A DNA stretch of 64,000 bases, from positions 1-64,000 of IMG/VR virus record IMGVR_UViG_3300036791_001355. One strand, written 5' to 3'. Both the position numbers and the translations under genes were made by a program. The notes under the pieces were generated by a model. The model saw nothing but the letters and a program-made list of their open reading frames with translations, was not told where the DNA came from and made no database searches. Of this stretch, positions 1 to 64,000 are shown in pieces (the first letter of the stretch is position 1; each line of letters opens with the position of its first letter). The stretch comes from a virus.

Positions 1-806
1 TTAACCTCGGGCATGGCTAAGACAATGACGTCGGTGCCGCCCGCGCCCTTGCCCACCAGGGTGTCGTCATAGGCCCAGACGATGTCGTCGCCGAGGTCGC
101 CCTCGACGTTCTGCACCACGCCCGCCGTGGTGGCCGAGCCTGCGCCGGGACGCTGATAAGACGTCAACTGGACGATGTTCTGCGTCGCCATGCCGCCGAG
201 AATCCGCTGTGGACCAAGGAAGACAAAGCGATGCGGCATGCCGAACTGCATGGTGCGGGTCTTCAGCGCGGCGATCTGCTGCAGCAGGAAGATGGCCATC
301 TGGCCGTTGTCGTAAGTCGAGAAGGTGGCGTTGCCATAGCTGTCCTGCGGCAGCGAGACGGTGGTCGAGCCGGGCGAGTTCAGGATGCCCTCGCCGTTCT
401 GCGGCTGCATGCCGTAGAGCAGACTGTTCCGTAACAGCTGAAAATGCCCCTGCCGCATGGCCAGCCGCTGCGCGTCGACGATGCTGAAACCCCAGTGGGA
501 CGCATTGGCGGTGTCATGGTGGTCATACTCGGCCCGCACCCGCTGCACGTAGGTGGGCAGCGACATGATGGTGGGCACGATGGAGACCGACGGCAGCATG
601 TTATAGGCGGTGGTACCCGATGCCACACGGGTGCGGACATCCAGCCGCCGCAGATAAACATAGAGATCCTCGCTGCCGATCTTGACCCGTGGTTCGTTGC
701 CGGCAAGCACGTCAAACGCGCCCGAGGCCTGCTGGAACTGCACCAGCAGGTCAGGCTCGACGAAGCTGGGATGCACCTGCGTCCAGCTTGGCGCCAGAGT
801 GGCCAT
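1..806 (-). CDS. Major capsid protein, DUF2184 family (partial, cut by window edge)
   Basis: The frame is open from an ATG at 806 to the left edge (268 codons, no stop seen), so the C-terminus lies outside the window. The visible part resembles DUF2184 phage capsid proteins, which form the icosahedral shell; helpful stretches are FVEPDLLVQF near the start and PHRFVFLGPQRI past the middle. It follows a cement-like and a scaffold-like gene, the usual order DUF2213, scaffold, cement, capsid. An AAAGGA ribosome site lies about 10 bases before the ATG, and a GACGCG hairpin lies further upstream (832-849). The assignment rests on remembered family features and gene order; no search was run. Confidence 0.75.
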   Translation of the reverse strand, partial: MATLAPSWTQVHPSFVEPDLLVQFQQASGAFDVLAGNEPRVKIGSEDLYVYLRRLDVRTRVASGTTAYNMLPSVSIVPTIMSLPTYVQRVRAEYDHHDTANASHWGFSIVDAQRLAMRQGHFQLLRNSLLYGMQPQNGEGILNSPGSTTVSLPQDSYGNATFSTYDNGQMAIFLLQQIAALKTRTMQFGMPHRFVFLGPQRILGGMATQNIVQLTSYQRPGAGSATTAGVVQNVEGDLGDDIVWAYDDTLVGKGAGGTDVIVLAMPEV

Positions 807-831
807 TGATTGCGTCCTTTCTCAGGGAAGT

Positions 832-849
832 GCGACGCGAAGTCGCGTC
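832..849. repeat. Intergenic GACGCG hairpin before the capsid gene
   Basis: An inverted repeat of GACGCG and CGCGTC arms with a four-base loop lies in the 43-base gap upstream of the capsid start. The same hairpin occurs before three other head-block genes. It could stabilise or mark mRNA ends or be a REP-like element; no T-run follows, so it is not an obvious terminator. Confidence 0.6.
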
Positions 850-1758
850 TCAGATGATGATGACAGCGGTGGAACCGGCGTTGTTCCAGTTCGCCACCAG
901 ATTCACCCCGTCATAGGTCACGGTCTTGGAGTTGCCGATGGCCACCTGCAGCACCTTCACCGCCAGCGCCCCGCCCGACACCGCCAGCGTCATGGTGCCA
1001 GCGAGCGTGCCCCATTGCGCCGCCGTGCCCGGCAGCAGGTAGGTGAAGTGCTGGTTGTCCGTCCACGTGTTGGCGGTGTGCGTGGTGTTGATCGCCGCCG
1101 TGCCGCCCGTACCGGAATTGGTGGTGCCGGCGATGGTGAACATATCGCCGATGCCGTTGACCGGACTGGCCGCACTCATCACCACCGCCACCTGCCCGCC
1201 ATTGGTGGTGGACCATGTCTGCGAGGTGATGGTGAGCGCACTGCTGGTGGCGGTGTAGGGCACCAGCGCCTGGGCATTGAAGTCCCACGACACCTGTGCC
1301 CCGACCGAGCCACCCTCCAGGCTGGCCAGCGAGGGATCACACTGCACGCAGATGCGCGCCCCGCTGCCGAAGCGATAGAACGGCACCGTCATGCCGGTGG
1401 TGCCGAGCGGTACCTGACTGCCCGGCGTGGTGATCCACGAGAAGGCCTGATTGAACACCGAGAAGCCGATCAGGCCGCCCGCCCCGGTCTGCACCAGAGT
1501 GGTGGCCCGGCCGACGATGGAGCCGAGATTGTCGGCCGGCTGCCCCGGTGTGCCGGCGGGATAGGGGACATATTCGTAGATCCCCACCCCGCCCCACATC
1601 GGCAGCGTCTCGGTGACGCTGAGAATGCCGCCCGCGAGGTCGAAGCGGGCCGCCGGGTCGTCCAGCGCCGTGCCCTGCACGTAGCCTTCCGACTGCACGG
1701 AGAAAGTCCCCGGCGCGGTCGTAACCAGCATCGGGTTGAGGGTGACAAGAGTAGGCAT
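850..1758 (-). CDS. Capsid cement / decoration-like structural protein
   Basis: This 302-residue protein has no membrane segment or catalytic motif. Its N-terminal third (VQSEGYVQGTALDDPAARF, then a GGILSVTETLPMWGG stretch) resembles structural cement proteins (Gp24-like) that sit beside DUF2184 or DUF2190 capsid genes and stabilise the shell. The remainder is rich in Thr, Ser, Gly and Ala and looks like beta structure, perhaps an outer decoration domain. The ATG at 1758 has AGGAAAA upstream. It lies between the scaffold-like gene and the capsid gene, which supports a head role. The exact role is inferred. Confidence 0.65.
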   Translation of the reverse strand: MPTLVTLNPMLVTTAPGTFSVQSEGYVQGTALDDPAARFDLAGGILSVTETLPMWGGVGIYEYVPYPAGTPGQPADNLGSIVGRATTLVQTGAGGLIGFSVFNQAFSWITTPGSQVPLGTTGMTVPFYRFGSGARICVQCDPSLASLEGGSVGAQVSWDFNAQALVPYTATSSALTITSQTWSTTNGGQVAVVMSAASPVNGIGDMFTIAGTTNSGTGGTAAINTTHTANTWTDNQHFTYLLPGTAAQWGTLAGTMTLAVSGGALAVKVLQVAIGNSKTVTYDGVNLVANWNNAGSTAVIII

Positions 1759-1786
1759 CGCCTGTTTTCCTATTCCTTAGAAGGGT

Positions 1787-1804
1787 CGACGCGAAGGCGC
1801 GTCT
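1787..1804. repeat. GACGCG hairpin before the cement-like gene
   Basis: GACGCG and CGCGTC arms surround a short AAGG-type loop, overlapping the stop of the scaffold-like gene and about 29 bases upstream of the cement-like ATG. It belongs to the same family as 832-849. Confidence 0.55.
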
Positions 1805-2898
1805 TAGAAGGGGTTGGGCTGGGTGTTGATGCGCCGCACCCGGAAGCTTGGCATGCGGAACTGGTCGAGCATGGCGCTGACCGGCCCGACGAACTCGGAG
1901 ATGCGCCGCCCGGTACGGTCGGGCTTGATGACCTCGCGCAGCATCGGCTCCGCCCCCGGCTCGACGCGGTAGGCCGCGCTGACCGCGTCCTTGCGGATTT
2001 CCGGCGCGGCAATCTTCAGCGCCGCCACCGGCAGCTGCCTGAGATCGACGCCCTTCCACTTGTCGGAGTAGCGCTGGAAGTGCCGCGCGTTGCGGCGCAC
2101 GTAGGAGAGCAGGCTCTCACCGTGCATCGGCCGTGACACGCGCTCGCCATGAGCCATGGCGGGCTCGCTCCACAGCTGCTGCTCCTCGGCCAGACGCTCG
2201 ATTTCCTCGTCGGTGGCGCCCCGCTCCAGGGCCTCGATGCGGCGCCGCAGGCTGCTGCTGTCGGCCCGGGTGTCGCGGCGAGCATCGCGGCGATCATCGC
2301 GGCGGTCGTCATCGTCGTCCGAGCGCCCTTCGTCGCCACCCTCTTCCTCGTCGTCGTCCTTGCGGTCGGCCGCCAGCGGCGTCGGCTTCTCCTTATCGCT
2401 AGGCGGTTCCTTCTCTTCCTCCTTGTGCCACGGCTCCTCCTTCTCCTCGCCGGCCCATTCCTCGATGTCCTTCTCCTTGTCCTTGCGGCCGGAATCCTTG
2501 AACGGCGCCGCCTGCTTGCCCTTGAAGTTCTCGATGCCGGCGTCGCGGCGGCCCCGGTCCTTGCGGCCCCGGTCCTTCATCGACACGCCCCGGTCGCCCG
2601 CGTCACGGCGGGCATCGCGGCGGTCATCGTCATCGTCGTCTGACCGCGCCTCCTCCTCCTTCTTCTCTTTGTCTTCTCCTTCCTCCTCGGCATCGTCCTT
2701 GCGGTCGTCATCATCGTCATCGCTGCGGGCATCACGGCGGTCATCGTCATCGTCCTGCTTGCCGCCGCCCTGTCCGAACAGCGCGTCCAGACGTCGTCCG
2801 ATGGCCGCGTGGGCATCTTTCAGGGCCTGCAACTCCCTGTCCTTGGTCTCTTTTTCACCAGCGGGTGGGGTCGCCGCCCGCATTCCTTCTCCAGCCAT
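1804..2898 (-). CDS. Charged low-complexity head protein, probable scaffold or internal protein
   Basis: The frame is open further upstream, but the ATG at 2898 is preferred because AGGAGGAG precedes it and the upstream part is translated repeat DNA. The 364-residue protein has an extreme composition: the middle (about residues 35-230) is runs of Asp, Glu, Arg and Lys, with repeated DDDDDRRDARR-type blocks. The last 110 residues are ordinary sequence and resemble a C-terminal region seen near DUF2213 proteins in related phages (LSYVRRNARHFQRYSDKWKG, REVIKPDRTGRRISEFVG). Position between the DUF2213 protein and the capsid suggests a scaffold. That role is inferred; the charged repeats could also bind DNA or vary in length between relatives. 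Confidence 0.6.
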   Translation of the reverse strand: MAGEGMRAATPPAGEKETKDRELQALKDAHAAIGRRLDALFGQGGGKQDDDDDRRDARSDDDDDDRKDDAEEEGEDKEKKEEEARSDDDDDDRRDARRDAGDRGVSMKDRGRKDRGRRDAGIENFKGKQAAPFKDSGRKDKEKDIEEWAGEEKEEPWHKEEEKEPPSDKEKPTPLAADRKDDDEEEGGDEGRSDDDDDRRDDRRDARRDTRADSSSLRRRIEALERGATDEEIERLAEEQQLWSEPAMAHGERVSRPMHGESLLSYVRRNARHFQRYSDKWKGVDLRQLPVAALKIAAPEIRKDAVSAAYRVEPGAEPMLREVIKPDRTGRRISEFVGPVSAMLDQFRMPSFRVRRINTQPNPF

Positions 2899-2914
2899 GA
2901 CGGCTCCTCCTGCT

Positions 2915-2955
2915 AAGACGCGTAGGCGCACCGAAGGTGCGCGACATCGCGTCGC
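2915..2955. repeat. Nested palindromes upstream of the scaffold-like gene
   Basis: An outer GACGCG / CGCGTC pair encloses an inner GCGCACC-GAA-GGTGCGC hairpin. The outer pair is the family found at 832, 1787, 3086 and 9244. The inner one resembles the two ACGCACCG hairpins inside the polyvalent gene. It looks like one element inserted into another. Confidence 0.5.
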
Positions 2956-3056
2956 CCTATGCCCGCGCGTGATGAACCGCCGGGAGGCGGGGCCACTCCC
3001 GGTGTCGGTGGTGTCTCGGTTGCTCGAAATTGCGCAAAAATGCGCAGGGGTTTTGA

Positions 3057-4253
3057 TCAGTCCGGTCGGGAGCGAGACTCCCGGAGACGCGACTTCGCGT
3101 CGACCGAGCGACCTATCGGCCCGATCAGCTGCTCGACCTCGGCCAGCCAGGGCCACGCGAGTGGCCCATTCGCCCTCGGCTCAGGCGCCGAATGGGCCAC
3201 CACGCTGTCAGTTCGCGCCGCTGGGGCGGGCAACTCGATCTCGCCATCGGCCGGCTCGGGATCGCCGATGGCAATGCCGGTAGGCGAGCCGTCCTTGTCC
3301 CACACGCCCAGTTCACAGATGGCGAGGTGATCCAGCAGCGACGGCTCGCCCTCCACCAAGAGATGCTTGCCGCCCGCCAGCTGGCGCGTCTCATTGACGC
3401 TGGGATCACGGAAAATGACCGCCGGGCTGGTCGAGAGCCGGTGGCTGCGCATCACCTCCGCCGCGCGCTGGTCGTAGATCTTGCCGATGCCCCACACTTC
3501 GTCGCCCTCGATGTAGGCAAACACGATGCTGCCGATGACCCGGTTGGTGTACTCCTCGGTGTTCAGTTCGTCGGTGGGCGGGTGCTCGATGATGACCGGC
3601 AGCCCGGCGCAGCGGGCCAGGAACTCGGCGTTGAGATAAATCTCCGGGGGCCGCCAGACATACTCCTCCAACTCGGGCCGGTAGCTCACCCCGGTGCCGG
3701 TGATGCGCAAGGCGAAGAGCCAGATATTCTCGTATTGCTGCGGGCTGCCGAACTCGCCCGAGGCGATGGCGCGGGCGATGTCCAACTCGTTCATGTGCAG
3801 GCGGTCCAGCGCCAGCCGTACGCCGGGATGCAGCGGCTGCGGCGGCGAGCCGGGAGAAGCCCAGACCCAGTCGCTCAACTCGCCGTCGCCGTGGCTGAGA
3901 TCGGGCTCGAACTGCGTCTCGACATGGGCCATGAAGGTGGAATAATCGACGCCCATCAGCATGTTGCGGATGAGCAGGGAGACCGCGCCGTGGGCGGTGG
4001 CGCCCAACTCCTCGGCCACCTCGCGCATGGCCGCCTCGTCGGCCTGCTCGTCGTGCTCGATCTCGCCGCCGGGGAGTTCCCAGGTGTCGCGGTCGCGGTG
4101 GCGCACGAACAGCACGCGGTCGCCGTCGTGGCCCCGGTAGAGGATCAGCAGGCCGGCGCCGTGCAGGATACGGCTGGGCGGGGCTTCATCAGCAGCGAAG
4201 ACTGAATGGGGCTGGGCGTCGTCCAGCCGGATGGCTGGCGAGAGCAGGCGCAT
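3057..4253 (-). CDS. Nudix hydrolase fused to DUF2213 (probable prohead-protease-like) protein
   Basis: 398 residues with two parts. Residues about 30-150 form a Nudix domain with a complete Nudix box at 62-84 (Gly, five residues, Glu, then REVAEELG); such enzymes hydrolyse nucleoside diphosphates linked to another group. Residues about 155-300 match DUF2213, found before capsid genes; His224 (VIIEHPPT) and Ser274 or Ser276 (RLSTSPAV) are candidates for a protease pair by analogy with assemblin-like prohead proteases, which is inference. The C-terminal 60 residues are encoded by palindromic repeat DNA (3066-3210). The ATG at 4253 follows the preceding stop closely, and no strong ribosome site was seen. 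The substrate is unknown. Confidence 0.75.
   Translation of the reverse strand: MRLLSPAIRLDDAQPHSVFAADEAPPSRILHGAGLLILYRGHDGDRVLFVRHRDRDTWELPGGEIEHDEQADEAAMREVAEELGATAHGAVSLLIRNMLMGVDYSTFMAHVETQFEPDLSHGDGELSDWVWASPGSPPQPLHPGVRLALDRLHMNELDIARAIASGEFGSPQQYENIWLFALRITGTGVSYRPELEEYVWRPPEIYLNAEFLARCAGLPVIIEHPPTDELNTEEYTNRVIGSIVFAYIEGDEVWGIGKIYDQRAAEVMRSHRLSTSPAVIFRDPSVNETRQLAGGKHLLVEGEPSLLDHLAICELGVWDKDGSPTGIAIGDPEPADGEIELPAPAARTDSVVAHSAPEPRANGPLAWPWLAEVEQLIGPIGRSVDAKSRLRESRSRPD
3066..3116. repeat. TCGCTC element with a GACGCG hairpin inserted in it
   Basis: The reverse form of the dispersed element (GGGAGCGAGACTCCC and later CGAGCGACC) is split by a GACGCG-ACTT-CGCGTC hairpin at 3086-3101. It encodes the last residues of the Nudix-DUF2213 protein. 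Nesting suggests the hairpin arrived second. Confidence 0.5.
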
Positions 4254-4255
4254 AG

Positions 4256-4612
4256 CTAGGTGGTGGCGTCCTTGAGCGCGCCCTTGAACTCGGCCTCGTC
4301 GCTGAACGGCACCTCTTCGCGCACCGCTTCCTTGAGCAACTCGGTGGCCGCTTCCCAGGTGGCGGGGTCGAGGCTTTCTACCTCGATGGTCCGGTCAAAC
4401 TTCTTGCGGTAGGCGTGCGCCGCCAGCTGGGCCTCCAGCTTGTTCTCCTGGGCCTGGATCTCCGCCAGCGTGCGAAACGGCTTGGCGCCCATCGCCTTGG
4501 CCTCACCGTCGAACACCACGTTGCCATCGGGATCGATCAGAATGCCCGGGCTAGCCCGCATGTCGTCGTAGTCGGCTTGCTGTTCAGGGGTGAGTTTGAG
4601 TTTGTCAGCCAT
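4256..4612 (-). CDS. Hypothetical small head-block protein
   Basis: 118 residues, charged, with no motif I recognise. Helix-forming sequence and a stretch LIDPDGNVVFDGEAKAMG can be seen. An ATG at 4630 adds six residues; the ATG at 4612 is preferred because a GGAG lies 11-12 bases upstream, but this is uncertain. It sits between the polyvalent protein and the Nudix-DUF2213 protein in the same operon, so a virion or assembly role is possible. Confidence 0.6.
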   Translation of the reverse strand: MADKLKLTPEQQADYDDMRASPGILIDPDGNVVFDGEAKAMGAKPFRTLAEIQAQENKLEAQLAAHAYRKKFDRTIEVESLDPATWEAATELLKEAVREEVPFSDEAEFKGALKDATT

Positions 4613-4656
4613 ATCTAGAGTTTGCTCCATCTCTCAATATAACACACTCCGTGCCT

Positions 4657-7600
4657 TTATCCTACCAATGCCTTGATGTGAGTCCGCGTGCCGTCGTGGT
4701 AGATTTCGTAGACTTCGGTGGAGACCCCATGCGGCAGGATCACTTCCCGCTCGTGGTGGCCGACTTGGCCGGCAATGCCCAGCACCTTCTGCCCCTTCTT
4801 GACGGCAAAGTGCCACCAGACATTCTCGTGCTCCTTGTAGCCGGGTTTCGGGCCGATGGAGGCAGAGGTGAAGCCGGTGCGCATGTAGTGGTAGGTGCCC
4901 ACGCCTTTGCCGAGCGCCTGCCTGATTGCCTTGATCTGGTCGTCGTCCATGTGTTCGCCACGGACCAAGTTGATATCCTGGGTGATCGCCACGTCGGGAT
5001 CACGGAACAGCGCCCGCATGGCATCAATCTTGCCCAAGGCCTCTGGTGTCGCTGACTCATGGCCGCGCTGCACGCCGTTGATTTTTTTGTAACCGCCGCC
5101 GCCGTAGGACTGGATCGCTTCCGCATCCTTGCTGTGGGACACCTTCTGCCAGAACCCTGGCTGGAGTGACGGCACGATGTCGTAGGATTCCTGCGAACTC
5201 GTGCTGGCAGGATTCGCCGCCTCCGCCTCGGTCTTGAGCGCGTAGTGCAGGTCGGGGCTGTCCCTGGCTTGCAGCACCTGGGCGTTGGCGGGCGCCGTCA
5301 GCGAGCCGTGCTTGGCGGTCTTGGGCGCGGCGGCCTTGGCCTTCGCGGCTAGGGTTCCCGGCTTCGGCCCCGCTGGCTTGGGGGCGGGCGCGGCCGGCTT
5401 GGCCGCCGAGGGCGGTGCCTCGCCCTTCAGCGCGGCGATCCACTCCTCGCCGAAGCTCTTGGTGAAAGAGCCGGTCAGCTTGGGGTTATCCAGCACCGCC
5501 TCAATGGCGGTGATCTTCTCTGCGTCTGGCTTATCCGAGGTGGCGGCGGCATAGACCGCCTGCTGGCCCTTGGAACTGGCGTGCGGCTGTGGTCCCAGGA
5601 CCGGCGGCGGCTTGCCCTCGATGTCGGCGATGGCCACCGCCACGGCGTGCTTCTCCGCCGGCTCGGTCATGGTGTTCATCAACTCGCCCAGCGACTTGGT
5701 CGCCGTTGCCTTGGCCTTGGGACCGGCCTCCTTGGCCATGGTGGAAACGAACTTGAGCTTTTCCCCCAGGGACATCTGAGCTTTGACGTAGTTCGGAATC
5801 ATGCCGGCGGCGGTGTCGTCTTCCTGCGCCTTGCTCTGCGGCTTGGTGTCCGCCGGCTTCTTCTCGCCCTTCAGCGCCTCGATCAGCTTGGCGCCGTACT
5901 CCTTGCCCGCCGTCGGCCACGCCTGGGCGTACTGCTCCAGAGTCTTGATCTTCGACGCGAGTGGCGCATCACTGGTAGCGACCTGCAGCATGTTCTTCTG
6001 CACGCTGCTGCCGGGGACCGGCAGCTGCGGTAGTGTGGCCGCCGTGGCCTGCTCGGCCGCCTGGGTCGGGGCGTCGCTGATCGCCGCCAGCAGCTTCTCG
6101 CCGTAGGCCTTGTCCGCCGCATCGGTGGCGTGGGCGATGTCGTGCTTGAGTTGCTTGACCTTGGTCTCCAGCTTCCACTGGCCGAAGGTGGCGGACTCGT
6201 AGAGTTCCTTCTGCGTCGCTCCTTGCGGCTTGGGCACCCCGGACACCGCCAGCAACAGTTGCGCGGCATATTCCTTGTTGCTGGGATCGGTCATCTCGGT
6301 GCCGAGCTTCTTGAGCGCGGCGATCTTTTCCGTCGTGGTGGTCCAGGGATTGACCGCGTAACCAAGCAGATCCTGCTGGCCGTAGCTCTGGTTTAGTGGG
6401 TCCGGCAGTTCCGGCCCGGCGGGTTCGGCTTCCTCGGACGCGGCCTTCGCTGGCTTCTTCTTCTCGCCGGCCGCCATCTCCAGCACGCTTAGCCAATCCT
6501 CGGCGTAGGTCTTGGCGGACGGGTCGACCAGCCCCTGGGCAATGGCATCCTTCAGCCACGCCAGCTGCTGCTCGACGGGCAGATCGCCGCTGACCACGTC
6601 GCTGATTTCGGACTCGCCGTAGGTCTTCTTTTCGGGAGCAGCCTGCGCGACCTCCTTCGGCTTGGCCCCCTGCTGCGCTTCCAGCGCCGCGATCACCGTC
6701 TGGCTGTAGTCCCATGTCGGGCTGGCCTTGTTCAGGGTGCCCTTGGCAACCTGCATATCCACGTAGGTGTTGATCGCGTTGATCTTCCCTTCCACCGTCA
6801 TGCTGGGGTGCTCGGCCAGCCCCTTGATGCTTTTGCCGATGACCGAACCGCCGACCAGCCCGGGCGGGTCCGGTACAACCGGGGCGCCCTTCTCGCCCTT
6901 TAGCTCGGCGAGCTTGCCCTCCACGAACTGCGTGTTGGCTGACCCCAGCGGCTTCTTCAGCAAGCCTTCCAAGTAAGCGACCTTTTTTTCTGCCGACGGC
7001 AGATGGTCGACCTGTTGCGTCACCGCCTTGGCGAAAGTCACGTCGGGACCAGCGCCGAAGATGCCGCCTGCCTCCTTGGCTTCCGGTTCCTCGGGCGGCG
7101 CTTCCGCCTCGGCCGCCATTGCCTCCATCTCGGCTGCGCTCGGCGGCGCCGCCTCGGGCGCACCTCCCTTCTCCTTCTTCTTAGGCTTCCACTTGGTGAA
7201 CGTGGCCTTGCCCAGGCTGCCCGCCCCCAACCCCAGCTGGTTCTCGATGTCGGCCAGCAGCACGTTGGCGTAGTTGGCCCAGGAAGAGGAAGACTTGGTC
7301 GCCGAGTAAGCCTTCACGGCGTCGGCCAGCTGGTTCAGTTCCTGATTGGAAAGAGCCTCGCCCTTCTCCAGCGCCTTCTCGACCACGCCGACGATCTTCT
7401 TGGTCGCCGACGCCGCCCCCAGCGCAGGCGATGACGATGGCGTCACCTTGCCGCCGCCACCACCGCCCGAGGTGAACTGCCCGCCGCCCTCGGCCCCGGC
7501 CGGTACACGCGGATGGTCGGCCTCGCTCCAGGCATCGGCCCGGCGAATGAAGTCCTTGTGCGCCTGCTCCGCCGTCCAGGCGTCCTTCTTGGCCTCGGAC

Positions 7601-9228
7601 AGTCCGGCCCGCTTGGCGATATCGTACTTGCGGGCAATCAGCTTGGCGGCCAGATCGGCCCGCTGCTCCGCCGTGCCCGGCCCCTGGCTCTCCACCAGTT
7701 CGCGGATGGTGTCATCGGGCACCGCCACCACCTTCTTGGCGGACTCGCGCAGCTGCTCCTGGCTCATCGAGCCGTAGATGGCGTGCGCCTGGGTGTTGCT
7801 CGGGCTGCGCAGGCTCTCCCATTCGCCCGCCTCTTTACCGAAGGCGTTGCCCTTGGGACCGCCCTGGGCGCGGAAGATCATCGCCCCGCCCGCGTCCAAG
7901 GTGGTCATGTCGCCGTCAACGAGGCCCTGGTTGTCGTATTCCAGCCCGGCCGCGTCCCAGTTGGCCAGCCACGCATGGGTGGCAAAGTTCTCCTGCGCCG
8001 CCTGCTTCTGCTCGGCGCTGTGGCGGTTGATGTTCTTGACGCCCTCTTTCCACTTGGTGGCGGTGCCGAGCTTGCCGTCGCCGATGTCGATGGGCTCGGC
8101 CGACAGGATCGGCGAGCCCGCCGCCTCGTACAGGCGCGAGGCGAGAAGCTCGTTCTTGGCGTGGGCTAACGACTTGGAATACTTGACATAGTATTTCTGG
8201 CCTTCCGGCGAGGTGAAGCGCCCGCCGGGATTGCTGCCCAGCTGCCCGCCGGTCTTGGTCATGCCCGCCAGCGCCAGTTGCCCGCCCGGCTTCCCGGGAG
8301 CAGCCTGCGCGACCTTCTCCTCCTTGGGCGGGTGGTCGCTCGGAGTCTCGCTCCCGGGCTTGAGAAACTTGGTGACCATCTTGCGGTCAACCGGGGCGTT
8401 GAGGTGGTCCTCCAGTTCCTCGACCGGCGCCAGGGTAACGCTGGAGGCCTCCTCGCCGTGATCCTCGGGCGTGCCGCCCACCCGGCGAGCGAAGTAGTAG
8501 CGGGCGTTGCTGGTGGAGCGCTCGACATCGCCGGCAAAGCCGGTCAGTTCCACCTTCAGCCCGGTTTCCTCGTAGGCCTCCTTGATGGCGGTGGCCCTGA
8601 GCGACAGGCCAGGGTCTTGGGTGCCCTTGGGGAAGGTCGCCTTGTAGCCGCCAAAACCCCGCTTGGGATGCATCACCCAGACGCTGCCGTCGGGCTCCTT
8701 GATGATCACCCCGGCGCCCTGCGCGAAGCCCTCGGGCAGGGGCGGTGGGGGTGGGGCCTCGATCTTGGGGCCGCTGTCGGCCAGCTTCTGCCAGCCACCC
8801 CGGGTCTGCGGCGGTGTCCACGAGGCAAAGGCGACGCCATGCAGAGCCTTGGGCGCGGCACTACCCTTCTTGCCGAAGGTCTGCGACTTCTTGGCAGCCT
8901 TGGGTGCCTCCGGTGCGGCGCCCCCGCCACCAGCGCCTGCGGTGAACTTGCCGCCCTCGTTGCGCGGATGCTCGGCTTCCTTGAAGTCGGAGTCCCCACG
9001 CACCGTCTTCGGTGCGTCTTGCCGCCCCGGCAGCAGGTTGAAGCGCCGGGCCTGGATCAGGTAGTCGATCTGGCGCGAGATGTCGGCCAGCGACTGGGCG
9101 ATATCCTCCAGGCCTGCCTCGTCCCCACGCACCGTCTTCGGTGCGTCCTTGCGCGCGCCATGGCGTACCTGCGGTTCCAGAAAGCGGGCGACGGCGTCAC
9201 GCCATGCCCAGGGAGCGCCGTCGTCCAT
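4657..9228 (-). CDS. Giant polyvalent protein: Nudix, kinase-like, helical repeats, ADP-ribosyltransferase
   Basis: 1,523 residues. In order: an N-terminal segment; a Nudix-like domain about 165-290 whose box (FPKGTQDPGLSL, KEAYEETGL) lacks the usual first Glu; a HipA-like kinase-type domain about 335-545 with Lys349, the loop NWDAAGLEYDNQG (423-435) and LDAGG (444-448); eight or nine degenerate helical repeats of 50-60 residues about 610-1270; a Pro/Ala linker; and an ADP-ribosyltransferase domain about 1350-1523 with Arg1423 (LVRGEH), the FTSAS motif (1453) and Glu1493-x-Glu1495. This fits the polyvalent protein class described in phages and conjugative elements, whose enzymatic parts are thought to be delivered with the DNA to act on the host. 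Its place in the head operon agrees. Targets are unknown. Confidence 0.85.
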   Translation of the reverse strand: MDDGAPWAWRDAVARFLEPQVRHGARKDAPKTVRGDEAGLEDIAQSLADISRQIDYLIQARRFNLLPGRQDAPKTVRGDSDFKEAEHPRNEGGKFTAGAGGGGAAPEAPKAAKKSQTFGKKGSAAPKALHGVAFASWTPPQTRGGWQKLADSGPKIEAPPPPPLPEGFAQGAGVIIKEPDGSVWVMHPKRGFGGYKATFPKGTQDPGLSLRATAIKEAYEETGLKVELTGFAGDVERSTSNARYYFARRVGGTPEDHGEEASSVTLAPVEELEDHLNAPVDRKMVTKFLKPGSETPSDHPPKEEKVAQAAPGKPGGQLALAGMTKTGGQLGSNPGGRFTSPEGQKYYVKYSKSLAHAKNELLASRLYEAAGSPILSAEPIDIGDGKLGTATKWKEGVKNINRHSAEQKQAAQENFATHAWLANWDAAGLEYDNQGLVDGDMTTLDAGGAMIFRAQGGPKGNAFGKEAGEWESLRSPSNTQAHAIYGSMSQEQLRESAKKVVAVPDDTIRELVESQGPGTAEQRADLAAKLIARKYDIAKRAGLSEAKKDAWTAEQAHKDFIRRADAWSEADHPRVPAGAEGGGQFTSGGGGGGKVTPSSSPALGAASATKKIVGVVEKALEKGEALSNQELNQLADAVKAYSATKSSSSWANYANVLLADIENQLGLGAGSLGKATFTKWKPKKKEKGGAPEAAPPSAAEMEAMAAEAEAPPEEPEAKEAGGIFGAGPDVTFAKAVTQQVDHLPSAEKKVAYLEGLLKKPLGSANTQFVEGKLAELKGEKGAPVVPDPPGLVGGSVIGKSIKGLAEHPSMTVEGKINAINTYVDMQVAKGTLNKASPTWDYSQTVIAALEAQQGAKPKEVAQAAPEKKTYGESEISDVVSGDLPVEQQLAWLKDAIAQGLVDPSAKTYAEDWLSVLEMAAGEKKKPAKAASEEAEPAGPELPDPLNQSYGQQDLLGYAVNPWTTTTEKIAALKKLGTEMTDPSNKEYAAQLLLAVSGVPKPQGATQKELYESATFGQWKLETKVKQLKHDIAHATDAADKAYGEKLLAAISDAPTQAAEQATAATLPQLPVPGSSVQKNMLQVATSDAPLASKIKTLEQYAQAWPTAGKEYGAKLIEALKGEKKPADTKPQSKAQEDDTAAGMIPNYVKAQMSLGEKLKFVSTMAKEAGPKAKATATKSLGELMNTMTEPAEKHAVAVAIADIEGKPPPVLGPQPHASSKGQQAVYAAATSDKPDAEKITAIEAVLDNPKLTGSFTKSFGEEWIAALKGEAPPSAAKPAAPAPKPAGPKPGTLAAKAKAAAPKTAKHGSLTAPANAQVLQARDSPDLHYALKTEAEAANPASTSSQESYDIVPSLQPGFWQKVSHSKDAEAIQSYGGGGYKKINGVQRGHESATPEALGKIDAMRALFRDPDVAITQDINLVRGEHMDDDQIKAIRQALGKGVGTYHYMRTGFTSASIGPKPGYKEHENVWWHFAVKKGQKVLGIAGQVGHHEREVILPHGVSTEVYEIYHDGTRTHIKALVG
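8334..8356. repeat. TCGCTC dispersed element, in frame inside the polyvalent gene
   Basis: A 23-base copy of the dispersed element lies in the linker between the Nudix and kinase-like domains and is translated as part of PGSETPSDHPP. It marks a tolerated insertion in an unstructured linker. Confidence 0.55.
8998..9017. repeat. ACGCACCG hairpin, copy 1, inside the polyvalent gene
   Basis: Perfect inverted repeat ACGCACCG-TCTT-CGGTGCGT in coding sequence. The surrounding 27 bases are identical to copy 2, and both are translated as DAPKTVRGD. Confidence 0.65.
9127..9146. repeat. ACGCACCG hairpin, copy 2, inside the polyvalent gene
   Basis: Second copy, 129 bases from copy 1 and in the same reading frame, so the protein carries DAPKTVRGD at residues 28-36 and 71-79. 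Confidence 0.65.
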
Positions 9229-9243
9229 TGAGGCCTCCCCTCA

Positions 9244-9260
9244 GACGCGACTTCGCGTCG
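9244..9260. repeat. GACGCG hairpin before the polyvalent gene
   Basis: GACGCG-ACTT-CGCGTC lies 16 bases upstream of the polyvalent ATG, next to GGGGAGG. It has the same arrangement as before the capsid, cement and scaffold genes. Confidence 0.55.
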
Positions 9261-9265
9261 TCCAT

Positions 9266-9309
9266 GGCAAATCCAGAAAATTGCCCGAATCGCTCGGCCT
9301 GCGTTATCC
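9266..9309 (+). promoter_or_regulatory. Candidate promoter with GGCAA...TTGCC dyad
   Basis: TTGCCC at 9281-9286 and TTATCC at 9304-9309 are separated by 17 bases. A GGCAA arm at 9266 pairs with the TTGCC of the -35 box, as in the leader cassettes at 24.2, 26.8 and 36.9 kb. It points to the 9355 gene. The 5' region then carries a GGTC...GACC hairpin (9318-9338) and CACACATGGGGGAC before the ATG, similar to the leader ends of those cassettes. Confidence 0.5.
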
Positions 9310-9317
9310 TCATGCCC

Positions 9318-9338
9318 GGTCCCGCAAGGTGCGTGACC
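9318..9338. repeat. GGTC...GACC hairpin in the leader of the 9355 gene
   Basis: A 21-base imperfect palindrome closely matching the perfect one at 16214-16234. It lies between the promoter and the start codon, so it would form in the 5' leader RNA. Confidence 0.5.
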
Positions 9339-9354
9339 ACACATGGGGGACGCC

Positions 9355-9690
9355 ATGAACGACCATCCTGACCTGTTCGCCCTGTTCGACCTGCCCGCCG
9401 GCATCGCCCGCCGCGACGAAGGCATGGCGCGGGTTGCCGACCACAACCCGAACTGGACTGCCGAGGCGCTGCGCATCATCGCCACCCTGCCGCGCGGCTG
9501 GACCGGCCTGCCGGAAGACTGGCGCCCGATGGTCGAGGCCCGCATCGGCCCGCCCACCAGTTCCTTTGCCTATGGCCCGCTGACCAAGACCGCCAGACAG
9601 ATCGGCCTCGTCCGCCTGACCGGGCGCCGCCTGCCGATGCGCCGCCGCACCTCCAATGGCCGCATGACCGACGAATACGAGCGCCTCTAG
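9355..9690 (+). CDS. Hypothetical protein in a plus-strand cassette
   Basis: 111 residues, unknown function. An ATG at 9343 is in frame, but 9355 has GGGGGA at good spacing. The N-terminal half is acidic and the C-terminal half very basic (RRLPMRRRTSNGRM), suggesting nucleic-acid contact. It is transcribed against the flanking head genes, has its own promoter, and its stop overlaps the stop of the gpF-like gene. Confidence 0.65.
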   Translation: MNDHPDLFALFDLPAGIARRDEGMARVADHNPNWTAEALRIIATLPRGWTGLPEDWRPMVEARIGPPTSSFAYGPLTKTARQIGLVRLTGRRLPMRRRTSNGRMTDEYERL

Positions 9691-11318
9691 GCCTTGGCGC
9701 GTACCAGGGTCAGGGCGTCGTTGCCCGCCGCCGTCAGCATGCTCTCGGGCAACTCACGCAGGTGATAGAGGTAGGTATAATAACACCTACAGTTGTGCGT
9801 AACGATTCCATTGGCTATATACCAGCCGCTACTGGTCTGTAGATTGAACACATGCCCCGTCCAGCGCCGCTGATCGACCTTGATGATGCGCGTCACGCGT
9901 ACGAAGCGGGAGAGAGCATTCTCTCGCTGTCCCGTCGGCTGGGAGCGTCGTGCCGATATCTCACTTACAGCCTGGAACAGGCTGGCGTCACGCTCCGCAA
10001 CGGCAGTGAGGCCAGCGTATTGCGGATGGCCCGCGCAGGTGCCGAGGGCCGCGCCAAGCTGATCGCCGCCGCCCATGCCGCCCGTCGCGGCAGTAAGGCG
10101 TCCGAAGTCGAACTGATCCGCCGCGCCAGCCGCAAGCCCCGCCTGCACGGGTTCGGTGAAGACCACGTGCTCACCGCGCTGCATGCCGTCGGCATTGCCG
10201 CCGAAGCGCAGCGGCCGGTCGGTCCATACAACGTCGATATCGCTTTCGCTGCCGTCGCCGTGGAACTGCTTACGCTGCCCACCGCGCACCTCCGTGACCC
10301 CAAGTTCGAACAGCGCGCCGAATATTTGCGCAATGTTGGTTACTGTGTGGTCTTGGTGACTTTCAGATGGAGATACCCGGATGATCTCACCGGCAACCTC
10401 GATGAGGTCATCGCCTTCTTGCAAGGCGCCAATAGCGACCCAGCCGTCAGGCGTCAGGACTGGATGATTCGGTGTGGCGCGCAGCGTTTTGCCCGTGGCC
10501 GTAATCACCTTGGTCAGCTGACCGCTGTACCAACGCCGGTACGCTACTTCCACACCGTCAGCGAATGGAATCTGCGTCGTGCCGGGTAAGCAGTACACTT
10601 CCTCGCCCGGCTGCGTGATCTGGTCGGTGTAGCCGGCCCGCCCGGCCTTCATCAGGCGCTGCTGCAAGGCCCAGTTGCCCCGGATGGCATAGACCCAGTC
10701 GGCGCCCTTGTAGCGGGCGTCGCGGTCGCGGTGATCGGGCCGGAAATCGTAGTGCACCTGCCTGAAGTGACTGCGCCACAGGGCGGCGATGGCGCCGCCG
10801 TCGGTGGCCAGGATGCTGTTGATCGCCGACACCAGCTTGTGGCCCTGGTCGATCAGCACCCGCCGCTCGCGGAAACTCTGCCCGGCCAGTTCCTTGCGCA
10901 CGTCGTTCTTGGTCTCGACCTTGTCGACCTTGGCGCCGCCGACCGGGATCGAGGTGGCCCAGCCCTGAAAGCGCCGCAGCGTGTCGGCGATGGTCTGCTG
11001 GCGGTTCAGCTTGATGAGGTTGGCCGAGGCCAGGATGCGCCGGTCTAGCTCGGCCCGCAGCTTCGGCTTGACCAGTTCCAGGGTGAAGCGAGAGACGCCC
11101 GGGTGGTGGCGCAGGATCAGGCCCCGGTTGATCAGCCGCTCATAGGTGCCCGCCAACACCCGGCGCAGCTGCTCGTCCAGCACCGCCTCGGAGACCATCT
11201 GCTCCAGCGCCGACTGGCGGATGGTCTCGACCCAGTATTGCAACCGCTCCTCGCTGTCGTAGCCGTGCTCGGCGAGATCGGCGACGGCGGCCGAGACGGT
11301 TTCGAAGAACGTCGCCAT
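9687..11318 (-). CDS. gpF-like head morphogenesis protein interrupted by an intein
   Basis: 543 codons. Residues 1-242 plus 510-543 form a 276-residue protein of the Mu gpF-like head morphogenesis / minor head family, which acts at the portal vertex; the conserved C-terminal element CRCYYTYLYHLREL is present. Between Tyr242 and Cys510 lies a 267-residue intein starting with Cys243 and ending His508-Asn509, so splicing would rebuild EEVY-CRCYY. The ATG at 11318 lies just beyond the stop of the 80-residue gene upstream. Gene order (portal, gpF-like, polyvalent, DUF2213) is typical. The protein needs splicing to restore its conserved end. Confidence 0.88.
   Translation of the reverse strand: MATFFETVSAAVADLAEHGYDSEERLQYWVETIRQSALEQMVSEAVLDEQLRRVLAGTYERLINRGLILRHHPGVSRFTLELVKPKLRAELDRRILASANLIKLNRQQTIADTLRRFQGWATSIPVGGAKVDKVETKNDVRKELAGQSFRERRVLIDQGHKLVSAINSILATDGGAIAALWRSHFRQVHYDFRPDHRDRDARYKGADWVYAIRGNWALQQRLMKAGRAGYTDQITQPGEEVYCLPGTTQIPFADGVEVAYRRWYSGQLTKVITATGKTLRATPNHPVLTPDGWVAIGALQEGDDLIEVAGEIIRVSPSESHQDHTVTNIAQIFGALFELGVTEVRGGQRKQFHGDGSESDIDVVWTDRPLRFGGNADGMQRGEHVVFTEPVQAGLAAGAADQFDFGRLTAATGGMGGGDQLGAALGTCAGHPQYAGLTAVAERDASLFQAVSEISARRSQPTGQRENALSRFVRVTRIIKVDQRRWTGHVFNLQTSSGWYIANGIVTHNCRCYYTYLYHLRELPESMLTAAGNDALTLVRAKA
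9792..10592 (-). mobile_element. Intein (267 residues) without an in-frame endonuclease
   Basis: Splicing features are complete: Cys1 (CLPGTTQI), the block B TxxH as Thr282-Pro-Asn-His285, the C-terminal block VFNLQTSSGWYIANGIVTHN, penultimate His, terminal Asn and Cys at +1 of the extein. Residues between the blocks (about 313-470) contain no LAGLIDADG or HNH motif. Instead the opposite strand encodes a free-standing EDxHD endonuclease covering residues 244-489. The insertion point lies in the most conserved part of the host protein, as is usual for inteins. Confidence 0.93.
9852..10589 (+). CDS. EDxHD / Vsr-like homing endonuclease encoded antisense within the intein
   Basis: 245 residues. 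The N-terminal half holds a helix-turn-helix-like region (AYEAGESILSLSRRLG, then EQAGVTLRNGSEAS). The C-terminal half matches the EDxHD homing-endonuclease family, relatives of Vsr and I-Bth0305I: Glu103, then QRPVGPYNVDIAFAAVAVEL with Asp129 and Glu138, then His146 and Asp149, and RAEYLRNVGYCVVLV. These enzymes cut DNA to spread their host element. The TAA stop is at 10587-10589 and the intein Cys1 codon at 10590-10592, so the gene lies wholly within the intein. Each codon is the exact reverse complement of an intein codon. No strong ribosome site precedes the ATG; an upstream stop at 9840 limits other starts. Confidence 0.85.
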   Translation: MPRPAPLIDLDDARHAYEAGESILSLSRRLGASCRYLTYSLEQAGVTLRNGSEASVLRMARAGAEGRAKLIAAAHAARRGSKASEVELIRRASRKPRLHGFGEDHVLTALHAVGIAAEAQRPVGPYNVDIAFAAVAVELLTLPTAHLRDPKFEQRAEYLRNVGYCVVLVTFRWRYPDDLTGNLDEVIAFLQGANSDPAVRRQDWMIRCGAQRFARGRNHLGQLTAVPTPVRYFHTVSEWNLRRAG

Positions 11319-11319
11319 G

Positions 11320-11562
11320 TCAGGGCGACTTGTCTCGCTTGGTGTCCTTCACCCACCAGCCATTGACGGCCCCACCGCCGCCCTCGTCAGCGAAGTTCTC
11401 CCGGCGGTAGTCGAGCAGGCCCTGGGCGCTGAGACGGTGCAGCTTGGCCCGCGCGGCGCGGGTGTTCCAGCCGAACCGGCGCGCCACCGAGACGGTGGTG
11501 ACCGGGCCGGCGCGGCGGACGAACTCCAGCAGGCTCTCGGTCCAGGCTGGATTGGCGCGCAT
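11320..11562 (-). CDS. Small winged-helix-like protein
   Basis: 80 residues. The N-terminal two thirds (LLEFVRRAGPVTTVSVARRF, then TRAARAKLHRLSAQGLLDYR) read as a winged helix-turn-helix with a strand-like wing, the layout of small DNA-binding proteins. It ends one base before the gpF-like ATG and follows the 82-residue gene, so it is in the head operon. It may regulate or assist packaging; the function is unknown. Confidence 0.6.
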   Translation of the reverse strand: MRANPAWTESLLEFVRRAGPVTTVSVARRFGWNTRAARAKLHRLSAQGLLDYRRENFADEGGGGAVNGWWVKDTKRDKSP

Positions 11563-11565
11563 GCC

Positions 11566-11814
11566 TTAGTGGACCTGCACCACGCGCCACGCCATGCCAT
11601 TCTTCTTGAGGATGTTGTCCAGCATCCTCATGGCCTCATCGGGCTGTGTCTCCACCAGCGTACCCATCAGCGTGATGCCAATAGCGAAGCACGCCCGGTT
11701 GACGGTGTGCTCGCCCTCGCAGCGCGTTTCGACATAGGTCCGCGTGGCGTCGGCGCAGTAGGTGATCATCCGCTCCATTTGCTCGCTCGCCTCGGCAAAC
11801 TCGTCCGGGGTCAT
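11566..11814 (-). CDS. Hypothetical 82-residue protein
   Basis: An acidic, helical-looking protein with three Cys residues and no recognised family. A GGAGG ribosome site precedes the ATG. It is the first minus-strand gene downstream of the plus-strand island at 12.2-14.5 kb, so it may need its own promoter within 11815-12000. Confidence 0.55.
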   Translation of the reverse strand: MTPDEFAEASEQMERMITYCADATRTYVETRCEGEHTVNRACFAIGITLMGTLVETQPDEAMRMLDNILKKNGMAWRVVQVH

Positions 11815-12176
11815 GGCCAGCCTCCCATCAGCGTCCTTGGCCCGCTACGCCCGGTGCACGGCAGCTGCCATGCCTGCCGACACGGGGGACACAGGGCTAT
11901 GTGTGTCGCCGCGAACGCTGATGGAAGCTCGTACGGAATGCCAGTGCCTGCCATCCAGTGCCAATGGGGTGTTACGCTCCTATGAACTAGGTGCTAGGTG
12001 GGTGGGCGTATCGCGCGTAACACAGCTGCCATCCAGTACCAGTGCGCCACCATGCGCCGGCATACCGCCAAAAATAATCTTGACTTCGGAAAAGTCACAC
12101 TCGTAGCGTCGTTTCGTCCGACACACTGTGTGCGAGACGTTTGCCGAAACTGTTCGGCAAAAAAGGATACGACGCG
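11815..12176. promoter_or_regulatory. 362-base intergenic control region with repeats and dyads
   Basis: No convincing gene is seen. The region holds a direct repeat (CTGCCATCCAGT at 11948 and 12026), a possible plus-strand promoter TTGACT (12075) with a weak -10, a GACTT...AAGTC dyad overlapping that -35, and two palindromes: CACAC-T-GTGTG (12122-12132) and TTTGCCGAA-ACTG-TTCGGCAAA (12140-12161). The second ends 15 bases before the ParB-like ATG. They could be operator sites or a 5' leader hairpin. Confidence 0.5.
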
Positions 12177-13196
12177 ATGGCAAAAACAAATCGCAGCCCG
12201 CAAGCGACAATACCGCTGATTTCGCAGGGCGAACAGATGGTCGCGGCCATCCAGAATACCGCGAAAACCGCCACCCCCGAAGATCATGCTTTGCTTGCTG
12301 ACTTGCAGGCAAAATCCCGCAATCATGGCACTGCAGACACTTACGGGATGGAATTGGTTACTGCCACTCCCGGCTTTTGCGCATTGCTATTTCTCGATCA
12401 GGACCACAACCGCCCCTGGGACCCCAACTGGTCCAACGAAATCGGCCACCTGATGCGCAATGGAAAGTGGAAGCCAAACACCGATTCCTACGCGCTCTAC
12501 GGCGATGACGGAAAGCTCGGCAACGGCCAACATCGCACTGCTGCCCAGGCAGTTACCGGCTTCACATTCAAGGTTCCGTTCTTCCTGGGATTAAAGAAAG
12601 CCGACATCGGCGCAATCGACTGCGGCAAGCCGCGCACCGGAGTTGATCTCGCTGCCCTGTCCGGTATCAGCCGGGCCAAAGAAAAGGCAGGTATCCTCGC
12701 GGGCGTCTGGGGATGCCTTCAGGCTGCTGGGGAACTGGTCCGGCAGTATCGCTCACCGGACGATATCGCCATCGAAATCCAGCAGCACGACAAGATGCTC
12801 GCGCGCTCGTTGGAGATTGGTTACGTCTCTGTTGAGCATGCCACGACTCCGGTCCTGCCTCCCACGTTAGCGGCAAAACTGGCTGGGCTGCTCCTCTTCA
12901 AAGGCTGGCCGGAACGCCGCATGATCGACCGGCTGGACGAACTCCAGTGCGCTGATTTTGCTTCTGACAAAGCCCCGCTCGCAGTGGCCCGGCAGTACAT
13001 CGCCTCGAACCGCAAGCCGGACGACACGCTCACGCCGCAGAAAGAACTGGCGGTGGCAGTGAAGGGATTCGTGCTCGCTGAGCAGGGTGCCGTCACCGCC
13101 AAGAAGGCCGAGCTGACCGTGGCCCGCCAGAGATTCCCGGACGCCTCCTATCCTGGCGTGGTACCGGCCGCTCCGACTGTCCAAGCCGCAGACTGA
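12177..13196 (+). CDS. ParB/sulfiredoxin-fold-like protein
   Basis: 339 residues. The pattern MRNGKWKPNTDSYALYG then GKLGNGQHRTAAQAV (GNGQHR at 115-120) and AIDCGKPRTGVD matches phage and plasmid proteins of the ParB-like nuclease fold that carry a GQHR signature. Such proteins bind nucleotides or DNA; the substrate here is unknown. An in-frame ATG lies at 12141, but 12177 is chosen because AAGGA lies at good spacing and the earlier ATG is inside a palindrome. It leads a plus-strand trio and uses less GC-biased codons than the head genes, which suggests a later acquisition. Confidence 0.7.
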   Translation: MAKTNRSPQATIPLISQGEQMVAAIQNTAKTATPEDHALLADLQAKSRNHGTADTYGMELVTATPGFCALLFLDQDHNRPWDPNWSNEIGHLMRNGKWKPNTDSYALYGDDGKLGNGQHRTAAQAVTGFTFKVPFFLGLKKADIGAIDCGKPRTGVDLAALSGISRAKEKAGILAGVWGCLQAAGELVRQYRSPDDIAIEIQQHDKMLARSLEIGYVSVEHATTPVLPPTLAAKLAGLLLFKGWPERRMIDRLDELQCADFASDKAPLAVARQYIASNRKPDDTLTPQKELAVAVKGFVLAEQGAVTAKKAELTVARQRFPDASYPGVVPAAPTVQAAD

Positions 13197-13212
13197 TCCC
13201 GTTCGTGGATAT

Positions 13213-13242
13213 GGGCCGTCCATGTCGCATTGATGGCGGCCC
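13213..13242 (+). promoter_or_regulatory. Stable hairpin in the gap before the 13273 gene
   Basis: GGGCCG and CCAT pair with ATGG and CGGCCC, leaving one bulged T and a nine-base loop. It ends about 30 bases before the next ATG, in a 76-base gap. It may separate expression of the two genes; no T-run follows, so termination is not implied. Confidence 0.45.
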
Positions 13243-13272
13243 GGTCTGTGTCTTCGCGATGCGGGGGGGATC

Positions 13273-14178
13273 ATGCTCAACGTGGTAACGGAAGACGCGC
13301 GCTCCGAGGAAATCTCGTGGCGTTTGCTGCAATACGAACTGGCCGAGATCGAGCGAAACTATAGCGAGGCCCTGGAGCACTGGGTTCGGGTCGGTCACTA
13401 CCTGCTGGATTTGCAAAGCAAGTATCCGCCGCACGGCGGCCAGTTCGGCCAAGCCTGCGCTCGACACGAGATAACCCTGACCGTCCAGCAACGGTCAGCG
13501 ATGTGGTGGACGACGCTGGAAGACGATCAGCGGGCCACGCTGCGGGAGGAATCACCGGAGGCGCTGGAACCGGAGAGTCTGCAAAAGGCTTGCCGTAAAT
13601 ACCATCCGGCATGGGCGAAGCGCAGCGAATCCTCAGTCTTCGGACGGTCCGAAGACTCAAAAACCAAACGCAAACGAGGGAAGAAGCCGATTCTCAAAGT
13701 CGCGGGAACCGAAGCCGATGAGGCAGAGCCGAAGCCCGAGAAACTGCCGCCGCGCCCCAAACCAACCGCACGCACGCCGAGTCAGTTGCGAGCGCAGCAA
13801 TACAAAACCACGCCGCCGCAGCCACTACAACCGAAAGAGCAGTCTATCATCTGGTATGGCGTCCAGCTCTGGCCACCGGACCCGGCCAATGCACTGATGC
13901 ACGGGGTCTACGACTATCGCCAGTGGTTTTGCGCCATCCGCGATTTCCGCAGCGTCACTGACCTGTTCGCCGACCGCTCCCCCCACAGCATCGCGCAAAA
14001 CATGCGAACGCGGTGCAAGAAGTTCAAACTGATGTTCGCCGACGGATACTCTACCGACAAAGCCGAGGCACTGCGCGATTTGGTCGGCTGTCTCGACACC
14101 CTGACAACGCTGATGGCAGTTAATCCCGAAGGCGAATGCCAAATTCCGGCTGACATCGTCCTGTTCAAGGGAACCTGA
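13273..14178 (+). CDS. Hypothetical protein, N-terminus DUF3102-like
   Basis: 301 residues. The N-terminal region (ALEHWVRVGHYLLDLQSKYP, HGGQFGQACARHEI) resembles DUF3102 phage proteins, which are probably DNA-associated. A basic, Pro-rich linker follows (about 125-195), then a conserved-looking C-terminal domain with many aromatic residues. A G-rich ribosome site precedes the ATG. It follows the ParB-like gene in the same cassette. The function is unknown. Confidence 0.6.
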   Translation: MLNVVTEDARSEEISWRLLQYELAEIERNYSEALEHWVRVGHYLLDLQSKYPPHGGQFGQACARHEITLTVQQRSAMWWTTLEDDQRATLREESPEALEPESLQKACRKYHPAWAKRSESSVFGRSEDSKTKRKRGKKPILKVAGTEADEAEPKPEKLPPRPKPTARTPSQLRAQQYKTTPPQPLQPKEQSIIWYGVQLWPPDPANALMHGVYDYRQWFCAIRDFRSVTDLFADRSPHSIAQNMRTRCKKFKLMFADGYSTDKAEALRDLVGCLDTLTTLMAVNPEGECQIPADIVLFKGT

Positions 14179-14201
14179 CGGCCAGCCAGCAGGAGAAGCC
14201 G

Positions 14202-14507
14202 ATGGACACCCGCAACCGGATCACCATTCACGACGTGGCCGCTGACCTGGGCCTCGAACTGAGCCACGCCCAGGCATGGCGCATCGGCGATGCCGTCAAG
14301 CGCATCCACCGCTGGGATACCGGCGAGCTGCCGGTCAAGGACAACCGCACCAAGAAGGCCGGCACCGGCAGCCACTGCTTCGCGCTCTATCCCGACACCG
14401 CCGAATGGCGCGAGCGCATCGCCCGCCAGATCCGCACCGTCAGGGCCGAGGAGCCAACCACGCAGACCGACCTGTTTGCTACTCCCCCATCCCCGTCTTC
14501 TGCTTGA
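14202..14507 (+). CDS. Small HTH-like protein
   Basis: 101 residues, beginning ITIHDVAADLGLELSHAQAW, which looks like a helix-turn-helix, then a basic region with KAGTGSHCFALYP. AGGAGAAGCCG precedes the ATG. Its 3' end overlaps the end of the portal gene on the other strand by 29 bases. Probably a DNA-binding accessory protein; the function is inferred only from shape. Confidence 0.55.
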   Translation: MDTRNRITIHDVAADLGLELSHAQAWRIGDAVKRIHRWDTGELPVKDNRTKKAGTGSHCFALYPDTAEWRERIARQIRTVRAEEPTTQTDLFATPPSPSSA

Positions 14508-16056
14508 ACGGCATCACCTTGGGCTGCTTCTGACCACCGCCGCCGGGAGGCCCACCACCACCGCCAGGAGGGCCGCCAGGGCCGCCACCCGCACCACCCG
14601 GCCCACCACCACCGCCCATGCCCATGCCGCCCTGCATGGCCTGCTCCTGCTGCTCCTGCTGCTTGGCGCCAAACTCCGCCAAGGCCTCGGTGTCGAGCAC
14701 CAGCGGCACGCCGAACAGCAACTCGGTGTCGGCGATGTTGTCGCAGGCCCAGTCCAGCACGCGCGCCTTGTTCTCCGGGTCCATGTTGGGCAGGAACGTC
14801 TCCACCACGCCGATGATGGCCCGCAGCTTGACGTCGTCGGTCTTGACCCGCTCGCTCTCGGGCTCGATCAAGAGACTGGGCCACGAGGCGATGAAATCAT
14901 TCTGCCACCGGCTCATGGCCGCCTCGTACGTCATCTTGCCGTACTGGTCCGGGTAGGTCTGCTGCATGCGCTGGAAGAACTCCCGGTTCCACGCCCGGTG
15001 CTGCACGATGCGGTCGAGGAACTCGTAGGTCGGGTGCATCTCCTCGCGGAAGCGCTCGATATACCGCGCGATGTTCTTGGCATCCTCCGAGCCCTCGCCG
15101 AAGCCGGACACCAAAGTCTCGTTCTCCAGCAGCACCGCCGGCATGTCCGCCGCCGTGGCGAGGTTCTTGAGGATGTTGGTGCGCGCGAACGTCCCCGCCC
15201 CGTCGATGTTCTGCATGTTCAGCGTCTCGATGTTTTCCTCCACGTCGATGCTGAGCACGTTGTCGGTCTGCGCCTGCTTCAAGAGCGAGCGCTTCATGCT
15301 GGCGATGCCCACCATGACGCGGTCAATGATGCTGCCGGGGCTCTTCATCTTGGCGATCAGCACGCCCGCCTTGCGGGTGATCATGTCGTCGGTGCGCATC
15401 GATTGGATGAAGCTCTTGAGCGGGAACAGCGAGCGCTGATACACGCTCCGCCCGACATAGCCGAAGGCCGACGAGGTGAAAGCGATGTAGACCGGCTCCT
15501 CGTTCATGATCACGCACACCCGCGAGCGGTGATAGGTCTGCCCCTGGGTGGTGATCACCGTGGTCTTCTGGAACTCGGGCGAGTTGGGATCTTGGCTGAG
15601 AATCAGCGACCCCGCCGTATTGAGCGGATCGAGCACGTTGAAATAGAGTTCTTCGTCGGCATAGCGCTCGGGCGGGATCACCTCGGTGGAGGGGATGCCC
15701 ACGGCGCCGACGACGATGCTGGCGATGCCGTAGGCGCGAGCGAGACGGTGGCCGCTGTGGATGATGCGGTCGGCGTGAATCGCCCCCCACTGGCGCTCGA
15801 AGGCTTCGTGGACGTCGGGCGGCGCGCCCGCCACCTCGATCTTGCGTTTCTGCGACTGCGCCAGGGTGATCGGCGCCTCCACCATCTTCGCCCCCAGCGG
15901 GTGGTAGAGCAGGATGGTCTTGCACAGTTGGTAGCTGGGATCGGAGCCGGGCACGATGTCGTCGGCGGTGAGCATCTCTAAGAGCGCCGAACCCATGCTG
16001 GAGGTGCTGAGCGTGAGCATGGCGCCGGTCGGCTCGGGGCCTGAACTGCCTGACAT
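14479..16056 (-). CDS. Portal protein, DUF1073 family
   Basis: 525 residues. DUF1073 proteins form the portal ring through which DNA enters the head. The alpha/beta core (PLGAKMVEAPITLAQSQKRK, ADRIIHSGHRLARAYGIASI) and the helical wing rich in Asn and Glu fit, and the C-terminus is a Gly/Pro/Met-rich tail of low complexity. GAGGAG precedes the ATG. Some databases name this family after the anti-CBASS protein Acb1 because of fusions; no Acb1-like domain is visible here. The neighbours (terminase upstream, gpF-like downstream) confirm the assignment. Confidence 0.88.
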   Translation of the reverse strand: MSGSSGPEPTGAMLTLSTSSMGSALLEMLTADDIVPGSDPSYQLCKTILLYHPLGAKMVEAPITLAQSQKRKIEVAGAPPDVHEAFERQWGAIHADRIIHSGHRLARAYGIASIVVGAVGIPSTEVIPPERYADEELYFNVLDPLNTAGSLILSQDPNSPEFQKTTVITTQGQTYHRSRVCVIMNEEPVYIAFTSSAFGYVGRSVYQRSLFPLKSFIQSMRTDDMITRKAGVLIAKMKSPGSIIDRVMVGIASMKRSLLKQAQTDNVLSIDVEENIETLNMQNIDGAGTFARTNILKNLATAADMPAVLLENETLVSGFGEGSEDAKNIARYIERFREEMHPTYEFLDRIVQHRAWNREFFQRMQQTYPDQYGKMTYEAAMSRWQNDFIASWPSLLIEPESERVKTDDVKLRAIIGVVETFLPNMDPENKARVLDWACDNIADTELLFGVPLVLDTEALAEFGAKQQEQQEQAMQGGMGMGGGGGPGGAGGGPGGPPGGGGGPPGGGGQKQPKVMPFKQKTGMGE

Positions 16057-16213
16057 TCAGCACTCCTCGGAAGCCTTCGAGCGACCCTTTGAAAAAGCTC
16101 CGCGCGTCCTACGCCTTTGCACGGGGACGGGAGAGGGCGCGCGGAGAGGTGCATGGAAGAGGAACCCTGCACAGATGACCGCCTGCGCACACGCGGATGC
16201 GCGCCAGGAGTCC

Positions 16214-16234
16214 GGTCACGCAAGTTGCGTGACC
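16214..16234. repeat. Perfect 10-bp-arm palindrome upstream of the portal gene
   Basis: GGTCACGCAA, a single G, then TTGCGTGACC. It lies in the 194-base gap between the beta-helix gene and the portal gene. A close copy lies at 9318-9338. It may be an operator or an RNA hairpin; no T-run follows. Confidence 0.6.
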
Positions 16235-16250
16235 CGTGGCGCGAATTGGG

Positions 16251-17456
16251 TTAGCGACCGGGCGGCAGTCCCACCACGGTGCCGTTGCCATCGACGACGG
16301 GCGTCTGGCCGTGCCACTCGCAGTCAGGGCCGAAGGTCAGCACGCCGCCCTGTAGTTGAATGAACGTATCATTACAGTCGAGCTGCATGACGGTGCCGGT
16401 AACCACGTTGTTGTCGAGCAAGCCCTTGTCCTGATATTCCAGCCCGTAACTGATGACGCGGCGATTGGGCGAGTTCGCCGGCTTGGCCAGGGTCGCGTTC
16501 CTGACCTCCAAGAGGCCGCCGTTGCAGCAGTCGATCAGGGAAGCTGTCGAGTTCCGCATGGTGCCGCCATCGACATAAGCGTGCCACGCCCGCGACTTGA
16601 GCGAGTAGCCCTCGGTCGGATCGACGCTGTCGGTGTTCTTCAGTCGTACTGCGTAACCATCACCGACATAGATGTTGTGGGTGTAGCCATCGCCAAGACC
16701 GTTATGCTCTAGCAAGCAATTCACGATGGTGATGTCCCACATCGGCCCGTTATCGGCGGCGACGCCGTTCTGATTGTTGCTGAAGTGACAACCCTCGACG
16801 GTGCCGTAGCCGGCGGCATCGCAACGTACCGCCGCCACCAGCGTATGGCTCTGCTCGCGAATGCCGGCGCCGCTGATGGTAAAGCCCTTGATGTGCCATG
16901 CCGGGGTCGAGGCGACAATCGCCGCCTTGCCCTGATAAACCAGTTCACTAACCGGAACATCACTGAAATCCCAACGAACGCCGGTGCCATCGAGCAGCAA
17001 GTTCTTGTAGATCACGAACGATTCGCGCGGGGTCGCGGGCGGCACGACGACAGTGTCGCCGTCCACCGCCGCGTCAATCGCCTGTCCCACCGTGGTGTAG
17101 GGCTGCCCCACCGTCAGCGTGCGCCCCGAACTGCCGGGTGCCACCGCAGGCAGCGACGGGGCCGGCGGCGCGCCGGGGTTGGCACCCGATGATGGCGGCT
17201 CGACCGGCGGTTGCTCCACGGGCGGCTGCTCAATGGGGGGCTGTTCGCCCCCGCCGATGTCGAGCGGAGCGCTGAAACTGGCCACCACGCCGTTGTCAAA
17301 CGTGACCGTGCCCGCCAGGGTCGGCACCTGTGCCGCCGCGCCCTGGGCCACTTCCTTGATGGTGGTATCAAATAACCCCGTCACGCCATCCGTCAGCGTC
17401 AACGTGCCAGAGAGTCGCGCCGTGGTAGTCGCCAGCGGTTTGGGTGGCTTGGCCAT
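16251..17456 (-). CDS. Right-handed beta-helix protein (tailspike / pectate-lyase-like fold)
   Basis: 401 residues from the ATG at 17456, which has AGGAGA upstream; an in-frame longer reading to 17552 is less likely. Residues 1-80 are a small beta domain, followed by a repeated EQPPVEQPPVEPP linker. Residues about 130-401 show the short repeating strands and the opening LTVGQPYTTVGQAIDAAVDG typical of right-handed beta-helices in pectate-lyase-like or tailspike proteins. No catalytic residues could be assigned. It may bind or degrade a host polysaccharide. Its place between terminase and portal genes is unusual for a tailspike. Confidence 0.65.
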   Translation of the reverse strand: MAKPPKPLATTTARLSGTLTLTDGVTGLFDTTIKEVAQGAAAQVPTLAGTVTFDNGVVASFSAPLDIGGGEQPPIEQPPVEQPPVEPPSSGANPGAPPAPSLPAVAPGSSGRTLTVGQPYTTVGQAIDAAVDGDTVVVPPATPRESFVIYKNLLLDGTGVRWDFSDVPVSELVYQGKAAIVASTPAWHIKGFTISGAGIREQSHTLVAAVRCDAAGYGTVEGCHFSNNQNGVAADNGPMWDITIVNCLLEHNGLGDGYTHNIYVGDGYAVRLKNTDSVDPTEGYSLKSRAWHAYVDGGTMRNSTASLIDCCNGGLLEVRNATLAKPANSPNRRVISYGLEYQDKGLLDNNVVTGTVMQLDCNDTFIQLQGGVLTFGPDCEWHGQTPVVDGNGTVVGLPPGR

Positions 17457-17563
17457 CGCTTTCTCCTGTGGGTTTGGTTCCACCATCCGAGGCACGGCAT
17501 GATGGCCAGGGGTCACCCCCTTCGTGGCTGACCGATGCCGCCGCTTACCCATGGGAGAACGCC

Positions 17564-17848
17564 ATGATCACCCTCACCGTTGCGGGCGAGTTCACCCCCC
17601 TGGAGCTAGCCGCATTCCTCTGCCTGATCCAGGGTCTGGACCGCGCCCGCAGAGAAGACAAGCACTGGAGCGTGAATGTTGACGACGCCGACGGCGCCAC
17701 GGTACGCGAGGCCGAGGCGCTGCTGCGTCAGACCCCGCCGCCCGCCGTCGATGCCCACGAAGCCATGGTGCGCATCACCGCTGCCGGCGAGGTCGCTCGA
17801 AACCTCGCTCCCGAGGTTCGCACCCACCCCAACAAAGGAGGACACTGA
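17564..17848 (+). CDS. Hypothetical 94-residue protein in a plus-strand cassette
   Basis: The ATG at 17564 has GGGAGA upstream. The protein is helical and acidic in the first two thirds. The end (EVARNLAPEV) is encoded by a dispersed element (17791-17813), an in-frame extension. The next gene starts directly after the stop with AGGAGG, so the two are co-translated. Confidence 0.6.
   Translation: MITLTVAGEFTPLELAAFLCLIQGLDRARREDKHWSVNVDDADGATVREAEALLRQTPPPAVDAHEAMVRITAAGEVARNLAPEVRTHPNKGGH
17791..17813. repeat. TCGCTC dispersed element inside the 17564 gene
   Basis: A 23-base copy of the family. With the next bases it can form a hairpin (CGAAACCTCG-CTCC-CGAGGTTCG). It encodes the C-terminal extension of the 94-residue protein. 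Confidence 0.6.
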
Positions 17849-18046
17849 ATGGCCCGCCTGCTGGCCTGGATCAGCATCGACGGCAACAGCGCCCTGGCCT
17901 GCTACCTCAGCGAGACCGCCCAGGAGCGCCAGCCCGCGACCCAGTGGTTCCCCACCGCCGCCGCCGCCAAAGCCTGGATTCAGCACGAGGCAGCGCGGCT
18001 CAAGGTCGGCATCGCTTGGCTGGATCGTCACACCCGGCGCGGTTGA
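17849..18046 (+). CDS. Hypothetical 65-residue protein
   Basis: A small soluble protein with WISIDGNSALACYLS and a basic end. The ATG directly follows the upstream stop, and AGGAGG lies inside the upstream gene. Its 3' end overlaps the convergent gene at 18028. No family recognised. Confidence 0.55.
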   Translation: MARLLAWISIDGNSALACYLSETAQERQPATQWFPTAAAAKAWIQHEAARLKVGIAWLDRHTRRG

Positions 18047-18243
18047 TCGCCGTCTTCCTCCAGCAGGGTCAGGCTGACCCAGTGGCCCGAGGCAAAGGCC
18101 CGCCGCAGATAGTGCCCGTCATCGTAGAGCAGCAGCGCGCCGCCGCCGCAGCACTCCACCATATGCGCCTCGATCACCTCGTGGACGGTGCCCCTATTCT
18201 CCGTGGTGGCCCCCCAGTGCGGCAGTTCCACCCGGTAGCGCAT
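18028..18243 (-). CDS. Hypothetical 71-residue protein
   Basis: A short soluble protein with YDDGHYLRRAFASGHWVSL; no family recognised. It lies two bases after the next upstream minus gene, so it is probably in the same operon (18.8-18.0 kb) downstream of the terminase. Confidence 0.5.
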   Translation of the reverse strand: MRYRVELPHWGATTENRGTVHEVIEAHMVECCGGGALLLYDDGHYLRRAFASGHWVSLTLLEEDGDQPRRV

Positions 18244-18245
18244 GG

Positions 18246-18488
18246 CTATGGCCGGTGCCGGTCGGGGAAAATGACGTAGACCATATCGCCCCAGAGCGCC
18301 CCCATATTTCCCCGCGAGGGCGTCCAGACCAGCCGCGATGGCGCGTCCGCCATCGCCTCGCTGAAGCTGTAGAAGATTACCGCCCCGCGCCCCCTGCCCC
18401 AGATGTGTCGGCCGTGCTTGTTGAGCGTCCGATAGTAAAGCGGGCCGTTCTCGCGCAGCCGAGTCAGCACGAAGCGCCCCGCATTCAT
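18246..18488 (-). CDS. Hypothetical 80-residue protein
   Basis: Basic N-terminus, then GRGRGAVIFYSFSEAMADAP. The start overlaps the stop of the 107-residue gene by four bases (ATGA type), showing coupling. No family recognised. Confidence 0.5.
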   Translation of the reverse strand: MNAGRFVLTRLRENGPLYYRTLNKHGRHIWGRGRGAVIFYSFSEAMADAPSRLVWTPSRGNMGALWGDMVYVIFPDRHRP

Positions 18489-18808
18489 GGTGTCCCCAGC
18501 ACGTAGGTCAGGAAGTCCCGCAGCAGCTTGATGTCTTCGCGATCCAGCTGCACCCCCATGGTGCAGTGATAGGCCTCTTCCGGGCCGCTGATTTCCATAT
18601 GGCTGGCAATGAGCGACAGGGTGCAGCCGCCTTCTTCGATGTCGCAGCTGAGCGACATCTCCCGGTCGTCCACATCAAACAGCGTCGCGCTGTCCCAGTT
18701 GCCCTTGGCATCGGCTGCAGGAGCGCGCTTGCGCACGTCCGCATTGCCTGACAACGGACACAAAGTGACGTGGCTGGTCAGATAAGCCAGGAACTCCTTC
18801 CCTGCCAT
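18485..18808 (-). CDS. Hypothetical 107-residue protein
   Basis: The frame is open through the tandem repeat upstream, but the ATG at 18808 is chosen because the repeat array ends one base before it. The protein is acidic, with alternating strand-like segments (MSLSCDIEEGGCTLSLIASH). It lacks a normal ribosome site: the repeat units carry AGGAG, but the nearest is about 24 bases away. The function is unknown. Confidence 0.5.
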   Translation of the reverse strand: MAGKEFLAYLTSHVTLCPLSGNADVRKRAPAADAKGNWDSATLFDVDDREMSLSCDIEEGGCTLSLIASHMEISGPEEAYHCTMGVQLDREDIKLLRDFLTYVLGTP

Positions 18809-18809
18809 C

Positions 18810-18929
18810 AAGTCGCTCGCAGCCTCGCTCCTGAAGTCGCTCGCAGCCTCGCTCCTGAAGTCGCTCGCAGCCTCGCTCCTGAAGTCGCTCGCAGCCTCGC
18901 TCCTGAAGTCGCTCGCAGCCTCGCTCCTG
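18810..18929. repeat. Five tandem copies of a 24-base TCGCTC element
   Basis: Exactly five 24-base units, each starting AAGTCGCTCGCAG and ending CTCGCTCCTG, fill the gap between the terminase stop (18933) and the next ATG (18808). The unit is a relative of the single copies at 8334, 17791, 20283 and elsewhere. Perfect identity suggests recent expansion by slippage. Confidence 0.9.
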
Positions 18930-18932
18930 AGA

Positions 18933-20270
18933 TCAGAAGCCTTTGTTGTCGCCCAGCGCCATGGCCACGCCATAGGTGAAGCAGTCGAGCAGGTCATCGG
19001 CGCCTGAGTCCACGCCCACCCGATAGCCCACCACCTGGGCCAGCAGATGGTTCCGCGTCGTCGCCTTGTAGGTGATCACCCGGTCATAGGCGGGCTGGCT
19101 GATTTTCACCTTGCCCTGGTGCACGTAGCCGCTGACGTTGATGGCCCGCCCGTCCTTGCCCACCTTGGTCAGGTCGCTCTCGATAGGGTGCGCCCGCCAG
19201 CCGCGCCGCCGCGCCTGCTGCAGCAGGATAGTGCCGCTGTTCTTGTCCTCGATCCACGCCCCCAGGGCGCCCATGCGCGCCCGGCACTGCTTGGCCAGTT
19301 CCTCCATGCGCTGATAGATGCCCGGCAGCCACTGCTCCAGCAGGCTGCCCTCGATCTGCACAATGTCCCAGTCGAGGATGAGCAGCGGAATGCCGAAATG
19401 ACGTGACACGCCCCAGTAGATGACGGCGGTGCCGTCGTGCTCGCTGTGGTCCTTCACGGCGGTGTCGATGGTGACGAAGATGCCATCGCAGATGGCGGGG
19501 TAGGCGGGCGCCTTGTTGTCGACCAAGAGCGAGGTCTGGGCAAAGAAGGCCGCGCCCGACCAGTCGACGAACTTGGCCTCGTACTCCTGCTCGAACACCA
19601 GCGGGTGAGTGCGCGCGCGTAAGGCCTCGATCTCGTCCTGCGGCAAATAGGGGTTATTGGCCGAGGGCGCCCAGTACTCGACAAAGCCCCACTCCTCGGG
19701 CTCATTGCACAGGCGCCAGAAGAAGTTCTCGCTATCCAGCCCGTTGGTGTTGGAGGCGGCCAGCGCGGTGCCTTTGTAATCCAGCAGGGTCGGCTCGATG
19801 CTCTTGCGCCAGACATCGGTCATGAACGGCTTGCAGAAGGCCGCCTCGTCGACGATCACCTTGTGGTAGCGGCGGCTTCTGCCGGCGCGCTCGTTATCCA
19901 AGCTCCAGAAGTCAATCCTGCCCCCGGTCGTGGTGCGAATCACCCCGTCCATGCGGTTGGAGCGCAAGATGACCGGGCCGAGGCGCTCGACCACATCGGT
20001 GTAGGCCTCGGAGAGGAATTTATACTCCGGGGCAAACCAGCCGACGTACTCGCCGCGTATGGCGGCATCGCAGGCGATGGTCTCGCACAGCAGCGTCTTG
20101 CCCCAGCGCCGGCCGCAGCGGATCGCCTTGTGCCGCCCGGGCATGCGATAGGCCTTGAGTTGGTCGGCATGGAGCGTGGGCAGTTCCACCTCGACCTCGC
20201 GGGCACTGTCGGGGCCGCGCCTGGGCGGCAGGTGTACGCGCTGCTCACTCTGCGGGTGGGTCTGCTCCAT
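18933..20270 (-). CDS. terL: Large terminase subunit
   Basis: 445 residues. The ATPase domain has Walker A CGRRWGKT (52-59) and Walker B VIVDEA (138-143). The nuclease domain has acidic residues in TIDTAVKD (Asp269), IEDKNSG (about 341) and GADDLLDCF (near the end), as in RNase H-fold terminase nucleases. It drives DNA translocation into the prohead and cuts concatemers. The start overlaps the small terminase gene. The length is normal for the family. Confidence 0.95.
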   Translation of the reverse strand: MEQTHPQSEQRVHLPPRRGPDSAREVEVELPTLHADQLKAYRMPGRHKAIRCGRRWGKTLLCETIACDAAIRGEYVGWFAPEYKFLSEAYTDVVERLGPVILRSNRMDGVIRTTTGGRIDFWSLDNERAGRSRRYHKVIVDEAAFCKPFMTDVWRKSIEPTLLDYKGTALAASNTNGLDSENFFWRLCNEPEEWGFVEYWAPSANNPYLPQDEIEALRARTHPLVFEQEYEAKFVDWSGAAFFAQTSLLVDNKAPAYPAICDGIFVTIDTAVKDHSEHDGTAVIYWGVSRHFGIPLLILDWDIVQIEGSLLEQWLPGIYQRMEELAKQCRARMGALGAWIEDKNSGTILLQQARRRGWRAHPIESDLTKVGKDGRAINVSGYVHQGKVKISQPAYDRVITYKATTRNHLLAQVVGYRVGVDSGADDLLDCFTYGVAMALGDNKGF

Positions 20271-20802
20271 CCGGCTCCCTGTGGTCGCTCGAAGGCTCGC
20301 TCCCGTGGTCCTCGCCGTTGGGTTCCGGCTTGGCGTCGATCACCTGCGGCAGGCCGCCCCGGATCAGGATAGTGGTGCCGCCGCCGTTGGCGTAGGTCTC
20401 GTCATCCCGTGGCGGGCGCCACTCCGGGCCACCCTTGCAGAAGAGCCAGTATTTCTGCGCCGCCACGTTGCCGCCGAGGGCGGAGCGCACGACAGCGGTG
20501 GAGATGCGGGCCTTGACCTCATCGAAGGCGTTGGCGAGGTCGCGGTGATAGTGCCGTTCAAGGCTCTGCTCGGTGATGCCCATGACAAGAGCGATGATGC
20601 GGTTGGTATTGCCGTTGGCGCGGAGGACTTGAACGGCGCGACGCTGTTCGTCGGTAGGTTTGAACTTCTTGCGTCCAGCGTTTTTACGAGCCCCGCCTGA
20701 ATTAGCTCGTGGGCCACCGCGTCTCGATTTGGGTTTGGCAGGCGGGACGGGCTCGAACTCTGGCAGTACGGGTTGAATAGGCTCGTCGTCGCCGTCGGCC
20801 AT
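20245..20802 (-). CDS. terS: Small terminase subunit-like DNA-binding protein
   Basis: 185 residues. A basic Gly/Asn/Arg segment (RRGGPRANSGGARKNAGRKK) precedes a helix-turn-helix region (QVLRANGNTNRIIALVMGIT). This layout is common in phage small terminases, which recognise the packaging site. The gene directly precedes the large terminase and overlaps it. The C-terminal 20 residues are encoded by a dispersed element. Confidence 0.8.
   Translation of the reverse strand: MADGDDEPIQPVLPEFEPVPPAKPKSRRGGPRANSGGARKNAGRKKFKPTDEQRRAVQVLRANGNTNRIIALVMGITEQSLERHYHRDLANAFDEVKARISTAVVRSALGGNVAAQKYWLFCKGGPEWRPPRDDETYANGGGTTILIRGGLPQVIDAKPEPNGEDHGSEPSSDHREPDGADPPAE
20283..20305. repeat. TCGCTC dispersed element at the end of terS
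   Basis: A 23-base copy 38 bases before the terS stop, in frame and close to the terL start at 20270. Confidence 0.6.
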
Positions 20803-20887
20803 GGTGATTTGCCTTCAATAGCCACCGTATTTCACCAGTTATGAATGCCGCTCACCCCCGTAATCAGCAAGTTTCAGCAAGCGGTTT

Positions 20888-21004
20888 TTAGCGCGGCCAA
20901 TGGGTGAGGAGCCAGATGATGGCAGCGCCGAGGGCGAGGGTGGCGGCGGAGAGGCCGAGCATGGCGCCGGTCATGGTGCCGTTTCCCTGGTCGAAATAGG
21001 TCAT
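20888..21004 (-). CDS. Possible 38-residue membrane protein
   Basis: Reads MTYFDQGNGTMTGAMLG, then a hydrophobic stretch of about 18 residues ending IIWLLTHWPR. A second ATG ten codons in has AGGGA upstream. The same frame continues upstream into another hydrophobic run (LAIILLIILLLFV) but with no clear start. It may be a holin-like or accessory peptide; support is weak. Confidence 0.35.
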   Translation of the reverse strand: MTYFDQGNGTMTGAMLGLSAATLALGAAIIWLLTHWPR

Positions 21005-21072
21005 GACGAAGAGCAGCAGGATGATGAGCAGGATGATGGCCAGGGAGCCCCATCCTGCGGCATCCAGGCCGC

Positions 21073-22629
21073 TCAGGGGTGTGGGCCTGTGGCGACATAG
21101 GCGAACAGCGGGAGGTCGTCCTCGACGCGCTGCTTGGCCATGGCGCAGTAGGTGGGGTTGAGGTCGATGCCGATGGCGTGGCGCTGGAGTCTATCGGCGG
21201 CGAGGAGGGTGGTACCGGCGCCTGAGAAGCAATCTAAAACTACACAGGGAACCGGAGCAGGAGTTGTCCACTCCATGCGTGATCCACAGTGTGGGCATTG
21301 CCGCGCATCGGAAACGTCCTCTGACAATGAGGGCAGGTCACAATGTAGACGGGCCTCTTTGCCCCGTCGTGCTGTCTCTTTTCCATCAGTTCCAGATTGC
21401 TGAGGCGATTGTCGAGCCTGTTGCCATTCTTGTGGTGGACCACCTCGGCCGAGGTCAGAAGCCTGCCCAGCTTCTTCTCCATAACCAGCCGATGCTCCAT
21501 CACGTAGCCATCGCCCGTTGCATTCGGATGGCCCTTCCGAAGAAGCATCCGGTAACCCTTTGAGGTTACTGTCCACCCCTTCGTTGTGGAGCGATTGGCC
21601 GCTGTCCACCTTTGAGCACAAAGCCTCGAACAGCATTTCTGCCTGCTGGCCACTGGCTGAAACAGGATCGCGCATTGGCTGCATTTGATCGGCTGAAGAA
21701 TGCGTCGTCCTGGCATCCTTATGGTCTAGCACGGCCTCACATTTGACACACCGGTATTCATGGCATGGGCAGGCGGGTGTCCAGCCGGTGGTGAGGCGTT
21801 GTATGGGCTCGTTGTAGGCGTTGCCTGCGGTGCCGCGTGAGTGCCGTGCCTCTTGCTTTGGTCCCATCCAGTGATCGTGGCGGCGGTAGGTGATTTCGCT
21901 CTGGCGTATCCATGGGGCACCGCACTGGGCACAGCAGCCGTGCTCGGAGGTTCCGGCCTTGATGCATCGCTCGGCCAGTTCGGGCGGCATGGTGGCGAAG
22001 TGAGCGGCGCTATAGGAGGTGGTGGCGATGGTCCACACGTTGCGGGCGTTGGCGCCCAGAGGATTGAGGGTGACCATGGCGTCCTTGCCGCCCAGGGCGA
22101 TGCGGGCGCCGCGCTCGCCGGTCATGGTGTGGCTGAAGCCGTTCACCGGGGAGCGGGCGCGCTCGATGCTATTGGCTTGGTGCGGCTCGCGGATGGCGTC
22201 GGCGTCGTAGAAATATCTGGGCTGTTTGGTGAGCAGGAAGATGTGCTCGTGGGCTGAGGTCGGGCGGTCGGTGATGGATTCCGGCATGGGATTCGGTTTG
22301 CACCAGATGATGTCCGAGCGCAGGTACCACCCGTCCGCTTGGAGCGCGAGGGCGACGCGGGCGGGCATTAGCTGCAGCTGCTTGTTGGTGTGGCCGTCGC
22401 CCAGGTTCAGCCACAAGGTGCCATCGGGGCGGAGAATGCGGCGCACCTCGCGGAAGACCGCGACCAGGGTGGTGATATAGGCCTCTGGCGTAGCTTCCAA
22501 GCCGATCTGGGCGGCCATGCCATAGTTCCTGTGCCCGTAGTAAGGGGGGCTGGTGACACAGCTGTGGACGCTGCTTGCGGGCAGGGTGGGCAGGATGGTG
22601 CGGCAGTCGCCTTGCAGCAGGCGATTCAC
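21073..22629 (-). CDS. DNA methyltransferase (beta class N4/N6) with a nested HNH gene
   Basis: 518 residues from a GTG at 22629; an ATG at 22740 is in frame but overlaps the upstream gene and translates repeat DNA. Motif IV TSPPYYG lies near residue 28 and motif I CFSGAGTT near the end, the order of beta-class amino-methyltransferases. This enzyme probably protects phage DNA against restriction. Two knuckles (CVKC, CPHC) form a split zinc ribbon; between them about 140 residues of unusual sequence correspond to the HNH gene read in another frame. The methyltransferase frame stays open and ends normally, so it may still be active. A dispersed element abuts the GTG. Confidence 0.8.
21240..21716 (-). 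CDS. HNH homing endonuclease nested in the methyltransferase gene
   Basis: 158 residues, same strand as the methyltransferase but shifted by one base. An N-terminal zinc-finger-like region (CSQC, then CCSRLC), then the HNH core [10 protein letters not shown] and [20 protein letters not shown] (His94, His95, Asn97, Asn107), and a C-terminal CPHC. The pattern is that of phage HNH homing endonucleases. The stop falls at the first codons of methyltransferase motif I (CVVLDCFSG). No group I intron core could fit, so it appears to be an inserted gene that leaves the host frame open. Confidence 0.85.
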
Positions 22630-22630
22630 A

Positions 22631-22681
22631 GGAGCGAGATTTCGAGCGACCCTCGCTGCGAGAGCGAGGCTTCGAGCAACC
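22631..22681. repeat. Two inverted TCGCTC elements upstream of the methyltransferase
   Basis: Reverse copies at 22631-22651 and 22660-22681 (GGAGCGAGATTTCGAGCGACC and a variant). The first ends next to the GTG start codon. They fill the gap to the upstream stop at 22686. Confidence 0.6.
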
Positions 22682-22685
22682 CCAC

Positions 22686-22943
22686 CTACGCGACCTGACG
22701 GGTGACGCGCCCCGGTGGGTTGTCGATCAGGCTCAGCCACTGAGAGACGGCGGGCGTGCCGTGCAGGCGGTCAAGGCCGCGCAGCCAGGAGGCCAGGGCA
22801 GCGTCGATGGGTTCACGGCCGCGCAGCTGCTTGCGGGTGAAGCTGTCGTCGCGCTGCGCCATTTGCCACAATAACGTCTGGGACCAGCCGAGACGGGTGA
22901 GGATGGCGCGGGCTTCGTCGGGGGTCATGATCATGGGGGTCAT
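22686..22943 (-). CDS. Small HTH-like protein
   Basis: 85 residues from the ATG at 22943 (GGGA upstream); starts at 22934 or 22928 and a longer frame to 23039 are possible. The sequence ARAILTRLGWSQTLLWQMAQ then WLRGLDRLHG resembles a Cro/XRE-type helix-turn-helix. It could be a regulator; no operator was identified. It precedes the methyltransferase. Confidence 0.5.
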   Translation of the reverse strand: MTPMIMTPDEARAILTRLGWSQTLLWQMAQRDDSFTRKQLRGREPIDAALASWLRGLDRLHGTPAVSQWLSLIDNPPGRVTRQVA

Positions 22944-23004
22944 GGCGTGATCCCATAGCATCGGGAGAGGCATTCCTGCCCCTCCTTTTGCTCTCTCTGG
23001 CGGT

Positions 23005-24141
23005 TCAGGCTGCCAGTCCGGGTGCGAAGCTTTGAGCACCCCTCAGCGGGTCGCCCTTGTGGGTGGCGATGGCCTGCCACTCGTGCGGGGACAACTCGAT
23101 GATCTGGCCACCCATCTTCTCGAACTCCGACGCCCGGTCGTAGGCGGGGAGGTCTTCGGCGGTGCGGGTGATGGCGTTGAACAAGCCATAGCGGGTCAGG
23201 CTGGCGCCCTCGATGAGGTGGCGCAGGACGCTGGAGCGCTCGCCGTCGTTCATGCCGAACCGCTTGGCCGTGAACTCGACCACCTTGACCGGGTCCGCCT
23301 CGATCTTCTCGGCCACGGTGCCGGTGATCTGGTCGATGCGGGCGGCGAAGCGAGCCTCGTCGAAAGCCCCCTTCACGACGTCGCGTACCTGCGACCAGAT
23401 GGCCGCGTCGGTCAGCCTCTTGGTCTCGTCGGACAGCAACTCCATGATGCTATCGGTGGACACCAGTTCGTGGCGGGCACCGACGTGACGGCGCTTCATG
23501 CCCTCGTTGGCAAACACGGCCAAGTTCGTGCAGGCCCGCGTCCACACCCCGGTTTCGACCGAGAGGCTGCCGGCACCGACTTCCGAGTTGGAGATGACGA
23601 TGGCGGGCACGCAGGTGTCGAAGATGGTGTGGCTGCCGTCACCCATGCGGCCGCCCTTGGGGATATCGCGGTTGATGCGGTGGTCGCACGCCTTGAGGTA
23701 GAGCTTGCGCTCGGTAATCTCGCAACTGATGACCTCCAGCTGGCAATCAGCCAGCACGGGCAGGATGGCCTCGGCGAGGTCCAAGTTTTCCAACGGCCGG
23801 TACTTGTCGGAGAGGAAAGCGCGGGTGACGCCGTCCATGGTGCGGACGAGGCGCTTGTCGTCAGTCTTGAGCCACGTATTGACGTTGTGGGCCAGCAGGT
23901 CCGGGTTGGTGGTGCGGCAGCGGTCGTAGTACTTGGTCGGGATGCCGGTGTAGACACCGATCTGGTCGTGGGCGATCTCATTGATGCCGAAGATGTTGGC
24001 GGAGCCGCCTACCATGAGGCGAGGCTCCTGACCCCACACGCCCATCTCGATGGCGGTGGCGGGGGCGACGAGGTCACGCTTGGCGTTGGCCTGCCGCTCG
24101 ATTTCGGCGGCGAGTTCGGAAATAGAGCGTCCGACTTTCAT
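23005..24141 (-). CDS. DUF932 family protein
   Basis: 378 residues. The ATG at 24141 has AAAGGGG upstream; the longer frame to 24225 is unlikely. The pattern YTGIPTKYYDRC, RAFLSDKYRPLENLDLAEAI and the NSEVGAGSL / TRACTNLAV region match DUF932, a family of phage and plasmid proteins of unknown biochemical role. Divergent from the first leader cassette at 24.2 kb. Confidence 0.8.
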   Translation of the reverse strand: MKVGRSISELAAEIERQANAKRDLVAPATAIEMGVWGQEPRLMVGGSANIFGINEIAHDQIGVYTGIPTKYYDRCRTTNPDLLAHNVNTWLKTDDKRLVRTMDGVTRAFLSDKYRPLENLDLAEAILPVLADCQLEVISCEITERKLYLKACDHRINRDIPKGGRMGDGSHTIFDTCVPAIVISNSEVGAGSLSVETGVWTRACTNLAVFANEGMKRRHVGARHELVSTDSIMELLSDETKRLTDAAIWSQVRDVVKGAFDEARFAARIDQITGTVAEKIEADPVKVVEFTAKRFGMNDGERSSVLRHLIEGASLTRYGLFNAITRTAEDLPAYDRASEFEKMGGQIIELSPHEWQAIATHKGDPLRGAQSFAPGLAA

Positions 24142-24228
24142 AGGGATACCCCTTTCTGGGTAAGCGCTGGGGCGGGATTGCCCTCTGGCCGGTCCCTGTG
24201 TAGCCGGTATGGTGTGGCGATGCAAGTG

Positions 24229-24287
24229 GAATATTTGCGCGTTTAGGCAAGTTTTTTCTTGCCTCCTCGGGCGGGCTCCTTTAGATA
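24229..24287 (+). promoter_or_regulatory. Cassette promoter 1
   Basis: TTGCCT (24259-24264), 17 bases, TAGATA (24282-24287). The -35 lies in the right arm of GGCAAG-TTTTTT-CTTGCC (24246-24263), and an AATATTTGC box is just upstream. The same layout recurs at 25.46, 26.77, 28.76 and 36.95 kb. Confidence 0.75.
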
Positions 24288-24294
24288 TGGCGTT

Positions 24295-24338
24295 GCCGCC
24301 AGGGATGGTCCCGGCGGGCTTCAGACAGGGGTTTCCCG
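24295..24338 (+). promoter_or_regulatory. Structured 5' leader 1
   Basis: Hairpin 1: GCCGCC, bulged A, GGGA-TGG-TCCC, GGCGG (24295-24318). Hairpin 2: GGGG-TTT-CCC (about 24328-24337) ends one base before the ATG and would cover the ribosome site. The arrangement matches leaders 2-4. Confidence 0.7.
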
Positions 24339-24533
24339 ATGGCCTCCTCAGCCGCTCACATCCAAGCCTGCCAAGCCACTCTCGCCCGCATCCTCGCGCT
24401 GCGCCCCGCGCTGCACCGCATCAGCGACCGCAAGATGAACCAGCTGGTCGCCATGATTGACCGCGTGGTGCGCGACGCCACCGCCGCCGGCTGGTCGCAG
24501 GACCGCATCGTCAACTACCTCGACAACCTGTGA
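24339..24533 (+). CDS. Hypothetical 64-residue protein (first gene of cassette 1)
   Basis: A helical basic protein; HRISDRKMNQLVAMIDRVVR looks amphipathic. The start codon directly follows leader hairpin 2. No family recognised. It heads a five-gene operon ending at 25445. Confidence 0.65.
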   Translation: MASSAAHIQACQATLARILALRPALHRISDRKMNQLVAMIDRVVRDATAAGWSQDRIVNYLDNL

Positions 24534-24549
24534 GGGGGAGGGCTAAGCC

Positions 24550-24813
24550 ATGAATGCTTTCGATCTTCGCGGCGGCTACACGCAGGAGCAGCTTGACGCT
24601 GCCTTCACCCTGGTGGCGCCGAGCGACAACTGGAAGCTGCCCGTCAACACCTTCCTGCCGGGCGATCTCAGCGTGCCTGAACTGGCCCTGCTGACCTTCG
24701 CGGTGCCGTTCTACACCGGCAGCGTGCCGACCCTGACCCGCTGCCGCGATGCCTGGGGCGTACTGGGCTGGCGGGTCACGGCGGACGGCTACTACGCCAC
24801 CGTGGGGGCCTGA
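24550..24813 (+). CDS. Hypothetical 87-residue protein
   Basis: Preceded by GAGGG at good spacing. The sequence GGYTQEQLDAAFTLVAPSDN then a Val/Tyr-rich C-terminus suggests a small folded protein; no family recognised. Two bases separate it from the next start. Confidence 0.6.
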   Translation: MNAFDLRGGYTQEQLDAAFTLVAPSDNWKLPVNTFLPGDLSVPELALLTFAVPFYTGSVPTLTRCRDAWGVLGWRVTADGYYATVGA

Positions 24814-24815
24814 CC

Positions 24816-25064
24816 ATGGGCCTCCCCCCGATGACCCGCGAGGAAGCCTACGGCGTCGAGATCACCACCGTGAACGGCGAGGTCGCGGTGCTGCCGCACA
24901 CCATGCACGTGAAGCAGCAGCACGCGCTGGTGGCGCTGACCAATCTGCGCTGGGGCTACCGGCACGCGCCGCCCACGCACTGGTGGCATCAGGTCAAGCA
25001 CGCCCGCGTGGTGCGGGTGCAACTGTCGTGGCACATCAAGGAGAGCAGCAATGTCGCTGAGTGA
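24816..25064 (+). CDS. Hypothetical 82-residue protein
   Basis: Contains a His/Trp-rich middle (YRHAPPTHWWHQVKHARVV), perhaps metal binding. Its end overlaps the next start by 14 bases, showing translational coupling. No family recognised. Confidence 0.6.
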   Translation: MGLPPMTREEAYGVEITTVNGEVAVLPHTMHVKQQHALVALTNLRWGYRHAPPTHWWHQVKHARVVRVQLSWHIKESSNVAE

Positions 25065-25278
25065 GCATTTTCGCCGGGACAATACCGAGGGCTATGACGC
25101 GGCCGATCTGGCGGCGCTGAACGCGGCCTGGACGCGCATCACCGCACATGGCGCACCGGGTGAGGACGAGGACGACATCGGCGTACGGTCGATGCTCAAC
25201 CACTGGGGCGAGCAGCTGCTGGCCGCGTATGATGCCGGGCGGCGCGGTGATGACCTCGTGGCATGGTTCTATCAATGA
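25051..25278 (+). CDS. Hypothetical 75-residue protein
   Basis: An acidic helical protein with AAWTRITAHGAPGEDEDDIG. AAGGAGAG precedes the ATG. The stop overlaps the next ATG (ATGA). The function is unknown. Confidence 0.6.
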   Translation: MSLSEHFRRDNTEGYDAADLAALNAAWTRITAHGAPGEDEDDIGVRSMLNHWGEQLLAAYDAGRRGDDLVAWFYQ

Positions 25279-25445
25279 CCCGCCGCATCATCCAGATCGC
25301 CGTCTCGCCGGGCCGCCATGGCGAACCGGACACCTTGTACGCGCTGACCGATATGAGCGAGGTGTGGGAACTCAGCGGCGGCCATTGGTCGCGCCTGGAG
25401 CCGCTGCCGCCGGACGAGCGATGGCCGCATGGCAACCCTGCCTAA
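25275..25445 (+). CDS. Hypothetical 56-residue beta-rich protein
   Basis: Reads as short strands: RRIIQIAVSPG, TLYALTDMSEVWELSGGHW. This resembles one WD-type or Kelch-type blade, as in many short phage proteins. ATGA overlap with the previous gene. The last gene of cassette 1. Confidence 0.55.
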   Translation: MTRRIIQIAVSPGRHGEPDTLYALTDMSEVWELSGGHWSRLEPLPPDERWPHGNPA

Positions 25446-25460
25446 ATGCGTGCCTAAATA

Positions 25461-25503
25461 CGCAAATATTCCGCTTGCATTGTCAGCGCCGCCGGGCTAG
25501 AAA
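25461..25503 (+). promoter_or_regulatory. Cassette promoter 2
   Basis: GCAAATATT box, TTGCAT (25475-25480), 17 bases, TAGAAA (25498-25503). GCAA and TTGC arms flank the box as in the other copies. Confidence 0.75.
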
Positions 25504-25509
25504 GCCTCT

Positions 25510-25555
25510 GCCGCCAGGGACTGGCCCGGCGGCTTATCAGATCGGGTTTAACCCA
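25510..25555 (+). promoter_or_regulatory. Structured 5' leader 2
   Basis: Hairpin 1: GCCGCC, bulged A, GGG-ACTGG-CCC... GGCGGC (25510-25533). Hairpin 2: GGGTT-T-AACCC (25544-25554) ends one base before the ATG. Hairpin 2 differs in sequence from the other leaders (AA pairs with TT), but pairing is kept. Confidence 0.7.
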
Positions 25556-25771
25556 ATGGCTCGCGTAACCTCCCGCACATGGATGCGAGTGATGGCCGGA
25601 CTCTATCGCTACGGCGACTGGACCATCGGCCGGAACGAGGACAGCAACCCTGGCTACTACTGGTCGATCCACCATCCCGACCGGGGCGAGTTCTACGCCC
25701 ACACGCTGAAGGAGGCGAAGGCTGCTGCCCTGCGTGCCGACCGTGAGTGGCAGCATTCGGTGGAGGGCTGA
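25556..25771 (+). CDS. Hypothetical 71-residue protein (first gene of cassette 2)
   Basis: Start fixed by leader hairpin 2. The sequence YGDWTIGRNEDSNPGYYWSI then YAHTLKEAKAAAL looks like a small strand-strand-helix fold. No family recognised. Confidence 0.6.
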   Translation: MARVTSRTWMRVMAGLYRYGDWTIGRNEDSNPGYYWSIHHPDRGEFYAHTLKEAKAAALRADREWQHSVEG

Positions 25772-25774
25772 GCC

Positions 25775-26008
25775 ATGACAAACTATCTCACCGCCAGCAC
25801 CGCCGGCTGGTATTGGCTGACCTACCGCACCGCCGATGGCGCCCCCGGCTATACTTGGCCCCACCCTGACGGCCGCTTTTGCTTCTACTGGGAGCCGTCC
25901 TGGCAAGCCTGGAGCGAGACGCGCAAGCGCGACTCGTACGTCTTGCTGCACCCCAACAATGGCTGGCGTCTCGAAGGGCCGGCCCAGGAGGAGGACGCGG
26001 CGCCATGA
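25775..26008 (+). CDS. Hypothetical 77-residue aromatic-rich protein
   Basis: Many Trp and Tyr residues (GWYWLTYRTADGAPGYTW, FCFYWEPSWQAW). It may be a small beta fold. GAGGG precedes the ATG; the stop overlaps the next ATG. Confidence 0.6.
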   Translation: MTNYLTASTAGWYWLTYRTADGAPGYTWPHPDGRFCFYWEPSWQAWSETRKRDSYVLLHPNNGWRLEGPAQEEDAAP

Positions 26009-26253
26009 CGACCCCCACCTATCGCGTCTGGTGCGTGGTCAGCGGCGGCGTCACCGGCACCCGGCAGGCGTGGCTGAAGGACGGCGACGGGCTGGTCCGC
26101 GAATGGACCGACCGGGCCGAGGCCGAAAGGCAAGCCAACGTGCTGACGCGGCGAATGAACTATCATCCGCTCGCCAAGGCGACGTTTCAGTATCTGGTCC
26201 GGAAATCGCCCGACTACAGCATGCTGTCCGACAAACCAAGCTGGGAGAACTGA
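26005..26253 (+). CDS. Hypothetical 82-residue protein
   Basis: ATGA overlap with the previous gene. The N-terminus reads as strands (YRVWCVVSGGVTGTRQAWLK) and then a helix with Glu and Arg. Similar in outline to the cassette-leading protein at 25556 (strand, strand, helix). The function is unknown. Confidence 0.55.
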   Translation: MTTPTYRVWCVVSGGVTGTRQAWLKDGDGLVREWTDRAEAERQANVLTRRMNYHPLAKATFQYLVRKSPDYSMLSDKPSWEN

Positions 26254-26257
26254 GCCG

Positions 26258-26356
26258 ATGGACCCGCTCGGCCTCGCCCTCGGCCTGCTGCTGCTCGTTC
26301 TCGTGGCGCTGATTCTGACCGCTAACCCCAATCAACGAGGACACTCAATACCATGA
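26258..26356 (+). CDS. Small membrane protein, 32 residues
   Basis: Almost the whole of residues 4-20 is hydrophobic (LGLALGLLLLVLVALILT), one membrane helix. The stop overlaps the next ATG (ATGA), so it is coupled to the exported protein downstream. Confidence 0.55.
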   Translation: MDPLGLALGLLLLVLVALILTANPNQRGHSIP

Positions 26357-26760
26357 TGATCAACGTACGAGCCCTTGGCGTCACTGTCGTATTGCTTGGC
26401 GGCGCATGGGCTGCGAGCGTCGCCTCGCACAGTCCCCCAGCCAGCAATCTGCCGGTATTCGGAGCCAGCGATATTGCTGCCATCATCGAAGCAAGCCAGA
26501 GACAGGAACCGCTTTTCAACCGCGACTACAAAAACCGGGCCTTCTCGGCCTCTGGTCTCGTGAAGGAAATCACTTCGGATCTGGGCGGCGGCTACATGGT
26601 CTCCGTAGACGTTCGTGGCAGCACCGTCCTTTGTTCGCTCGACGGCACGAGGTACGATCTCGCGAGCCTCGCCCTCAATAGCCGGGTCAGCATCACCGGC
26701 ACGATTCGCTTCACGGTCTTGGGCCATTTGTCCATCAGCGAATGCAACATGCGTGCGTAA
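26353..26760 (+). CDS. Exported OB-fold-like protein
   Basis: 135 residues. The first 20 residues (VRALGVTVVLLGGAWAASVA) look like a signal peptide. The rest (FSASGLVKEITSDLGGGYMV, LNSRVSITGTI) resembles small exported OB-fold (tRNA_anti-like) proteins. Probably acts in the periplasm; the role is unknown. The last gene of cassette 2. Less GC-rich than its neighbours. Confidence 0.6.
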   Translation: MMINVRALGVTVVLLGGAWAASVASHSPPASNLPVFGASDIAAIIEASQRQEPLFNRDYKNRAFSASGLVKEITSDLGGGYMVSVDVRGSTVLCSLDGTRYDLASLALNSRVSITGTIRFTVLGHLSISECNMRA

Positions 26761-26762
26761 AA

Positions 26763-26806
26763 AGGCAAATATTTCACTTGCCCTGGCATCGCCACTAGGC
26801 TAGAAA
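26763..26806 (+). promoter_or_regulatory. Cassette promoter 3
   Basis: GGCAAATATTT box, TTGCCC (26778-26783), 17 bases, TAGAAA (26801-26806). GGCAA and TTGCC form a dyad over the -35. Confidence 0.75.
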
Positions 26807-26812
26807 CTACCT

Positions 26813-26861
26813 GCCGCCAGGGAATCCTCCCGGTGGCGAACATCAGACTGGGGACACCCCG
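26813..26861 (+). promoter_or_regulatory. Structured 5' leader 3
   Basis: Hairpin 1: GCCGCC, A, GGGA-ATCC-TCCC, GGTGGC (26813-26837) with one G-T wobble. Hairpin 2: GGGG-ACA-CCCC (about 26850-26860) ends one base before the ATG. Confidence 0.7.
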
Positions 26862-27065
26862 ATGAGCTTTTCCCTCCACGCCGAAGCCAAGGCCCTCGCC
26901 GCCCGCGTCCGTGCCCTGGCCAACCAGCGCGACGCCGACTTCATCCAGAGCGCCGATCCCCGCGCCTTGCAGGGCGGCGCCATCAGCTGGGACGCCCACG
27001 AAATCCACGAAATTGCCGATCAGCTGCTCGACGTCGCCCTCCAGCTTGAGAACGTGGAGGGCTGA
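26862..27065 (+). CDS. Hypothetical 67-residue helical protein (first gene of cassette 3)
   Basis: Ala/Leu-rich helices (EAKALAARVRALANQRDADF, HEIADQLLDVALQLENVEG) suggest a coiled-coil or helical bundle. Start fixed by leader hairpin 2. No family recognised. Confidence 0.6.
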   Translation: MSFSLHAEAKALAARVRALANQRDADFIQSADPRALQGGAISWDAHEIHEIADQLLDVALQLENVEG

Positions 27066-27068
27066 GCC

Positions 27069-27155
27069 GTGACCACCGCCTTCGTCCTCATCGCCCTGAT
27101 TTTCGTCATTCTCGCTGTCTTCAGCGTCCTTTCGTCCCTCGGCAGGGAGGGCTGA
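27069..27155 (+). CDS. Small membrane protein, 28 residues
   Basis: GTG start three bases after the previous stop. One hydrophobic helix (AFVLIALIFVILAVFSVL). Followed after three bases by another GTG-started membrane protein. Confidence 0.45.
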   Translation: MTTAFVLIALIFVILAVFSVLSSLGREG

Positions 27156-27158
27156 GCG

Positions 27159-27290
27159 GTGCACTTCCTTTTCACCGTGGCCTGGATCATCGGCGGCTTC
27201 GCCCTGTCCGTGCTGCTCGCCTTCGGCCTGTCGGCCTCCGCCATCGTCGCGCACGCTGTCATCGCGCGGCACCGGAGGAGCACGCCATGA
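27159..27290 (+). CDS. Small membrane protein, 43 residues
   Basis: GTG start with GGAGGG upstream. A hydrophobic segment of about 30 residues (FTVAWIIGGFALSVLLAFGL and on), then a basic end. The stop overlaps the next ATG (ATGA). Confidence 0.5.
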   Translation: MHFLFTVAWIIGGFALSVLLAFGLSASAIVAHAVIARHRRSTP

Positions 27291-27451
27291 CCTTCATGGA
27301 GTTCTGGCGTGCCCTCAACCTCGCACTCACCGCCCGTGGCGAGCCCGAGGCGCTGTGGAGCGAAGCCCGCGAGTGGTACGCGTGGCGCCCGGTCAAGCTC
27401 GTCGATACCCGCCTCGTCAACCGCGTCATCAACGCGCGGCGGCCGCTGTGA
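27287..27451 (+). CDS. Hypothetical 54-residue protein
   Basis: ATGA overlap with the previous gene and GTGA overlap with the next, so a tightly coupled member of cassette 3. Helical and basic (WSEAREWYAWRPVKLVDTRL). No family recognised. Confidence 0.5.
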   Translation: MTFMEFWRALNLALTARGEPEALWSEAREWYAWRPVKLVDTRLVNRVINARRPL

Positions 27452-27969
27452 CCGGCACCCCCCGCCTGCGCTGCTGGGACGGCAAGACCCAGATGGCCTG
27501 GGTCTACGACGACGGCGGCCGGGCTGCCGCCGGCTTCAAGGGCCGCTCCGCCGACTGCGTCGCGCGTGCCATCGCCATTGCCACCGGCACGCCCTATCGC
27601 GCGGTCTACGACGCCCTCAACGCGCTGGCCCAGCGTGAGCGACCGAGGCAAGGCAAGGCCCGTTCAGCGGCCCGCACGGGCGTCCGCAAGACCATCTACC
27701 GGCCCTACCTCGAAGCGCTGGGCTGGCGCTGGGTGCCGACCATGCGGCTGGGCCGGGGCGCCACCGTGCATCTGTGCGAGGAGGAACTACCGACCGGCCG
27801 CCTGATCGTCAGCGTCAGCCGTCACCTGACGGCGGTGATCGACCACGTCGTGCACGACAGCCACGACCCCCAGCGGGCTGGCGTCGAGACCGTCAACGGC
27901 AGCGACCGCATCATCCGCCGCTGCGTCTACGGCTACTTCACCAAATCGGCGACGCGAGTCGCATCTTAG
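27448..27969 (+). CDS. Cysteine-peptidase-like (C39/papain-like) phage protein
   Basis: 173 residues from the GTG overlapping the previous stop. Cys37 begins a helix (DCVARAIAIATGTPYRAVYD), and RHLTAVIDHVVHDS near residues 125-138 gives a His and Asp. This Cys-helix plus late His pattern is that of papain-fold proteins, and close relatives are common in phages. Activity is not proven. A GCGAC-GCGA-GTCGC palindrome lies at its 3' end. Confidence 0.6.
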   Translation: MTGTPRLRCWDGKTQMAWVYDDGGRAAAGFKGRSADCVARAIAIATGTPYRAVYDALNALAQRERPRQGKARSAARTGVRKTIYRPYLEALGWRWVPTMRLGRGATVHLCEEELPTGRLIVSVSRHLTAVIDHVVHDSHDPQRAGVETVNGSDRIIRRCVYGYFTKSATRVAS

Positions 27970-27980
27970 GGAGGACCGCC

Positions 27981-28373
27981 ATGTGGATCTGTCTGTCTGA
28001 CGCCTTCCTGTCCGTGGTGCAGCATCCCCAGTCGCCCCGGCGGCTGATGGTGCGGGCACGGGCACGGGGCGACATCACCCGGGTGTTTCCGCAGGCGCGG
28101 GTGCACCATACGCCGCAGCGCGACTATCCGTGGCGGGCCTACCTGTCGCGGCAGGCGGTGGCCGACGCCGTGGCCCGCGAGGTGCGCGACATCGACTACA
28201 CCAACTTCAAGGACTCGGTGCCCGAGGACGCCCGCCACGACGCCTATACGGCCGTGTGGGTGACCATGCTGGACTGGTCGCACGGACGCTTCCGCCGCCG
28301 TCCAGCGCCCGCCTGGGAGCCGCTGGAGCAACCCTGGGCCGATGAACCGCCGTGTCTGTGGGGCAAGCCATGA
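27981..28373 (+). CDS. Conserved phage protein of unknown function, 130 residues
   Basis: Begins MWICLSDAFLSVVQHPQSP, a start I recognise from small phage proteins without assigned function. GGGAGGA precedes the ATG. Mostly strands, then a helix with RHDAYTAVWVTMLDWSH. The stop overlaps the next ATG. Confidence 0.65.
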   Translation: MWICLSDAFLSVVQHPQSPRRLMVRARARGDITRVFPQARVHHTPQRDYPWRAYLSRQAVADAVAREVRDIDYTNFKDSVPEDARHDAYTAVWVTMLDWSHGRFRRRPAPAWEPLEQPWADEPPCLWGKP

Positions 28374-28576
28374 GCCCGCACAAGATCGAGCGCACCATCC
28401 GCGCCCTGGGCTGGAGCGTCGAGCGCACCCACGGCGGCCACTACGTGTGCCGCCATCCCGACGCCGCCTATCCCGTCTATGCCGCCGCCACGCCGTCCTG
28501 CCACCTGTTTTTCGCCAACCTCAAGGCCGAGTTCCGGCGCGCGCTGCGGGCCAAACGATCCAAGGAGACCGCGTGA
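28370..28576 (+). CDS. HicA-like (YcfA fold) protein
   Basis: 68 residues with RALGWSVERTHGGHYVCRHP, which matches the HicA / YcfA double-stranded RNA-binding-like fold with a key His in GGHY. HicA proteins are mRNA-cleaving toxins. The next gene (54 residues) does not look like HicB, so a classical toxin-antitoxin pair is not supported; the protein may simply bind RNA. Confidence 0.6.
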   Translation: MSPHKIERTIRALGWSVERTHGGHYVCRHPDAAYPVYAAATPSCHLFFANLKAEFRRALRAKRSKETA

Positions 28577-28740
28577 TGGTCAGCCGTAAGTTACTCCATC
28601 TCGAAAAGCACCTGCGCGACAAGGCCGCCGAGGGCATGCCGCTGACGCCATACGAGATGCGACATGTGGCCGATATTCTCGCCGCCATGCGCGAACTGGT
28701 GCTGCAAATGGAACTGCTGCGGGTGGACCCTGAGGCCTGA
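28576..28740 (+). CDS. Hypothetical 54-residue helical protein
   Basis: Two predicted helices (RKLLHLEKHLRDKAAEG, HVADILAAMRELVLQMELLR). TGATG overlap with the HicA-like gene. The last gene of cassette 3. The function is unknown. Confidence 0.55.
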   Translation: MVSRKLLHLEKHLRDKAAEGMPLTPYEMRHVADILAAMRELVLQMELLRVDPEA

Positions 28741-28744
28741 GCAT

Positions 28745-28801
28745 TTATTTGCCTAGCCGTGATATTTGCCTATTGCATGTCGTAAGGAGATAGGGTAGAT
28801 A
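28745..28801 (+). promoter_or_regulatory. Cassette promoter 4
   Basis: Two TATTTGCC / ATATTTGCC boxes, then TTGCAT (28773-28778), 17 bases, TAGATA (28796-28801). Confidence 0.75.
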
Positions 28802-28809
28802 ATGCCTCA

Positions 28810-28851
28810 CCGGCAGGGGTGGTCCCGCCGGCCGCACACAGGGGTTTCCCG
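28810..28851 (+). promoter_or_regulatory. Structured 5' leader 4
   Basis: Hairpin 1: CCGGC, bulged A, GGGG-TGG-TCCC, GCCGG (28810-28831). The outer stem differs from leaders 1-3 at both sides, yet pairing is preserved. Hairpin 2: GGGG-TTT-CCC (28841-28850), one base before the ATG. Confidence 0.7.
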
Positions 28852-28914
28852 ATGCTTCAGATGCCCGCTCTTCTCGCCCTCCAGGCGACCCTCGTGTGCC
28901 AGGAGGCGGCGTGA
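28852..28914 (+). CDS. 20-residue leader peptide
   Basis: An ATG exactly where leaders 1-3 place their first gene, reading MLQMPALLALQATLVCQEAA, then TGA overlapping the next ATG. It may be a real microprotein or a translation-coupling leader for the 95-residue gene. Confidence 0.45.
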   Translation: MLQMPALLALQATLVCQEAA

Positions 28915-29201
28915 TGAACATCCAAACCAACAACTGGATCAGCGGCCTGTGGATGGCCTGGGATGACGACACCGATGACGGCGCCCTGGACAGCCAGTGG
29001 CGCCGCATCGCCACCGGCCTTTCCGAGGCCGAGGCGGTCGCCACCCTGCTGCGGCAGCTGTCGGATCAGGACATCGACTGGCTGGCATGGGAGGTCCGCG
29101 CTGGCCACCACGCCGCCTGGGCGGAACTGATCGCGGCCGAGGACGACAGCCGCGCCGCACTCAACCCCCACCAGTGCCTCGACTACGGCAAGGGCCTCTG
29201 A
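28914..29201 (+). CDS. Hypothetical 95-residue protein
   Basis: CAGGAGG precedes the ATG and the previous stop overlaps it. Acidic, Trp-rich, helical (SEAEAVATLLRQLSDQDIDW). No family recognised. The second gene of cassette 4. Confidence 0.6.
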   Translation: MNIQTNNWISGLWMAWDDDTDDGALDSQWRRIATGLSEAEAVATLLRQLSDQDIDWLAWEVRAGHHAAWAELIAAEDDSRAALNPHQCLDYGKGL

Positions 29202-29203
29202 CC

Positions 29204-30325
29204 ATGACCAAGCGCAGCGCCACCCTGGCCGATGCCTTCATCGCCCATCGCTACACGGCGGGCGATCCCAACTGCAATCTCATCGCGCCCCGCGTCATCG
29301 AGCGGGTGCAGGCCAAGGCCCGGCAGGCGCGGCGCTTCGTCTTCGACGACGATGCCTCGCGCCGGATCGGCGACGTGGTGCGCGAGATTCCTGATCTGAT
29401 CGTCCGCGAAGCCCAGTTCGCCCGCGCCCCCTTCCCGCTGACCTGGGTGGAATACAACTCGGTGGCGATGTGGCGCAGCGTCTACCGGGAGCAACCCCAC
29501 AAGCTGGAAAACGAGTTCCCCGACCATGCCGCCCGCATCGGTTACCTCATCGAGGAGAACGAGGTCTACGTGGTGGCGGGCGGGCACGCCGTGACGCCCG
29601 AGGCGCTCAATATCGTCCATCTCGGGCATTTCGCCTATGAACTGAATGTCGTCGGCAGGGATCGCAGCCAGATCCTGCGCGATGAGATGGCGAGAAGGGG
29701 CCTCGACGCCGCTTCCGAACGCCACGTGCGCGACTGGTTCAACCGCTTCTTCTGGTCCTCCACCGCCGACCACCTCGACGACGCCACGCTGGACGCCCTG
29801 TCCAATCGCTTCGCCAGCTATCCGCTCTACGACACCAACGGCCCGCTGCATGGCCACATGCAGCAGGTCATGGCCGAGTGCTTCGGCGATCTGCGCAACA
29901 TCATCGCCATCCTGCTGATGCTCAACCGGCCCCGCATCACCCGCTATGACAACGAACTGCCGCGCTCACGCGGCTGGCTGAAGAACCGGCAGGTGCCCTA
30001 TCTGGCGCACACCCCGGTGACCATCCACCTCGACCCGCTGCCGATCCTGCGCCACCTGGGCACCCCGCTGGGCGAGGCCGAGCCCCGGCGGCGGCACGAG
30101 GTGGACGGGCACTATCGCCATCGGGGGGGAACGCCCGGCTGCATCCACCCCTGGGTGCGCACCGACGAAGACTGGATAGCGGTGGCCGAGCATGCCGCCC
30201 CGGCCGATGTCGATCACTGGCTGTGTCCGGTGTGCGAACGCAAGCGCTGGTGGGTCAAGACCTATCATCGCGGCGACGCCGCCCGTGGCTACGTCACCCA
30301 CGACCACCGCTATGTCACGCCCTGA
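29204..30325 (+). CDS. Uncharacterised 373-residue phage protein with zinc-knuckle-like end
   Basis: The largest protein of the small-gene region. It reads as a soluble mixed fold; the segment EALNIVHLGHFAYELNVVGR is distinctive. Near the C-terminus CPVCERKRWWVKTY has one CxxC pair, preceded by HEVDGHYRHRGG and a Cys, so zinc binding is possible. No enzyme motif recognised. Four bases separate the ATG from the previous gene. Confidence 0.6.
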   Translation: MTKRSATLADAFIAHRYTAGDPNCNLIAPRVIERVQAKARQARRFVFDDDASRRIGDVVREIPDLIVREAQFARAPFPLTWVEYNSVAMWRSVYREQPHKLENEFPDHAARIGYLIEENEVYVVAGGHAVTPEALNIVHLGHFAYELNVVGRDRSQILRDEMARRGLDAASERHVRDWFNRFFWSSTADHLDDATLDALSNRFASYPLYDTNGPLHGHMQQVMAECFGDLRNIIAILLMLNRPRITRYDNELPRSRGWLKNRQVPYLAHTPVTIHLDPLPILRHLGTPLGEAEPRRRHEVDGHYRHRGGTPGCIHPWVRTDEDWIAVAEHAAPADVDHWLCPVCERKRWWVKTYHRGDAARGYVTHDHRYVTP

Positions 30326-30340
30326 GCGAGGAGGTCGCTG

Positions 30341-31303
30341 ATGCTCGCTCATCTGGAAGCCGACCTGAGCGCGCGTCTGCTGCGCAGCGTCAGGCCATGG
30401 CTCAAGCCGACGCCGCAGCAGGTTCGCAACGCCGTCCTGGGCCTGCGCATGATCGTCTCCAGTCACGGCCACAACGACAAGCAAAGCGAGTTCCTGGCCA
30501 CCACCAACGAGGCCTTCGTCGGCGCCATCGCCAGCGGGCGCCTGATCTGCGTCGGCCACCTGCCCAACGAGGCGATCAAAACGCTCGGCGGCCAGGGCGC
30601 CCAGCTGTTCGGCCACGGCCACATCAAGCACCCGTTCGCCGCCCCCTACTGCATTTTCCATACCTGGGAGCAGGGCGGTTCCATCCTGCTGGTCGATCCC
30701 TTCGACTTTCACGTCCAAAGCCGGGAGCGCCTGCCCGAGGGCACCTTTCTGGTGGTCGAGGCGCAGCCGGTCATGGTGGCGGGCGAGCCGTCGCTGCTGC
30801 TGGCGGCGGGCGCCTTCGCCACGCTGGACCCGGTCAGCTGCCGCTACGGCGGCGAGATCATCCTCTCGGGCATCTACCAGGGCAACGGCATGGATGGGCT
30901 CAAGCTAAGCCTGGAACTGCTGCCCAGTATGCTGGACCCGACCATGGCGGCGCTGCTGCTGCTCAACACCGATGGCATCGAGGCGACCCAGTGGCAGCCC
31001 GGCGAGAAGCTCAACCGCGCGCGGGTGAAGAACGGCAACGCGCCGCTGCCGCCGCACTGGGAGGTCAACACCGGCCCCTACATCACCGCCCTGCTGGCAC
31101 GGCGCCAGCGCGGGCCACGCTCGGCCAGCCAGGGCGGCCACCACGCCAGCCCGATCCCGCACATCCGCCGGGGGCACGTACGCCACCTCGACGAGGTGCG
31201 CACCACCTGGGTGCACGATTGCCTGATCAACCTGACCGATCCCGACGCCCCGGTGGCGCGCTCGTTCTACAGCCTGCGCCGCGAGGAGGCGGCGAGCCGA
31301 TGA
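30341..31303 (+). CDS. Uncharacterised 320-residue phage protein
   Basis: GAGGAGG precedes the ATG. The end (PHIRRGHVRHLDEVRTTWV) has the RRGHxR pattern seen at the C-terminus of several phage proteins of unknown function. The middle looks beta-rich. Paired with the 373-residue gene, it may form a functional unit. The function is unknown. Confidence 0.6.
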   Translation: MLAHLEADLSARLLRSVRPWLKPTPQQVRNAVLGLRMIVSSHGHNDKQSEFLATTNEAFVGAIASGRLICVGHLPNEAIKTLGGQGAQLFGHGHIKHPFAAPYCIFHTWEQGGSILLVDPFDFHVQSRERLPEGTFLVVEAQPVMVAGEPSLLLAAGAFATLDPVSCRYGGEIILSGIYQGNGMDGLKLSLELLPSMLDPTMAALLLLNTDGIEATQWQPGEKLNRARVKNGNAPLPPHWEVNTGPYITALLARRQRGPRSASQGGHHASPIPHIRRGHVRHLDEVRTTWVHDCLINLTDPDAPVARSFYSLRREEAASR

Positions 31304-31506
31304 CCCTGGAAGAGATTCACGCCTGCATCGTCCGATCCGCGACTCAACTGGATGAAATACACACCGTGATCAGTGCTGATCATCCCACTGACGAAGAAGG
31401 GTTTGTGAAGCCCGAAGACCCCGATCTCGCTGATGCCTTAACGACGATGGAGAACGTAGCTTCTGCTTTATCGCGGCTGGCATTCAAAATAGCTCGGGAG
31501 AGTTAG
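31300..31506 (+). CDS. Hypothetical 68-residue acidic protein
   Basis: ATGA overlap with the previous gene. A helical acidic protein (TLEEIHACIVRSATQLDEIH); no family recognised. The last gene of cassette 4. Confidence 0.55.
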   Translation: MTLEEIHACIVRSATQLDEIHTVISADHPTDEEGFVKPEDPDLADALTTMENVASALSRLAFKIARES

Positions 31507-31573
31507 CCACGCATGTTCTGCTGTTCCCGGCCCAATAGTCCCGAAAACGCCTCTCAGTCAGCTTTTCGACGTT

Positions 31574-31589
31574 TACAACGGCAGTTGTA
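31574..31589. repeat. TACAAC-GGCA-GTTGTA palindrome
   Basis: A perfect 6-bp-arm inverted repeat in the 113-base gap before the 25-residue membrane protein, possibly an operator. Confidence 0.35.
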
Positions 31590-31619
31590 TTTGCCGAATA
31601 TGCATGTAGCGCCCAAAGA

Positions 31620-31697
31620 ATGGATGATCTCTGGAAATGGGTCGCCATCTGCTTCCTCGCGGGGCTGATCGGCGGCCTCGTCGCGCGGCATCTGTGA
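31620..31697 (+). CDS. Small membrane protein, 25 residues
   Basis: Reads MDDLWKWVAICFLAGLIGGL then VARHL: an acidic N-terminus, one hydrophobic helix, a basic end. The last plus-strand gene before the minus-strand replication block. Confidence 0.4.
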   Translation: MDDLWKWVAICFLAGLIGGLVARHL

Positions 31698-31752
31698 CGG
31701 GGTCACACCTCTCCAGAGGATACAAATTCTTGCGCATTTTCAGCCGGACGAG

Positions 31753-32310
31753 TCAAGATGTTGTTGTCCCGGCTGAACTTCGGCCGTGATAGTACTCATC
31801 CAACCCGTCCAGCGCGTGGCGCAGCCACAGCAGCGCCAGCCCGATATGGCCGAGGCCGTGGGCGTCCTCGAACTCGCGCGGCGGACGGTTGTCGAGCAGC
31901 ACCCACCACAGCACGGTGTCGCGGCTGATGCCGAGCATCAGGCGTACCCGCTGCACGGCGCGGATGGCCCGGCGCTGGCTCTCGGTGGCGCCCTGGTAGC
32001 CGCCGCCCCGGGCGGTCAGCAGCAAGGCCCACGAGCAGGCGGTGCCGGCGCTGGCGCGGCTGAGATCGTCGAGGAAGCGGTTGGCGGCGTCGAACTGGCG
32101 CTTGCTGACGAGGTCGCTGCGGTAGAGGTCGTCGAGCACCGACCAGCGGCGGGCGCCGCGCACCAGCGCCTTGATGGCGGGGTCGGGATCGGCGCGGTCT
32201 TCCAGCACGGCGGCACCGGCCCCCCGGCTTTCCAGTCGACCCTGCCGCGTGACATGCACGCTAGGGCCATAATCCGAGGCGTGGAAGGCAGGAAGACGCC
32301 GCCGCTTCAC
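31753..32310 (-). CDS. Hypothetical 185-residue protein, DUF6456-like outline
   Basis: Soluble and helical; VLDDLYRSDLVSKRQFDAAN and IRAVQRVRLMLGISRDTVLW read like the helices of phage DNA-binding proteins. A resemblance to DUF6456 is only an impression. The last gene of the replication operon, 30 bases after the primase-helicase. Confidence 0.5.
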   Translation of the reverse strand: MKRRRLPAFHASDYGPSVHVTRQGRLESRGAGAAVLEDRADPDPAIKALVRGARRWSVLDDLYRSDLVSKRQFDAANRFLDDLSRASAGTACSWALLLTARGGGYQGATESQRRAIRAVQRVRLMLGISRDTVLWWVLLDNRPPREFEDAHGLGHIGLALLWLRHALDGLDEYYHGRSSAGTTTS

Positions 32311-32340
32311 CCGACTACCACCCCCCCCCCTGCACTGCCC

Positions 32341-34164
32341 TCAGTGGTCATCCTGATCGCTCCAGTGGGGCGGCGCGTCATCCGGCCCGCTGCCGTGCAG
32401 ATCCGCCACCGGAGTGCGGTAGCGACCCACCGAGGCGTCGAAGTCCAGCTTCGCCGAATCCCCCCGGCGACCCCAGCGGCGGAAGCGTGTCTTCCAGACG
32501 ATGATCTCGGCCTCGCCCATCTCCGGTGCCCACACCGTCACCCCGAGATCGGTCTTGTTGGCCCAGTGGGCAGAACCCGAGATGTCATAGGCACCGGGCG
32601 GGTTACGCTTCTCGCCGTTTTTGAGCGGCGGCGGCTTGGCCGGATGCGCCACCACCCAGACATTGCAGCCATGGCGCAGGGCAAAGCCCCGCAGGCGCTG
32701 CAGGGTGCGTCCGGTGTAGTCGGTCTCGGTCATGTCGCCGCGCTGGTGCTCGATCTCGTTCCAGGGGTCGATCAGGAAGTCCGTCGTGCCGTCGCGCAGG
32801 ACGCAATAAGCCGCCCGCTCCAGCAGCCACTCCAGCGTCGGCGCCTGATCCGTGGCGTCGCATTGCAGCACCTTGACGTGGTCGCGGAGGAACTCCGAAG
32901 CCGCGTCCACCTGCGCGTCTGCCATGCCCTGCCCCGAGTTGGACCCCGGCCCCGGCCAGAACGGCTCGCCGATGAACGCCTCGGCGCACTCGACCATGAA
33001 CTGCTCGAACTCGTGCTCGGGCGAGAACACCAGCCACTTGCGTCCGTGCTTGCCCATGGTGTGCAAGGCGGTGAACCGCACCCAGGTGGACTTGCCATGA
33101 TTGGGCGTCCCGGTGACGACGATCAGCCGCCCCTCCACCGGCAGCTTGAGCACCTTGTCCGTGGCCCCCGTGCCGGTGGTCATGGTGGGCGGCGGCGGAC
33201 TCTTGCGCCAGTCGCGCAGCGTGTCCGGCCCAAGATCCAGAATGCCCTCGATGGGATAGGGCGTGGCGGCGGCGAGAGCGGCCTCGATCTCGGCCGGGCC
33301 GTTGTCCTTGGCGGTGGCCAGCACCTCGCCCGCGTCCTTGCAGCCACGCGGCCATGTCACCAGCGAGACTTTGTGGCGGCCCAGGCGACGCGCCAGTTCC
33401 TCCTTCAGCGCCATCCCCGGCCCATCCATGTCCCCCGCCAGCACGTGGTGCTTGACCTTGGCCAGCTGTACCGCGTGCGTGGTCAGCGCGGCAAATCGCG
33501 CATCGTCCTGGCGGAACTTGGCCTGAGCCGGCGCCCCGTCGCGCAGGCTGACCACGTTGGTCTGCCCGGACTCGAACATCGCCAGCACGTCCGGCTCGCC
33601 CTCGACCCAGAGCAGCGTCTCCGGGGGTTGCTCCAAGACCTCGGCGTTGAACAGCACCGGCTCGCCCGTGTTCTCCTGGCTCTGCGGCCCTTTCTCGGGA
33701 TAGGGGCGGTATTTCCGCGTCACCACCTTGCCGTTCCAGCGGTACGGGAAGACCACGGCAGGGCGCTTGCCAAGGCCGGGAAAGAACCGCTCCACCGCGT
33801 AGATCCCGAAGTGATTCAGCGTTTTCGTCGCGATCCGGCGCTCGTCGAAGAACTTGTGGAGCCACTCCGGGCGATGCTGCTGCTGCTCCTCGCTGTGCTT
33901 GGGCAGCGGTTCCCGGCGCAACGGCGTCTGGGGCTTCCACCCGTGGCGTACCCGCCCGCTGCCACTCCAGCCACAGGTGCCCCGGTGGCAGACCCACACC
34001 GCGCCCGCGCCATCCGGGTCGATGTCAACCGAGCACGACAACTCGCGGCTCGTGCCGCCCTCGCATCGCGGGCAGCGGATGTGCTCGTTGTGACCGGGAG
34101 TCAGCCGCTTCAGCCTGAGCCCGGCGCCCGCCAGGATGGCGGGGAGACTGTCCGCGCCGTTCAT
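32341..34164 (-). CDS. Bifunctional primase-helicase (T7 gp4-like)
   Basis: 607 residues. A zinc ribbon (Cys31, Cys34, Cys59, Cys64), a Toprim primase core (WVEGEPDVLA 186-195, GDMDGPG 244-250) and a RecA-like DnaB/gp4 helicase domain with Walker A GTPNHGKST (352-360) and LIDPWNEIEH as the Walker B region. It unwinds DNA and makes primers at the fork. The start overlaps the initiator gene stop (ATGA). It belongs to the block transcribed from about 36.8 kb. Confidence 0.92.
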   Translation of the reverse strand: MNGADSLPAILAGAGLRLKRLTPGHNEHIRCPRCEGGTSRELSCSVDIDPDGAGAVWVCHRGTCGWSGSGRVRHGWKPQTPLRREPLPKHSEEQQQHRPEWLHKFFDERRIATKTLNHFGIYAVERFFPGLGKRPAVVFPYRWNGKVVTRKYRPYPEKGPQSQENTGEPVLFNAEVLEQPPETLLWVEGEPDVLAMFESGQTNVVSLRDGAPAQAKFRQDDARFAALTTHAVQLAKVKHHVLAGDMDGPGMALKEELARRLGRHKVSLVTWPRGCKDAGEVLATAKDNGPAEIEAALAAATPYPIEGILDLGPDTLRDWRKSPPPPTMTTGTGATDKVLKLPVEGRLIVVTGTPNHGKSTWVRFTALHTMGKHGRKWLVFSPEHEFEQFMVECAEAFIGEPFWPGPGSNSGQGMADAQVDAASEFLRDHVKVLQCDATDQAPTLEWLLERAAYCVLRDGTTDFLIDPWNEIEHQRGDMTETDYTGRTLQRLRGFALRHGCNVWVVAHPAKPPPLKNGEKRNPPGAYDISGSAHWANKTDLGVTVWAPEMGEAEIIVWKTRFRRWGRRGDSAKLDFDASVGRYRTPVADLHGSGPDDAPPHWSDQDDH

Positions 34165-35006
34165 AGCGAGTTCCACCCGATGCCACCGTTGCGGCGTGGC
34201 GTATGGTTGTCGAACTTACCCTCACGGATCTGCACCAGCTTCTTTGGGCTCAGCAGGAAGTCGAAATCGGCCCTCCAGGCGCGCGAGCCACCGCCTCGGC
34301 AGAAATCCGAAGCTTCCAGCTTGCGGATCGCCTCCAGCATCCCCTCCGGGCCGTGCTCCTTCAGCCGCGCTCGCAGATGGACCCGACGCTGCGGCGTGAG
34401 CATGCGGACCACGGGCATGCCGCTCCGCTTGGCCATCTCGTTCCAGGCCTCGACGATGGGCTGCTCGTCCTCCGCGCCCTGTGGTTTGGCTTTGGTCCGC
34501 GCTGGTTTGGTTTCTGGCTCTGGCGCGGATTCGGGAAACAATTCTGCCGCGCGGTCCACGAGAGTCTGCGAAGCAGACTCGGTATCTTTCTTCCTAAGGG
34601 GGTACTTAAGGGGATTGGGTGCATCTCTTGCACCCTTGGGGTGCACCTGTTGCACCCTTGGCTTCGTCATGGGTGCAGTGGTTGCACCCCTCATGGGTGC
34701 ATGTGTTGCACCCTTGCTTTCGACGGAATGGCCCCGCAACAGCGTAAAAATCAAGTGTTTCCCCTCCATTCTGACACGCAGAAGAGGGTCTGGCGCATTA
34801 CTTAGCGCCCGCACCGCGTACTGCACCGTGCGCTCGCTCAGCCCGGTGTCGTCTCGGATGGTGCCAATCGCGATGGGGCCTTCACGGTTAAACCTGTCCA
34901 CCCGCTCGGCGACGGTGACCAGCACCCACCGCTGAGTCGAGGGAAGATTGCGCTGCCGTGCCGCCTTGATGGCCCAGGCGCAGTTGGGACAGGACGCGGG
35001 AATCAT
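34161..35006 (-). CDS. Replication initiator-like (lambda O type) protein with origin inside the gene
   Basis: 281 residues from the ATG at 35006 with an AGGTG site. The N-terminal half has a winged-helix region (IAIGTIRDDTGLSERTVQYA, VRALS). The linker (about 115-150) is encoded by four iterons. The C-terminal part (RARLKEHGPEGMLEAIRKLE, then WRADFDFLLSPKKLVQIREG) resembles the end of phage replication proteins that load the helicase. Overlap with the primase-helicase and the iterons give it the lambda O plan. The role is inferred. Confidence 0.75.
   Translation of the reverse strand: MIPASCPNCAWAIKAARQRNLPSTQRWVLVTVAERVDRFNREGPIAIGTIRDDTGLSERTVQYAVRALSNAPDPLLRVRMEGKHLIFTLLRGHSVESKGATHAPMRGATTAPMTKPRVQQVHPKGARDAPNPLKYPLRKKDTESASQTLVDRAAELFPESAPEPETKPARTKAKPQGAEDEQPIVEAWNEMAKRSGMPVVRMLTPQRRVHLRARLKEHGPEGMLEAIRKLEASDFCRGGGSRAWRADFDFLLSPKKLVQIREGKFDNHTPRRNGGIGWNSL
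34562..34616. other. AT-richer segment and hairpin beside the iterons
   Basis: A perfect hairpin GAGTCTGC-GAA-GCAGACTC (34562-34580) is followed by a segment richer in A and T than its surroundings (34581-34616). In gene direction it lies after the iterons, as the unwinding region does in lambda. Confidence 0.5.
34617..34713. other. Putative replication origin: four 19-bp iterons
   Basis: Four copies of GGGTGCA-N5-TGCACCC at 34617, 34639, 34671 and 34695 with spacers TCTCT, CCTGT, GTGGT and TGTGT. Arms are identical in all four. They lie in the middle of the initiator-like gene. Lambda-type origins have the same plan: four iterons inside the O gene next to an AT-rich region. Confidence 0.8.
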
Positions 35007-35230
35007 GACCGCACCTCCCCAGCGAGAAGGTATTCCCACTCGGGAAGCAGCGTGACTGGGCCATGCACCTCAGAAGTTGTCCCAGTGATCTCACAGTCAC
35101 GCCGGGCGCACTGCGCAATAAAGAGATCGCGCACCTCATCTAACCCGATTTGCGTCATGCACGTACCGTGGACAGGACACGAGCAAATGCTGAGACGCCG
35201 AGCGCGATCAGCTGGGGATTGCCGTTTCAT
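35003..35230 (-). CDS. Hypothetical 75-residue Cys-rich protein
   Basis: AAGGAG precedes the ATG at 35230. Cys residues in CSCPVHGTC and CARRDC suggest a small metal-binding protein. The stop overlaps the initiator gene start. A replication-operon member of unknown function. Confidence 0.55.
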   Translation of the reverse strand: MKRQSPADRARRLSICSCPVHGTCMTQIGLDEVRDLFIAQCARRDCEITGTTSEVHGPVTLLPEWEYLLAGEVRS

Positions 35231-35402
35231 CGGCACAGACTCCTTGCGTTCCGTGCAAGGCCGTGCCAGATTCCAAGCGGTTCTAAGGCTTGGTCTGCGG
35301 CACGTCCCTGCACAGACTGGTTCAACCAATCAGGCGCCTCCGTCTTCACAGGACGGGGGCGTCGCCTATTTTGGGCCAAGCCCCCGCCTACGCCAAGCGG
35401 AT

Positions 35403-35612
35403 TCATGCGTCCCTCGGCAAACGCAACGAACGCGGCCTCAGCGGCAGGCCGTGCTGCAGGCAGCGGGCGCGATCCGGCACCGCCCGGCACAGCAGAATGC
35501 CCGCCTCGCGTACCTCCTCCTGACCCGGCCACACCAGCACGGCAGGCGCTCCGCAGACACACCGCCGCTCGGCGAAGGCCTGCGCCAGCGCCGCCGATCC
35601 CGCCGGCTTCAT
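35403..35612 (-). CDS. Hypothetical 69-residue Cys-containing protein
   Basis: The ATG at 35612 overlaps the stop of the RuvC-like gene (ATGA). Four Cys residues in RRCVCGAPAVLVWPG and ILLCRAVPDRARC suggest a zinc ribbon. The 172-base gap that follows (35231-35402) shows no gene. Confidence 0.5.
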   Translation of the reverse strand: MKPAGSAALAQAFAERRCVCGAPAVLVWPGQEEVREAGILLCRAVPDRARCLQHGLPLRPRSLRLPRDA

Positions 35613-36160
35613 GGTACCCCCTCTCTCCCCCCCTTCGGGGGAGAGAGAGACCCACCGTTCAGACGGCCGTAATGCCACAGCCACACCAGCGCCGCGTCGG
35701 CGGCATGGTGGGTCGCCACCTTGATGCCCCGGCGGTGGCAGTAACGCAGCACCTCACGCTTGACGACGTCCTTGGAGTAGCGGCAGCCGAGCAGTTCATC
35801 GCGCACGGCCTGGGCATTGATCTCGCTCACCGCACAGCGCGCGTGCCACGCCTCGGTGTGCGCCTGCCACGTCAGCCCGTATTGCTGGCGGGCACTGCGC
35901 ATGTTGGTCTGCGCCAGCGGCGGCAACGGCGCCTCCAGCACGAGGTGGGCCGGCTCCACCTCCTCCAGCAACTCGGCCAGCCGCTCGGCGAAAGCCGCCC
36001 CCCTGGCGCCCTCGCCGCCGACCATCGGCAGCTGCCACGTACCGTGCGCCAGTTCCTGCGGCTGGTGGCCATAGGCCCAGCCGACGGCACTGGACAGATC
36101 CAGCGCCAGCACGCCGCCGGTTAGCACCAGACGCGGTTCACCCTCGCCATCACGCGGCAT
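35609..36160 (-). CDS. RuvC-like Holliday-junction resolvase
   Basis: 183 residues from the ATG at 36160. RNase H-fold signatures: GVLALDLSSAVGWAYG (first Asp), AHLVLEAPL (Glu), and HHAADAALVW (late Asp). Such enzymes cut branched DNA before packaging. The C-terminal end (SLSPPKGGREGVP) is encoded by a palindromic element (35621-35647), so it is an added tail. Confidence 0.8.
   Translation of the reverse strand: MPRDGEGEPRLVLTGGVLALDLSSAVGWAYGHQPQELAHGTWQLPMVGGEGARGAAFAERLAELLEEVEPAHLVLEAPLPPLAQTNMRSARQQYGLTWQAHTEAWHARCAVSEINAQAVRDELLGCRYSKDVVKREVLRYCHRRGIKVATHHAADAALVWLWHYGRLNGGSLSPPKGGREGVP
35621..35647. repeat. CTCTCTCCCCC hairpin at the end of the RuvC-like gene
   Basis: An 11-bp-arm inverted repeat (CTCTCTCCCCC and GGGGGAGAGAG, five-base loop) read in frame as SPPKGGREG. 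Similar palindromes extend genes in many alphaproteobacteria. Confidence 0.6.
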
Positions 36161-36164
36161 GGCC

Positions 36165-36767
36165 TCACGCCCCCGGTGACGGGGTGACGACCAGCACCAG
36201 CGGCGGTTTCCTGCGCGCCCGCTTCTGGTGCTCCTCCGTCCCCGGCAGCGGCGGCTGCTTGCGGCGGCGGCGAGTGCGCGTGGCGGTGACCTGTTCGGTG
36301 TCCGGCCCCAGCTGCCGCGCGATGGCTGCCTGTCCCCGGTGCCACCCGGCCAGCCACGCCAGCGCCAGTTCCGACCCCGACGGGTAGGGCGCATCGGCGA
36401 TATCGACGCCCTCGCAACCGGCCCGGTAGCCCCGGTCCTCGGCATCCCACGGGTCTTCGCCCCGTACCGAGGTCACCTCCGTCATGCCAGCGAAGAGATC
36501 ATGGGCGCCAATCGGAATGCGGCGCAGGCCGAGGTAGTAGAGGCGGTGCCGCAGGGCGACGCGAACCTCGTCGCCGTCGCGCTTGCCATCCCTGATGGCG
36601 GCTTTCAGTTCGGTGACATTCTCGCCCGCCACGCGGGCGCGCTTGTAGAGATTGCGCAGCACGCCCTGCTCTTCCTCGACCCGTCTCTGCTGCGCCATGA
36701 TGTCACGCAGCCAGCGCAGCGAGTCTTGCGGGTCCAGATCGACGGAAACGGTTGTGGCATCTGACAT
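36165..36767 (-). CDS. Phage protein with ribosome-modulation-factor-like C-terminal motif
   Basis: 200 residues from the ATG at 36767 with GGAGGGGGGAA upstream. Residues 1-100 are helical. Residues about 115-165 have GYRAGCEGVDIADAPYPSGS and LAWLAGWHRGQ, a pattern reminiscent of ribosome modulation factor and common in phage proteins. The tail is very basic. The first gene of the minus-strand replication operon. Confidence 0.6.
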   Translation of the reverse strand: MSDATTVSVDLDPQDSLRWLRDIMAQQRRVEEEQGVLRNLYKRARVAGENVTELKAAIRDGKRDGDEVRVALRHRLYYLGLRRIPIGAHDLFAGMTEVTSVRGEDPWDAEDRGYRAGCEGVDIADAPYPSGSELALAWLAGWHRGQAAIARQLGPDTEQVTATRTRRRRKQPPLPGTEEHQKRARRKPPLVLVVTPSPGA

Positions 36768-36999
36768 TTCCCCCCTCCGTGATCTGTTACTGGCGTGATT
36801 CCGCCCTGCGAAGATGCAGGTGCACAAAGCAACTTTGTCAATAAAGCCGCCCTTGGGCTGCGTCACGGTGAGCCGTCGGCCATCCTGCGCCGTTCACACA
36901 AGTGACGCAAGGCGTGTGACGCTTTTGTTGACATCCGGGGAGCAATAGGCAAATATTGCCCGCTTCGGGCCGCTACCCGAGAATGAGGACAACACATTG
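36768..36999. promoter_or_regulatory. Divergent control region between the replication and recombination operons
   Basis: On the minus strand TTGACA (near 36841-36836) is followed at 17 bases by a weak TGCATC. On the plus strand TTGACA (36928-36933) pairs with AAATAT at 17 bases, and TTGCCC (36956-36961) with GAGAAT (36979-36984) at 17 bases. GGCAAATATTGCC (36948-36960) is a perfect 5-bp-arm dyad. GTGACGC occurs at 36902 and 36916, and its reverse at 36860, possible repressor sites. Confidence 0.6.
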
Positions 37000-37566
37000 A
37001 TGGACAAGCCGACTCCGTTGCCAACCCGGGCACGCGGGAATTTTTCTCGTCCCCCGTCCCCGTTCCAGATCGAGGCGGCGCTGGCGGAAGCCTTGCGCGG
37101 CCGAAAGCAGTTGCTGGAAATCGATCCCACCATCGCCGACGATCCCAAAGCCTATGCCGACACCTTGGAGGGCATCACCGACGACTGGGTGGAGGAACTG
37201 CACCGCTGCATCGAGGGGGTGCAGAAGGCCGAGGATTACCAGCAGGTGATCGGCCAGCGCATCGCCGAACTGGAGAAGCGCCGAGCCCGCTTCAAGGCGC
37301 AGGAAAAGCACTGGCGCAGCGTCGCTCTACGCATGCTCGAACTGCTCGATGTCAGGCGCTTCGAGCGCCCCGAGTACACCCTCAGCATGCGGCCCGGTGC
37401 GGCGCATGTGCAGCTGACCGACGAGACCCTGCTGCCGCCCGAGTTCCAGCGCGTCACGGTGGAGGCGGACAAGGCGGCTCTGCTCAAGGCGCTCAAGGCG
37501 GGCGAGACGGTACCCGGCGCCGTGCTCTCCAACCCGCAACTCACCCTCTACCTGACGGAGCGCTGA
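37000..37566 (+). CDS. Siphovirus Gp157-like protein
   Basis: 188 residues from the ATG at 37000; a TTG one codon earlier is possible. GAGG lies upstream. The helical N-terminal half (QIEAALAEALRGRKQLLEID), a coiled coil (RIAELEKRRARFKAQEKHWR) and the beta-rich end (RRFERPEYTLSMRP) match Gp157, a family found beside recombination genes in phages and linked to phage resistance in streptococci. It precedes the ERF gene. Confidence 0.8.
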   Translation: MDKPTPLPTRARGNFSRPPSPFQIEAALAEALRGRKQLLEIDPTIADDPKAYADTLEGITDDWVEELHRCIEGVQKAEDYQQVIGQRIAELEKRRARFKAQEKHWRSVALRMLELLDVRRFERPEYTLSMRPGAAHVQLTDETLLPPEFQRVTVEADKAALLKALKAGETVPGAVLSNPQLTLYLTER

Positions 37567-37569
37567 GCC

Positions 37570-38793
37570 ATGACCACGAAGAAAGAAGTGGCGACGGCGG
37601 CCCCTGTGGTTCCTGCCTTGCCAGAAGGTGCGACCAAGTCGGCTTCGCTGATCGACATCATGGCACCAGTGCTGGCGGCGCTTTTGCAGCGCGAGAATCC
37701 GAACATGGATGCGGTGGACCGGGCCATGGCCATGGCCGAGCGGCTGGAGTTCGCGCGCCGGGAACAGGAGTTCAAACAGGCCTTCGCCGTTATGTGGCCC
37801 AAGCTGCCGCAGATCGCCAAGAAGGGTGACGCCAGCCTGGGCGGCAAGGGCGGCTACAAATACGTGCGCGAAGAAGACGTCATGGAGGAGTGCAAGCCGA
37901 TCATGGAAGACCATGGTTTCGGCCTGTCCGCCCAGCCGGTCGAGCAGGATCTGAAGACGGGCACACTGACCATGGAAGTCGAACTGATTTTCCGGAATGG
38001 CTTTTCCAAGCGCGCGCGGATGAGCGGCTACGCCGATGCCGGACCCGGACGCAACGCGCTGCAGGCAATGGGCTCGGCCCAGACCTACCTGACCAAATAC
38101 CTGACTAAGGGCCTGCTGGCATTGGTCCAGAGAGGCGCCGACGACGACGGCAACCGGGTAGGCCTGCGGGAAAGCGGCGGCGACTATATGGGCAACGCCA
38201 AGACGCGCCCTGGCGGCAGCGGCAGCAGTGACCGGCTGAATACCCCGCCCCAGGATCTGCCCGGCGACCAGCCAGCCCCACCGCCGCCCAAGGCCAAGGC
38301 GGCCGCAGCGCAGTGGATCGACCCCGATGGCATCGTGCATGACAACGCCAAGGCATGGTCGCTGGCCTTCAACGAGCACTGGGCGATGGCCAGCCCGGAG
38401 GAGCGGCTGGAACTGCACGAGGAGTATGGCGCCACCCTGCTGGCGGCCCGCAGCGCTGACCGCGAAGCGGCAGTCATCCTGGCGGGGGTGGAGAACAGAC
38501 GCGACCAGAGCGAGACCGAATCGGGACCGACAGATTCGCCCGACTCGAAGCCCGACTCGGCCAAGCTCAGCGACGATGAACAATGGGCCGGAAGAGTGCC
38601 CGACGTGTTGAAACGCCTGCCCAGGACCAACGAAGGCCGCGTGAATTTCGCCAAGCTGCTGCAAGAAGCCACGGCCAGGATGCAACGGCTCAAGAAAGCC
38701 AGCCCCACGGTCTACGAACAGACCCGGGCAAAGTTCACGGCGACCAGCGAGAGGATAGATTTCGCCCCCGCCAACAAAAGGGCGACACCGTGA
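37570..38793 (+). CDS. erf: ERF family single-strand annealing recombinase
   Basis: 407 residues. The N-terminal 200 residues match ERF proteins (FARREQEFKQAFAVMWPKLP, GKGGYKYVREEDVME, GSAQTYLTKYLTKGLLALVQ), which anneal single strands during phage recombination. The rest is a charged, low-complexity tail. It starts four bases after Gp157, a common pair. The stop overlaps the MarR-like start (GTGA). Confidence 0.9.
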   Translation: MTTKKEVATAAPVVPALPEGATKSASLIDIMAPVLAALLQRENPNMDAVDRAMAMAERLEFARREQEFKQAFAVMWPKLPQIAKKGDASLGGKGGYKYVREEDVMEECKPIMEDHGFGLSAQPVEQDLKTGTLTMEVELIFRNGFSKRARMSGYADAGPGRNALQAMGSAQTYLTKYLTKGLLALVQRGADDDGNRVGLRESGGDYMGNAKTRPGGSGSSDRLNTPPQDLPGDQPAPPPPKAKAAAAQWIDPDGIVHDNAKAWSLAFNEHWAMASPEERLELHEEYGATLLAARSADREAAVILAGVENRRDQSETESGPTDSPDSKPDSAKLSDDEQWAGRVPDVLKRLPRTNEGRVNFAKLLQEATARMQRLKKASPTVYEQTRAKFTATSERIDFAPANKRATP

Positions 38794-39101
38794 GCGCCCC
38801 GATGACGGACGAACAGCTGGGCTCGCTGCTGCGCGGCGAGAAACAGCTCCAGGCGCGGCACCTGAAGCTCTTGGCCATCCTGCCGCCGGGCGGGCTCTCG
38901 GTACAGGATGCCGCCCATGCCATGCGGATCAGCACGCCATGGGCTAGCCGCACCGCGACACTGCTGGTCAGGCACGGCTATATCAAGCGCATGGAAGGCG
39001 AGGATGACCGCCGGGTGGCGTACCTGACGCCGACGCCCTCTGGGCTGGCGCTGGCGGCCCGTGTCACCGTGGTATCACGCTCACGGCGGAGTGCCGCGTG
39101 A
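38790..39101 (+). CDS. MarR-like winged-helix protein
   Basis: 103 residues from the GTG at 38790 (AAGGG upstream, GTGA overlap with ERF); an ATG at 38802 is an alternative. A winged helix (LLAILPPGGLSVQDAAHAMR, ATLLVRHGYIKRMEGEDDRR) as in MarR regulators. A candidate regulator of this operon. Confidence 0.7.
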   Translation: MSAPMTDEQLGSLLRGEKQLQARHLKLLAILPPGGLSVQDAAHAMRISTPWASRTATLLVRHGYIKRMEGEDDRRVAYLTPTPSGLALAARVTVVSRSRRSAA

Positions 39102-39125
39102 ACGACGCGAAGGAGCGTCTTGGCG

Positions 39126-39329
39126 ATGCCTGACCTGCTCAAGATCTCCCTGGAGGACATGGCGGCGGAGGTGGCGCGGGAATGTGGCCTGCGCCGCAAG
39201 GTTTATCCGCGCATGGTCCACACCGGGCGCCTCAAGTCCGACCGGGCGGAGCGGCAGATGGAGGTGATGGAGGCGGCGGCCGACTATCTGCGCGAGCAGG
39301 CCGACGCCGAGAGGAAGGGCCATGGTTGA
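39126..39329 (+). CDS. Hypothetical 67-residue phage protein
   Basis: Helical; CGLRRKVYPRMVHTGRLK then AERQMEVMEAAADYLREQAD is a common phage pattern without assigned function. AAGGAG lies upstream within a GACGC...GCGTC palindrome (about 39104-39119). A TTG at 39120 is an alternative start. Confidence 0.65.
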   Translation: MPDLLKISLEDMAAEVARECGLRRKVYPRMVHTGRLKSDRAERQMEVMEAAADYLREQADAERKGHG

Positions 39330-39534
39330 CGTGGTGGTGGAGCTCCAGCGCGTTCTCGACGAGGTCGCGGCGCTGCGGCAGCGGCTGACGCCCGGCGACG
39401 TGCTGGCGCTGCTCGAGGTGAAGCGGAGAGAAGCGCTGGAGGAAGCGGCGCGGGTCGTGGAAAGTTACGGCTACGGACGGTCGCACGGCTACGAACTTGC
39501 CGCCGCCATCCGCGCGCTGAAGGACAAACCATGA
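39322..39534 (+). CDS. Small coiled-coil protein, copy A
   Basis: 70 residues. The C-terminal half (EALEEAARVVESYGYG, then AAAIRALKDKP) is shared with the next gene, so the two are paralogs. Starts within the previous gene. The function is unknown. Confidence 0.6.
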   Translation: MVDVVVELQRVLDEVAALRQRLTPGDVLALLEVKRREALEEAARVVESYGYGRSHGYELAAAIRALKDKP

Positions 39535-39821
39535 GCGCAGTGGTGACGGAGCTGCGCCACTGGCTCAATCAGGGCGTATGTCCGCCGCTGCAATTGGTGC
39601 GCTGCGCTGTCACCGAGATTGAGGCGCTGCGGCAAGAGTTAGAGCTTCGCAGCAGCGCCGAGTTCGTGGCGGCCAATGAATTGACGCAGGCCCGCGCCGA
39701 GGCGCTGGAGGAGGCGGCGAAGGTGTGCGAGCAGTTCAGCCCCGCTCACGGCGATGACAATTGGCGGCCTCAGTCCGAGAGATACGCCGCCGCCATTCGG
39801 GCGCTGAAGGAGAAGCCGTGA
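39531..39821 (+). CDS. Small coiled-coil protein, copy B
   Basis: 96 residues with the same EALEEAAKV...AAAIRALKEKP end as the previous gene, showing a tandem duplication. ATGA overlap at its start; its TGA overlaps the GIY-YIG ATG. Confidence 0.6.
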   Translation: MSAVVTELRHWLNQGVCPPLQLVRCAVTEIEALRQELELRSSAEFVAANELTQARAEALEEAAKVCEQFSPAHGDDNWRPQSERYAAAIRALKEKP

Positions 39822-40273
39822 TGCCGCGTCGCCGGGATCGCGCTGTCGGGTGGTGTGTCTATGTGCTGCTCGATCTGGCGGGCGTGCCCCGCTATGTCGG
39901 CATGACCACCAATCTGGATCATCGCATCGCCCAGCATCGGCAGACTGGCGGTCGATTCAAACGATCCAGGCAATACCACCAAGATCTCGTAGCGTTTTGC
40001 AAGAATGGTTTCCGGATCGGCGTGTTTGCGCGCGGATTGACTGAGGCAGAGGCAAGCAATTACGAAGAAATGCTGATCGACCTGTTTGGTAGAACGTGGG
40101 ACGAGACCGGATCTTTATATAACCGTGTAAAGGGAGGTAGATACGCCGGCGGCGCTTATGCTCCACTTTGTCCGCCGAGGGTTATTGATGACTGGCTGGC
40201 AGCCCCCGGCAATGCGGCTTGGGAGCTTGAACGTAAAAAGTATTTACACCAAGCCGGCAAGGAAACGGATTAA
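39821..40273 (+). CDS. GIY-YIG nuclease
   Basis: 150 residues. The catalytic pattern is CVYVLLDLAGVPRYVG (12-27) with Arg35 (DHRIAQH) and a later Glu (ASNYEEMLI). GIY-YIG enzymes are homing or structure-specific nucleases. Codon use is richer in A and T than the neighbours, which suggests acquisition. TGATG overlap with copy B and AGGAG upstream show it is expressed with the operon. Confidence 0.85.
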   Translation: MPRRRDRAVGWCVYVLLDLAGVPRYVGMTTNLDHRIAQHRQTGGRFKRSRQYHQDLVAFCKNGFRIGVFARGLTEAEASNYEEMLIDLFGRTWDETGSLYNRVKGGRYAGGAYAPLCPPRVIDDWLAAPGNAAWELERKKYLHQAGKETD

Positions 40274-40351
40274 CTCCTCTGGAATCAAACGGTTACATTT
40301 CGGAACAGAAATTGCATATGTGTCCCCGTGAACACAGAGGACCACACCGCC

Positions 40352-41002
40352 ATGAAACAGCTCCTTCTCGCCAGCGCCGTGACGCTGGCGATCCCGCTCG
40401 GCGCCGCTGCCGCGCCGAATGAGATCATCAACTTCGCCGGCCCGCTATCCAGCGACTTCATCGCCACCAACCCGACCAGCACCTCGACGGCGCTGTCGGT
40501 CAACAACGTCAACGTCACCATCAGCGGCCTGTTCGGCAACCCGTCCGTGACCAGCGGGGTGATGAACCTCAGCGCGGTCAACACCGATGCGGCAACGAAT
40601 GTGACCGGATTTGCCATTCAGCACTACAATGGGAGTTTCAGCATCACCAACGGGGGTGCGGTTAACTACCTCTCGGGCACCTTCACCGACGCGGCATTCG
40701 GCGCCCTCGGCGGCGATGGATTGACGGTAAATGTAACAAATCCACCGGAGTCGTTAACATTGACTTCCAGCGTCATCCCGGCCAGCGACCTCGTGCCACC
40801 GACGGCGTTCGACCTTTCCATGAGCGCGGTCAACCCACCGTTGACGATTGCCAACGGCACCATCCAGGCATTCGCCGCCAGCTTCACGGGCGACGCCTCG
40901 GCTAACGTGGCGACAGGAGTGCCCGAGCCGGCCTCGCTCGCCATCCTCGGCACCGGCCTGCTGGGCCTTGGCTTCGTCATGAGGAGGAACCATCGTGCGT
41001 AA
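40352..41002 (+). CDS. PEP-CTERM exosortase-substrate protein 1
   Basis: 216 residues from the ATG at 40352; a GTG at 40328 is a weaker option. A signal peptide (QLLLASAVTLAIPLGAAAA), a beta-rich Thr/Asn/Gly body, and a C-terminal PEP-CTERM signal: VPEPASLAILGTGLLGLG, then VMRRNHRA. In hosts with exosortase this signal anchors or exports proteins to the envelope or matrix. The exosortase is not in the window. Followed by a second PEP-CTERM gene with overlap. Confidence 0.85.
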   Translation: MKQLLLASAVTLAIPLGAAAAPNEIINFAGPLSSDFIATNPTSTSTALSVNNVNVTISGLFGNPSVTSGVMNLSAVNTDAATNVTGFAIQHYNGSFSITNGGAVNYLSGTFTDAAFGALGGDGLTVNVTNPPESLTLTSSVIPASDLVPPTAFDLSMSAVNPPLTIANGTIQAFAASFTGDASANVATGVPEPASLAILGTGLLGLGFVMRRNHRA

Positions 41003-41630
41003 TCTTCTTCTCGGTACAGTCGTCCTGGCCGGTTTCGTCGGTCCAGCCTACGCGGCGGCCTCGCTCGGTCCCGACGCCGCCACCGAAGGCCTGACCTACA
41101 CGCTGACGGAAACCAGCACCTCCGGTCTGATGGCCAGTTTCGAACTACAGATTACCGGCGCCAACACCGCCAGTGACACAATTGGCGGCAGAACCGGAAT
41201 AAACGCCATCGCCTTCACCAACCCGACCGGTGGCCTTGCTACTGCCGTGATGACCTCGCCGGCCGGCTACAACTTCGTCCCGGGCGGCCTGAACAGCACA
41301 GGATGCAACGGCAACGGTGGTTTCTTCTGCTTCGACAATTTAGCCATCCCGCCGACGCCCACTACTTTGGTCAGTGGCACGCAGACGCTCGATTTCACGG
41401 CGACGCTGAATGCCGGCGGCTCTTGGAGCGGCTACAGCCCCGATTTCAAGATCGACTGGGTGGGCCGGCAGAACAACTACAGCCTCGTTTCCGAGGCGAT
41501 ACCAGTTAATATGGGCGGTGGACCGCCGCCGCCTCCGCCTCCCCCGCCGCCGCCGATCCCGGAGCCGGCCTCGATGCTGGTGCTGGCGAGCGCGCTGGCA
41601 GCACTGGGGGTAATCCGTCGTCGCCGCTAA
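40995..41630 (+). CDS. PEP-CTERM exosortase-substrate protein 2
   Basis: 211 residues from a GTG with GAGGAGG upstream, overlapping the end of protein 1. A signal peptide (LLLGTVVLAGFVGPAYAA), a beta-rich body with a Cys pair (STGCNGNGGFFCF), a run of 11 prolines, then IPEPASMLVLASALAALGVI and RRRR. Same sorting signal as protein 1, but the bodies differ. A terminator follows at 41675. Confidence 0.85.
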   Translation: MRNLLLGTVVLAGFVGPAYAAASLGPDAATEGLTYTLTETSTSGLMASFELQITGANTASDTIGGRTGINAIAFTNPTGGLATAVMTSPAGYNFVPGGLNSTGCNGNGGFFCFDNLAIPPTPTTLVSGTQTLDFTATLNAGGSWSGYSPDFKIDWVGRQNNYSLVSEAIPVNMGGGPPPPPPPPPPPIPEPASMLVLASALAALGVIRRRR

Positions 41631-41674
41631 GGCGCAAACAACTCCTGGCTTAGCTCCTGTTTGCCAGGACACTC

Positions 41675-41708
41675 GGGGGGCGAAAGCCATGATCGCCCCC
41701 CTCTTTTT
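41675..41708 (+). terminator. Rho-independent terminator of the plus-strand operon
   Basis: GGGGGGCGA and TCGCCCCCC arms with a nine-base loop, then TCTTTTT. It ends the 37-41.6 kb operon. Confidence 0.85.
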
Positions 41709-41721
41709 GCCGCTGGATAGC

Positions 41722-41749
41722 AAAAACCCCCCGCCTCGACAGCGGGGGG
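41722..41749 (-). terminator. Rho-independent terminator of the minus-strand tail operon
   Basis: On the minus strand, CCCCCCGC and GCGGGGGG arms with a seven-base loop, then TTTTT. It overlaps the base before the 90-residue gene stop and faces the plus-strand terminator. Confidence 0.85.
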
Positions 41750-42022
41750 CTATTCCTTCGGCGGCAGCGGGCGGCTGGCGGCAATCAGCGCCAGGATCGC
41801 CGTCAGCAGTTCAGTCATGATCTCGCGCACATTGTTGCCGAGATTGCCGCACGCCCCGTCCGGCTGCGGCAGGTCAGACCGCGCCACGTAATTCCACACG
41901 CAGCCGACCACGGCGACCATCGTCTCGCCCATGGCGATGCAGACGACGACCGCCAGCAACAGGAAACAGGCACGGACGATATCGAACGGCCGCCTGGGCG
42001 GCGGCTCTCGCGGCTCCGTCAC
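41750..42022 (-). CDS. Small membrane protein, possible holin
   Basis: 90 residues. One long hydrophobic segment (ACFLLLAVVVCIAMGETMVA and on), a second moderately hydrophobic helix near the C-terminus (LLTAILALIAA). A size and layout seen in holins, which open the inner membrane at lysis. No endolysin lies nearby, so this is a guess. The last gene of the tail operon. Confidence 0.5.
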   Translation of the reverse strand: MTEPREPPPRRPFDIVRACFLLLAVVVCIAMGETMVAVVGCVWNYVARSDLPQPDGACGNLGNNVREIMTELLTAILALIAASRPLPPKE

Positions 42023-42092
42023 GCGTCGTCAACGGGATCAGGCGGCAGAAGGGGTCACTGGCTGTCCCTCCTGCCGCTGCGGGCTTACTCCC

Positions 42093-42689
42093 TTACTTGC
42101 TGGGAGTCGGCACGCCAGGATGGCTCTCGCTCGGCACGATGGCCATCGCCCAGCCCGCCTCGGGTGTCCAGTAGGCGATGACGTCCCAGTTTTCCAGCGG
42201 CTTCGGATCTGGCTTGCCGCCCTCACCCGGGGGCAAGGCGATAGGATGCGTCGGGCGCGGCGGGTACACCACGGGCGGCAGCGGAATCACGATGGGATGC
42301 TCGGGCCTTGCGTCAGGCGGCCAGATTTCCGGCGGCAGGACAATCGGGTGAGATGGGTAGCCCGGCACGGCCGGGGGCGGAATGACTATCGGGTGCTCGG
42401 GGTGGACCCCATCAATGAAACCGGGCGGCAGGACGATGGGATGGGTCGGAAACCCTGGAATATAGATGGGATGGGTCGGCACCCCGGGTGCCCCGCCGGG
42501 AGCAATGGGATGCGCCGGATACGGCGGCAGGGAGCCTGGACCGCCCGAGATAACCGGCGGCCAGTAGATTGGGTGGGTCGGCGTCCCGCCGCCGCCGTCA
42601 CCGCCACCACCGGGCGGCAGGATCGGTCCCTGGTAGACTTCGGGGATATGAATCTTGCCGACGAAGACAGCATCCAATACTGGCATCAT
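42093..42689 (-). CDS. Proline-rich HPI-repeat protein
   Basis: 198 residues. The middle is eight or so repeats of a PTHPI(V/Y)(L/I)PP type, spaced by 15-20 residues. The ends are ordinary (VLDAVFVGKIHIPEVY; NWDVIAYWTPEAGWAMAIVP). Similar HPI proteins occur in other proteobacterial phages without assigned role. Two adjacent ATGs are possible starts (42689, 42686). Confidence 0.65.
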   Translation of the reverse strand: MMPVLDAVFVGKIHIPEVYQGPILPPGGGGDGGGGTPTHPIYWPPVISGGPGSLPPYPAHPIAPGGAPGVPTHPIYIPGFPTHPIVLPPGFIDGVHPEHPIVIPPPAVPGYPSHPIVLPPEIWPPDARPEHPIVIPLPPVVYPPRPTHPIALPPGEGGKPDPKPLENWDVIAYWTPEAGWAMAIVPSESHPGVPTPSK

Positions 42690-42766
42690 AAGTCTCCCAA
42701 ATTGTTGCGGAAAAGCACGGGTCGGGATGCGGAGGAGCGCAGGCTGCTTCTGCGGTCGGCAAAAGC

Positions 42767-43165
42767 CTAGCCCATCAGGGGCGAGACGACCATGGTCAAG
42801 TCTCTGATAAACAATCGGCCCATGATCGTCTTATTCACCGTCAAGACGAGCCGGTACTGCACCCCCGCCGCACTGGCTGGGGCATAGAAGCCCGCCGTCA
42901 CCACCAGTCCGGAACTATCCACCGACAGCGGCCAGTTGGCCCCGGCCAGCATCAGATCGGCCGAGGTCATCGGCTGCCCGTCCGAACGCGAGATGCCGAG
43001 AGTCACCGCCGAGGCGGACGGAATCGCGTCGCCCGCCGCGCCGAGATCGGGCGTGGTATCTATATAGCGCCCGTCGATCTCGCCCGCGCGCATGGCCGGC
43101 ACCTGTACCGGCGCGGGCTGAATCACGGAGTAGGTGCAGGCCACGGAAGAACTCACGTCGCGCAA
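42767..43165 (-). CDS. Hypothetical tail protein, 132 residues
   Basis: The only start codons near the N-terminus are a TTG at 43165 and a GTG at 43156; no strong ribosome site is seen. The body (GAAGDAIPSASAVTLGISRS, YRLVLTVNKTIMGRLFIRDL) reads as an immunoglobulin-like beta sandwich, as in phage fibre-associated proteins. Between the large repeat proteins and the HPI protein. Confidence 0.55.
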   Translation of the reverse strand: MRDVSSSVACTYSVIQPAPVQVPAMRAGEIDGRYIDTTPDLGAAGDAIPSASAVTLGISRSDGQPMTSADLMLAGANWPLSVDSSGLVVTAGFYAPASAAGVQYRLVLTVNKTIMGRLFIRDLTMVVSPLMG

Positions 43166-43220
43166 CGGAGTGAAGCGACCCTCCGCCCTCCGGTAGTCAT
43201 TTCGCTACGCTTCATGACGG

Positions 43221-45512
43221 TCATACCAGCACCTCCACGCGGGTCATGGGATAGAGCTTCACCCCGATGGTCGCCGTCTGCCGATAGCTGTAGGCAACGC
43301 TGACCCGGGCCTCGCCGTTGATGGCGACGGCGTCATAGACCGGCGGCGCAGCGGGATACAGCACCATGCTGCAGACACCGTTGATTGTCGTCCGCGCCAG
43401 CACCCGCAGCCCTGGCGCCACGGCCACGCCGCTCTGCCCGGCGATGAGGGCAGTGGCGAACAGGGTGGTGGCGGTGGTGACGTGGCCGCTGCCGGCGATG
43501 ACAACGCCGGGGGCCAGCACGGCGGTGACGGCGACGCTCACCCCGGCCGTGCCGGCGATCTGCAGCGCGGCCAGAGCGGAGAGGTTGGCACTGACGCTGC
43601 CCTGGCCCGCGATCACGGCAGGCCTGACCGGCACAGTCAGGGCGGCGCTGGCAGCGACGCTGCCGAGGCCCGCGACCGGCGTGCTGGCGGTCGTGCTCAC
43701 GCTGGCCGCCGCGCTGACGCTGCCGCTGCCGCCGAGGGCGAGGACGGCGGGCCGGTAGGTGGCCACGGAGGTGACACCGACGGTGCCCTGGCCGGTGACG
43801 AAAACCGAGGCGGACGGGGCCACAAAGGCCGCCGCCACACTGGCCACGCCCGCCACCGTGGCGCCGCTGCTGAGCCGCGACGAGGCGCTGGCGGTGACAC
43901 TGCCGAGACCCGCCATGGGGACGCTGGCGAGCAGCGTAAAGCCAGGGAGCGCCATACCTGAGAGGCCGCTGATGCCGCTGCCGGCAGCCAGCACGAGCGA
44001 GGCCGAGGCGGCGACGCTCCCCGCCCCGGTCAGCAGCGCCGAGCCGGCCTGTGGCGCCCCGGCCGAGGCAGCGGTGGCGACGACGGTGGCGAGGCCGCCG
44101 AGCGGTGCCGTGGCGCGCGCCAGCACGCCGGCGGCGACGGCAAGCTGTCCGCTGCCCGCGCTCGGCGCCGAGGCGGGCCGGATCGGACCGGCGGCAGCGG
44201 TTACGCTGGCAATCCCGGCAAGGGCGAAGCTGCCGGCGGCCAGCAGAAGCGTGGCGGCGACCGTGACGCCGCCACTGCCCTGGATCGGCGGGGCGACACT
44301 GGCGACCGCCCTGACGATGGCGGCGGCGGCCACAGTGCCGACGCCGCTGAGGGTGGCCGACGACACCGGCGGCCCGACGGCCGCCACCTTGAGGCCGACC
44401 TGGGCGGTGTACCATGTCGTGTTGTTGGTACTGCCAGAGGTGAAGGTGGCGGTGGTGCTGCCCGCCGACGACGTGGTGCGATCCTCGGTCGAGGCGGCAA
44501 AGCCGATGGAACTGCTGGGCAGCCGTCCGGCCCAGCCGGTGCCAGCACTGGTGGGCGGGATGTTGAAGTAGGTCAGCCCGGCCGCCCATTGAATGTTAGT
44601 GGCATTGGTCGACGTCAGCGCCCCGGACGTGACGGCGTCCGTGGTGATGTTGTTCATGCCGGTCTGGAAGTTCTGCAGGTGGGTATCGAGGGCGGAGACG
44701 CCCTGATATTCATCGCAGCCGCAGGTCTGGCTGGCCCAGCCGCTGCCCGCCAGGGTGATGGTCTGCGGATTGCCGGTGACGTTGGCGCGGGAGAAGACGA
44801 CGTAGGAGCAGTTCTCGCCCGTGGCGGCGTCGTAATAGCTCTGCACGACGCTGTAGCTGTTGCCCTTGTCGTCGGTGATGCCGGTCAGGTTGGCGACGGT
44901 GCCGATCCAGGCGGCAAAGCCGATGATCAGGTTGCCGGACCCGACCGGGTGGGTCAGCGCCAGCGGAATGGTGGCGGCACTGCCGCCGGTATAGACCACC
45001 GTCTGCACCCAGGTCGGCCCGGGCGGCGGCGTGGTGGTGTAGACGAGATCACAGCCGACATACTGGAAATTGCTGGCGGTGGTGATGCTGGTGGGCGGAT
45101 CGACCGTCGAGTAGCACGACACCGCATTGGTGAAATCGGCCGAGGTGGTGCCGGTGGCGTTGTTGTCGCTCCACGGCGCGTTGCCCGATGAAGCCGGCAT
45201 GTGCGCCAGCACCGCGTAGCTGGAGGCGCCGTTCAGCAGCACGGGGGTGCTGAGGGGGACGTAGGCGAACGTGCCGGCGGTGCCGGCGCTGAGATTAACC
45301 GTCACCTGAGCCAGATTCGCCAGCACGGTGGTACCGGCCGTGCGCAGCAGGGCGACGTCGCGGTTGCCGGTCGCGCCCGGCATCACGTAGGTGCCGATCT
45401 GCGTCACCCACAGGCCGGTATGGGTGGCGGCCGGCGTGATTTGGCCGCCGACCCAGAATGGCCCGTCGTTGCGGGCGGTGCCCGGGGTAAAGGTGGCGAC
45501 CATGTTGGCCAT
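43221..45512 (-). CDS. Large repeat-containing tail protein A
   Basis: 763 residues; the ATG at 45512 overlaps the stop of the next upstream gene, and the longer frame to 45692 is unlikely. Residues 1-370 are beta-rich (WVGGQITPAATHTGLWVTQI). Residues about 375-730 are 12-15 repeats of a xxGxGSVxAxAxx type of about 25 residues. The same repeats occur in the genes at 45512 and 58321. Probably an extended virion fibre. Confidence 0.65.
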   Translation of the reverse strand: MANMVATFTPGTARNDGPFWVGGQITPAATHTGLWVTQIGTYVMPGATGNRDVALLRTAGTTVLANLAQVTVNLSAGTAGTFAYVPLSTPVLLNGASSYAVLAHMPASSGNAPWSDNNATGTTSADFTNAVSCYSTVDPPTSITTASNFQYVGCDLVYTTTPPPGPTWVQTVVYTGGSAATIPLALTHPVGSGNLIIGFAAWIGTVANLTGITDDKGNSYSVVQSYYDAATGENCSYVVFSRANVTGNPQTITLAGSGWASQTCGCDEYQGVSALDTHLQNFQTGMNNITTDAVTSGALTSTNATNIQWAAGLTYFNIPPTSAGTGWAGRLPSSSIGFAASTEDRTTSSAGSTTATFTSGSTNNTTWYTAQVGLKVAAVGPPVSSATLSGVGTVAAAAIVRAVASVAPPIQGSGGVTVAATLLLAAGSFALAGIASVTAAAGPIRPASAPSAGSGQLAVAAGVLARATAPLGGLATVVATAASAGAPQAGSALLTGAGSVAASASLVLAAGSGISGLSGMALPGFTLLASVPMAGLGSVTASASSRLSSGATVAGVASVAAAFVAPSASVFVTGQGTVGVTSVATYRPAVLALGGSGSVSAAASVSTTASTPVAGLGSVAASAALTVPVRPAVIAGQGSVSANLSALAALQIAGTAGVSVAVTAVLAPGVVIAGSGHVTTATTLFATALIAGQSGVAVAPGLRVLARTTINGVCSMVLYPAAPPVYDAVAINGEARVSVAYSYRQTATIGVKLYPMTRVEVLV

Positions 45513-47152
45513 CACACGGTCTCCGTCGTCGGGGCCGGCATCACACCGCGCGGCAGCGGCGCCAGTTCGCCGCCCCGCTCCAGCGGCGCCAGCGGGATGC
45601 CACGGGCCACCGGCGGCAGATCCGTCTCGCGCGCGACAGGTGCCAGCGGTACGCCACGCGGCATGTCTTCCAGTTCCACGCTGCGCTGGCACGGCGCCAG
45701 CCTGATGCCTTTGACGGTGATCTGGTCATAGGTCTCGGCCACGGCGAGCGCGGCGGTGCCGTCGATGCGAACGGCGGCGGTGAAGGTCTGGCCCTGGTAC
45801 CACGTCAGACTGCCCTGGCCGCCGATCAGGCTGCGCCCTGGCAGGGCCACGCCAGCGGGCAGGAGCACAGACCCCACCCCGGGCAGCGCCGCCCTGACGG
45901 CCATCCTGAGGGCTGCCAGCCGCAGGTCCACCAGCACGCCGCCATGGATGGCGACCGAGGCTTCCTGGCTCAGGGAGGCGAAGAGGTTGCCGTAGCCCCA
46001 CACCGGGATGGGCTGGGCCAGGAAGCGCGCCACCGGCCGCGCCACGAGGCTGCCCTGGCCAGGGATGGCGACGTACGCGGCGCTGCGGCACTGCGCGGTG
46101 ACCGCAAGCGTGCCCTGGCCGCTGATGAGCGAGACAGCGGCGAACAGCCGTGCCGGGGGGGCAACGGCAACGCTGCCGGTGCCGCCGATGACGGCACTGG
46201 CCGGGCGCTGCGGGATGACGACGACGGCGACGCTGCCGTTACCGCCGATAGCGACCCGGGCCGCTGCCAGCACGGTGGCGGCGACGGCGACATTGCCGGT
46301 GCCGGCAATAAGGCAGCGAGGACCGAGGAAAGCAGCAGCGGGAGCGCCGACGCTGCCCGCGCCCGCGATAGTGCAGACGGCAGCCAGTTGCCGGCTGGCG
46401 GTGACGCTGACGGTGGCCCGGCCGAGGGCGAGGTACCACGCCGTGCAGAACTGCGTGGTGGCGACGCTGAGGCTGCCGACGCCGTCGATCTCGGCGCTGA
46501 GAGACCGCAGCGGAGTGGCCGCCACCGTGACGCCGCCGACGCCGTCGATCTCGGCGCTGGCGGGCCTTTGTGGGATCGTATCGACGGCGATGCCGCCGAC
46601 CCCCCCGATGGCGCAAGCGGCAGGCCAGACGGTGCCCGTAAAAGCGGCGGCGAGGACGAAGCCTTCACCGGGCAGCCGGGCAGTGGCGCCCAGCAGGCCG
46701 GTGACAGGAGCGAGGCTGACGCTGGCGGCACCGCCGATGCTCGCCGCACCCGCCAGCCTGAGCGAGGCCTGGACCGAGACGCTGCCGCTGCCGGCGATGC
46801 TGATGTACGGGAGGGCGACGTAGGTGCTGCGAGTGGTGACGCTGCCGACACCGCTGATCTGCGCCGAGACCTGCAGCCCGGTGCCTTCGTGCACCGAGAC
46901 GGCGGCAACGCCGTCGATCTCGACGCTGGCACCGGCGATGACGTTGACGCTGAGACGAAGCTTCTCCCAGTCGCCGCCGACCGTGCCGCTGCCGTTATCC
47001 CAGACGAGGGTGGTGTTCCACAGGTAGCGCGGCGCGTTCCAGACCTCGCCCGCGCCATGGATGGCAGCGCTGGGGCCAGCGCTGAACTGCGGCTCGGCGA
47101 CGCTGACGCTGCCCCCGGTGTCGATGCGTACGCGGGCCAGGAACCACGCCAT
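45512..47152 (-). CDS. Large repeat-containing tail protein B
   Basis: 546 residues. A short beta domain (residues 1-75), then about 16 repeats of IxGxGSVxVxA (for example ISIAGSGSVSVQASL), and a Pro/Arg-rich tail with LPPVARGIPLAPLERG motifs. Shares repeats with protein A directly downstream. A dispersed element lies 14 bases before its ATG. Confidence 0.65.
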   Translation of the reverse strand: MAWFLARVRIDTGGSVSVAEPQFSAGPSAAIHGAGEVWNAPRYLWNTTLVWDNGSGTVGGDWEKLRLSVNVIAGASVEIDGVAAVSVHEGTGLQVSAQISGVGSVTTRSTYVALPYISIAGSGSVSVQASLRLAGAASIGGAASVSLAPVTGLLGATARLPGEGFVLAAAFTGTVWPAACAIGGVGGIAVDTIPQRPASAEIDGVGGVTVAATPLRSLSAEIDGVGSLSVATTQFCTAWYLALGRATVSVTASRQLAAVCTIAGAGSVGAPAAAFLGPRCLIAGTGNVAVAATVLAAARVAIGGNGSVAVVVIPQRPASAVIGGTGSVAVAPPARLFAAVSLISGQGTLAVTAQCRSAAYVAIPGQGSLVARPVARFLAQPIPVWGYGNLFASLSQEASVAIHGGVLVDLRLAALRMAVRAALPGVGSVLLPAGVALPGRSLIGGQGSLTWYQGQTFTAAVRIDGTAALAVAETYDQITVKGIRLAPCQRSVELEDMPRGVPLAPVARETDLPPVARGIPLAPLERGGELAPLPRGVMPAPTTETV

Positions 47153-47165
47153 GCCTCAGGCCTCC

Positions 47166-47188
47166 CGGGAGCGAGGTTTCGAGCGACC
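47166..47188. repeat. TCGCTC dispersed element between two tail genes
   Basis: A reverse copy of the family in the 55-base gap between the 47208 and 47152 genes. Confidence 0.6.
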
Positions 47189-47207
47189 CTCCCTGGGCGC
47201 GGTGGGG

Positions 47208-47534
47208 TTAGCTCCCTAGCTTGGCTTCCAGCGCCGCGATGCGCTGAATCAGCGGCTGCACCATGCCGTCGAGATAGGCTTTCGGCACCGCGTCGTAGGG
47301 CTCGACCGGTGCCGTGCGGGGCAGCTTCAGCGGCTCGATCTGGCTGGGGTCGGGCAGGGTGGGAGGCGGCGGCGGATCGGGCACGTTGCCCTCGGCCAAC
47401 CACGCCTCGTATTCGGCCCGGTCACGGTTAGCCGGATCGTTCGGGATGTGGGCCTGATCGGCGACGCGCAGGATGGTGTCCGAGACTTTCGTCGGGTCCA
47501 TGCCGTCGCGAATCTGCTGGTAGGGTTGGGCCAT
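47208..47534 (-). CDS. Small tail-fibre-associated protein
   Basis: 108 residues. HIPNDPANRDRAEYEAWLAE then a Pro run and a C-terminal coiled coil (MVQPLIQRIAALEAKLGS). Such short proteins follow fibre genes in many phages and may assist fibre assembly. The role is inferred. Confidence 0.55.
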   Translation of the reverse strand: MAQPYQQIRDGMDPTKVSDTILRVADQAHIPNDPANRDRAEYEAWLAEGNVPDPPPPPTLPDPSQIEPLKLPRTAPVEPYDAVPKAYLDGMVQPLIQRIAALEAKLGS

Positions 47535-47535
47535 G

Positions 47536-48597
47536 TCAGATGTCCGCCGAGGCTGTAATGGTAAAATTCATACAGTTGTATCCAGCGGCATTAGCATTGG
47601 CTATCACAGTCACGCCGCATCCAAGAGGCGTTAGGCTCACAAATGATGTTGGGCTACCTGTAGTGCCATAGTTGTTTAACATTACACACGTTGCACTAGC
47701 TCGCATAGGCACCGGAAAATAGATACTGGAATATAGTTGCCCGCCCGCGGCAGCCGCATATAAACCGTTTACTGCTACCTGCGTAGGGCAATAAAACCGT
47801 TGGCAGCGTTGAAGGTCTGTCATCCAGTCAATTTTCTCCAACGGAGTCATTACATTTCCGACCTCAAGCTGCATACCCCAGAGTTGCACTACGCCGCTCT
47901 GCACGCCGATATTGCCAGCACTAGGACCGTTAGTGGTGCCGCTAGAGAAAAATATCTGAATTATCGTGAAGTCAGTACCGAGATTAGTGCCTAGCGTCTT
48001 CCCAACTGTAGTCGGGATCGTCATTGTTACGCTGTAGCGAGCAGCGCTCGTGGTGATTGGCACGGCGGTGCCCGTGGGAGAAAACGAAACTGCGGTTGAC
48101 GGTGATCCTCCGGTGCCAAAAGACTGATAGCCATTGATGCCAAGCTTCAGGGCCGCGCCAGCCGACGCCAAGAAGCTCAGGGTCACGGTCTTGCCGCCAA
48201 GTCTGCGCACGTTCTCTATCGCGTGAACGATTTCATTGTATGCACCGGCTGCAGCATTGCCGGTGAAGGTATTCTGAAGAAGATATTGCACGGCGTCATC
48301 GCCAACTACCGAACGCCAGCCATCAGTAGCTTGGATCAGATTAACGCTGGCCGTATCCGACGAGACATTCAGCGCCCACCGATCCGCCGTATAAGTCGCG
48401 GTCGTGGTCCACGGCCCAGCCCCACGTTGCTGGATATTGAAATACGGGTTATGCAGGAGGTTCCGTCCCGCATTATTAACGAACTGCGCCGCCGGGCTGC
48501 CACTAACCCACTTCACCCCATCGTAGGTGTAGGTCAGCCCGTTGGAGCCGAGGACGGTCTGGCCGATGGTCAGCGGGGGATTGGGGAAATCGAACAT
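47536..48597 (-). CDS. Tail fibre paralog 1
   Basis: 353 residues. The N-terminal module (FDFPNPPLTIGQTVLGSNGL) and the C-terminal jelly-roll-like domain starting NAGRNLLHNPYFNIQQRG are shared with the two genes upstream. This C-terminal domain is common in phage receptor-binding fibres. It lacks the middle insert of copies 2 and 3. Less GC-rich than the flanking genes. Confidence 0.75.
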   Translation of the reverse strand: MFDFPNPPLTIGQTVLGSNGLTYTYDGVKWVSGSPAAQFVNNAGRNLLHNPYFNIQQRGAGPWTTTATYTADRWALNVSSDTASVNLIQATDGWRSVVGDDAVQYLLQNTFTGNAAAGAYNEIVHAIENVRRLGGKTVTLSFLASAGAALKLGINGYQSFGTGGSPSTAVSFSPTGTAVPITTSAARYSVTMTIPTTVGKTLGTNLGTDFTIIQIFFSSGTTNGPSAGNIGVQSGVVQLWGMQLEVGNVMTPLEKIDWMTDLQRCQRFYCPTQVAVNGLYAAAAGGQLYSSIYFPVPMRASATCVMLNNYGTTGSPTSFVSLTPLGCGVTVIANANAAGYNCMNFTITASADI

Positions 48598-48600
48598 GGG

Positions 48601-49866
48601 TCAGAGGTCCGCCGACGCTGTCCAGTTAAATACGCCATAACCACCACCTGTCGCTGTGACAGCAACCACGCAAGTAAACCCAGTAACGTCGTTATCAGCC
48701 ATCCTCGCCCCAGAACAATTCGAATAGGCTGGGGTGCCTATCACTGCCGTTGTTGGTGCTGCTCTCATCTGTACAGGAAGGCACCATGTGTTTCCTACCG
48801 TGCCTCCAGCCGAGCTGTTGCTGAAACAGACAACATACTTTCCTGTTTGGAAAAACCGTTGGCAGCGCTGAAGATCGAGCATCGGATCGATTTTCTCTAA
48901 CGGCGTCATTACGGTGCCGACCTCACACTGGGCACCCCACAAGCTGACGGTACCGGACTGCACCCCAATATTGCCTGCGTTGTTCGCGTAGGTACTCCCG
49001 GAGGATAGCCAGAACGCCACCTGCAAGTAGCTGTCATTGTTGGTGCCGTAGGTCATGCCAGCCGTGCTCGGGAGCGTGGCGGTCACGCTGTACCGCCGCC
49101 ATGTCGTTGTGAGTGCGACCGGTGTTCCGGTGGGCCGGATCATTGCAGAGGGCGATCCGCCAGTACCAAAGAGCAGCAAATTGCCAACGCCCACTGACAG
49201 CGGCGTCGCGCTGCACATTGCCCAGAAACTGGTAGTGATCGTTTTGCCAGACAGACGATGAAGATTCTCTATCTGTTGGATTATCTGATGGTAATCGCCT
49301 GCGGCACCAGTGCCGGTAAAGGTATCGACCACCTTATAGAGCGCTGCCTCATCGCCGATGGCGGCACGATCAGCATCGGTCATCGCGGTCAGGCTCATGC
49401 TGCCGCTACCGCCGCTCCACCCGATGCTCCAGCGATCAGCCGTAAATCCGGGCGTCGTGAAGGAAGTACCGCGCTGCTGAATATTAAAATATGGATTGTG
49501 CAGGGCATTCCTGCCGACGTTATAGCCGCTCTGCGCGCTGGTGACCCCGGTCACCCATTGCGCGTTCTGGCGCAGGTAGGCGTTGGCGTCCTGCGGTGCG
49601 TCGGCCAGCGTGCCCTGCGGGGTGGCGGGCACCCATTGCGAGCTGTTACCATCGTTGTAGTACAGCATCAGGGCCAGCCCGATGCTGTCCCACCAGAGCT
49701 GCCCGTTGGCCGGATTGGCGGGCGGGCTGTCGCCGACCGCCAGCGCGTTGCCGCCCGTCACCAGCCACTTGGTGCCGTCGTACAGCCAGGAGGTGGCGCC
49801 GTTCGGGCTGGTATAGGTCTGGCCAGTGGTGACCGGCGGGTCGGGGAAGTTGAGGGCGCCCGACAT
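48601..49866 (-). CDS. Tail fibre paralog 2
   Basis: 421 residues. The same N-terminal module (LNFPDPPVTTGQTYTSPNGA) plus a middle module (PPANPANGQLWWDSIGLALM) and the NPYFNIQQRG domain. Only three bases separate it from paralog 1. Divergence is highest in the C-terminal half, as expected for receptor binding. Confidence 0.75.
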   Translation of the reverse strand: MSGALNFPDPPVTTGQTYTSPNGATSWLYDGTKWLVTGGNALAVGDSPPANPANGQLWWDSIGLALMLYYNDGNSSQWVPATPQGTLADAPQDANAYLRQNAQWVTGVTSAQSGYNVGRNALHNPYFNIQQRGTSFTTPGFTADRWSIGWSGGSGSMSLTAMTDADRAAIGDEAALYKVVDTFTGTGAAGDYHQIIQQIENLHRLSGKTITTSFWAMCSATPLSVGVGNLLLFGTGGSPSAMIRPTGTPVALTTTWRRYSVTATLPSTAGMTYGTNNDSYLQVAFWLSSGSTYANNAGNIGVQSGTVSLWGAQCEVGTVMTPLEKIDPMLDLQRCQRFFQTGKYVVCFSNSSAGGTVGNTWCLPVQMRAAPTTAVIGTPAYSNCSGARMADNDVTGFTCVVAVTATGGGYGVFNWTASADL

Positions 49867-51143
49867 CAGAGATCGGCCGAGGCTGTATAGCCAGAGGTAA
49901 CTTGCCCCCCTCCAGTAGCGGTAAAGGTAAACCAGTAACCAATACCGTTGGCATCGAGAGCCGCTGTAGCGAGGGCCGAACCGTTGGTATAAGCGATGTT
50001 GTAAAGCCCCACAGTGGGTGCGGCTCGCATTGGAACGGGAAACAACATACGACTAGCGGGGCCTTGGCCGGCAACGTGATAGCCCGCTAAATAGATTGCA
50101 CCAACCTGATAAAAGCGTTGGCAGCGCTGAAGGTCAGTCATGGGGTCAATTTTCTCTAGCGGGGTCATTACGTTTCCGACCTCGATCTGGACTCCCCAGA
50201 GGTTGATGGCGCCGGATTGGACGCCGACGTTGCCGGCACGAGTAGCGAGAGCCGAACCGGCAGTTGGCCAAAAGTTAAAATTCGTATAGTCATTGGCATT
50301 CGTGCCAAGTGTCATACCCGCCGCACTCGGCAATGAAAGCGTCAATGAGTAGCGGGCAAATGCCGTTGTCATTGTCACCGCTTGCCCAGAACCAAGGACG
50401 CTGGAGGACGGCGAGCCGCCAGTGCCGAAACTCTGATCTAATGAGACACCTAATTTCAGTCCCGCTGATGATGCGATAGCCCAGAATGACACCGTGACCG
50501 TCTTGCCAGCCAGTCGCCTCACTCCTTCGATACGTTCAGAGAAGTAAGCATGATCACTGGCGCCGGACGTTCCAGTGAACTGGATACCGGCGACGTTGGT
50601 GCAACTCTCATCACCGATTTGCGAACGATTGGCGTCGGTTGCGACGTTCTGTGTCACAGACATTGACGCGCCCGTGCCATAGAAGCCCATCACCCAACGG
50701 TCCATGGTGTAAGCACCACTCACCGTCCAGTTTCCCGACCCGCGCTGAGCGACGTTGAAATATGGGTTCTGGATGACATTGCGACCAACGTTGTCCGCCA
50801 CTGCTGGGAGCGTCGCTACCTGGGTCCACGCTGCCGCGCGCCGGGCATAGGCATAGGCATCGTTGGGCGCGTCGGCCATGCCGCCGGTCAGCTGGTTGAC
50901 CGCCACCACCCACTGTTTCGAGGTGCCATCGTCGATGTAGACGAAAAGCTGGCCCGACACGGTATCCCACCACTCGTTTCCATTGCTCGGGTTGGCTGGA
51001 GGGGTGGCCCCGACGGTGATGCTGGCGCTGCCGCCGCTACCCCCGCCGGTGATCGGCATCCACTTGATGCCGTCGTACAGCCACGACGCGCCGCCGCCGG
51101 TAAAGACGGTGTTGACCGGCGGATTGGCGGGGAAGTCCAGCAT
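49866..51143 (-). CDS. Tail fibre paralog 3
   Basis: 425 residues. The same three modules (LDFPANPPVNTVFTGGGASW; PPANPSNGNEWWDTVSG; NPYFNVAQRGSGNWTVSGA). Overlaps paralog 2 by one base. Tandem duplication of fibre genes is likely. Confidence 0.75.
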   Translation of the reverse strand: MLDFPANPPVNTVFTGGGASWLYDGIKWMPITGGGSGGSASITVGATPPANPSNGNEWWDTVSGQLFVYIDDGTSKQWVVAVNQLTGGMADAPNDAYAYARRAAAWTQVATLPAVADNVGRNVIQNPYFNVAQRGSGNWTVSGAYTMDRWVMGFYGTGASMSVTQNVATDANRSQIGDESCTNVAGIQFTGTSGASDHAYFSERIEGVRRLAGKTVTVSFWAIASSAGLKLGVSLDQSFGTGGSPSSSVLGSGQAVTMTTAFARYSLTLSLPSAAGMTLGTNANDYTNFNFWPTAGSALATRAGNVGVQSGAINLWGVQIEVGNVMTPLEKIDPMTDLQRCQRFYQVGAIYLAGYHVAGQGPASRMLFPVPMRAAPTVGLYNIAYTNGSALATAALDANGIGYWFTFTATGGGQVTSGYTASADL

Positions 51144-52967
51144 TCACCGCGCTTCCAGCGCCGCTACCCGCGCCACCAGGGCCTCGTTCTGCGCCGCCAG
51201 CTGCTCGACCATGGCGCTGAGTTCCTGCACCGCGTTGACCATGGCGTAGTCGAGCCGCTCGGTTCTGATGTGGCGCATGTCATCGACTTCCTCGCCATCG
51301 ACATAGCCCGGGTGGCGATAGATCAGCTCCGGCCAGAACTCCTCGGCATCCTGGGCAACGATCCCCGCATGCACAGTGGTGGTATCGCGGGGCTGCCTGG
51401 GCGGGGCAGGGTCCAACTGCGGATCGCGCTTGGGATTGTCGTCGTTGCCCTTCCATGTGAAGTCCATCACCTTGAGGCGCTTGATCTCATCGAGTCCGCG
51501 CTGGTGCGGACCGATGACGTTCTTGATCCGCGCGTCGCTGGTATTGGCAACGATGTAGCAGTAGTTGCCGCCGTCGATGTAGAGGTAGGTGGCGTGGTTG
51601 CCGTCGATGGACGCCATGAACCAATGGCCGGTGGCCGAGAAATAAACGCCGTTGCCGTTGTTGGACTGACAGCCGCCATTGCAGACGCACTGCCCGTCTA
51701 CCTGGGCGGTGCCTGTCGTATGCATGTAGGTGCAGGTGACTGCGGCGCGTGGCCAAATGTTGCCGGCAGTATCAATGTAGAAATTAGTCGTGCCGTTCTC
51801 GACGAAAGTCCAATTGCCGTTGCTGGAGTCGCGATTGAGACGATAGGCCCAGTTATTCGGCGAGATGCCGCAATTGCTGCCGGTGCAGTAAAACACGTCG
51901 CCCGTGCTGCAGGCGGCGTTGGAATGCATGGAACCATTGACCTGCAAATTCCCGTAAGAAGCCAGATAGTTCGCGTACATCCCCTGCGCCACCAGCGCAT
52001 TGCCAGAGCTGTCGATGTGCATCCGTTCCGCACCGGCACTGTTGTCCCACACCGTCCAGTTGCCATTATTGAAACAGCCGGTCAGCCAAGAGCGGACGTT
52101 CGTGCAAGTAAAGTCAACACAGGCATGGTTGGCTTGCGGCGAGGTGAGGTAAAGGTAACCCGCTGAATTAACGGAGAGTGTGTTATTGACGGTCAGAGTG
52201 CCGTCCGCCTGCATATTGCCAGTGCTGTGGACATAGCCCCCGGTCAGGGTGCTGCTGGCGGTAACGTTGGTCGTGCTCAGCGTGCCCGTCGCCGACAGGC
52301 TCATCACCGACGTCCACGTCACCTGCGCACCGGCCGCGCCAGCGGGGGCGTTCAGCCAAGCGAAGCTGCCATCGGGCTGGGATTGCGTGGCCGAGGCCGC
52401 GCTGGTGCCGAGATATCTGAACAGTCCGGTGGTGTTGGAGATATACGCCCCCGAGACCAGTCGCGCGTTCAGCCCGGATGGCGCCACCGCGCCCGCGCCT
52501 GCCGTCATCAGCGTGCCGGGCAGGGCGTCGGCGGGAATGGCGGTGCCGCCCAGCCCCAGGCTGCCGGGGCCGTTCAGCGTGCCGCCGCTGATCGGCAGCA
52601 CCTGCCACCAGCCATTCTGGTAGCGGCCATAGGTATGGCTGTCGACCGGCGCATCGGCGATGCCGCTGCTATTGGAGGCGGCCACCCACTGACTCGTATT
52701 TGGATCGGTATAGTAAATGAAAAGCTGGCCCGAGACGCTGTCCCACCACAGTTTCCCCGCTGTCGGGGAGGCGGGCGCGGTGTCGGAGATGGTCACCGAC
52801 ATGACGTAGGACTGGAGATAGCGCAGCGGCACGGCATCGAGCGGCTGCACCGGGTCTTGGTAGAGGGTGAAGCCGCCCTGCATGATGCCGCCCGCCAGCA
52901 GCAGACGGGCGTTCAGGGCCGCGTTGACCTCGTTGGCATCGGCGGGCTGACCGGGCGAGATCGGCAT
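51144..52967 (-). CDS. Tail spike with C-terminal S74 chaperone, copy 1
   Basis: 607 residues. N-terminal anchor (ISPGQPADANEVNAALNARL), a WWDSVSGQLFIYYTD module, a beta-helical middle, and a peptidase S74 intramolecular chaperone from about 475: TSDARIKNVIGPHQRG with Ser477 and Lys482, and HAGIVAQDAEEFWPEL. S74 domains fold spike trimers and cleave themselves off. A coiled coil ends the protein. The base after its stop begins paralog 3. Confidence 0.85.
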   Translation of the reverse strand: MPISPGQPADANEVNAALNARLLLAGGIMQGGFTLYQDPVQPLDAVPLRYLQSYVMSVTISDTAPASPTAGKLWWDSVSGQLFIYYTDPNTSQWVAASNSSGIADAPVDSHTYGRYQNGWWQVLPISGGTLNGPGSLGLGGTAIPADALPGTLMTAGAGAVAPSGLNARLVSGAYISNTTGLFRYLGTSAASATQSQPDGSFAWLNAPAGAAGAQVTWTSVMSLSATGTLSTTNVTASSTLTGGYVHSTGNMQADGTLTVNNTLSVNSAGYLYLTSPQANHACVDFTCTNVRSWLTGCFNNGNWTVWDNSAGAERMHIDSSGNALVAQGMYANYLASYGNLQVNGSMHSNAACSTGDVFYCTGSNCGISPNNWAYRLNRDSSNGNWTFVENGTTNFYIDTAGNIWPRAAVTCTYMHTTGTAQVDGQCVCNGGCQSNNGNGVYFSATGHWFMASIDGNHATYLYIDGGNYCYIVANTSDARIKNVIGPHQRGLDEIKRLKVMDFTWKGNDDNPKRDPQLDPAPPRQPRDTTTVHAGIVAQDAEEFWPELIYRHPGYVDGEEVDDMRHIRTERLDYAMVNAVQELSAMVEQLAAQNEALVARVAALEAR

Positions 52968-52968
52968 G

Positions 52969-54156
52969 TCAGCGCGCCTCCAACGCCGCCACGCGGGCGG
53001 TCAGTTCCTGCACCGCGTTGATCAGCGCGAAATTCAGCTGCTCCAGGCGCAGATAGCGCAGATCGTCGACCGCGTTGCCGTCGATATGGCCCTGACGGCG
53101 GGCCACCAGTTCGGGCCAGAACTCCTCGACGTCCTGCGCCATGATGCCAGGGTGCACCGTGGTGGTGTCGCGGGGCGGCAGGTCCGGGGCAGGCGATACT
53201 TTCTCTGCCGCGCTGGGATCGTCGTCGTTGCCCTTCCACGTGTAGTCCATCACCCGCAGACGGTTGATGTCGGCCAGCCCGCGCTGATGCGGCCCGACCA
53301 CGTTCTTAATCCTGGCGTCGCTGGTGTTGGCGGTGATGTAGCACCAGTTCCGGCCATCGACGTAAAGATAGGTGGTGCCGTTGCCGTCCACCGAGGCCAT
53401 GAACCAATGACCGACGGCGGAGAAATAGACGCCCTGGCTGCCGTTGGACTGACAGCCGCCATTGGCAATTAGCTGGCCGTCGATCTGCCCGTTGCCGGTC
53501 GAATGCACGTAGCCGCCCTGCACCGTGCCGCCGCAGGTCAGGTTGCTATTGGCATTCACCGTGCCGTTGACCTGGGCGCCGCCGTCGATCTGCAAGCTGC
53601 CGGTGGAGTGAATCCAGCCGCCGACCAGGGAGTTGGGCGTGGAGATATTGCCCTGGCACCAGAGATTGCCGCTGCCATCGAGCGTGGCATACCAGTTGCC
53701 ATTCATCGACCAGATGCGCATGCCGTCGCTCTCGCGCCAGCAATCGTACCAGTTGGCGGCCCAGTTCAGCAGCCGCAGGTTGCCTGAGCGACCGAGGTAG
53801 AAATCACTGACCTGATTATAGGCGGCGTTGACGTTGTTGTCGCATAACGTGCTGCCGCCGATGTGGTGATGGTTGCCGCCCGCGCCGCCGATGGTGAAGC
53901 GGTAAGAGCCGGCGGTCTCATCAGCGATGGCAAGGGTGCCGGTGTTGTCGCAGCCCGCCGACCACGTGCGCGCGCCCGCCACGGTGTAGCGGATGCGCGA
54001 GTAGAAGCCACTCGGCACGTTGACATTGATGGGATCGCTGCCGGGGGCATTCATCGCCACCGGCCCGGTGAGTATGCCGCCCGCCAGCGCGAGGCGTGCG
54101 TTGATCGCGTTGTTGACATCCGCCGCGAGCGCGGGCTGGCCGGTGACGATTGCCAT
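52969..54156 (-). CDS. Tail spike with C-terminal S74 chaperone, copy 2
   Basis: 395 residues. Anchor (VTGQPALAADVNNAINARLA), a beta-rich middle and an S74 domain with Ser279 and Lys284 (TSDARIKNVVGPHQRG). The last 130 residues closely match copy 1; the middle differs. Confidence 0.85.
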   Translation of the reverse strand: MAIVTGQPALAADVNNAINARLALAGGILTGPVAMNAPGSDPINVNVPSGFYSRIRYTVAGARTWSAGCDNTGTLAIADETAGSYRFTIGGAGGNHHHIGGSTLCDNNVNAAYNQVSDFYLGRSGNLRLLNWAANWYDCWRESDGMRIWSMNGNWYATLDGSGNLWCQGNISTPNSLVGGWIHSTGSLQIDGGAQVNGTVNANSNLTCGGTVQGGYVHSTGNGQIDGQLIANGGCQSNGSQGVYFSAVGHWFMASVDGNGTTYLYVDGRNWCYITANTSDARIKNVVGPHQRGLADINRLRVMDYTWKGNDDDPSAAEKVSPAPDLPPRDTTTVHPGIMAQDVEEFWPELVARRQGHIDGNAVDDLRYLRLEQLNFALINAVQELTARVAALEAR

Positions 54157-54165
54157 GACCGGTCC

Positions 54166-54561
54166 CTATGCCAACGTAATGACTAGCGATCCCACGGCGA
54201 TGACGAGGCTGTCACCCGAAGCCAGCGTGCGCGCCGTCGCCAAGGTGCCGTAGTAGAGCATGTTGCCCGCTGCCGCCGCCGTGGTGTCCCACACCTGAAT
54301 GCCGGTGATGGCCGCCGATGACAGCGCCGGACCGAAGGTCATGGCCGACGAGTTCGAGGCGCTGCCCGCAGGCGAGGAGGCGCCGGGGAACGGACAGGTG
54401 GCGCGGCTCAGCCCCGAGCCGGTGCCGATCTCCGATCCGGAGACGGAACTGGGCGCCCCCAGCGCCAACCCCACCGACCAGTTGGCCGGCCGCGTCGGGA
54501 TCGCCCCGCCGAGGCTCCAGTCCAGCATAGCCTTTTGCATGTACGCAGCGATCCCGGCCAT
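54166..54561 (-). CDS. Small tail protein
   Basis: 131 residues from the ATG at 54561, which overlaps the methyltransferase stop (TGATG). MAGIAAYMQKAMLDWSLGG then WSVGLALGAP is the pattern of small phage tail-fibre proteins. Beta-rich, without catalytic motif. It precedes spike copy 2. Confidence 0.65.
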   Translation of the reverse strand: MAGIAAYMQKAMLDWSLGGAIPTRPANWSVGLALGAPSSVSGSEIGTGSGLSRATCPFPGASSPAGSASNSSAMTFGPALSSAAITGIQVWDTTAAAAGNMLYYGTLATARTLASGDSLVIAVGSLVITLA

Positions 54562-55319
54562 CACTCTGTCTCCTTGATATCCTCGCGTATCGGGTCGGCT
54601 TCATGTACCGCGAGATAGCTCATGAAGCAGGGAAGCAGGACGTAGCCGCGCTCTTCCAGCCACGCGCGCAGCGCCGCGTCGTCGCTCTTGATCTTCTCGA
54701 TCAGCATCACGGGATGGAAGGTGCGTAGCAGCGCATTGGCGCCCTGCAGCACCGCCAGTTCCATGCCCTCGACATCGAGCTTGATGAAATCCACCCGCAG
54801 GATCGGCACTTCATCCAGCGGGATCGACGGCACCGGCATGGTGCGGCTGATGTCCTGGCCGATGTTCTCGCCAGGACGGTCCTCGCCCAACTCGACGCTG
54901 CCATAGCTGCCCGGTTGGTCATAGTCGGGCTGCGGCACATCGACCCAGCCGACACGGTCGCTGAGCACGTTCAGACGCGCGCTGGCGTTGGTCAGGTTGT
55001 TGAGGCAGATGTTGCCCGCCAGGGCATAGAACAGCCGCTCCTGGGCTTCTATGGCCAGCACACGGCCCCATCCCTGCATCACCCGTGCCATGGCCAGCGT
55101 GTGGGTGCCGATATTGGCCCCGGCATCGACCGCCATGACGCCGTCGCCCCGGTATTTGCGCCGCAGCCGCAGCAGTTCGCAGCACAGCGACACCTCGGCG
55201 GGATCGAAGCTGCCGGTGTCCAATAGCTGGCCGCCAACGCCTTGCCAGCCGGGACCGTAATCGAGCCGGGGCACCAGCATGCTGCCGTGCTCGGTGGCGG
55301 CCAGCACAAAGGCGATCAC
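54561..55319 (-). CDS. FkbM family methyltransferase
   Basis: 252 residues from the GTG at 55319, which overlaps the glycosyltransferase stop; an upstream start at 55361 is possible. The SAM-binding motif VDAGANIGTHTLAMARV and the late FIKLDVEGMELAVLQGA are typical of FkbM methyltransferases, which O-methylate sugars. Next to a glycosyltransferase, it could methylate a glycan on the tail or on the host surface. Confidence 0.88.
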   Translation of the reverse strand: MIAFVLAATEHGSMLVPRLDYGPGWQGVGGQLLDTGSFDPAEVSLCCELLRLRRKYRGDGVMAVDAGANIGTHTLAMARVMQGWGRVLAIEAQERLFYALAGNICLNNLTNASARLNVLSDRVGWVDVPQPDYDQPGSYGSVELGEDRPGENIGQDISRTMPVPSIPLDEVPILRVDFIKLDVEGMELAVLQGANALLRTFHPVMLIEKIKSDDAALRAWLEERGYVLLPCFMSYLAVHEADPIREDIKETE

Positions 55320-56476
55320 TCCGCTGCCTGCGGCACCTCGGGCGCCGCCTGGGCGAACCACTTGGCGGTCTCCATCAGCTGCTCGGGGTTGATGTCAGCG
55401 ATGCACGCCGCCGCCTCCGCGTGCTCGGCTTTGCGACACGTTTCGATACTATCATGAAGGCGGTGGCATGGCCAGCACGGTACCCGCTCCTGATCGGCGT
55501 GCAGCGTCGCGGTGTAGCGCCAGTGCTTGGTGATGTTTTCCTCGCTGGCGTGGCTCAGCAGCACGATCTTGCCAATGTCCCCGCGCATCGCCACCGACCA
55601 CATCGGCCCGGTGTCGGGGCCGATCACCAGGGTGCACAGCCGCAGCTGCGACAGCGTGCGCCGGATCGGCCATAGCGGCTCGGGCTTGTCGGCGAGCTTG
55701 ATGTGCACCGCATCGGGTTCCACCGACCAGCCTTGCGTCTCGGTGCCGGGCGAAATGGCCTGATGCAGGCCGGCGAGCGAGCCGTTCTGCGCCTCCACTT
55801 GCTCCATGATCGCTTTCGAGATGGCGAAGTCACGCGGCCCGGAGCCGAACATGATGACCGGCCAGCCGATTTCCTTGATCAGCCGCGCCACCACCATCGA
55901 CGAGTAGGGATAGATTTTGTCGATGCGGCTGCCCGAGACGCACCAGCCGATGACCTCGGTGCTGCCGAGCTTGCGCTGCGTCGCCAACGCTTTGTCCCGC
56001 TCCTGCTCGGTGGGGAAAAAATCGGGCGCGAACTGATAGGGCACCTCGGCGATGTCGTGCACGTACTCGAGATAAGACCGCCCGCACAGCTTGCGACGCA
56101 TGGAATCCGGCCAGTTGAAAGCTGTCTGTGCCTGCACCAGGGCCAGCGCTACCTCGCAGGAATGGGAGAGATGCACGAACTTCGCCACTTCGCGGGCGCG
56201 GGCGGTGAACCATTGCTGCCATTCGATGCCGCCGTGCTGCGGCAGGTCTTCCGGCTTTTTGAGCACCAGCTTGGCGATGTGCGGGTTGTGCTCGAACACC
56301 GCCGATGCCGGTTCCTGGGTGATCACCTCGACGAGATAATCGCGCGCCAGCAGGGGCAGAATCGACGAGGCGATGAGGTTATCGCCGATGGAGCCCATGC
56401 GGCAGACGGTGGCCCACTGGGTCGCTCGAAAGCTCGCTCCCGCAGCGAGGTCGCTCGAAACCTCGCTCCCGGTCAC
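55316..56476 (-). CDS. GT9-like (heptosyltransferase family) glycosyltransferase
   Basis: 386 residues from a GTG at 56476. MGSIGDNLIASSILPLLARD is the N-terminal motif, and VIGPDTGPMWSVAMRG the sugar-nucleotide motif, of GT9 enzymes such as ADP-heptose transferases. The first 20 residues are encoded by two dispersed elements, so the protein has a repeat-derived N-terminus. It is coupled to the methyltransferase and to the upstream gene by overlapping codons. It may glycosylate fibres or alter host LPS. Confidence 0.82.
   Translation of the reverse strand: MTGSEVSSDLAAGASFRATQWATVCRMGSIGDNLIASSILPLLARDYLVEVITQEPASAVFEHNPHIAKLVLKKPEDLPQHGGIEWQQWFTARAREVAKFVHLSHSCEVALALVQAQTAFNWPDSMRRKLCGRSYLEYVHDIAEVPYQFAPDFFPTEQERDKALATQRKLGSTEVIGWCVSGSRIDKIYPYSSMVVARLIKEIGWPVIMFGSGPRDFAISKAIMEQVEAQNGSLAGLHQAISPGTETQGWSVEPDAVHIKLADKPEPLWPIRRTLSQLRLCTLVIGPDTGPMWSVAMRGDIGKIVLLSHASEENITKHWRYTATLHADQERVPCWPCHRLHDSIETCRKAEHAEAAACIADINPEQLMETAKWFAQAAPEVPQAAE
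56419..56471. repeat. Two TCGCTC elements at the start of the glycosyltransferase
   Basis: Two copies (GGTCGCTCGAAAGCTCGC and GGTCGCTCGAAACCTCGC types) separated by seven bases. They encode SEVSSDLAAGASFRATQ at the N-terminus. Confidence 0.6.
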
Positions 56477-56703
56477 CCCGCCGATGACCCCGAGCCCATG
56501 ATGGAGATTTCGCCCGGGCCGATGACATGGACGCGCCCCCCCGCATGGAGCGCAGCGGAGTGCGCTTCCTTGGCAGCCTGCGGTGGCGGCTCCTGGCGCG
56601 GCGGCTCCTTGGGCGGCTCCTCCTGCGGCAGTGGCGGCGGCTGCCCCGGCGGCGGCGGCTGCACTGGTTCCGGCGGCGGGTCGCCCGGCGGCTTGTCGCT
56701 CAT
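56473..56703 (-). CDS. Proline-rich small protein
   Basis: 76 residues from the ATG at 56703 (ATGA overlap with the spike gene). The first 45 residues are mainly Pro, Glu and Gln; the end (GRVHVIGPGEISIMGSGSS) is beta-like. The stop overlaps the glycosyltransferase start. A linker or fibre-associated peptide; the function is unknown. Confidence 0.5.
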   Translation of the reverse strand: MSDKPPGDPPPEPVQPPPPGQPPPLPQEEPPKEPPRQEPPPQAAKEAHSAALHAGGRVHVIGPGEISIMGSGSSAG

Positions 56704-58310
56704 TGCCTCTGCTCCTTCAGGTGCTTGACCTCGTATTCCAGGGTGGCTACCCGCGTTGCCAGTTCCTTGCAGGCATTGACCAGCGCCCACAGCACGGGCG
56801 GCTCTTCGATGCCGAGCATGCCGGGCAGGCGCTTGGTGGCGACTTCCTGCTGCATGCGGGCGGCGATTTCAACCACCGCCTCGGGCAAGATATCGCGGGT
56901 CTTCTGGGCGCTGACACCGTAATAGACGGTGCCGTCGTCCACGGTGTCGCCCTCGCCGTTGTATTGAAACGAGACCGGTTCCAGGCTGATGATTTCATTG
57001 AGGCCGCGCTGATAGGGGCGCACGGCGCGTTTGGCCCGGTCGTCGCAGATATTGGGCGCCCAGATCGAACTATAGGCAGAAACATTGCCACTATAGTCGC
57101 ATTGGAACAGATGGGCGCCGTCCGGGCGCTGGTAGGTCATGGTGCCGTACCAGCCGGCCGTCTGCAGCCACTTGAGCGCGAAGCCGTTGCCGGGTTGGTT
57201 GCACCAGTAAACCAATCGCGACAGTTGCTGGTCGACCGCCAGCCCGAACCAGCCGCCGCTCAGACCATAGCCGCCGACCCCGAGTTCGCCATTGCACATC
57301 ATGTTGCTGTTGGCGTTGACATCGTGGTCGGCATTGACGTCGCCGCGCGAGTGGACGTACCCGGCGTTGACGGTGCCGCCCGCGTTCACGTCGCTGTTGG
57401 CATTGACGAAATTGCTGGAATAGACCGCTCCCGCCGCGTGCAGGTCGTAGCCGCTGACATTGCCGCCGACCGCCACCGTGCCGCCGGTATAGGTGCCCGC
57501 CGCGTTGATGTTGCCGTTGGAATAGACGTAGGCGGAGCCGACCCAGCCACCCGCCCACACCGTGCCATTGACGCTGACGTTGCCGCCCGTGAAGGTGTTG
57601 CCGGCGTTGACGTTGCCGGATGACGACAGATAGCCCGCCGTGATGTTCTGGGTGGTGCTGAGATTGCCGCCGCAATAGATGCCCGCCCCCGAGCCGTCGA
57701 TGGTGACGGCGCCGGTCGAGAGATTCCAGGCAAACGGACGCAGCGCGGTCCACGAGCCGTTGGCGTCGTTGGCGTTGGTCTGCAGCCAGTAGGCGTTGGC
57801 GCCGTCGTTGCGCAGCATCACGCCGTAGGCGCCGCCGATGGCACGGAACTGCCCGTAGGGGTCCATGCCGCGCGAGATGAAGCCGGTTGAGGAGCGGACC
57901 TGATTGGTGGTGTCGATGTAGTTGGTCGTTTGCAACCAGCCCTGCACCGTGGTGTTGGCGAACACCGGCGCGATGCTGGCGTCGGTCATGTGCGGGATCT
58001 GCACCATGGCCGACATCTGGCCGCTGGTGGGACCGTTCCAGGCATAGTCGCCGATCACCCAGGACTGCGCCGTGGTGCCTTCCTGGCCGCGCAGCACGGT
58101 CAGCACGTCACCGGTCCGGGCGGTGCAGTAGCACACCTCGTAATTGACGCGGGTGGCGAGGTCGTTAAGCGTCAGCGCGAACTGCTGGTTCGCCGCCGGG
58201 ATGGGAAAGGCGGCGCCGCCGCCCGCCGCCAGGGTGATGACGGTGGCGCCGGGACCAATCGCCTGCCCCAGGCTGGAGCGTGCATTGTCGGAGAAGACAA
58301 AGGCCGCCAT
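56700..58310 (-). CDS. Tail spike with variant S74-like C-terminus, copy 3
   Basis: 536 residues. N-terminal part with VITLAAGGGAAFPIP. The middle (about 215-350) is a run of short repeats of GNVNAGNTF / GGTVAVGGNV type, likely a beta-helix. The C-terminal domain aligns with S74, but the serine position is Cys422 (ICDDRAKRAV) with Lys427 kept; QNGEGD... and YGVSAQKTRDILPEAVVEI follow. It may be inactive or use cysteine. Confidence 0.78.
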   Translation of the reverse strand: MAAFVFSDNARSSLGQAIGPGATVITLAAGGGAAFPIPAANQQFALTLNDLATRVNYEVCYCTARTGDVLTVLRGQEGTTAQSWVIGDYAWNGPTSGQMSAMVQIPHMTDASIAPVFANTTVQGWLQTTNYIDTTNQVRSSTGFISRGMDPYGQFRAIGGAYGVMLRNDGANAYWLQTNANDANGSWTALRPFAWNLSTGAVTIDGSGAGIYCGGNLSTTQNITAGYLSSSGNVNAGNTFTGGNVSVNGTVWAGGWVGSAYVYSNGNINAAGTYTGGTVAVGGNVSGYDLHAAGAVYSSNFVNANSDVNAGGTVNAGYVHSRGDVNADHDVNANSNMMCNGELGVGGYGLSGGWFGLAVDQQLSRLVYWCNQPGNGFALKWLQTAGWYGTMTYQRPDGAHLFQCDYSGNVSAYSSIWAPNICDDRAKRAVRPYQRGLNEIISLEPVSFQYNGEGDTVDDGTVYYGVSAQKTRDILPEAVVEIAARMQQEVATKRLPGMLGIEEPPVLWALVNACKELATRVATLEYEVKHLKEQRQ

Positions 58311-58320
58311 GCAACGTCTC

Positions 58321-59556
58321 CTAGGGGGTGTGAGCGATGATGGTGCCCGCGCCCGCGATGGTCACCGTGGCATAGAGCGGCCCGGCCCCTCTGGCCCGTA
58401 TGCTGCCGCTGCCCGACAGGGTCAGCCCGGCCTGAATCTGCGCCCCGGGTGCCACCACCACGAAGCCCTCGCCGGGCAGGCTGACGGCATTGGTGGCGAA
58501 CTCGATGGTGTTGACCATGAGGCTGCCGACGCCACCGATGGCGGCACTGCCCTGGCGGCCGATCATGACGGCGCCGACGCCCGCGATGATCGCGTTGGCC
58601 TGCCGCGTGATGACGCCGGCACTGACCAGCACGCTGCCGCTGCCGCCGAGGCTCGCGTACGCCACGCGCTGCACGTAGACGCCGTAGTAGTCCCACACCG
58701 CCTGATCCCAGGAGAACTGATCCCAGGTGGTAAAGACAGGCTCCAGCAGCGTCACCGAGGCGGTGGCAGGGATGGTGGCCGGGTTGTTGCCAAAGTCCGC
58801 GCCCGCCACCACCGACACGCTGGCGGTGCCCTGGACGGTCGCCAGTTGCGGCACGAACCTGATGGTGTTGGTGGCGATATGCACCCCAGCCGTGCCTGCC
58901 AGCAGGATGATCGGCTCGATGCGGACGGTGAAGGAATACTGCACCGGCAGCCCGAGCACGCCGTCGAACACCGCGTACTGGAGAATGCGAGCGATGACGG
59001 AATCGGCGACGTCGATGGTGACGGCGGTGCCCTGGCAGGTGATGGAAACGTCGGCGGTGTTGTCGTTGACGGCGAGATAGCCGTTGCGGCCATGCAGGAA
59101 GCGGTGCACCCGCTGTTTCAACCACCTTGTGGTGTACTGCCAGCCGTCGCCCTTGTAGGTGTGCCACGTGAGGATGCGCTTGAACTGATCGTCGTTGAGA
59201 ACGACGTAAGCGGCGCCCGGGGGGCCGACCATCAGGCCCTGGTCGTAGGCCAGCACGCGGTACTCGACGGTGTTGTACGGCCCGGCATCGCCGGTCGCGG
59301 GGGCGATGATGGAGAGGATGGGGCGGATGATGCCGTAGAGCCCGTGCGCCACCCAGTCTAAGAGATCGCCGGTCAGCAGTGAGTAGACCGGCAGATTCAG
59401 GGCGTTGAGGTCATCGACCCATTTCTGGCCCTGATAGTTCTGAGCCGCAACGAAAGTCTGCAACGTGTCGTCATCGCTGTACTGCTGATAGAGGTACGAC
59501 TTGACCACCGTGGCCAGCGAAACGGGGCCAACCGGCGGAAACTGCGCCCCTGCCAC
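58321..59556 (-). CDS. Baseplate-proximal tail protein with GxGSV repeats
   Basis: 411 residues. Residues 1-190 are a distinct domain (SLATVVKSYLYQQYSDDDTL, KRILTWHTYKGDGWQYTTRW) found after baseplate J in this type of phage. Residues about 200-411 carry the IxGxGSV repeats of the 43-47 kb proteins (ASLGGSGSVLVSAGV, SAAIGGVGSLMV). It links baseplate and fibre functions. Confidence 0.68.
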   Translation of the reverse strand: MAGAQFPPVGPVSLATVVKSYLYQQYSDDDTLQTFVAAQNYQGQKWVDDLNALNLPVYSLLTGDLLDWVAHGLYGIIRPILSIIAPATGDAGPYNTVEYRVLAYDQGLMVGPPGAAYVVLNDDQFKRILTWHTYKGDGWQYTTRWLKQRVHRFLHGRNGYLAVNDNTADVSITCQGTAVTIDVADSVIARILQYAVFDGVLGLPVQYSFTVRIEPIILLAGTAGVHIATNTIRFVPQLATVQGTASVSVVAGADFGNNPATIPATASVTLLEPVFTTWDQFSWDQAVWDYYGVYVQRVAYASLGGSGSVLVSAGVITRQANAIIAGVGAVMIGRQGSAAIGGVGSLMVNTIEFATNAVSLPGEGFVVVAPGAQIQAGLTLSGSGSIRARGAGPLYATVTIAGAGTIIAHTP

Positions 59557-59557
59557 T

Positions 59558-61045
59558 TCATGGCCCCTGCGTCACTGTCACTTGCGCCGGCGCGGTCTGA
59601 AAATAGCCATTGGGATCTCCCATGATGGTCATCAGACCAGCGGGCGGGCTGACGGCAAGATTGTCGATGGTGACGATCCAACTCATGCCGGAAATCTGGT
59701 TCAGGCTGATGAGCGTCTCCATGGCATCCTGAGCCTGCTCCTGCGCGGCCAGCAGGTTGAGCGGATTGCCGGCGGGGATTTCGTTGACGTAGGTGACGAT
59801 GGCGGTCTGGGCCAGCTGGTTCAGTACCTGCGCCGAGGGCACCGTGACGGTGGCCTCCCACTTCATGACGATGCTCACCTGTTGCACCGGCGGGGTGACA
59901 AAAGGGATGAAGTAGGTATCCGGAAAATCGCTGACGGGGACGGAGTTGTTGCGCAGATTGGGTGCTGCCACACCGCCGCCGGTATAGGCGGGCCACGTGG
60001 TGGTGTTGACGCCGATGGTGAAGTTCCACGGGTCAACCACGGTCACCGTATAGGAGCCGGTGTTTAGGTTGACCATGCCCAGGACACCGGAGAACGTCAC
60101 CACCTGCCCGCTGGCGTAGAGATGCTTCAGCCCGGTGGTGATGCGGCCGGGATTGGCCTGCGTCGCCGCCGTCAGGTTCAGCACCGAGCCGGTCAGCACG
60201 CAGGGCACCGGCATGGAACGGTAAATGGCGCCCGCCACGGCGTAGGGGTCAGGATTGGAGCCGCCGCAGATCACCATCCACTGGTTGGGCGGCACCGCCA
60301 CCACCGAGGTCTGCTGCGGCGACACGCCGGGAATCTTCTCCAGCTGGGTCTTGAGGAAAGCGGGCGTGCCCTGGCAGGTGGCGACCGAGGCCTGCAGCAC
60401 GCGCAGGCGGTATTGCTGCTCGGTCTCGACGGTCTGCCCGCCCGAGCCCTGCAGCGGGTTCTGCACCGCCAGCCCAACGGTGAGCGGCACGCTGGTGAGG
60501 ATCTGCGTCACCGTCCCGGCGGGCACGGCGAACGAGCCGGCCGTGCTGGCCACCGCCGTCAGCGGGATCGACTGCCCGTTCTGGCCGATGATGCCGCCGT
60601 CCTGCACGATGTAGGTATTGGTGCCGTCGCCGATGAGGAACCCGGCCTGGATCAGATAGCCGACGGTGCCCGAGAAAATCACCTGCACGGATACATTCGT
60701 CGTGGTTCCGAACGGGATGCCGAACAGCTGGCCCAGCTGCGCCATGATGAAGGCGTTGGCGCCGTACGGGGTCAGGCTGTTGATCAGTTCGACGCGGGCC
60801 TGATCGCACAGCACCACCGCGCCGACATCGGTCGAGGAAATGTCCTCGATCAGCGAGCCCGGCAGGGTGGCGGTATAGCCCGGCAGCGGCGGCATCACCT
60901 GATTGCCGCCCGCGTCGGTGCCGTAGGTGACGAGATTGATCAGCTGCGTACGCAACGAGGCCGGGGTCTGCGGCAGCGTGCCCGCCCGCGTCATGACGAC
61001 GGGGTAGTAGAAGGCGTCCTCGACCGGTTCGGGCGGGGTCGGCAT
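59558..61045 (-). CDS. Baseplate J-like protein
   Basis: 495 residues. SLIEDISSTDVGAVVLCDQA, NAFIMAQLGQLFGIPFG, and TVETEQQYRLRVLQA are baseplate J family features. J proteins form the wedge of contractile-tail baseplates. The position between the spike and fibre genes is typical, and it supports myovirus morphology. Confidence 0.88.
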   Translation of the reverse strand: MPTPPEPVEDAFYYPVVMTRAGTLPQTPASLRTQLINLVTYGTDAGGNQVMPPLPGYTATLPGSLIEDISSTDVGAVVLCDQARVELINSLTPYGANAFIMAQLGQLFGIPFGTTTNVSVQVIFSGTVGYLIQAGFLIGDGTNTYIVQDGGIIGQNGQSIPLTAVASTAGSFAVPAGTVTQILTSVPLTVGLAVQNPLQGSGGQTVETEQQYRLRVLQASVATCQGTPAFLKTQLEKIPGVSPQQTSVVAVPPNQWMVICGGSNPDPYAVAGAIYRSMPVPCVLTGSVLNLTAATQANPGRITTGLKHLYASGQVVTFSGVLGMVNLNTGSYTVTVVDPWNFTIGVNTTTWPAYTGGGVAAPNLRNNSVPVSDFPDTYFIPFVTPPVQQVSIVMKWEATVTVPSAQVLNQLAQTAIVTYVNEIPAGNPLNLLAAQEQAQDAMETLISLNQISGMSWIVTIDNLAVSPPAGLMTIMGDPNGYFQTAPAQVTVTQGP

Positions 61046-61059
61046 CGCTCAGCTGCCGC

Positions 61060-61275
61060 TCAGCGTACGATACGGCCGCGCAGGATCTGGTCGGCGCAGT
61101 GGCGCATGGCCACGGCATCACCCCGGCGGCAGGCGTCCATGTACTTGCTCTGGGCGTCAATCCCAGTGAAAGTGCCCTTGTTCTTCCCGGCGTACAGAAT
61201 GCTAGCGCCTTTTTCCTTGCCATACTCCTTCTGGAGCGCAGCTTTGATCGTCTGTCCTTTGTGCGTCAGAGGCAT
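61060..61275 (-). CDS. Small conserved phage protein
   Basis: 71 residues from the ATG at 61275 with GGAGGGGAACTC; the frame to 61341 is longer. MPLTHKGQTIKAALQKEYGK then YAGKNKGTFTGIDA is a short pattern common in phages, function unknown. The LAGLIDADG gene overlaps its first 74 bases. Confidence 0.7.
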   Translation of the reverse strand: MPLTHKGQTIKAALQKEYGKEKGASILYAGKNKGTFTGIDAQSKYMDACRRGDAVAMRHCADQILRGRIVR

Positions 61276-61747
61276 GAGTTCCCCTCCGATTGAGTCTTGG
61301 CATAGCTTCAAAAAAGCACTCGTTCTCTGCAAAGTCCGCATCGGTCATGCGCGTCACGAGACGCCCGCTGATGGGACTATGGGTAGGTTCACGAAGCGGC
61401 ACGGACAGCGCAAGATCAGCCTGTCGTCGTTTCACGATAAGGTAAGGCAGGGCAGATTCGATGACCCATTTAGCGTGCGCTGCTGCGATGGACCATAAAT
61501 ACGTTGGTTTGCGGCCACGCTTTTCCGTGCTGCGCTGGGAATAGAAGTACAGGCCTCCGCCAAACTTAGTACACAACCATTGAATCAATAACCGGCTTGT
61601 ATTGCTTACTTGCAAAGTGACGATGAGATATCTGCGCCCGTGTCTTTTTCGGCCGCCGAACCCGATACACCCCTCGCCGTCGATGATCCCAGCAAGATAA
61701 GCTTTCTCGCATTCCGTCAGAGACGGATATAATTTGCGCGTAGCCAT
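61202..61747 (-). CDS. LAGLIDADG homing endonuclease
   Basis: 181 residues with one LAGLIDADG motif, AYLAGIIDGEGCIGF (16-30), followed by strands (RYLIVTLQVSNTSRLLIQWL) and a basic region, the plan of single-motif enzymes that act as dimers. It lies in a gap between tail genes and has lower GC than the baseplate genes. A 10-bp-arm hairpin at 61778 lies upstream. Its 3' end overlaps the next gene start, so it may have joined the operon without breaking it. Confidence 0.88.
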   Translation of the reverse strand: MATRKLYPSLTECEKAYLAGIIDGEGCIGFGGRKRHGRRYLIVTLQVSNTSRLLIQWLCTKFGGGLYFYSQRSTEKRGRKPTYLWSIAAAHAKWVIESALPYLIVKRRQADLALSVPLREPTHSPISGRLVTRMTDADFAENECFFEAMPRLNRRGTHASDAQRTDDQSCAPEGVWQGKRR

Positions 61748-61777
61748 TGAACGAGGTTCCCTCTCGATTGGTGGTTA

Positions 61778-61812
61778 GGAGCGTCACCGCATTTGCCGTG
61801 CCGTGACGCTCC
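61778..61812. repeat. Hairpin upstream of the LAGLIDADG gene
   Basis: GGAGCGTCAC and GTGACGCTCC arms with a 15-base loop. On the plus strand it is followed by GTATTTT, weakly terminator-like; on the coding (minus) strand it is not. It may mark the edge of the insertion. Confidence 0.45.
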
Positions 61813-61829
61813 GTATTTTAAGACATTGT

Positions 61830-62195
61830 TTATCCAAACCCCACCAATAGAGTTGCGGTCGTACCGGTGGCGCGGACGTAGCTGGCGCACACCGGCAGCA
61901 AGGTGCCCGCCGCCACGGTGGAGAACACCACCGGAGTGCCGGCGGGATCGTCGGCCGCCGCGATCACCGCCACGTTGCCTGCGCCACCGACCCAGATGCC
62001 GCTGACGCGGCGGGCCAGCGGTGTGGCGTCGGACGGCGTGATGACGAAGCAGTGCACGGCAGGCCCGTAGGGCGGCGTAATTGGCCCTGTGGGGGCGGCC
62101 AGCAGAGAGGGTGATGGTGGGGGCGGGGCGGGCGGTGGCGGCTCCTGGCGGCCGTTGCGGTGGGTGTTGTGGCTGTTATTCGTTCTCTGGGACAT
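61830..62195 (-). CDS. Conserved small virion protein
   Basis: 121 residues from the ATG at 62195. A Pro/Ser linker (residues 18-35), then FVITPSDATPLARRVSGIWV and GTLLPVCASYVRATGTTATL. This compact beta domain recurs in head and tail loci of many phages; the role is unknown. Confidence 0.65.
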   Translation of the reverse strand: MSQRTNNSHNTHRNGRQEPPPPAPPPPSPSLLAAPTGPITPPYGPAVHCFVITPSDATPLARRVSGIWVGGAGNVAVIAAADDPAGTPVVFSTVAAGTLLPVCASYVRATGTTATLLVGFG

Positions 62196-62205
62196 GCTCG
62201 TCCTT

Positions 62206-62580
62206 TCAGGGGCAAACTTGCACCGTGCCGGCGTTGTTCCACAGCGTGCCAGTGACGAGCCCGGTGCAGGCGGTGGGCAGCTTGGTGGGGGCGGACATGA
62301 CGTAGGCCGACAGCTGCTGCAGGTTGACCTGTCCCAACGCATTGGGAAACATCGACGGCCGCCACAGCAGCAGCAGGTCCGAGCCCGAGGCCGACGCAAA
62401 GGCGGGCTGGCAGCCGATGGAACCGACCGGCGCGCCGACCGGATTGCAGGCGCCCTGGGCTTTGCCCGGACGCGGCGTTAGCACCAGCGTCACGACCAGG
62501 GCCAGCGCCAGCACCACTATCGTCAGCGCCGCCCACGCCACAGCTTTGAGCGACAGGTTAGACGGCAACAAATTTCCCAC
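62206..62580 (-). CDS. Membrane-anchored small protein
   Basis: 124 residues. A membrane helix at 14-35 (AWAALTIVVLALALVVTLVL), then a periplasmic-looking region with four Cys residues. It could be a spanin-like or superinfection protein; no lysis genes are near. Overlaps the upstream gene by 23 bases. Confidence 0.55.
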   Translation of the reverse strand: MGNLLPSNLSLKAVAWAALTIVVLALALVVTLVLTPRPGKAQGACNPVGAPVGSIGCQPAFASASGSDLLLLWRPSMFPNALGQVNLQQLSAYVMSAPTKLPTACTGLVTGTLWNNAGTVQVCP

Positions 62581-63070
62581 TCTTCACCCCCACGCTGACG
62601 GCATAGCCGTGGCCGTCCAGCACCGCCTGTCCGAAGCCGTCCACCAGCGCCTGCGGCACCACCTGGGTGGAAATCTGCGCCCCGGTGTGGAACTGCACGT
62701 TGAGCTGATAGGTCGGCACCACGGTGGCCCAGTAGTTGGAATTATCGACCGGCATCTTGTTGATGATGAGCGACAGGAAATAGGGGCTGAAGCGCTGTTG
62801 CATCAACGTCATGTAGTAGTCGGGGAAAACTTGGCTGACCACCGACTGCCGCGCGGCGATGCCCCAGTTGGCATAGAACGGACTTTCATTCCAATTCAAT
62901 TTGCAACATTGAATCAGCGTGGTCAGATAGATGGAATCGTTCCAGCCGCCGCTATCGGGATTGACCTGGACCCAGAATTTCGCCCCCGAGGCGGTGTCGA
63001 TGACGCGCCCATAGGTGCGCATACCCTGCCCGGCATAGGGGGCAACGGCAGCGGGCGGCAGCAGTGCCAT
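62558..63070 (-). CDS. Tail/baseplate protein, unassigned
   Basis: 170 residues, beta/alpha, aromatic-rich (WNDSIYLTTLIQCCKLNWNE, FSPYFLSLIINKMPVDNSNY). It lies between the spike gene and the J region, where gpW or DUF2634-like baseplate proteins usually lie, but I cannot match it to a named family. Confidence 0.6.
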   Translation of the reverse strand: MALLPPAAVAPYAGQGMRTYGRVIDTASGAKFWVQVNPDSGGWNDSIYLTTLIQCCKLNWNESPFYANWGIAARQSVVSQVFPDYYMTLMQQRFSPYFLSLIINKMPVDNSNYWATVVPTYQLNVQFHTGAQISTQVVPQALVDGFGQAVLDGHGYAVSVGVKSGKFVAV

Positions 63071-63072
63071 GG

Positions 63073-63735
63073 CTAGGTGCCGGTGACCGGCTTGTCGGTG
63101 TTGGCACCGCCGCGTGTCACCCCGCTGTGGGCATGGGTGGTGAGGTGAATCTGGGTCGCGCCCGCCATCACCTCGCCATTGACGGTCAGTGAGCCGGTCA
63201 TGGTGACATTGCCGTTCTGAATCGTCAGCGCGGTGCCGCCGAGGTCGATGACCATGCCCGAAGCGGTGATGTTCATGGTCACCCCGCCGCTGCCCCTGGC
63301 GGCGGTAGCAGACTGGATGGTGACGCCCGCCGGGCCGTAGAGCACCAGCTTGTTGGAGACCACCGGGAACCAGTTCTTGTTGCCCACCGGCATGAACACC
63401 AGGGCGCCCAGGTTGGGCGGCTCACGCCAGTCCGCCGTGCCGGTGCCGAGACCGCTCATCTGGCCGATGAAGACATCGGCGGACAGCGCGATGCCCTTGT
63501 CGCCGACCTGAATCGGGTAGCGGATATATTCCGGCCCGAACACCGGCATGGTGACGTGCGGCAGGGTCTGCGGGTCAGCCTTCATCTCGAACTTGACGGT
63601 GACGATGGAGCCGTTGACCGCCACCACCGAGCAGGGCAGCACCTTGCCAAGGCGCTGCACCCGGCTCTGGGCCGCCTGCCTGCCCGCCATGCCGATGGAC
63701 TGCGCCAGCGGCAGCTTCTGTGCATTGGTGGCCAT
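63073..63735 (-). CDS. Baseplate spike protein (gpV / Gp138-like)
   Basis: 220 residues. N-terminal OB-like domain (VVAVNGSIVTVKFEMKADPQ, YIRYPIQVGDKGIALSADVF), then a triple-stranded beta-helix of short repeats (VTIQSATAARGSGGVTMNIT) and a tip with TTHAHSGVTRGG, where HxH can bind iron. The trimer pierces the outer membrane at injection. Confidence 0.85.
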   Translation of the reverse strand: MATNAQKLPLAQSIGMAGRQAAQSRVQRLGKVLPCSVVAVNGSIVTVKFEMKADPQTLPHVTMPVFGPEYIRYPIQVGDKGIALSADVFIGQMSGLGTGTADWREPPNLGALVFMPVGNKNWFPVVSNKLVLYGPAGVTIQSATAARGSGGVTMNITASGMVIDLGGTALTIQNGNVTMTGSLTVNGEVMAGATQIHLTTHAHSGVTRGGANTDKPVTGT

Positions 63736-63738
63736 GGC

Positions 63739-64000
63739 TTAACTCGTGGCCGGCAAGGCCGGTGGCGTTTGCGCGATGGGCTGGCCGCCTTTGCCGAGTT
63801 GAAATGCCCAGATGGTGGTGTTCCAACTGGCAGCGTCGGGCTGGCGGTAATTGCCCCAGTGCTGGATCTGCTGGATCTGGAAGATCTGGTTACCAAAGGC
63901 CAGCGAATCGGCCAGCCGCCCGGTGCCGCCCTGGGCCGGGAACGAGCCCGCCGTGACTTGCGAGATCAGCCCCTCGGGAAACCTGATGATATCGCTGACA
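63739..64000 (-). CDS. Hypothetical tail protein (partial, cut by window edge)
   Basis: Open to the right edge: 87 codons plus stop visible. The visible part (FGNQIFQIQQIQHWGNYRQP then WNTTIWAFQLGKGGQPIAQT) is soluble and lies one gene upstream of the spike, so it probably belongs to the baseplate or tail. The start is outside the window. Confidence 0.6.
   Translation of the reverse strand, partial: VSDIIRFPEGLISQVTAGSFPAQGGTGRLADSLAFGNQIFQIQQIQHWGNYRQPDAASWNTTIWAFQLGKGGQPIAQTPPALPATS

Follow-up and report, generated by a model that had tools for sequence, protein, structure and literature searches.

A tandem pair of PEP-CTERM genes

The window analyzed here, a stretch of 64,000 nucleotides from an IMG/VR viral record of 75,505 bases (75.5 kb), contains two plus-strand genes that lie in tandem and overlap by eight bases. 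The first, P1 (40352..41002, ATG start, 216 aa), encodes a PEP-CTERM protein of a family known only from viral records. The second, P2 (40995..41630, GTG start, 211 aa), encodes another PEP-CTERM protein, and its ribosome-binding site, read from the sequence as AGGAGG (40982..40987, plus strand), lies within the 3' end of P1, seven bases before the P2 start. A terminator-like hairpin is located 3' of P2 (41727..41749, plus strand) and was also detected on the opposite strand; four terminator-like sites were observed in the region, against 1.9 expected from shuffling. Gene calls were made with a simple script of our own.

The P1 tail (40919..40999, plus strand) consists of VPEPAS, a hydrophobic helix, and a basic end (GVPEPAS...MRRNHRA), and scored 24.5 bits against both PF07589 (cut-off 20.7) and NCBIfam TIGR02595 (cut-off 16). 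In the P2 tail (41553..41627, plus strand), a proline run is followed by IPEPAS, a hydrophobic helix, and an RRRR end (PIPEPAS...IRRRR); this tail scored 20.4 bits against PF07589 by hmmscan, slightly below the cut-off of 20.7, and 16 bits against TIGR02595, which equals the cut-off. When the whole record was searched in six frames, both tails exceeded the PF07589 cut-off (28.6 bits for P1 and 24.4 bits for P2) and were the sole matches in all 75,505 bases. An initial annotation of this DNA had described two tandem PEP-CTERM proteins with VPEPAS or IPEPAS motifs; its wording is correct, with P1 above the Pfam and TIGR02595 cut-offs and P2 clearing that of Pfam when searched in six frames.

A signal peptide is predicted at the N-terminus of P1 (MKQLLLASAVTLAIPLGAAAA; 40352..40414, plus strand), where the structural model places a helix at residues 2–11. 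Signal peptides were assigned visually and with a simple rule (an A-x-A-like site, with K/R near the start), and among Met-starting P1 proteins the site is present in 80 of 80 and the basic residue in 79 of 80 by that rule. The signal peptides of the initial annotation are putative. The beta-rich bodies claimed at the same time appear as all-beta bodies in the AlphaFold models, which place a C-terminal helix after the body (residues 194–215 in P1 and 191–210 in P2) and predict nothing but beta strands between the N-terminus and that helix. Model confidence was good for P1 (pLDDT 85.8; 57 sequences) and poor for P2 (pLDDT 66.7; 16 sequences).

Genomic setting

The pair lies between the replication genes and the tail/baseplate module of the phage. 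To its left are genes for the portal, the terminase, a Toprim + AAA protein (primase-helicase-like), an ERF recombination protein, and a GIY-YIG nuclease, and to its right are the tail fibers, a methyltransferase, and a baseplate protein. P1 and P2 close a plus-strand gene run that starts at about 37000. The part of this run upstream of P1 (37000..40273, plus strand, from the gene calls) includes the ERF protein (37570-38793, plus strand; Pfam ERF, 51 bits) and the GIY-YIG nuclease (ending at 40273, plus strand; Pfam, 30.3 bits), together with small proteins and a MarR-like protein named from its sequence alone; P1 and P2 are probably transcribed together with the replication genes in this phage. 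The GC content of both genes (0.63–0.64) is close to that of the window (0.65). The flanking phage genes, the gene run, the hairpin, and the GC content therefore identify the segment as phage DNA. The earlier claim that the genes are phage-borne holds, and the possibility raised alongside it, that they belong to host DNA outside the phage boundary, is excluded by the flanking phage genes (terminase, portal, baseplate, and tail fibers on both sides within one record). Elsewhere in the window, a 1523-aa protein is encoded amid the head genes (4657-9228, minus strand), with a weak nudix PHROG match alone.

Protein bodies and predicted folds

The best NCBIfam match of P1 is PepA, a flocculation-associated PEP-CTERM protein (NF033554), aligned over residues 40–213 at 39.8 bits against a cut-off of 80 (P2, 11.4). 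Stripped of tail and signal, none of ten bodies, nine of P1 and one of P2, matched NCBIfam, and the P1 and P2 bodies of the window without their tails gave no Pfam match. An assignment of P1 to PepA or to any other named family was rejected, since the scores fall below the cut-off and the matches vanish once the tail is removed (10 bodies).

The P1 fold showed no clear relative in the PDB by Foldseek (best E 0.06), and a profile search against solved structures returned nothing for P1. A viral structure library gave a single Foldseek row (E 7.9e-4, TM-score 0.16), and small beta-barrels reached a Z of 8.5 in VIA-align, close to background according to a note supplied by that tool. For P2, Foldseek aligned the model (pLDDT 67) with the chitin-binding domain 2rtt (E 2.1e-3, probability 1.00), and VIA-align gave Z up to 7.9 for CBM3, the same as for unrelated sandwiches. 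The model suggests a beta sandwich for P2; CBM2 and CBM3 domains are among the better Foldseek rows, and the likeness is weak. Profile matches of P2 to viral envelope glycoproteins among solved structures (E 0.006) were set aside as chance, as they involved a short stretch at the end of the body and covered no domain.

The P1 family in uncultivated viruses

With P1 as the query, viral contigs gave 43 loci, and a further scan with an alignment of those loci returned 86 relatives, 80 of which were retained; together the two scans yielded 83 distinct P1 loci beyond the window, all scoring 214–334 bits against a P1 profile built from 30 sequences. The corresponding viral scan with P2 alone returned nothing, and that with a P2 alignment returned 19 loci. 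Outside these contigs, the 61 pattern matches obtained from 84,980 bacterial and archaeal genomes included no P1 relative, neither P1 nor P2 was matched in 50,697 phage records, and P1, the one protein searched there, drew no match in 72,556 plasmid records. The genome and viral scans depend on short exact peptide patterns, and a diverged bacterial P1 could therefore escape detection. A profile search of 385 Alphaproteobacteria and 369 Gammaproteobacteria matched six and four genomes, respectively, nearly all via the tail; one gammaproteobacterial protein (L226) aligned to most of the P1 profile at only 22–31 bits, and P2 gave a single partial match in the 385 Alphaproteobacteria.

An independent scan with a DNA pattern of the tail alone found at least 80 loci. 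Among the matches listed, 33 of 80 loci hold a PEP-CTERM ORF and P1 is present in 13 of these 33, at least eight of the 13 being contigs already known; the 14 listed loci with record names beginning '2', which we take to be isolate genomes, contained no PEP-CTERM ORF. The phage-borne copies had been called unexpected in the initial annotation; this is fair, although they are no single oddity, recurring as they do in uncultivated phages, and viral proteins of the TIGR03118 family have already been published (PMC11003980).

The phages that carry P1 are of several kinds. A neighbor scan covering 81 of the 183 proteins within 5 kb of P1 at 41 loci (nearest taken first, with very long proteins and some near-duplicates, such as PEP-CTERM neighbors, left out) recovered terminase (5 members), several portal families, major head protein families, DNA polymerase, ParB, and RecT, and the terminases, portals, and polymerases beside P1 differ among phages. 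An integrase match was found in only 5 of 49 records (four above the cut-off), so most such phages carry no sign of integration; the records may be fragments. Some phages carry P1 amid head genes instead of beside replication genes, and the timing of expression may therefore vary. Upstream of P1, one of two sigma-54 consensus patterns was modestly enriched (26% vs 9% in mononucleotide shuffles; 53 upstream regions, up to two mismatches), and the second showed no clear enrichment in the 53 regions.

None of 29 longer records with a terminase related to that of the window carried a PEP-CTERM gene, so the cassette is dispensable for that lineage; in 80 terminase loci from other phages (483 kb), the tail profile did not match a single ORF. 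With 0 of 80 control loci set against 83 full-length P1 loci, the PEP-CTERM tails of the pair are not a product of chance. Given its absence from 29 of 29 and 80 of 80 loci, the cassette is accessory and appears to move between phages.

P1 is under purifying selection, with dN/dS of 0.08–0.23 in nine of ten gene pairs, the tenth being saturated (pN/pS 0.20). PEP-CTERM genes abound in some bacteria, and IMG/VR is not free of errors, including records that may be misfiled; both points would suit an origin of P1 and P2 as host genes acquired by chance, or as residents of misfiled bacterial contigs, with no phage role. Against this stand the terminase model matches in 20 of 44 P1 records (the first 43 loci and the window record), the portal, major head protein, and polymerase neighbors, the failure of the above searches to find a bacterial copy of the P1 body, and the purifying selection itself, which together largely refute such an origin and leave it with a very slight probability.

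Recurrent pairing and exchange of partners

A second PEP-CTERM gene neighbors 16 of 64 distinct P1 genes (P2 in seven and other bodies in nine), and a PEP-CTERM neighbor accompanies 14 of 16 distinct P2 genes (P1 in seven and another body in seven); at two loci (L070 and L100), three PEP-CTERM genes stand in a row. A third phage PEP-CTERM family, whose members carry RGQT or RSQAIVT ahead of the tail, is a frequent partner of P2 and often lies directly upstream of it (L089, L090, L097, L098, and L099, with further members at L253, L263, L265, L274, L307, and L330). From these counts and the swapping of partners, it follows that the tandem arrangement noticed in the window is a recurring architecture with exchangeable parts. 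The search for the same genes in related prophages suggested by the initial annotation thus found P1 in 83 other viral loci, with recurrent pairing, and drew a blank in the 29 terminase relatives. We tentatively propose, at somewhat less than even odds, that a mobile cassette encoding one to three PEP-CTERM proteins, with a virus-only P1 and exchangeable partners, circulates among several kinds of uncultivated phages and would hijack the host exosortase to build a layer on the infected cell serving anti-adsorption or matrix remodeling.

The retention of tails while partner bodies are swapped would also be expected of an exosortase decoy, that is, a flood of substrate that blocks the attachment of host PEP-CTERM proteins, loosens the exopolysaccharide coat, and aids the exit of progeny. 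The closest experimental precedent found, host PepA, holds exopolysaccharide on the cells of a floc-forming bacterium, in which its overexpression reportedly left less exopolysaccharide released and more bound (PMC9850573), and this too would favor a decoy. A decoy needs no conserved body, however, whereas the P1 body contains most of the invariant columns of the alignment and is subject to the purifying selection described above, and we consider a decoy unlikely.

Tail conservation and the predicted host exosortase

Glu192 and Pro193 each reach at least 90% conservation among 57 P1 sequences, and 81 of 84 P1 copies combine Glu-Pro with at least two basic residues close to the C-terminus; a strict PEP occurs in 62 of 84, some of the others having swapped the first Pro. 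Three copies (L042, L043, and L044; near 10567) lack the tail, ending in SAVPGR just short of it, with no tail seen in another frame, and these form one lineage, the only tail-less one among the 84 copies.

No exosortase (PF09721) was found in the 44 records, and any processing must therefore be host-encoded. Exosortase is encoded in 52 of 385 Alphaproteobacteria, and all six of those matched by the phage P1 profile encode it (hypergeometric 4.7e-6), a comparison which indicates that the phage tails are of the type used where exosortase exists and which does not thereby identify the host. Tail-anchored periplasmic proteins can function without sorting, and the replaced first Pro in some copies would be consistent with an ordinary C-terminal membrane anchor in which exosortase plays no part. 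A simple anchor has no need of a Glu-Pro kept at 90% or more, however, and its profile should not select exosortase genomes only, which makes a plain anchor improbable. Judged from their sequences, the P1 and P2 tails look like real exosortase substrates, and the host of this phage would accordingly be expected to encode an exosortase.

The window terminase is at best 49% identical to that of an isolated phage (a Shewanella phage), and related terminases occur at 32 genome loci; the best of these (55%) belongs to an Acetobacteraceae MAG, where its 10.9 kb contig is possibly misbinned phage. Exosortase was present in only 6 of the 19 related-terminase genomes tested (19 of the 32 loci) and absent from the remaining 13, including the Acetobacteraceae MAG, which counts against the host exosortase predicted by the initial annotation. 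The window methyltransferase and the portal of another P1 phage were also tried as guides to the host, and no single host was indicated.

Proposed role on the infected-cell envelope

We propose that P1 and P2 serve the phage as accessory cargo: the host exosortase would place them on the infected-cell envelope, where they probably alter the surface or matrix. We assign this reading a probability of roughly 0.6. Both proteins would be exported by the Sec pathway, with removal of the signal peptide; the beta-rich body would fold in the periplasm while the modeled C-terminal helix retains the protein in the inner membrane. As the tail suggests, the host exosortase would then recognize the PEP motif, cut, and hand the protein on to the cell's outer surface or its exopolysaccharide layer, where the displayed body would most likely change surface binding by masking receptors or reworking the matrix, leading to less further phage adsorption or less trapping of progeny. 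Superinfection exclusion is our first-choice function for the displayed proteins, held with a little less than even confidence.

Phage envelope proteins that block superinfection include Llp of T5 and Cor of phi80, which are anchored by lipid or by transmembrane segments. P1 and P2 would likewise be small, phage-made in the infected cell, and envelope-anchored, though through a predicted exosortase tail. Relative to the known PEP-CTERM/exosortase (EpsH) sorting system, P1 and P2 share the predicted signal peptide, PEP motif, hydrophobic helix, and basic end, and the tail profile is common to phage and bacterial members; they differ in being phage-encoded, in the lack of an exosortase in the 44 records, and in having bodies outside any NCBIfam or Pfam family. 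Thirteen viral TIGR03118-family proteins with a putative exosortase-interaction domain appear in excerpts of a report on hot-spring viral contigs (PMC11003980). P1 and P2 gave no match to that family at E up to 1, and those excerpts do not describe the paired cassette.

No open PubMed Central paper was found whose title or abstract start concerns phage-encoded PEP-CTERM proteins. The words phage, virus, and viral do not occur in the main text of the original PEP-CTERM paper (PMC1569441); in passages from two further papers, the PEP-CTERM genes belong to the host (PMC12642866) or are unrelated to the prophage (PMC4886054).

What is known of exosortase sorting comes mainly from genomics, and a function has been tested for few substrates of the pathway. 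Phage substrates that are small, conserved, and under selection could reveal the use of the surface positions it reaches. The virus-only P1 family suggests that phages borrow host sorting machinery to coat or alter the infected-cell surface; if true, this would be a new phage means of controlling adsorption or the biofilm matrix, and it predicts, in a form that can be checked, that a phage with P1 has a host with an exosortase.

Neighboring genes

A beta-helix protein (g13; 16251..17456, minus strand) is encoded between the portal and the terminase, and its relatives adjoin PEP-CTERM genes in other phages; a protein 70% identical to it adjoins the closest relative of P1 (L002). Relatives of a homolog from another P1 phage (L032) were found at 24 loci, 23 of them newly fetched, and PEP-CTERM ORFs were present at 12 of the 23 (five on known P1 contigs and seven not, three of the seven looking like copies of one another), compared with 0 of 80 control loci, which were shorter on average. 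As the query came from a P1 phage, the association partly reflects shared ancestry, and the beta-helix protein is a possible functional partner of the pair. This association, and the resemblance of the predicted P2 fold to CBM2/CBM3 sandwiches (E 2e-3 or worse), would suit a role in release and spread, in which P1 and P2 bind exopolysaccharide at lysis and open the matrix together with the beta-helix protein. The beta-helix protein falls below the PF13229 cut-off, however, so that its enzyme activity is putative, and the Z-scores of P2 (7–8) are in the range of common sandwiches; we regard such a role as quite unlikely.

A proline-rich protein with THPI/SHPIVLPP repeats and a conserved end is encoded close to the pair (42093..42689, minus strand); the window copy has no Pfam or PHROG match, and relatives adjoin P1 in other phages (L002, L004, L016, L019, L025, and L026). 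At another P1 locus, a 65-aa probable single-pass membrane protein without a family match is encoded (L028:10429-10626), with relatives at 12 loci, often directly after P1. These recurrent neighbors offer a hint, and no more, of an envelope or exopolysaccharide theme. Further along the window, two large Gly/Ala/Val-rich repeat proteins of the GxGSVxxxA type (43221-47152, minus strand) adjoin the tail-fiber genes, and four long genes lie in a row (48601-54156, minus strand). One of the four (51144-52967) is tail-fiber-like by PHROGs and the others look similar by eye; the four are possibly receptor-binding variants.
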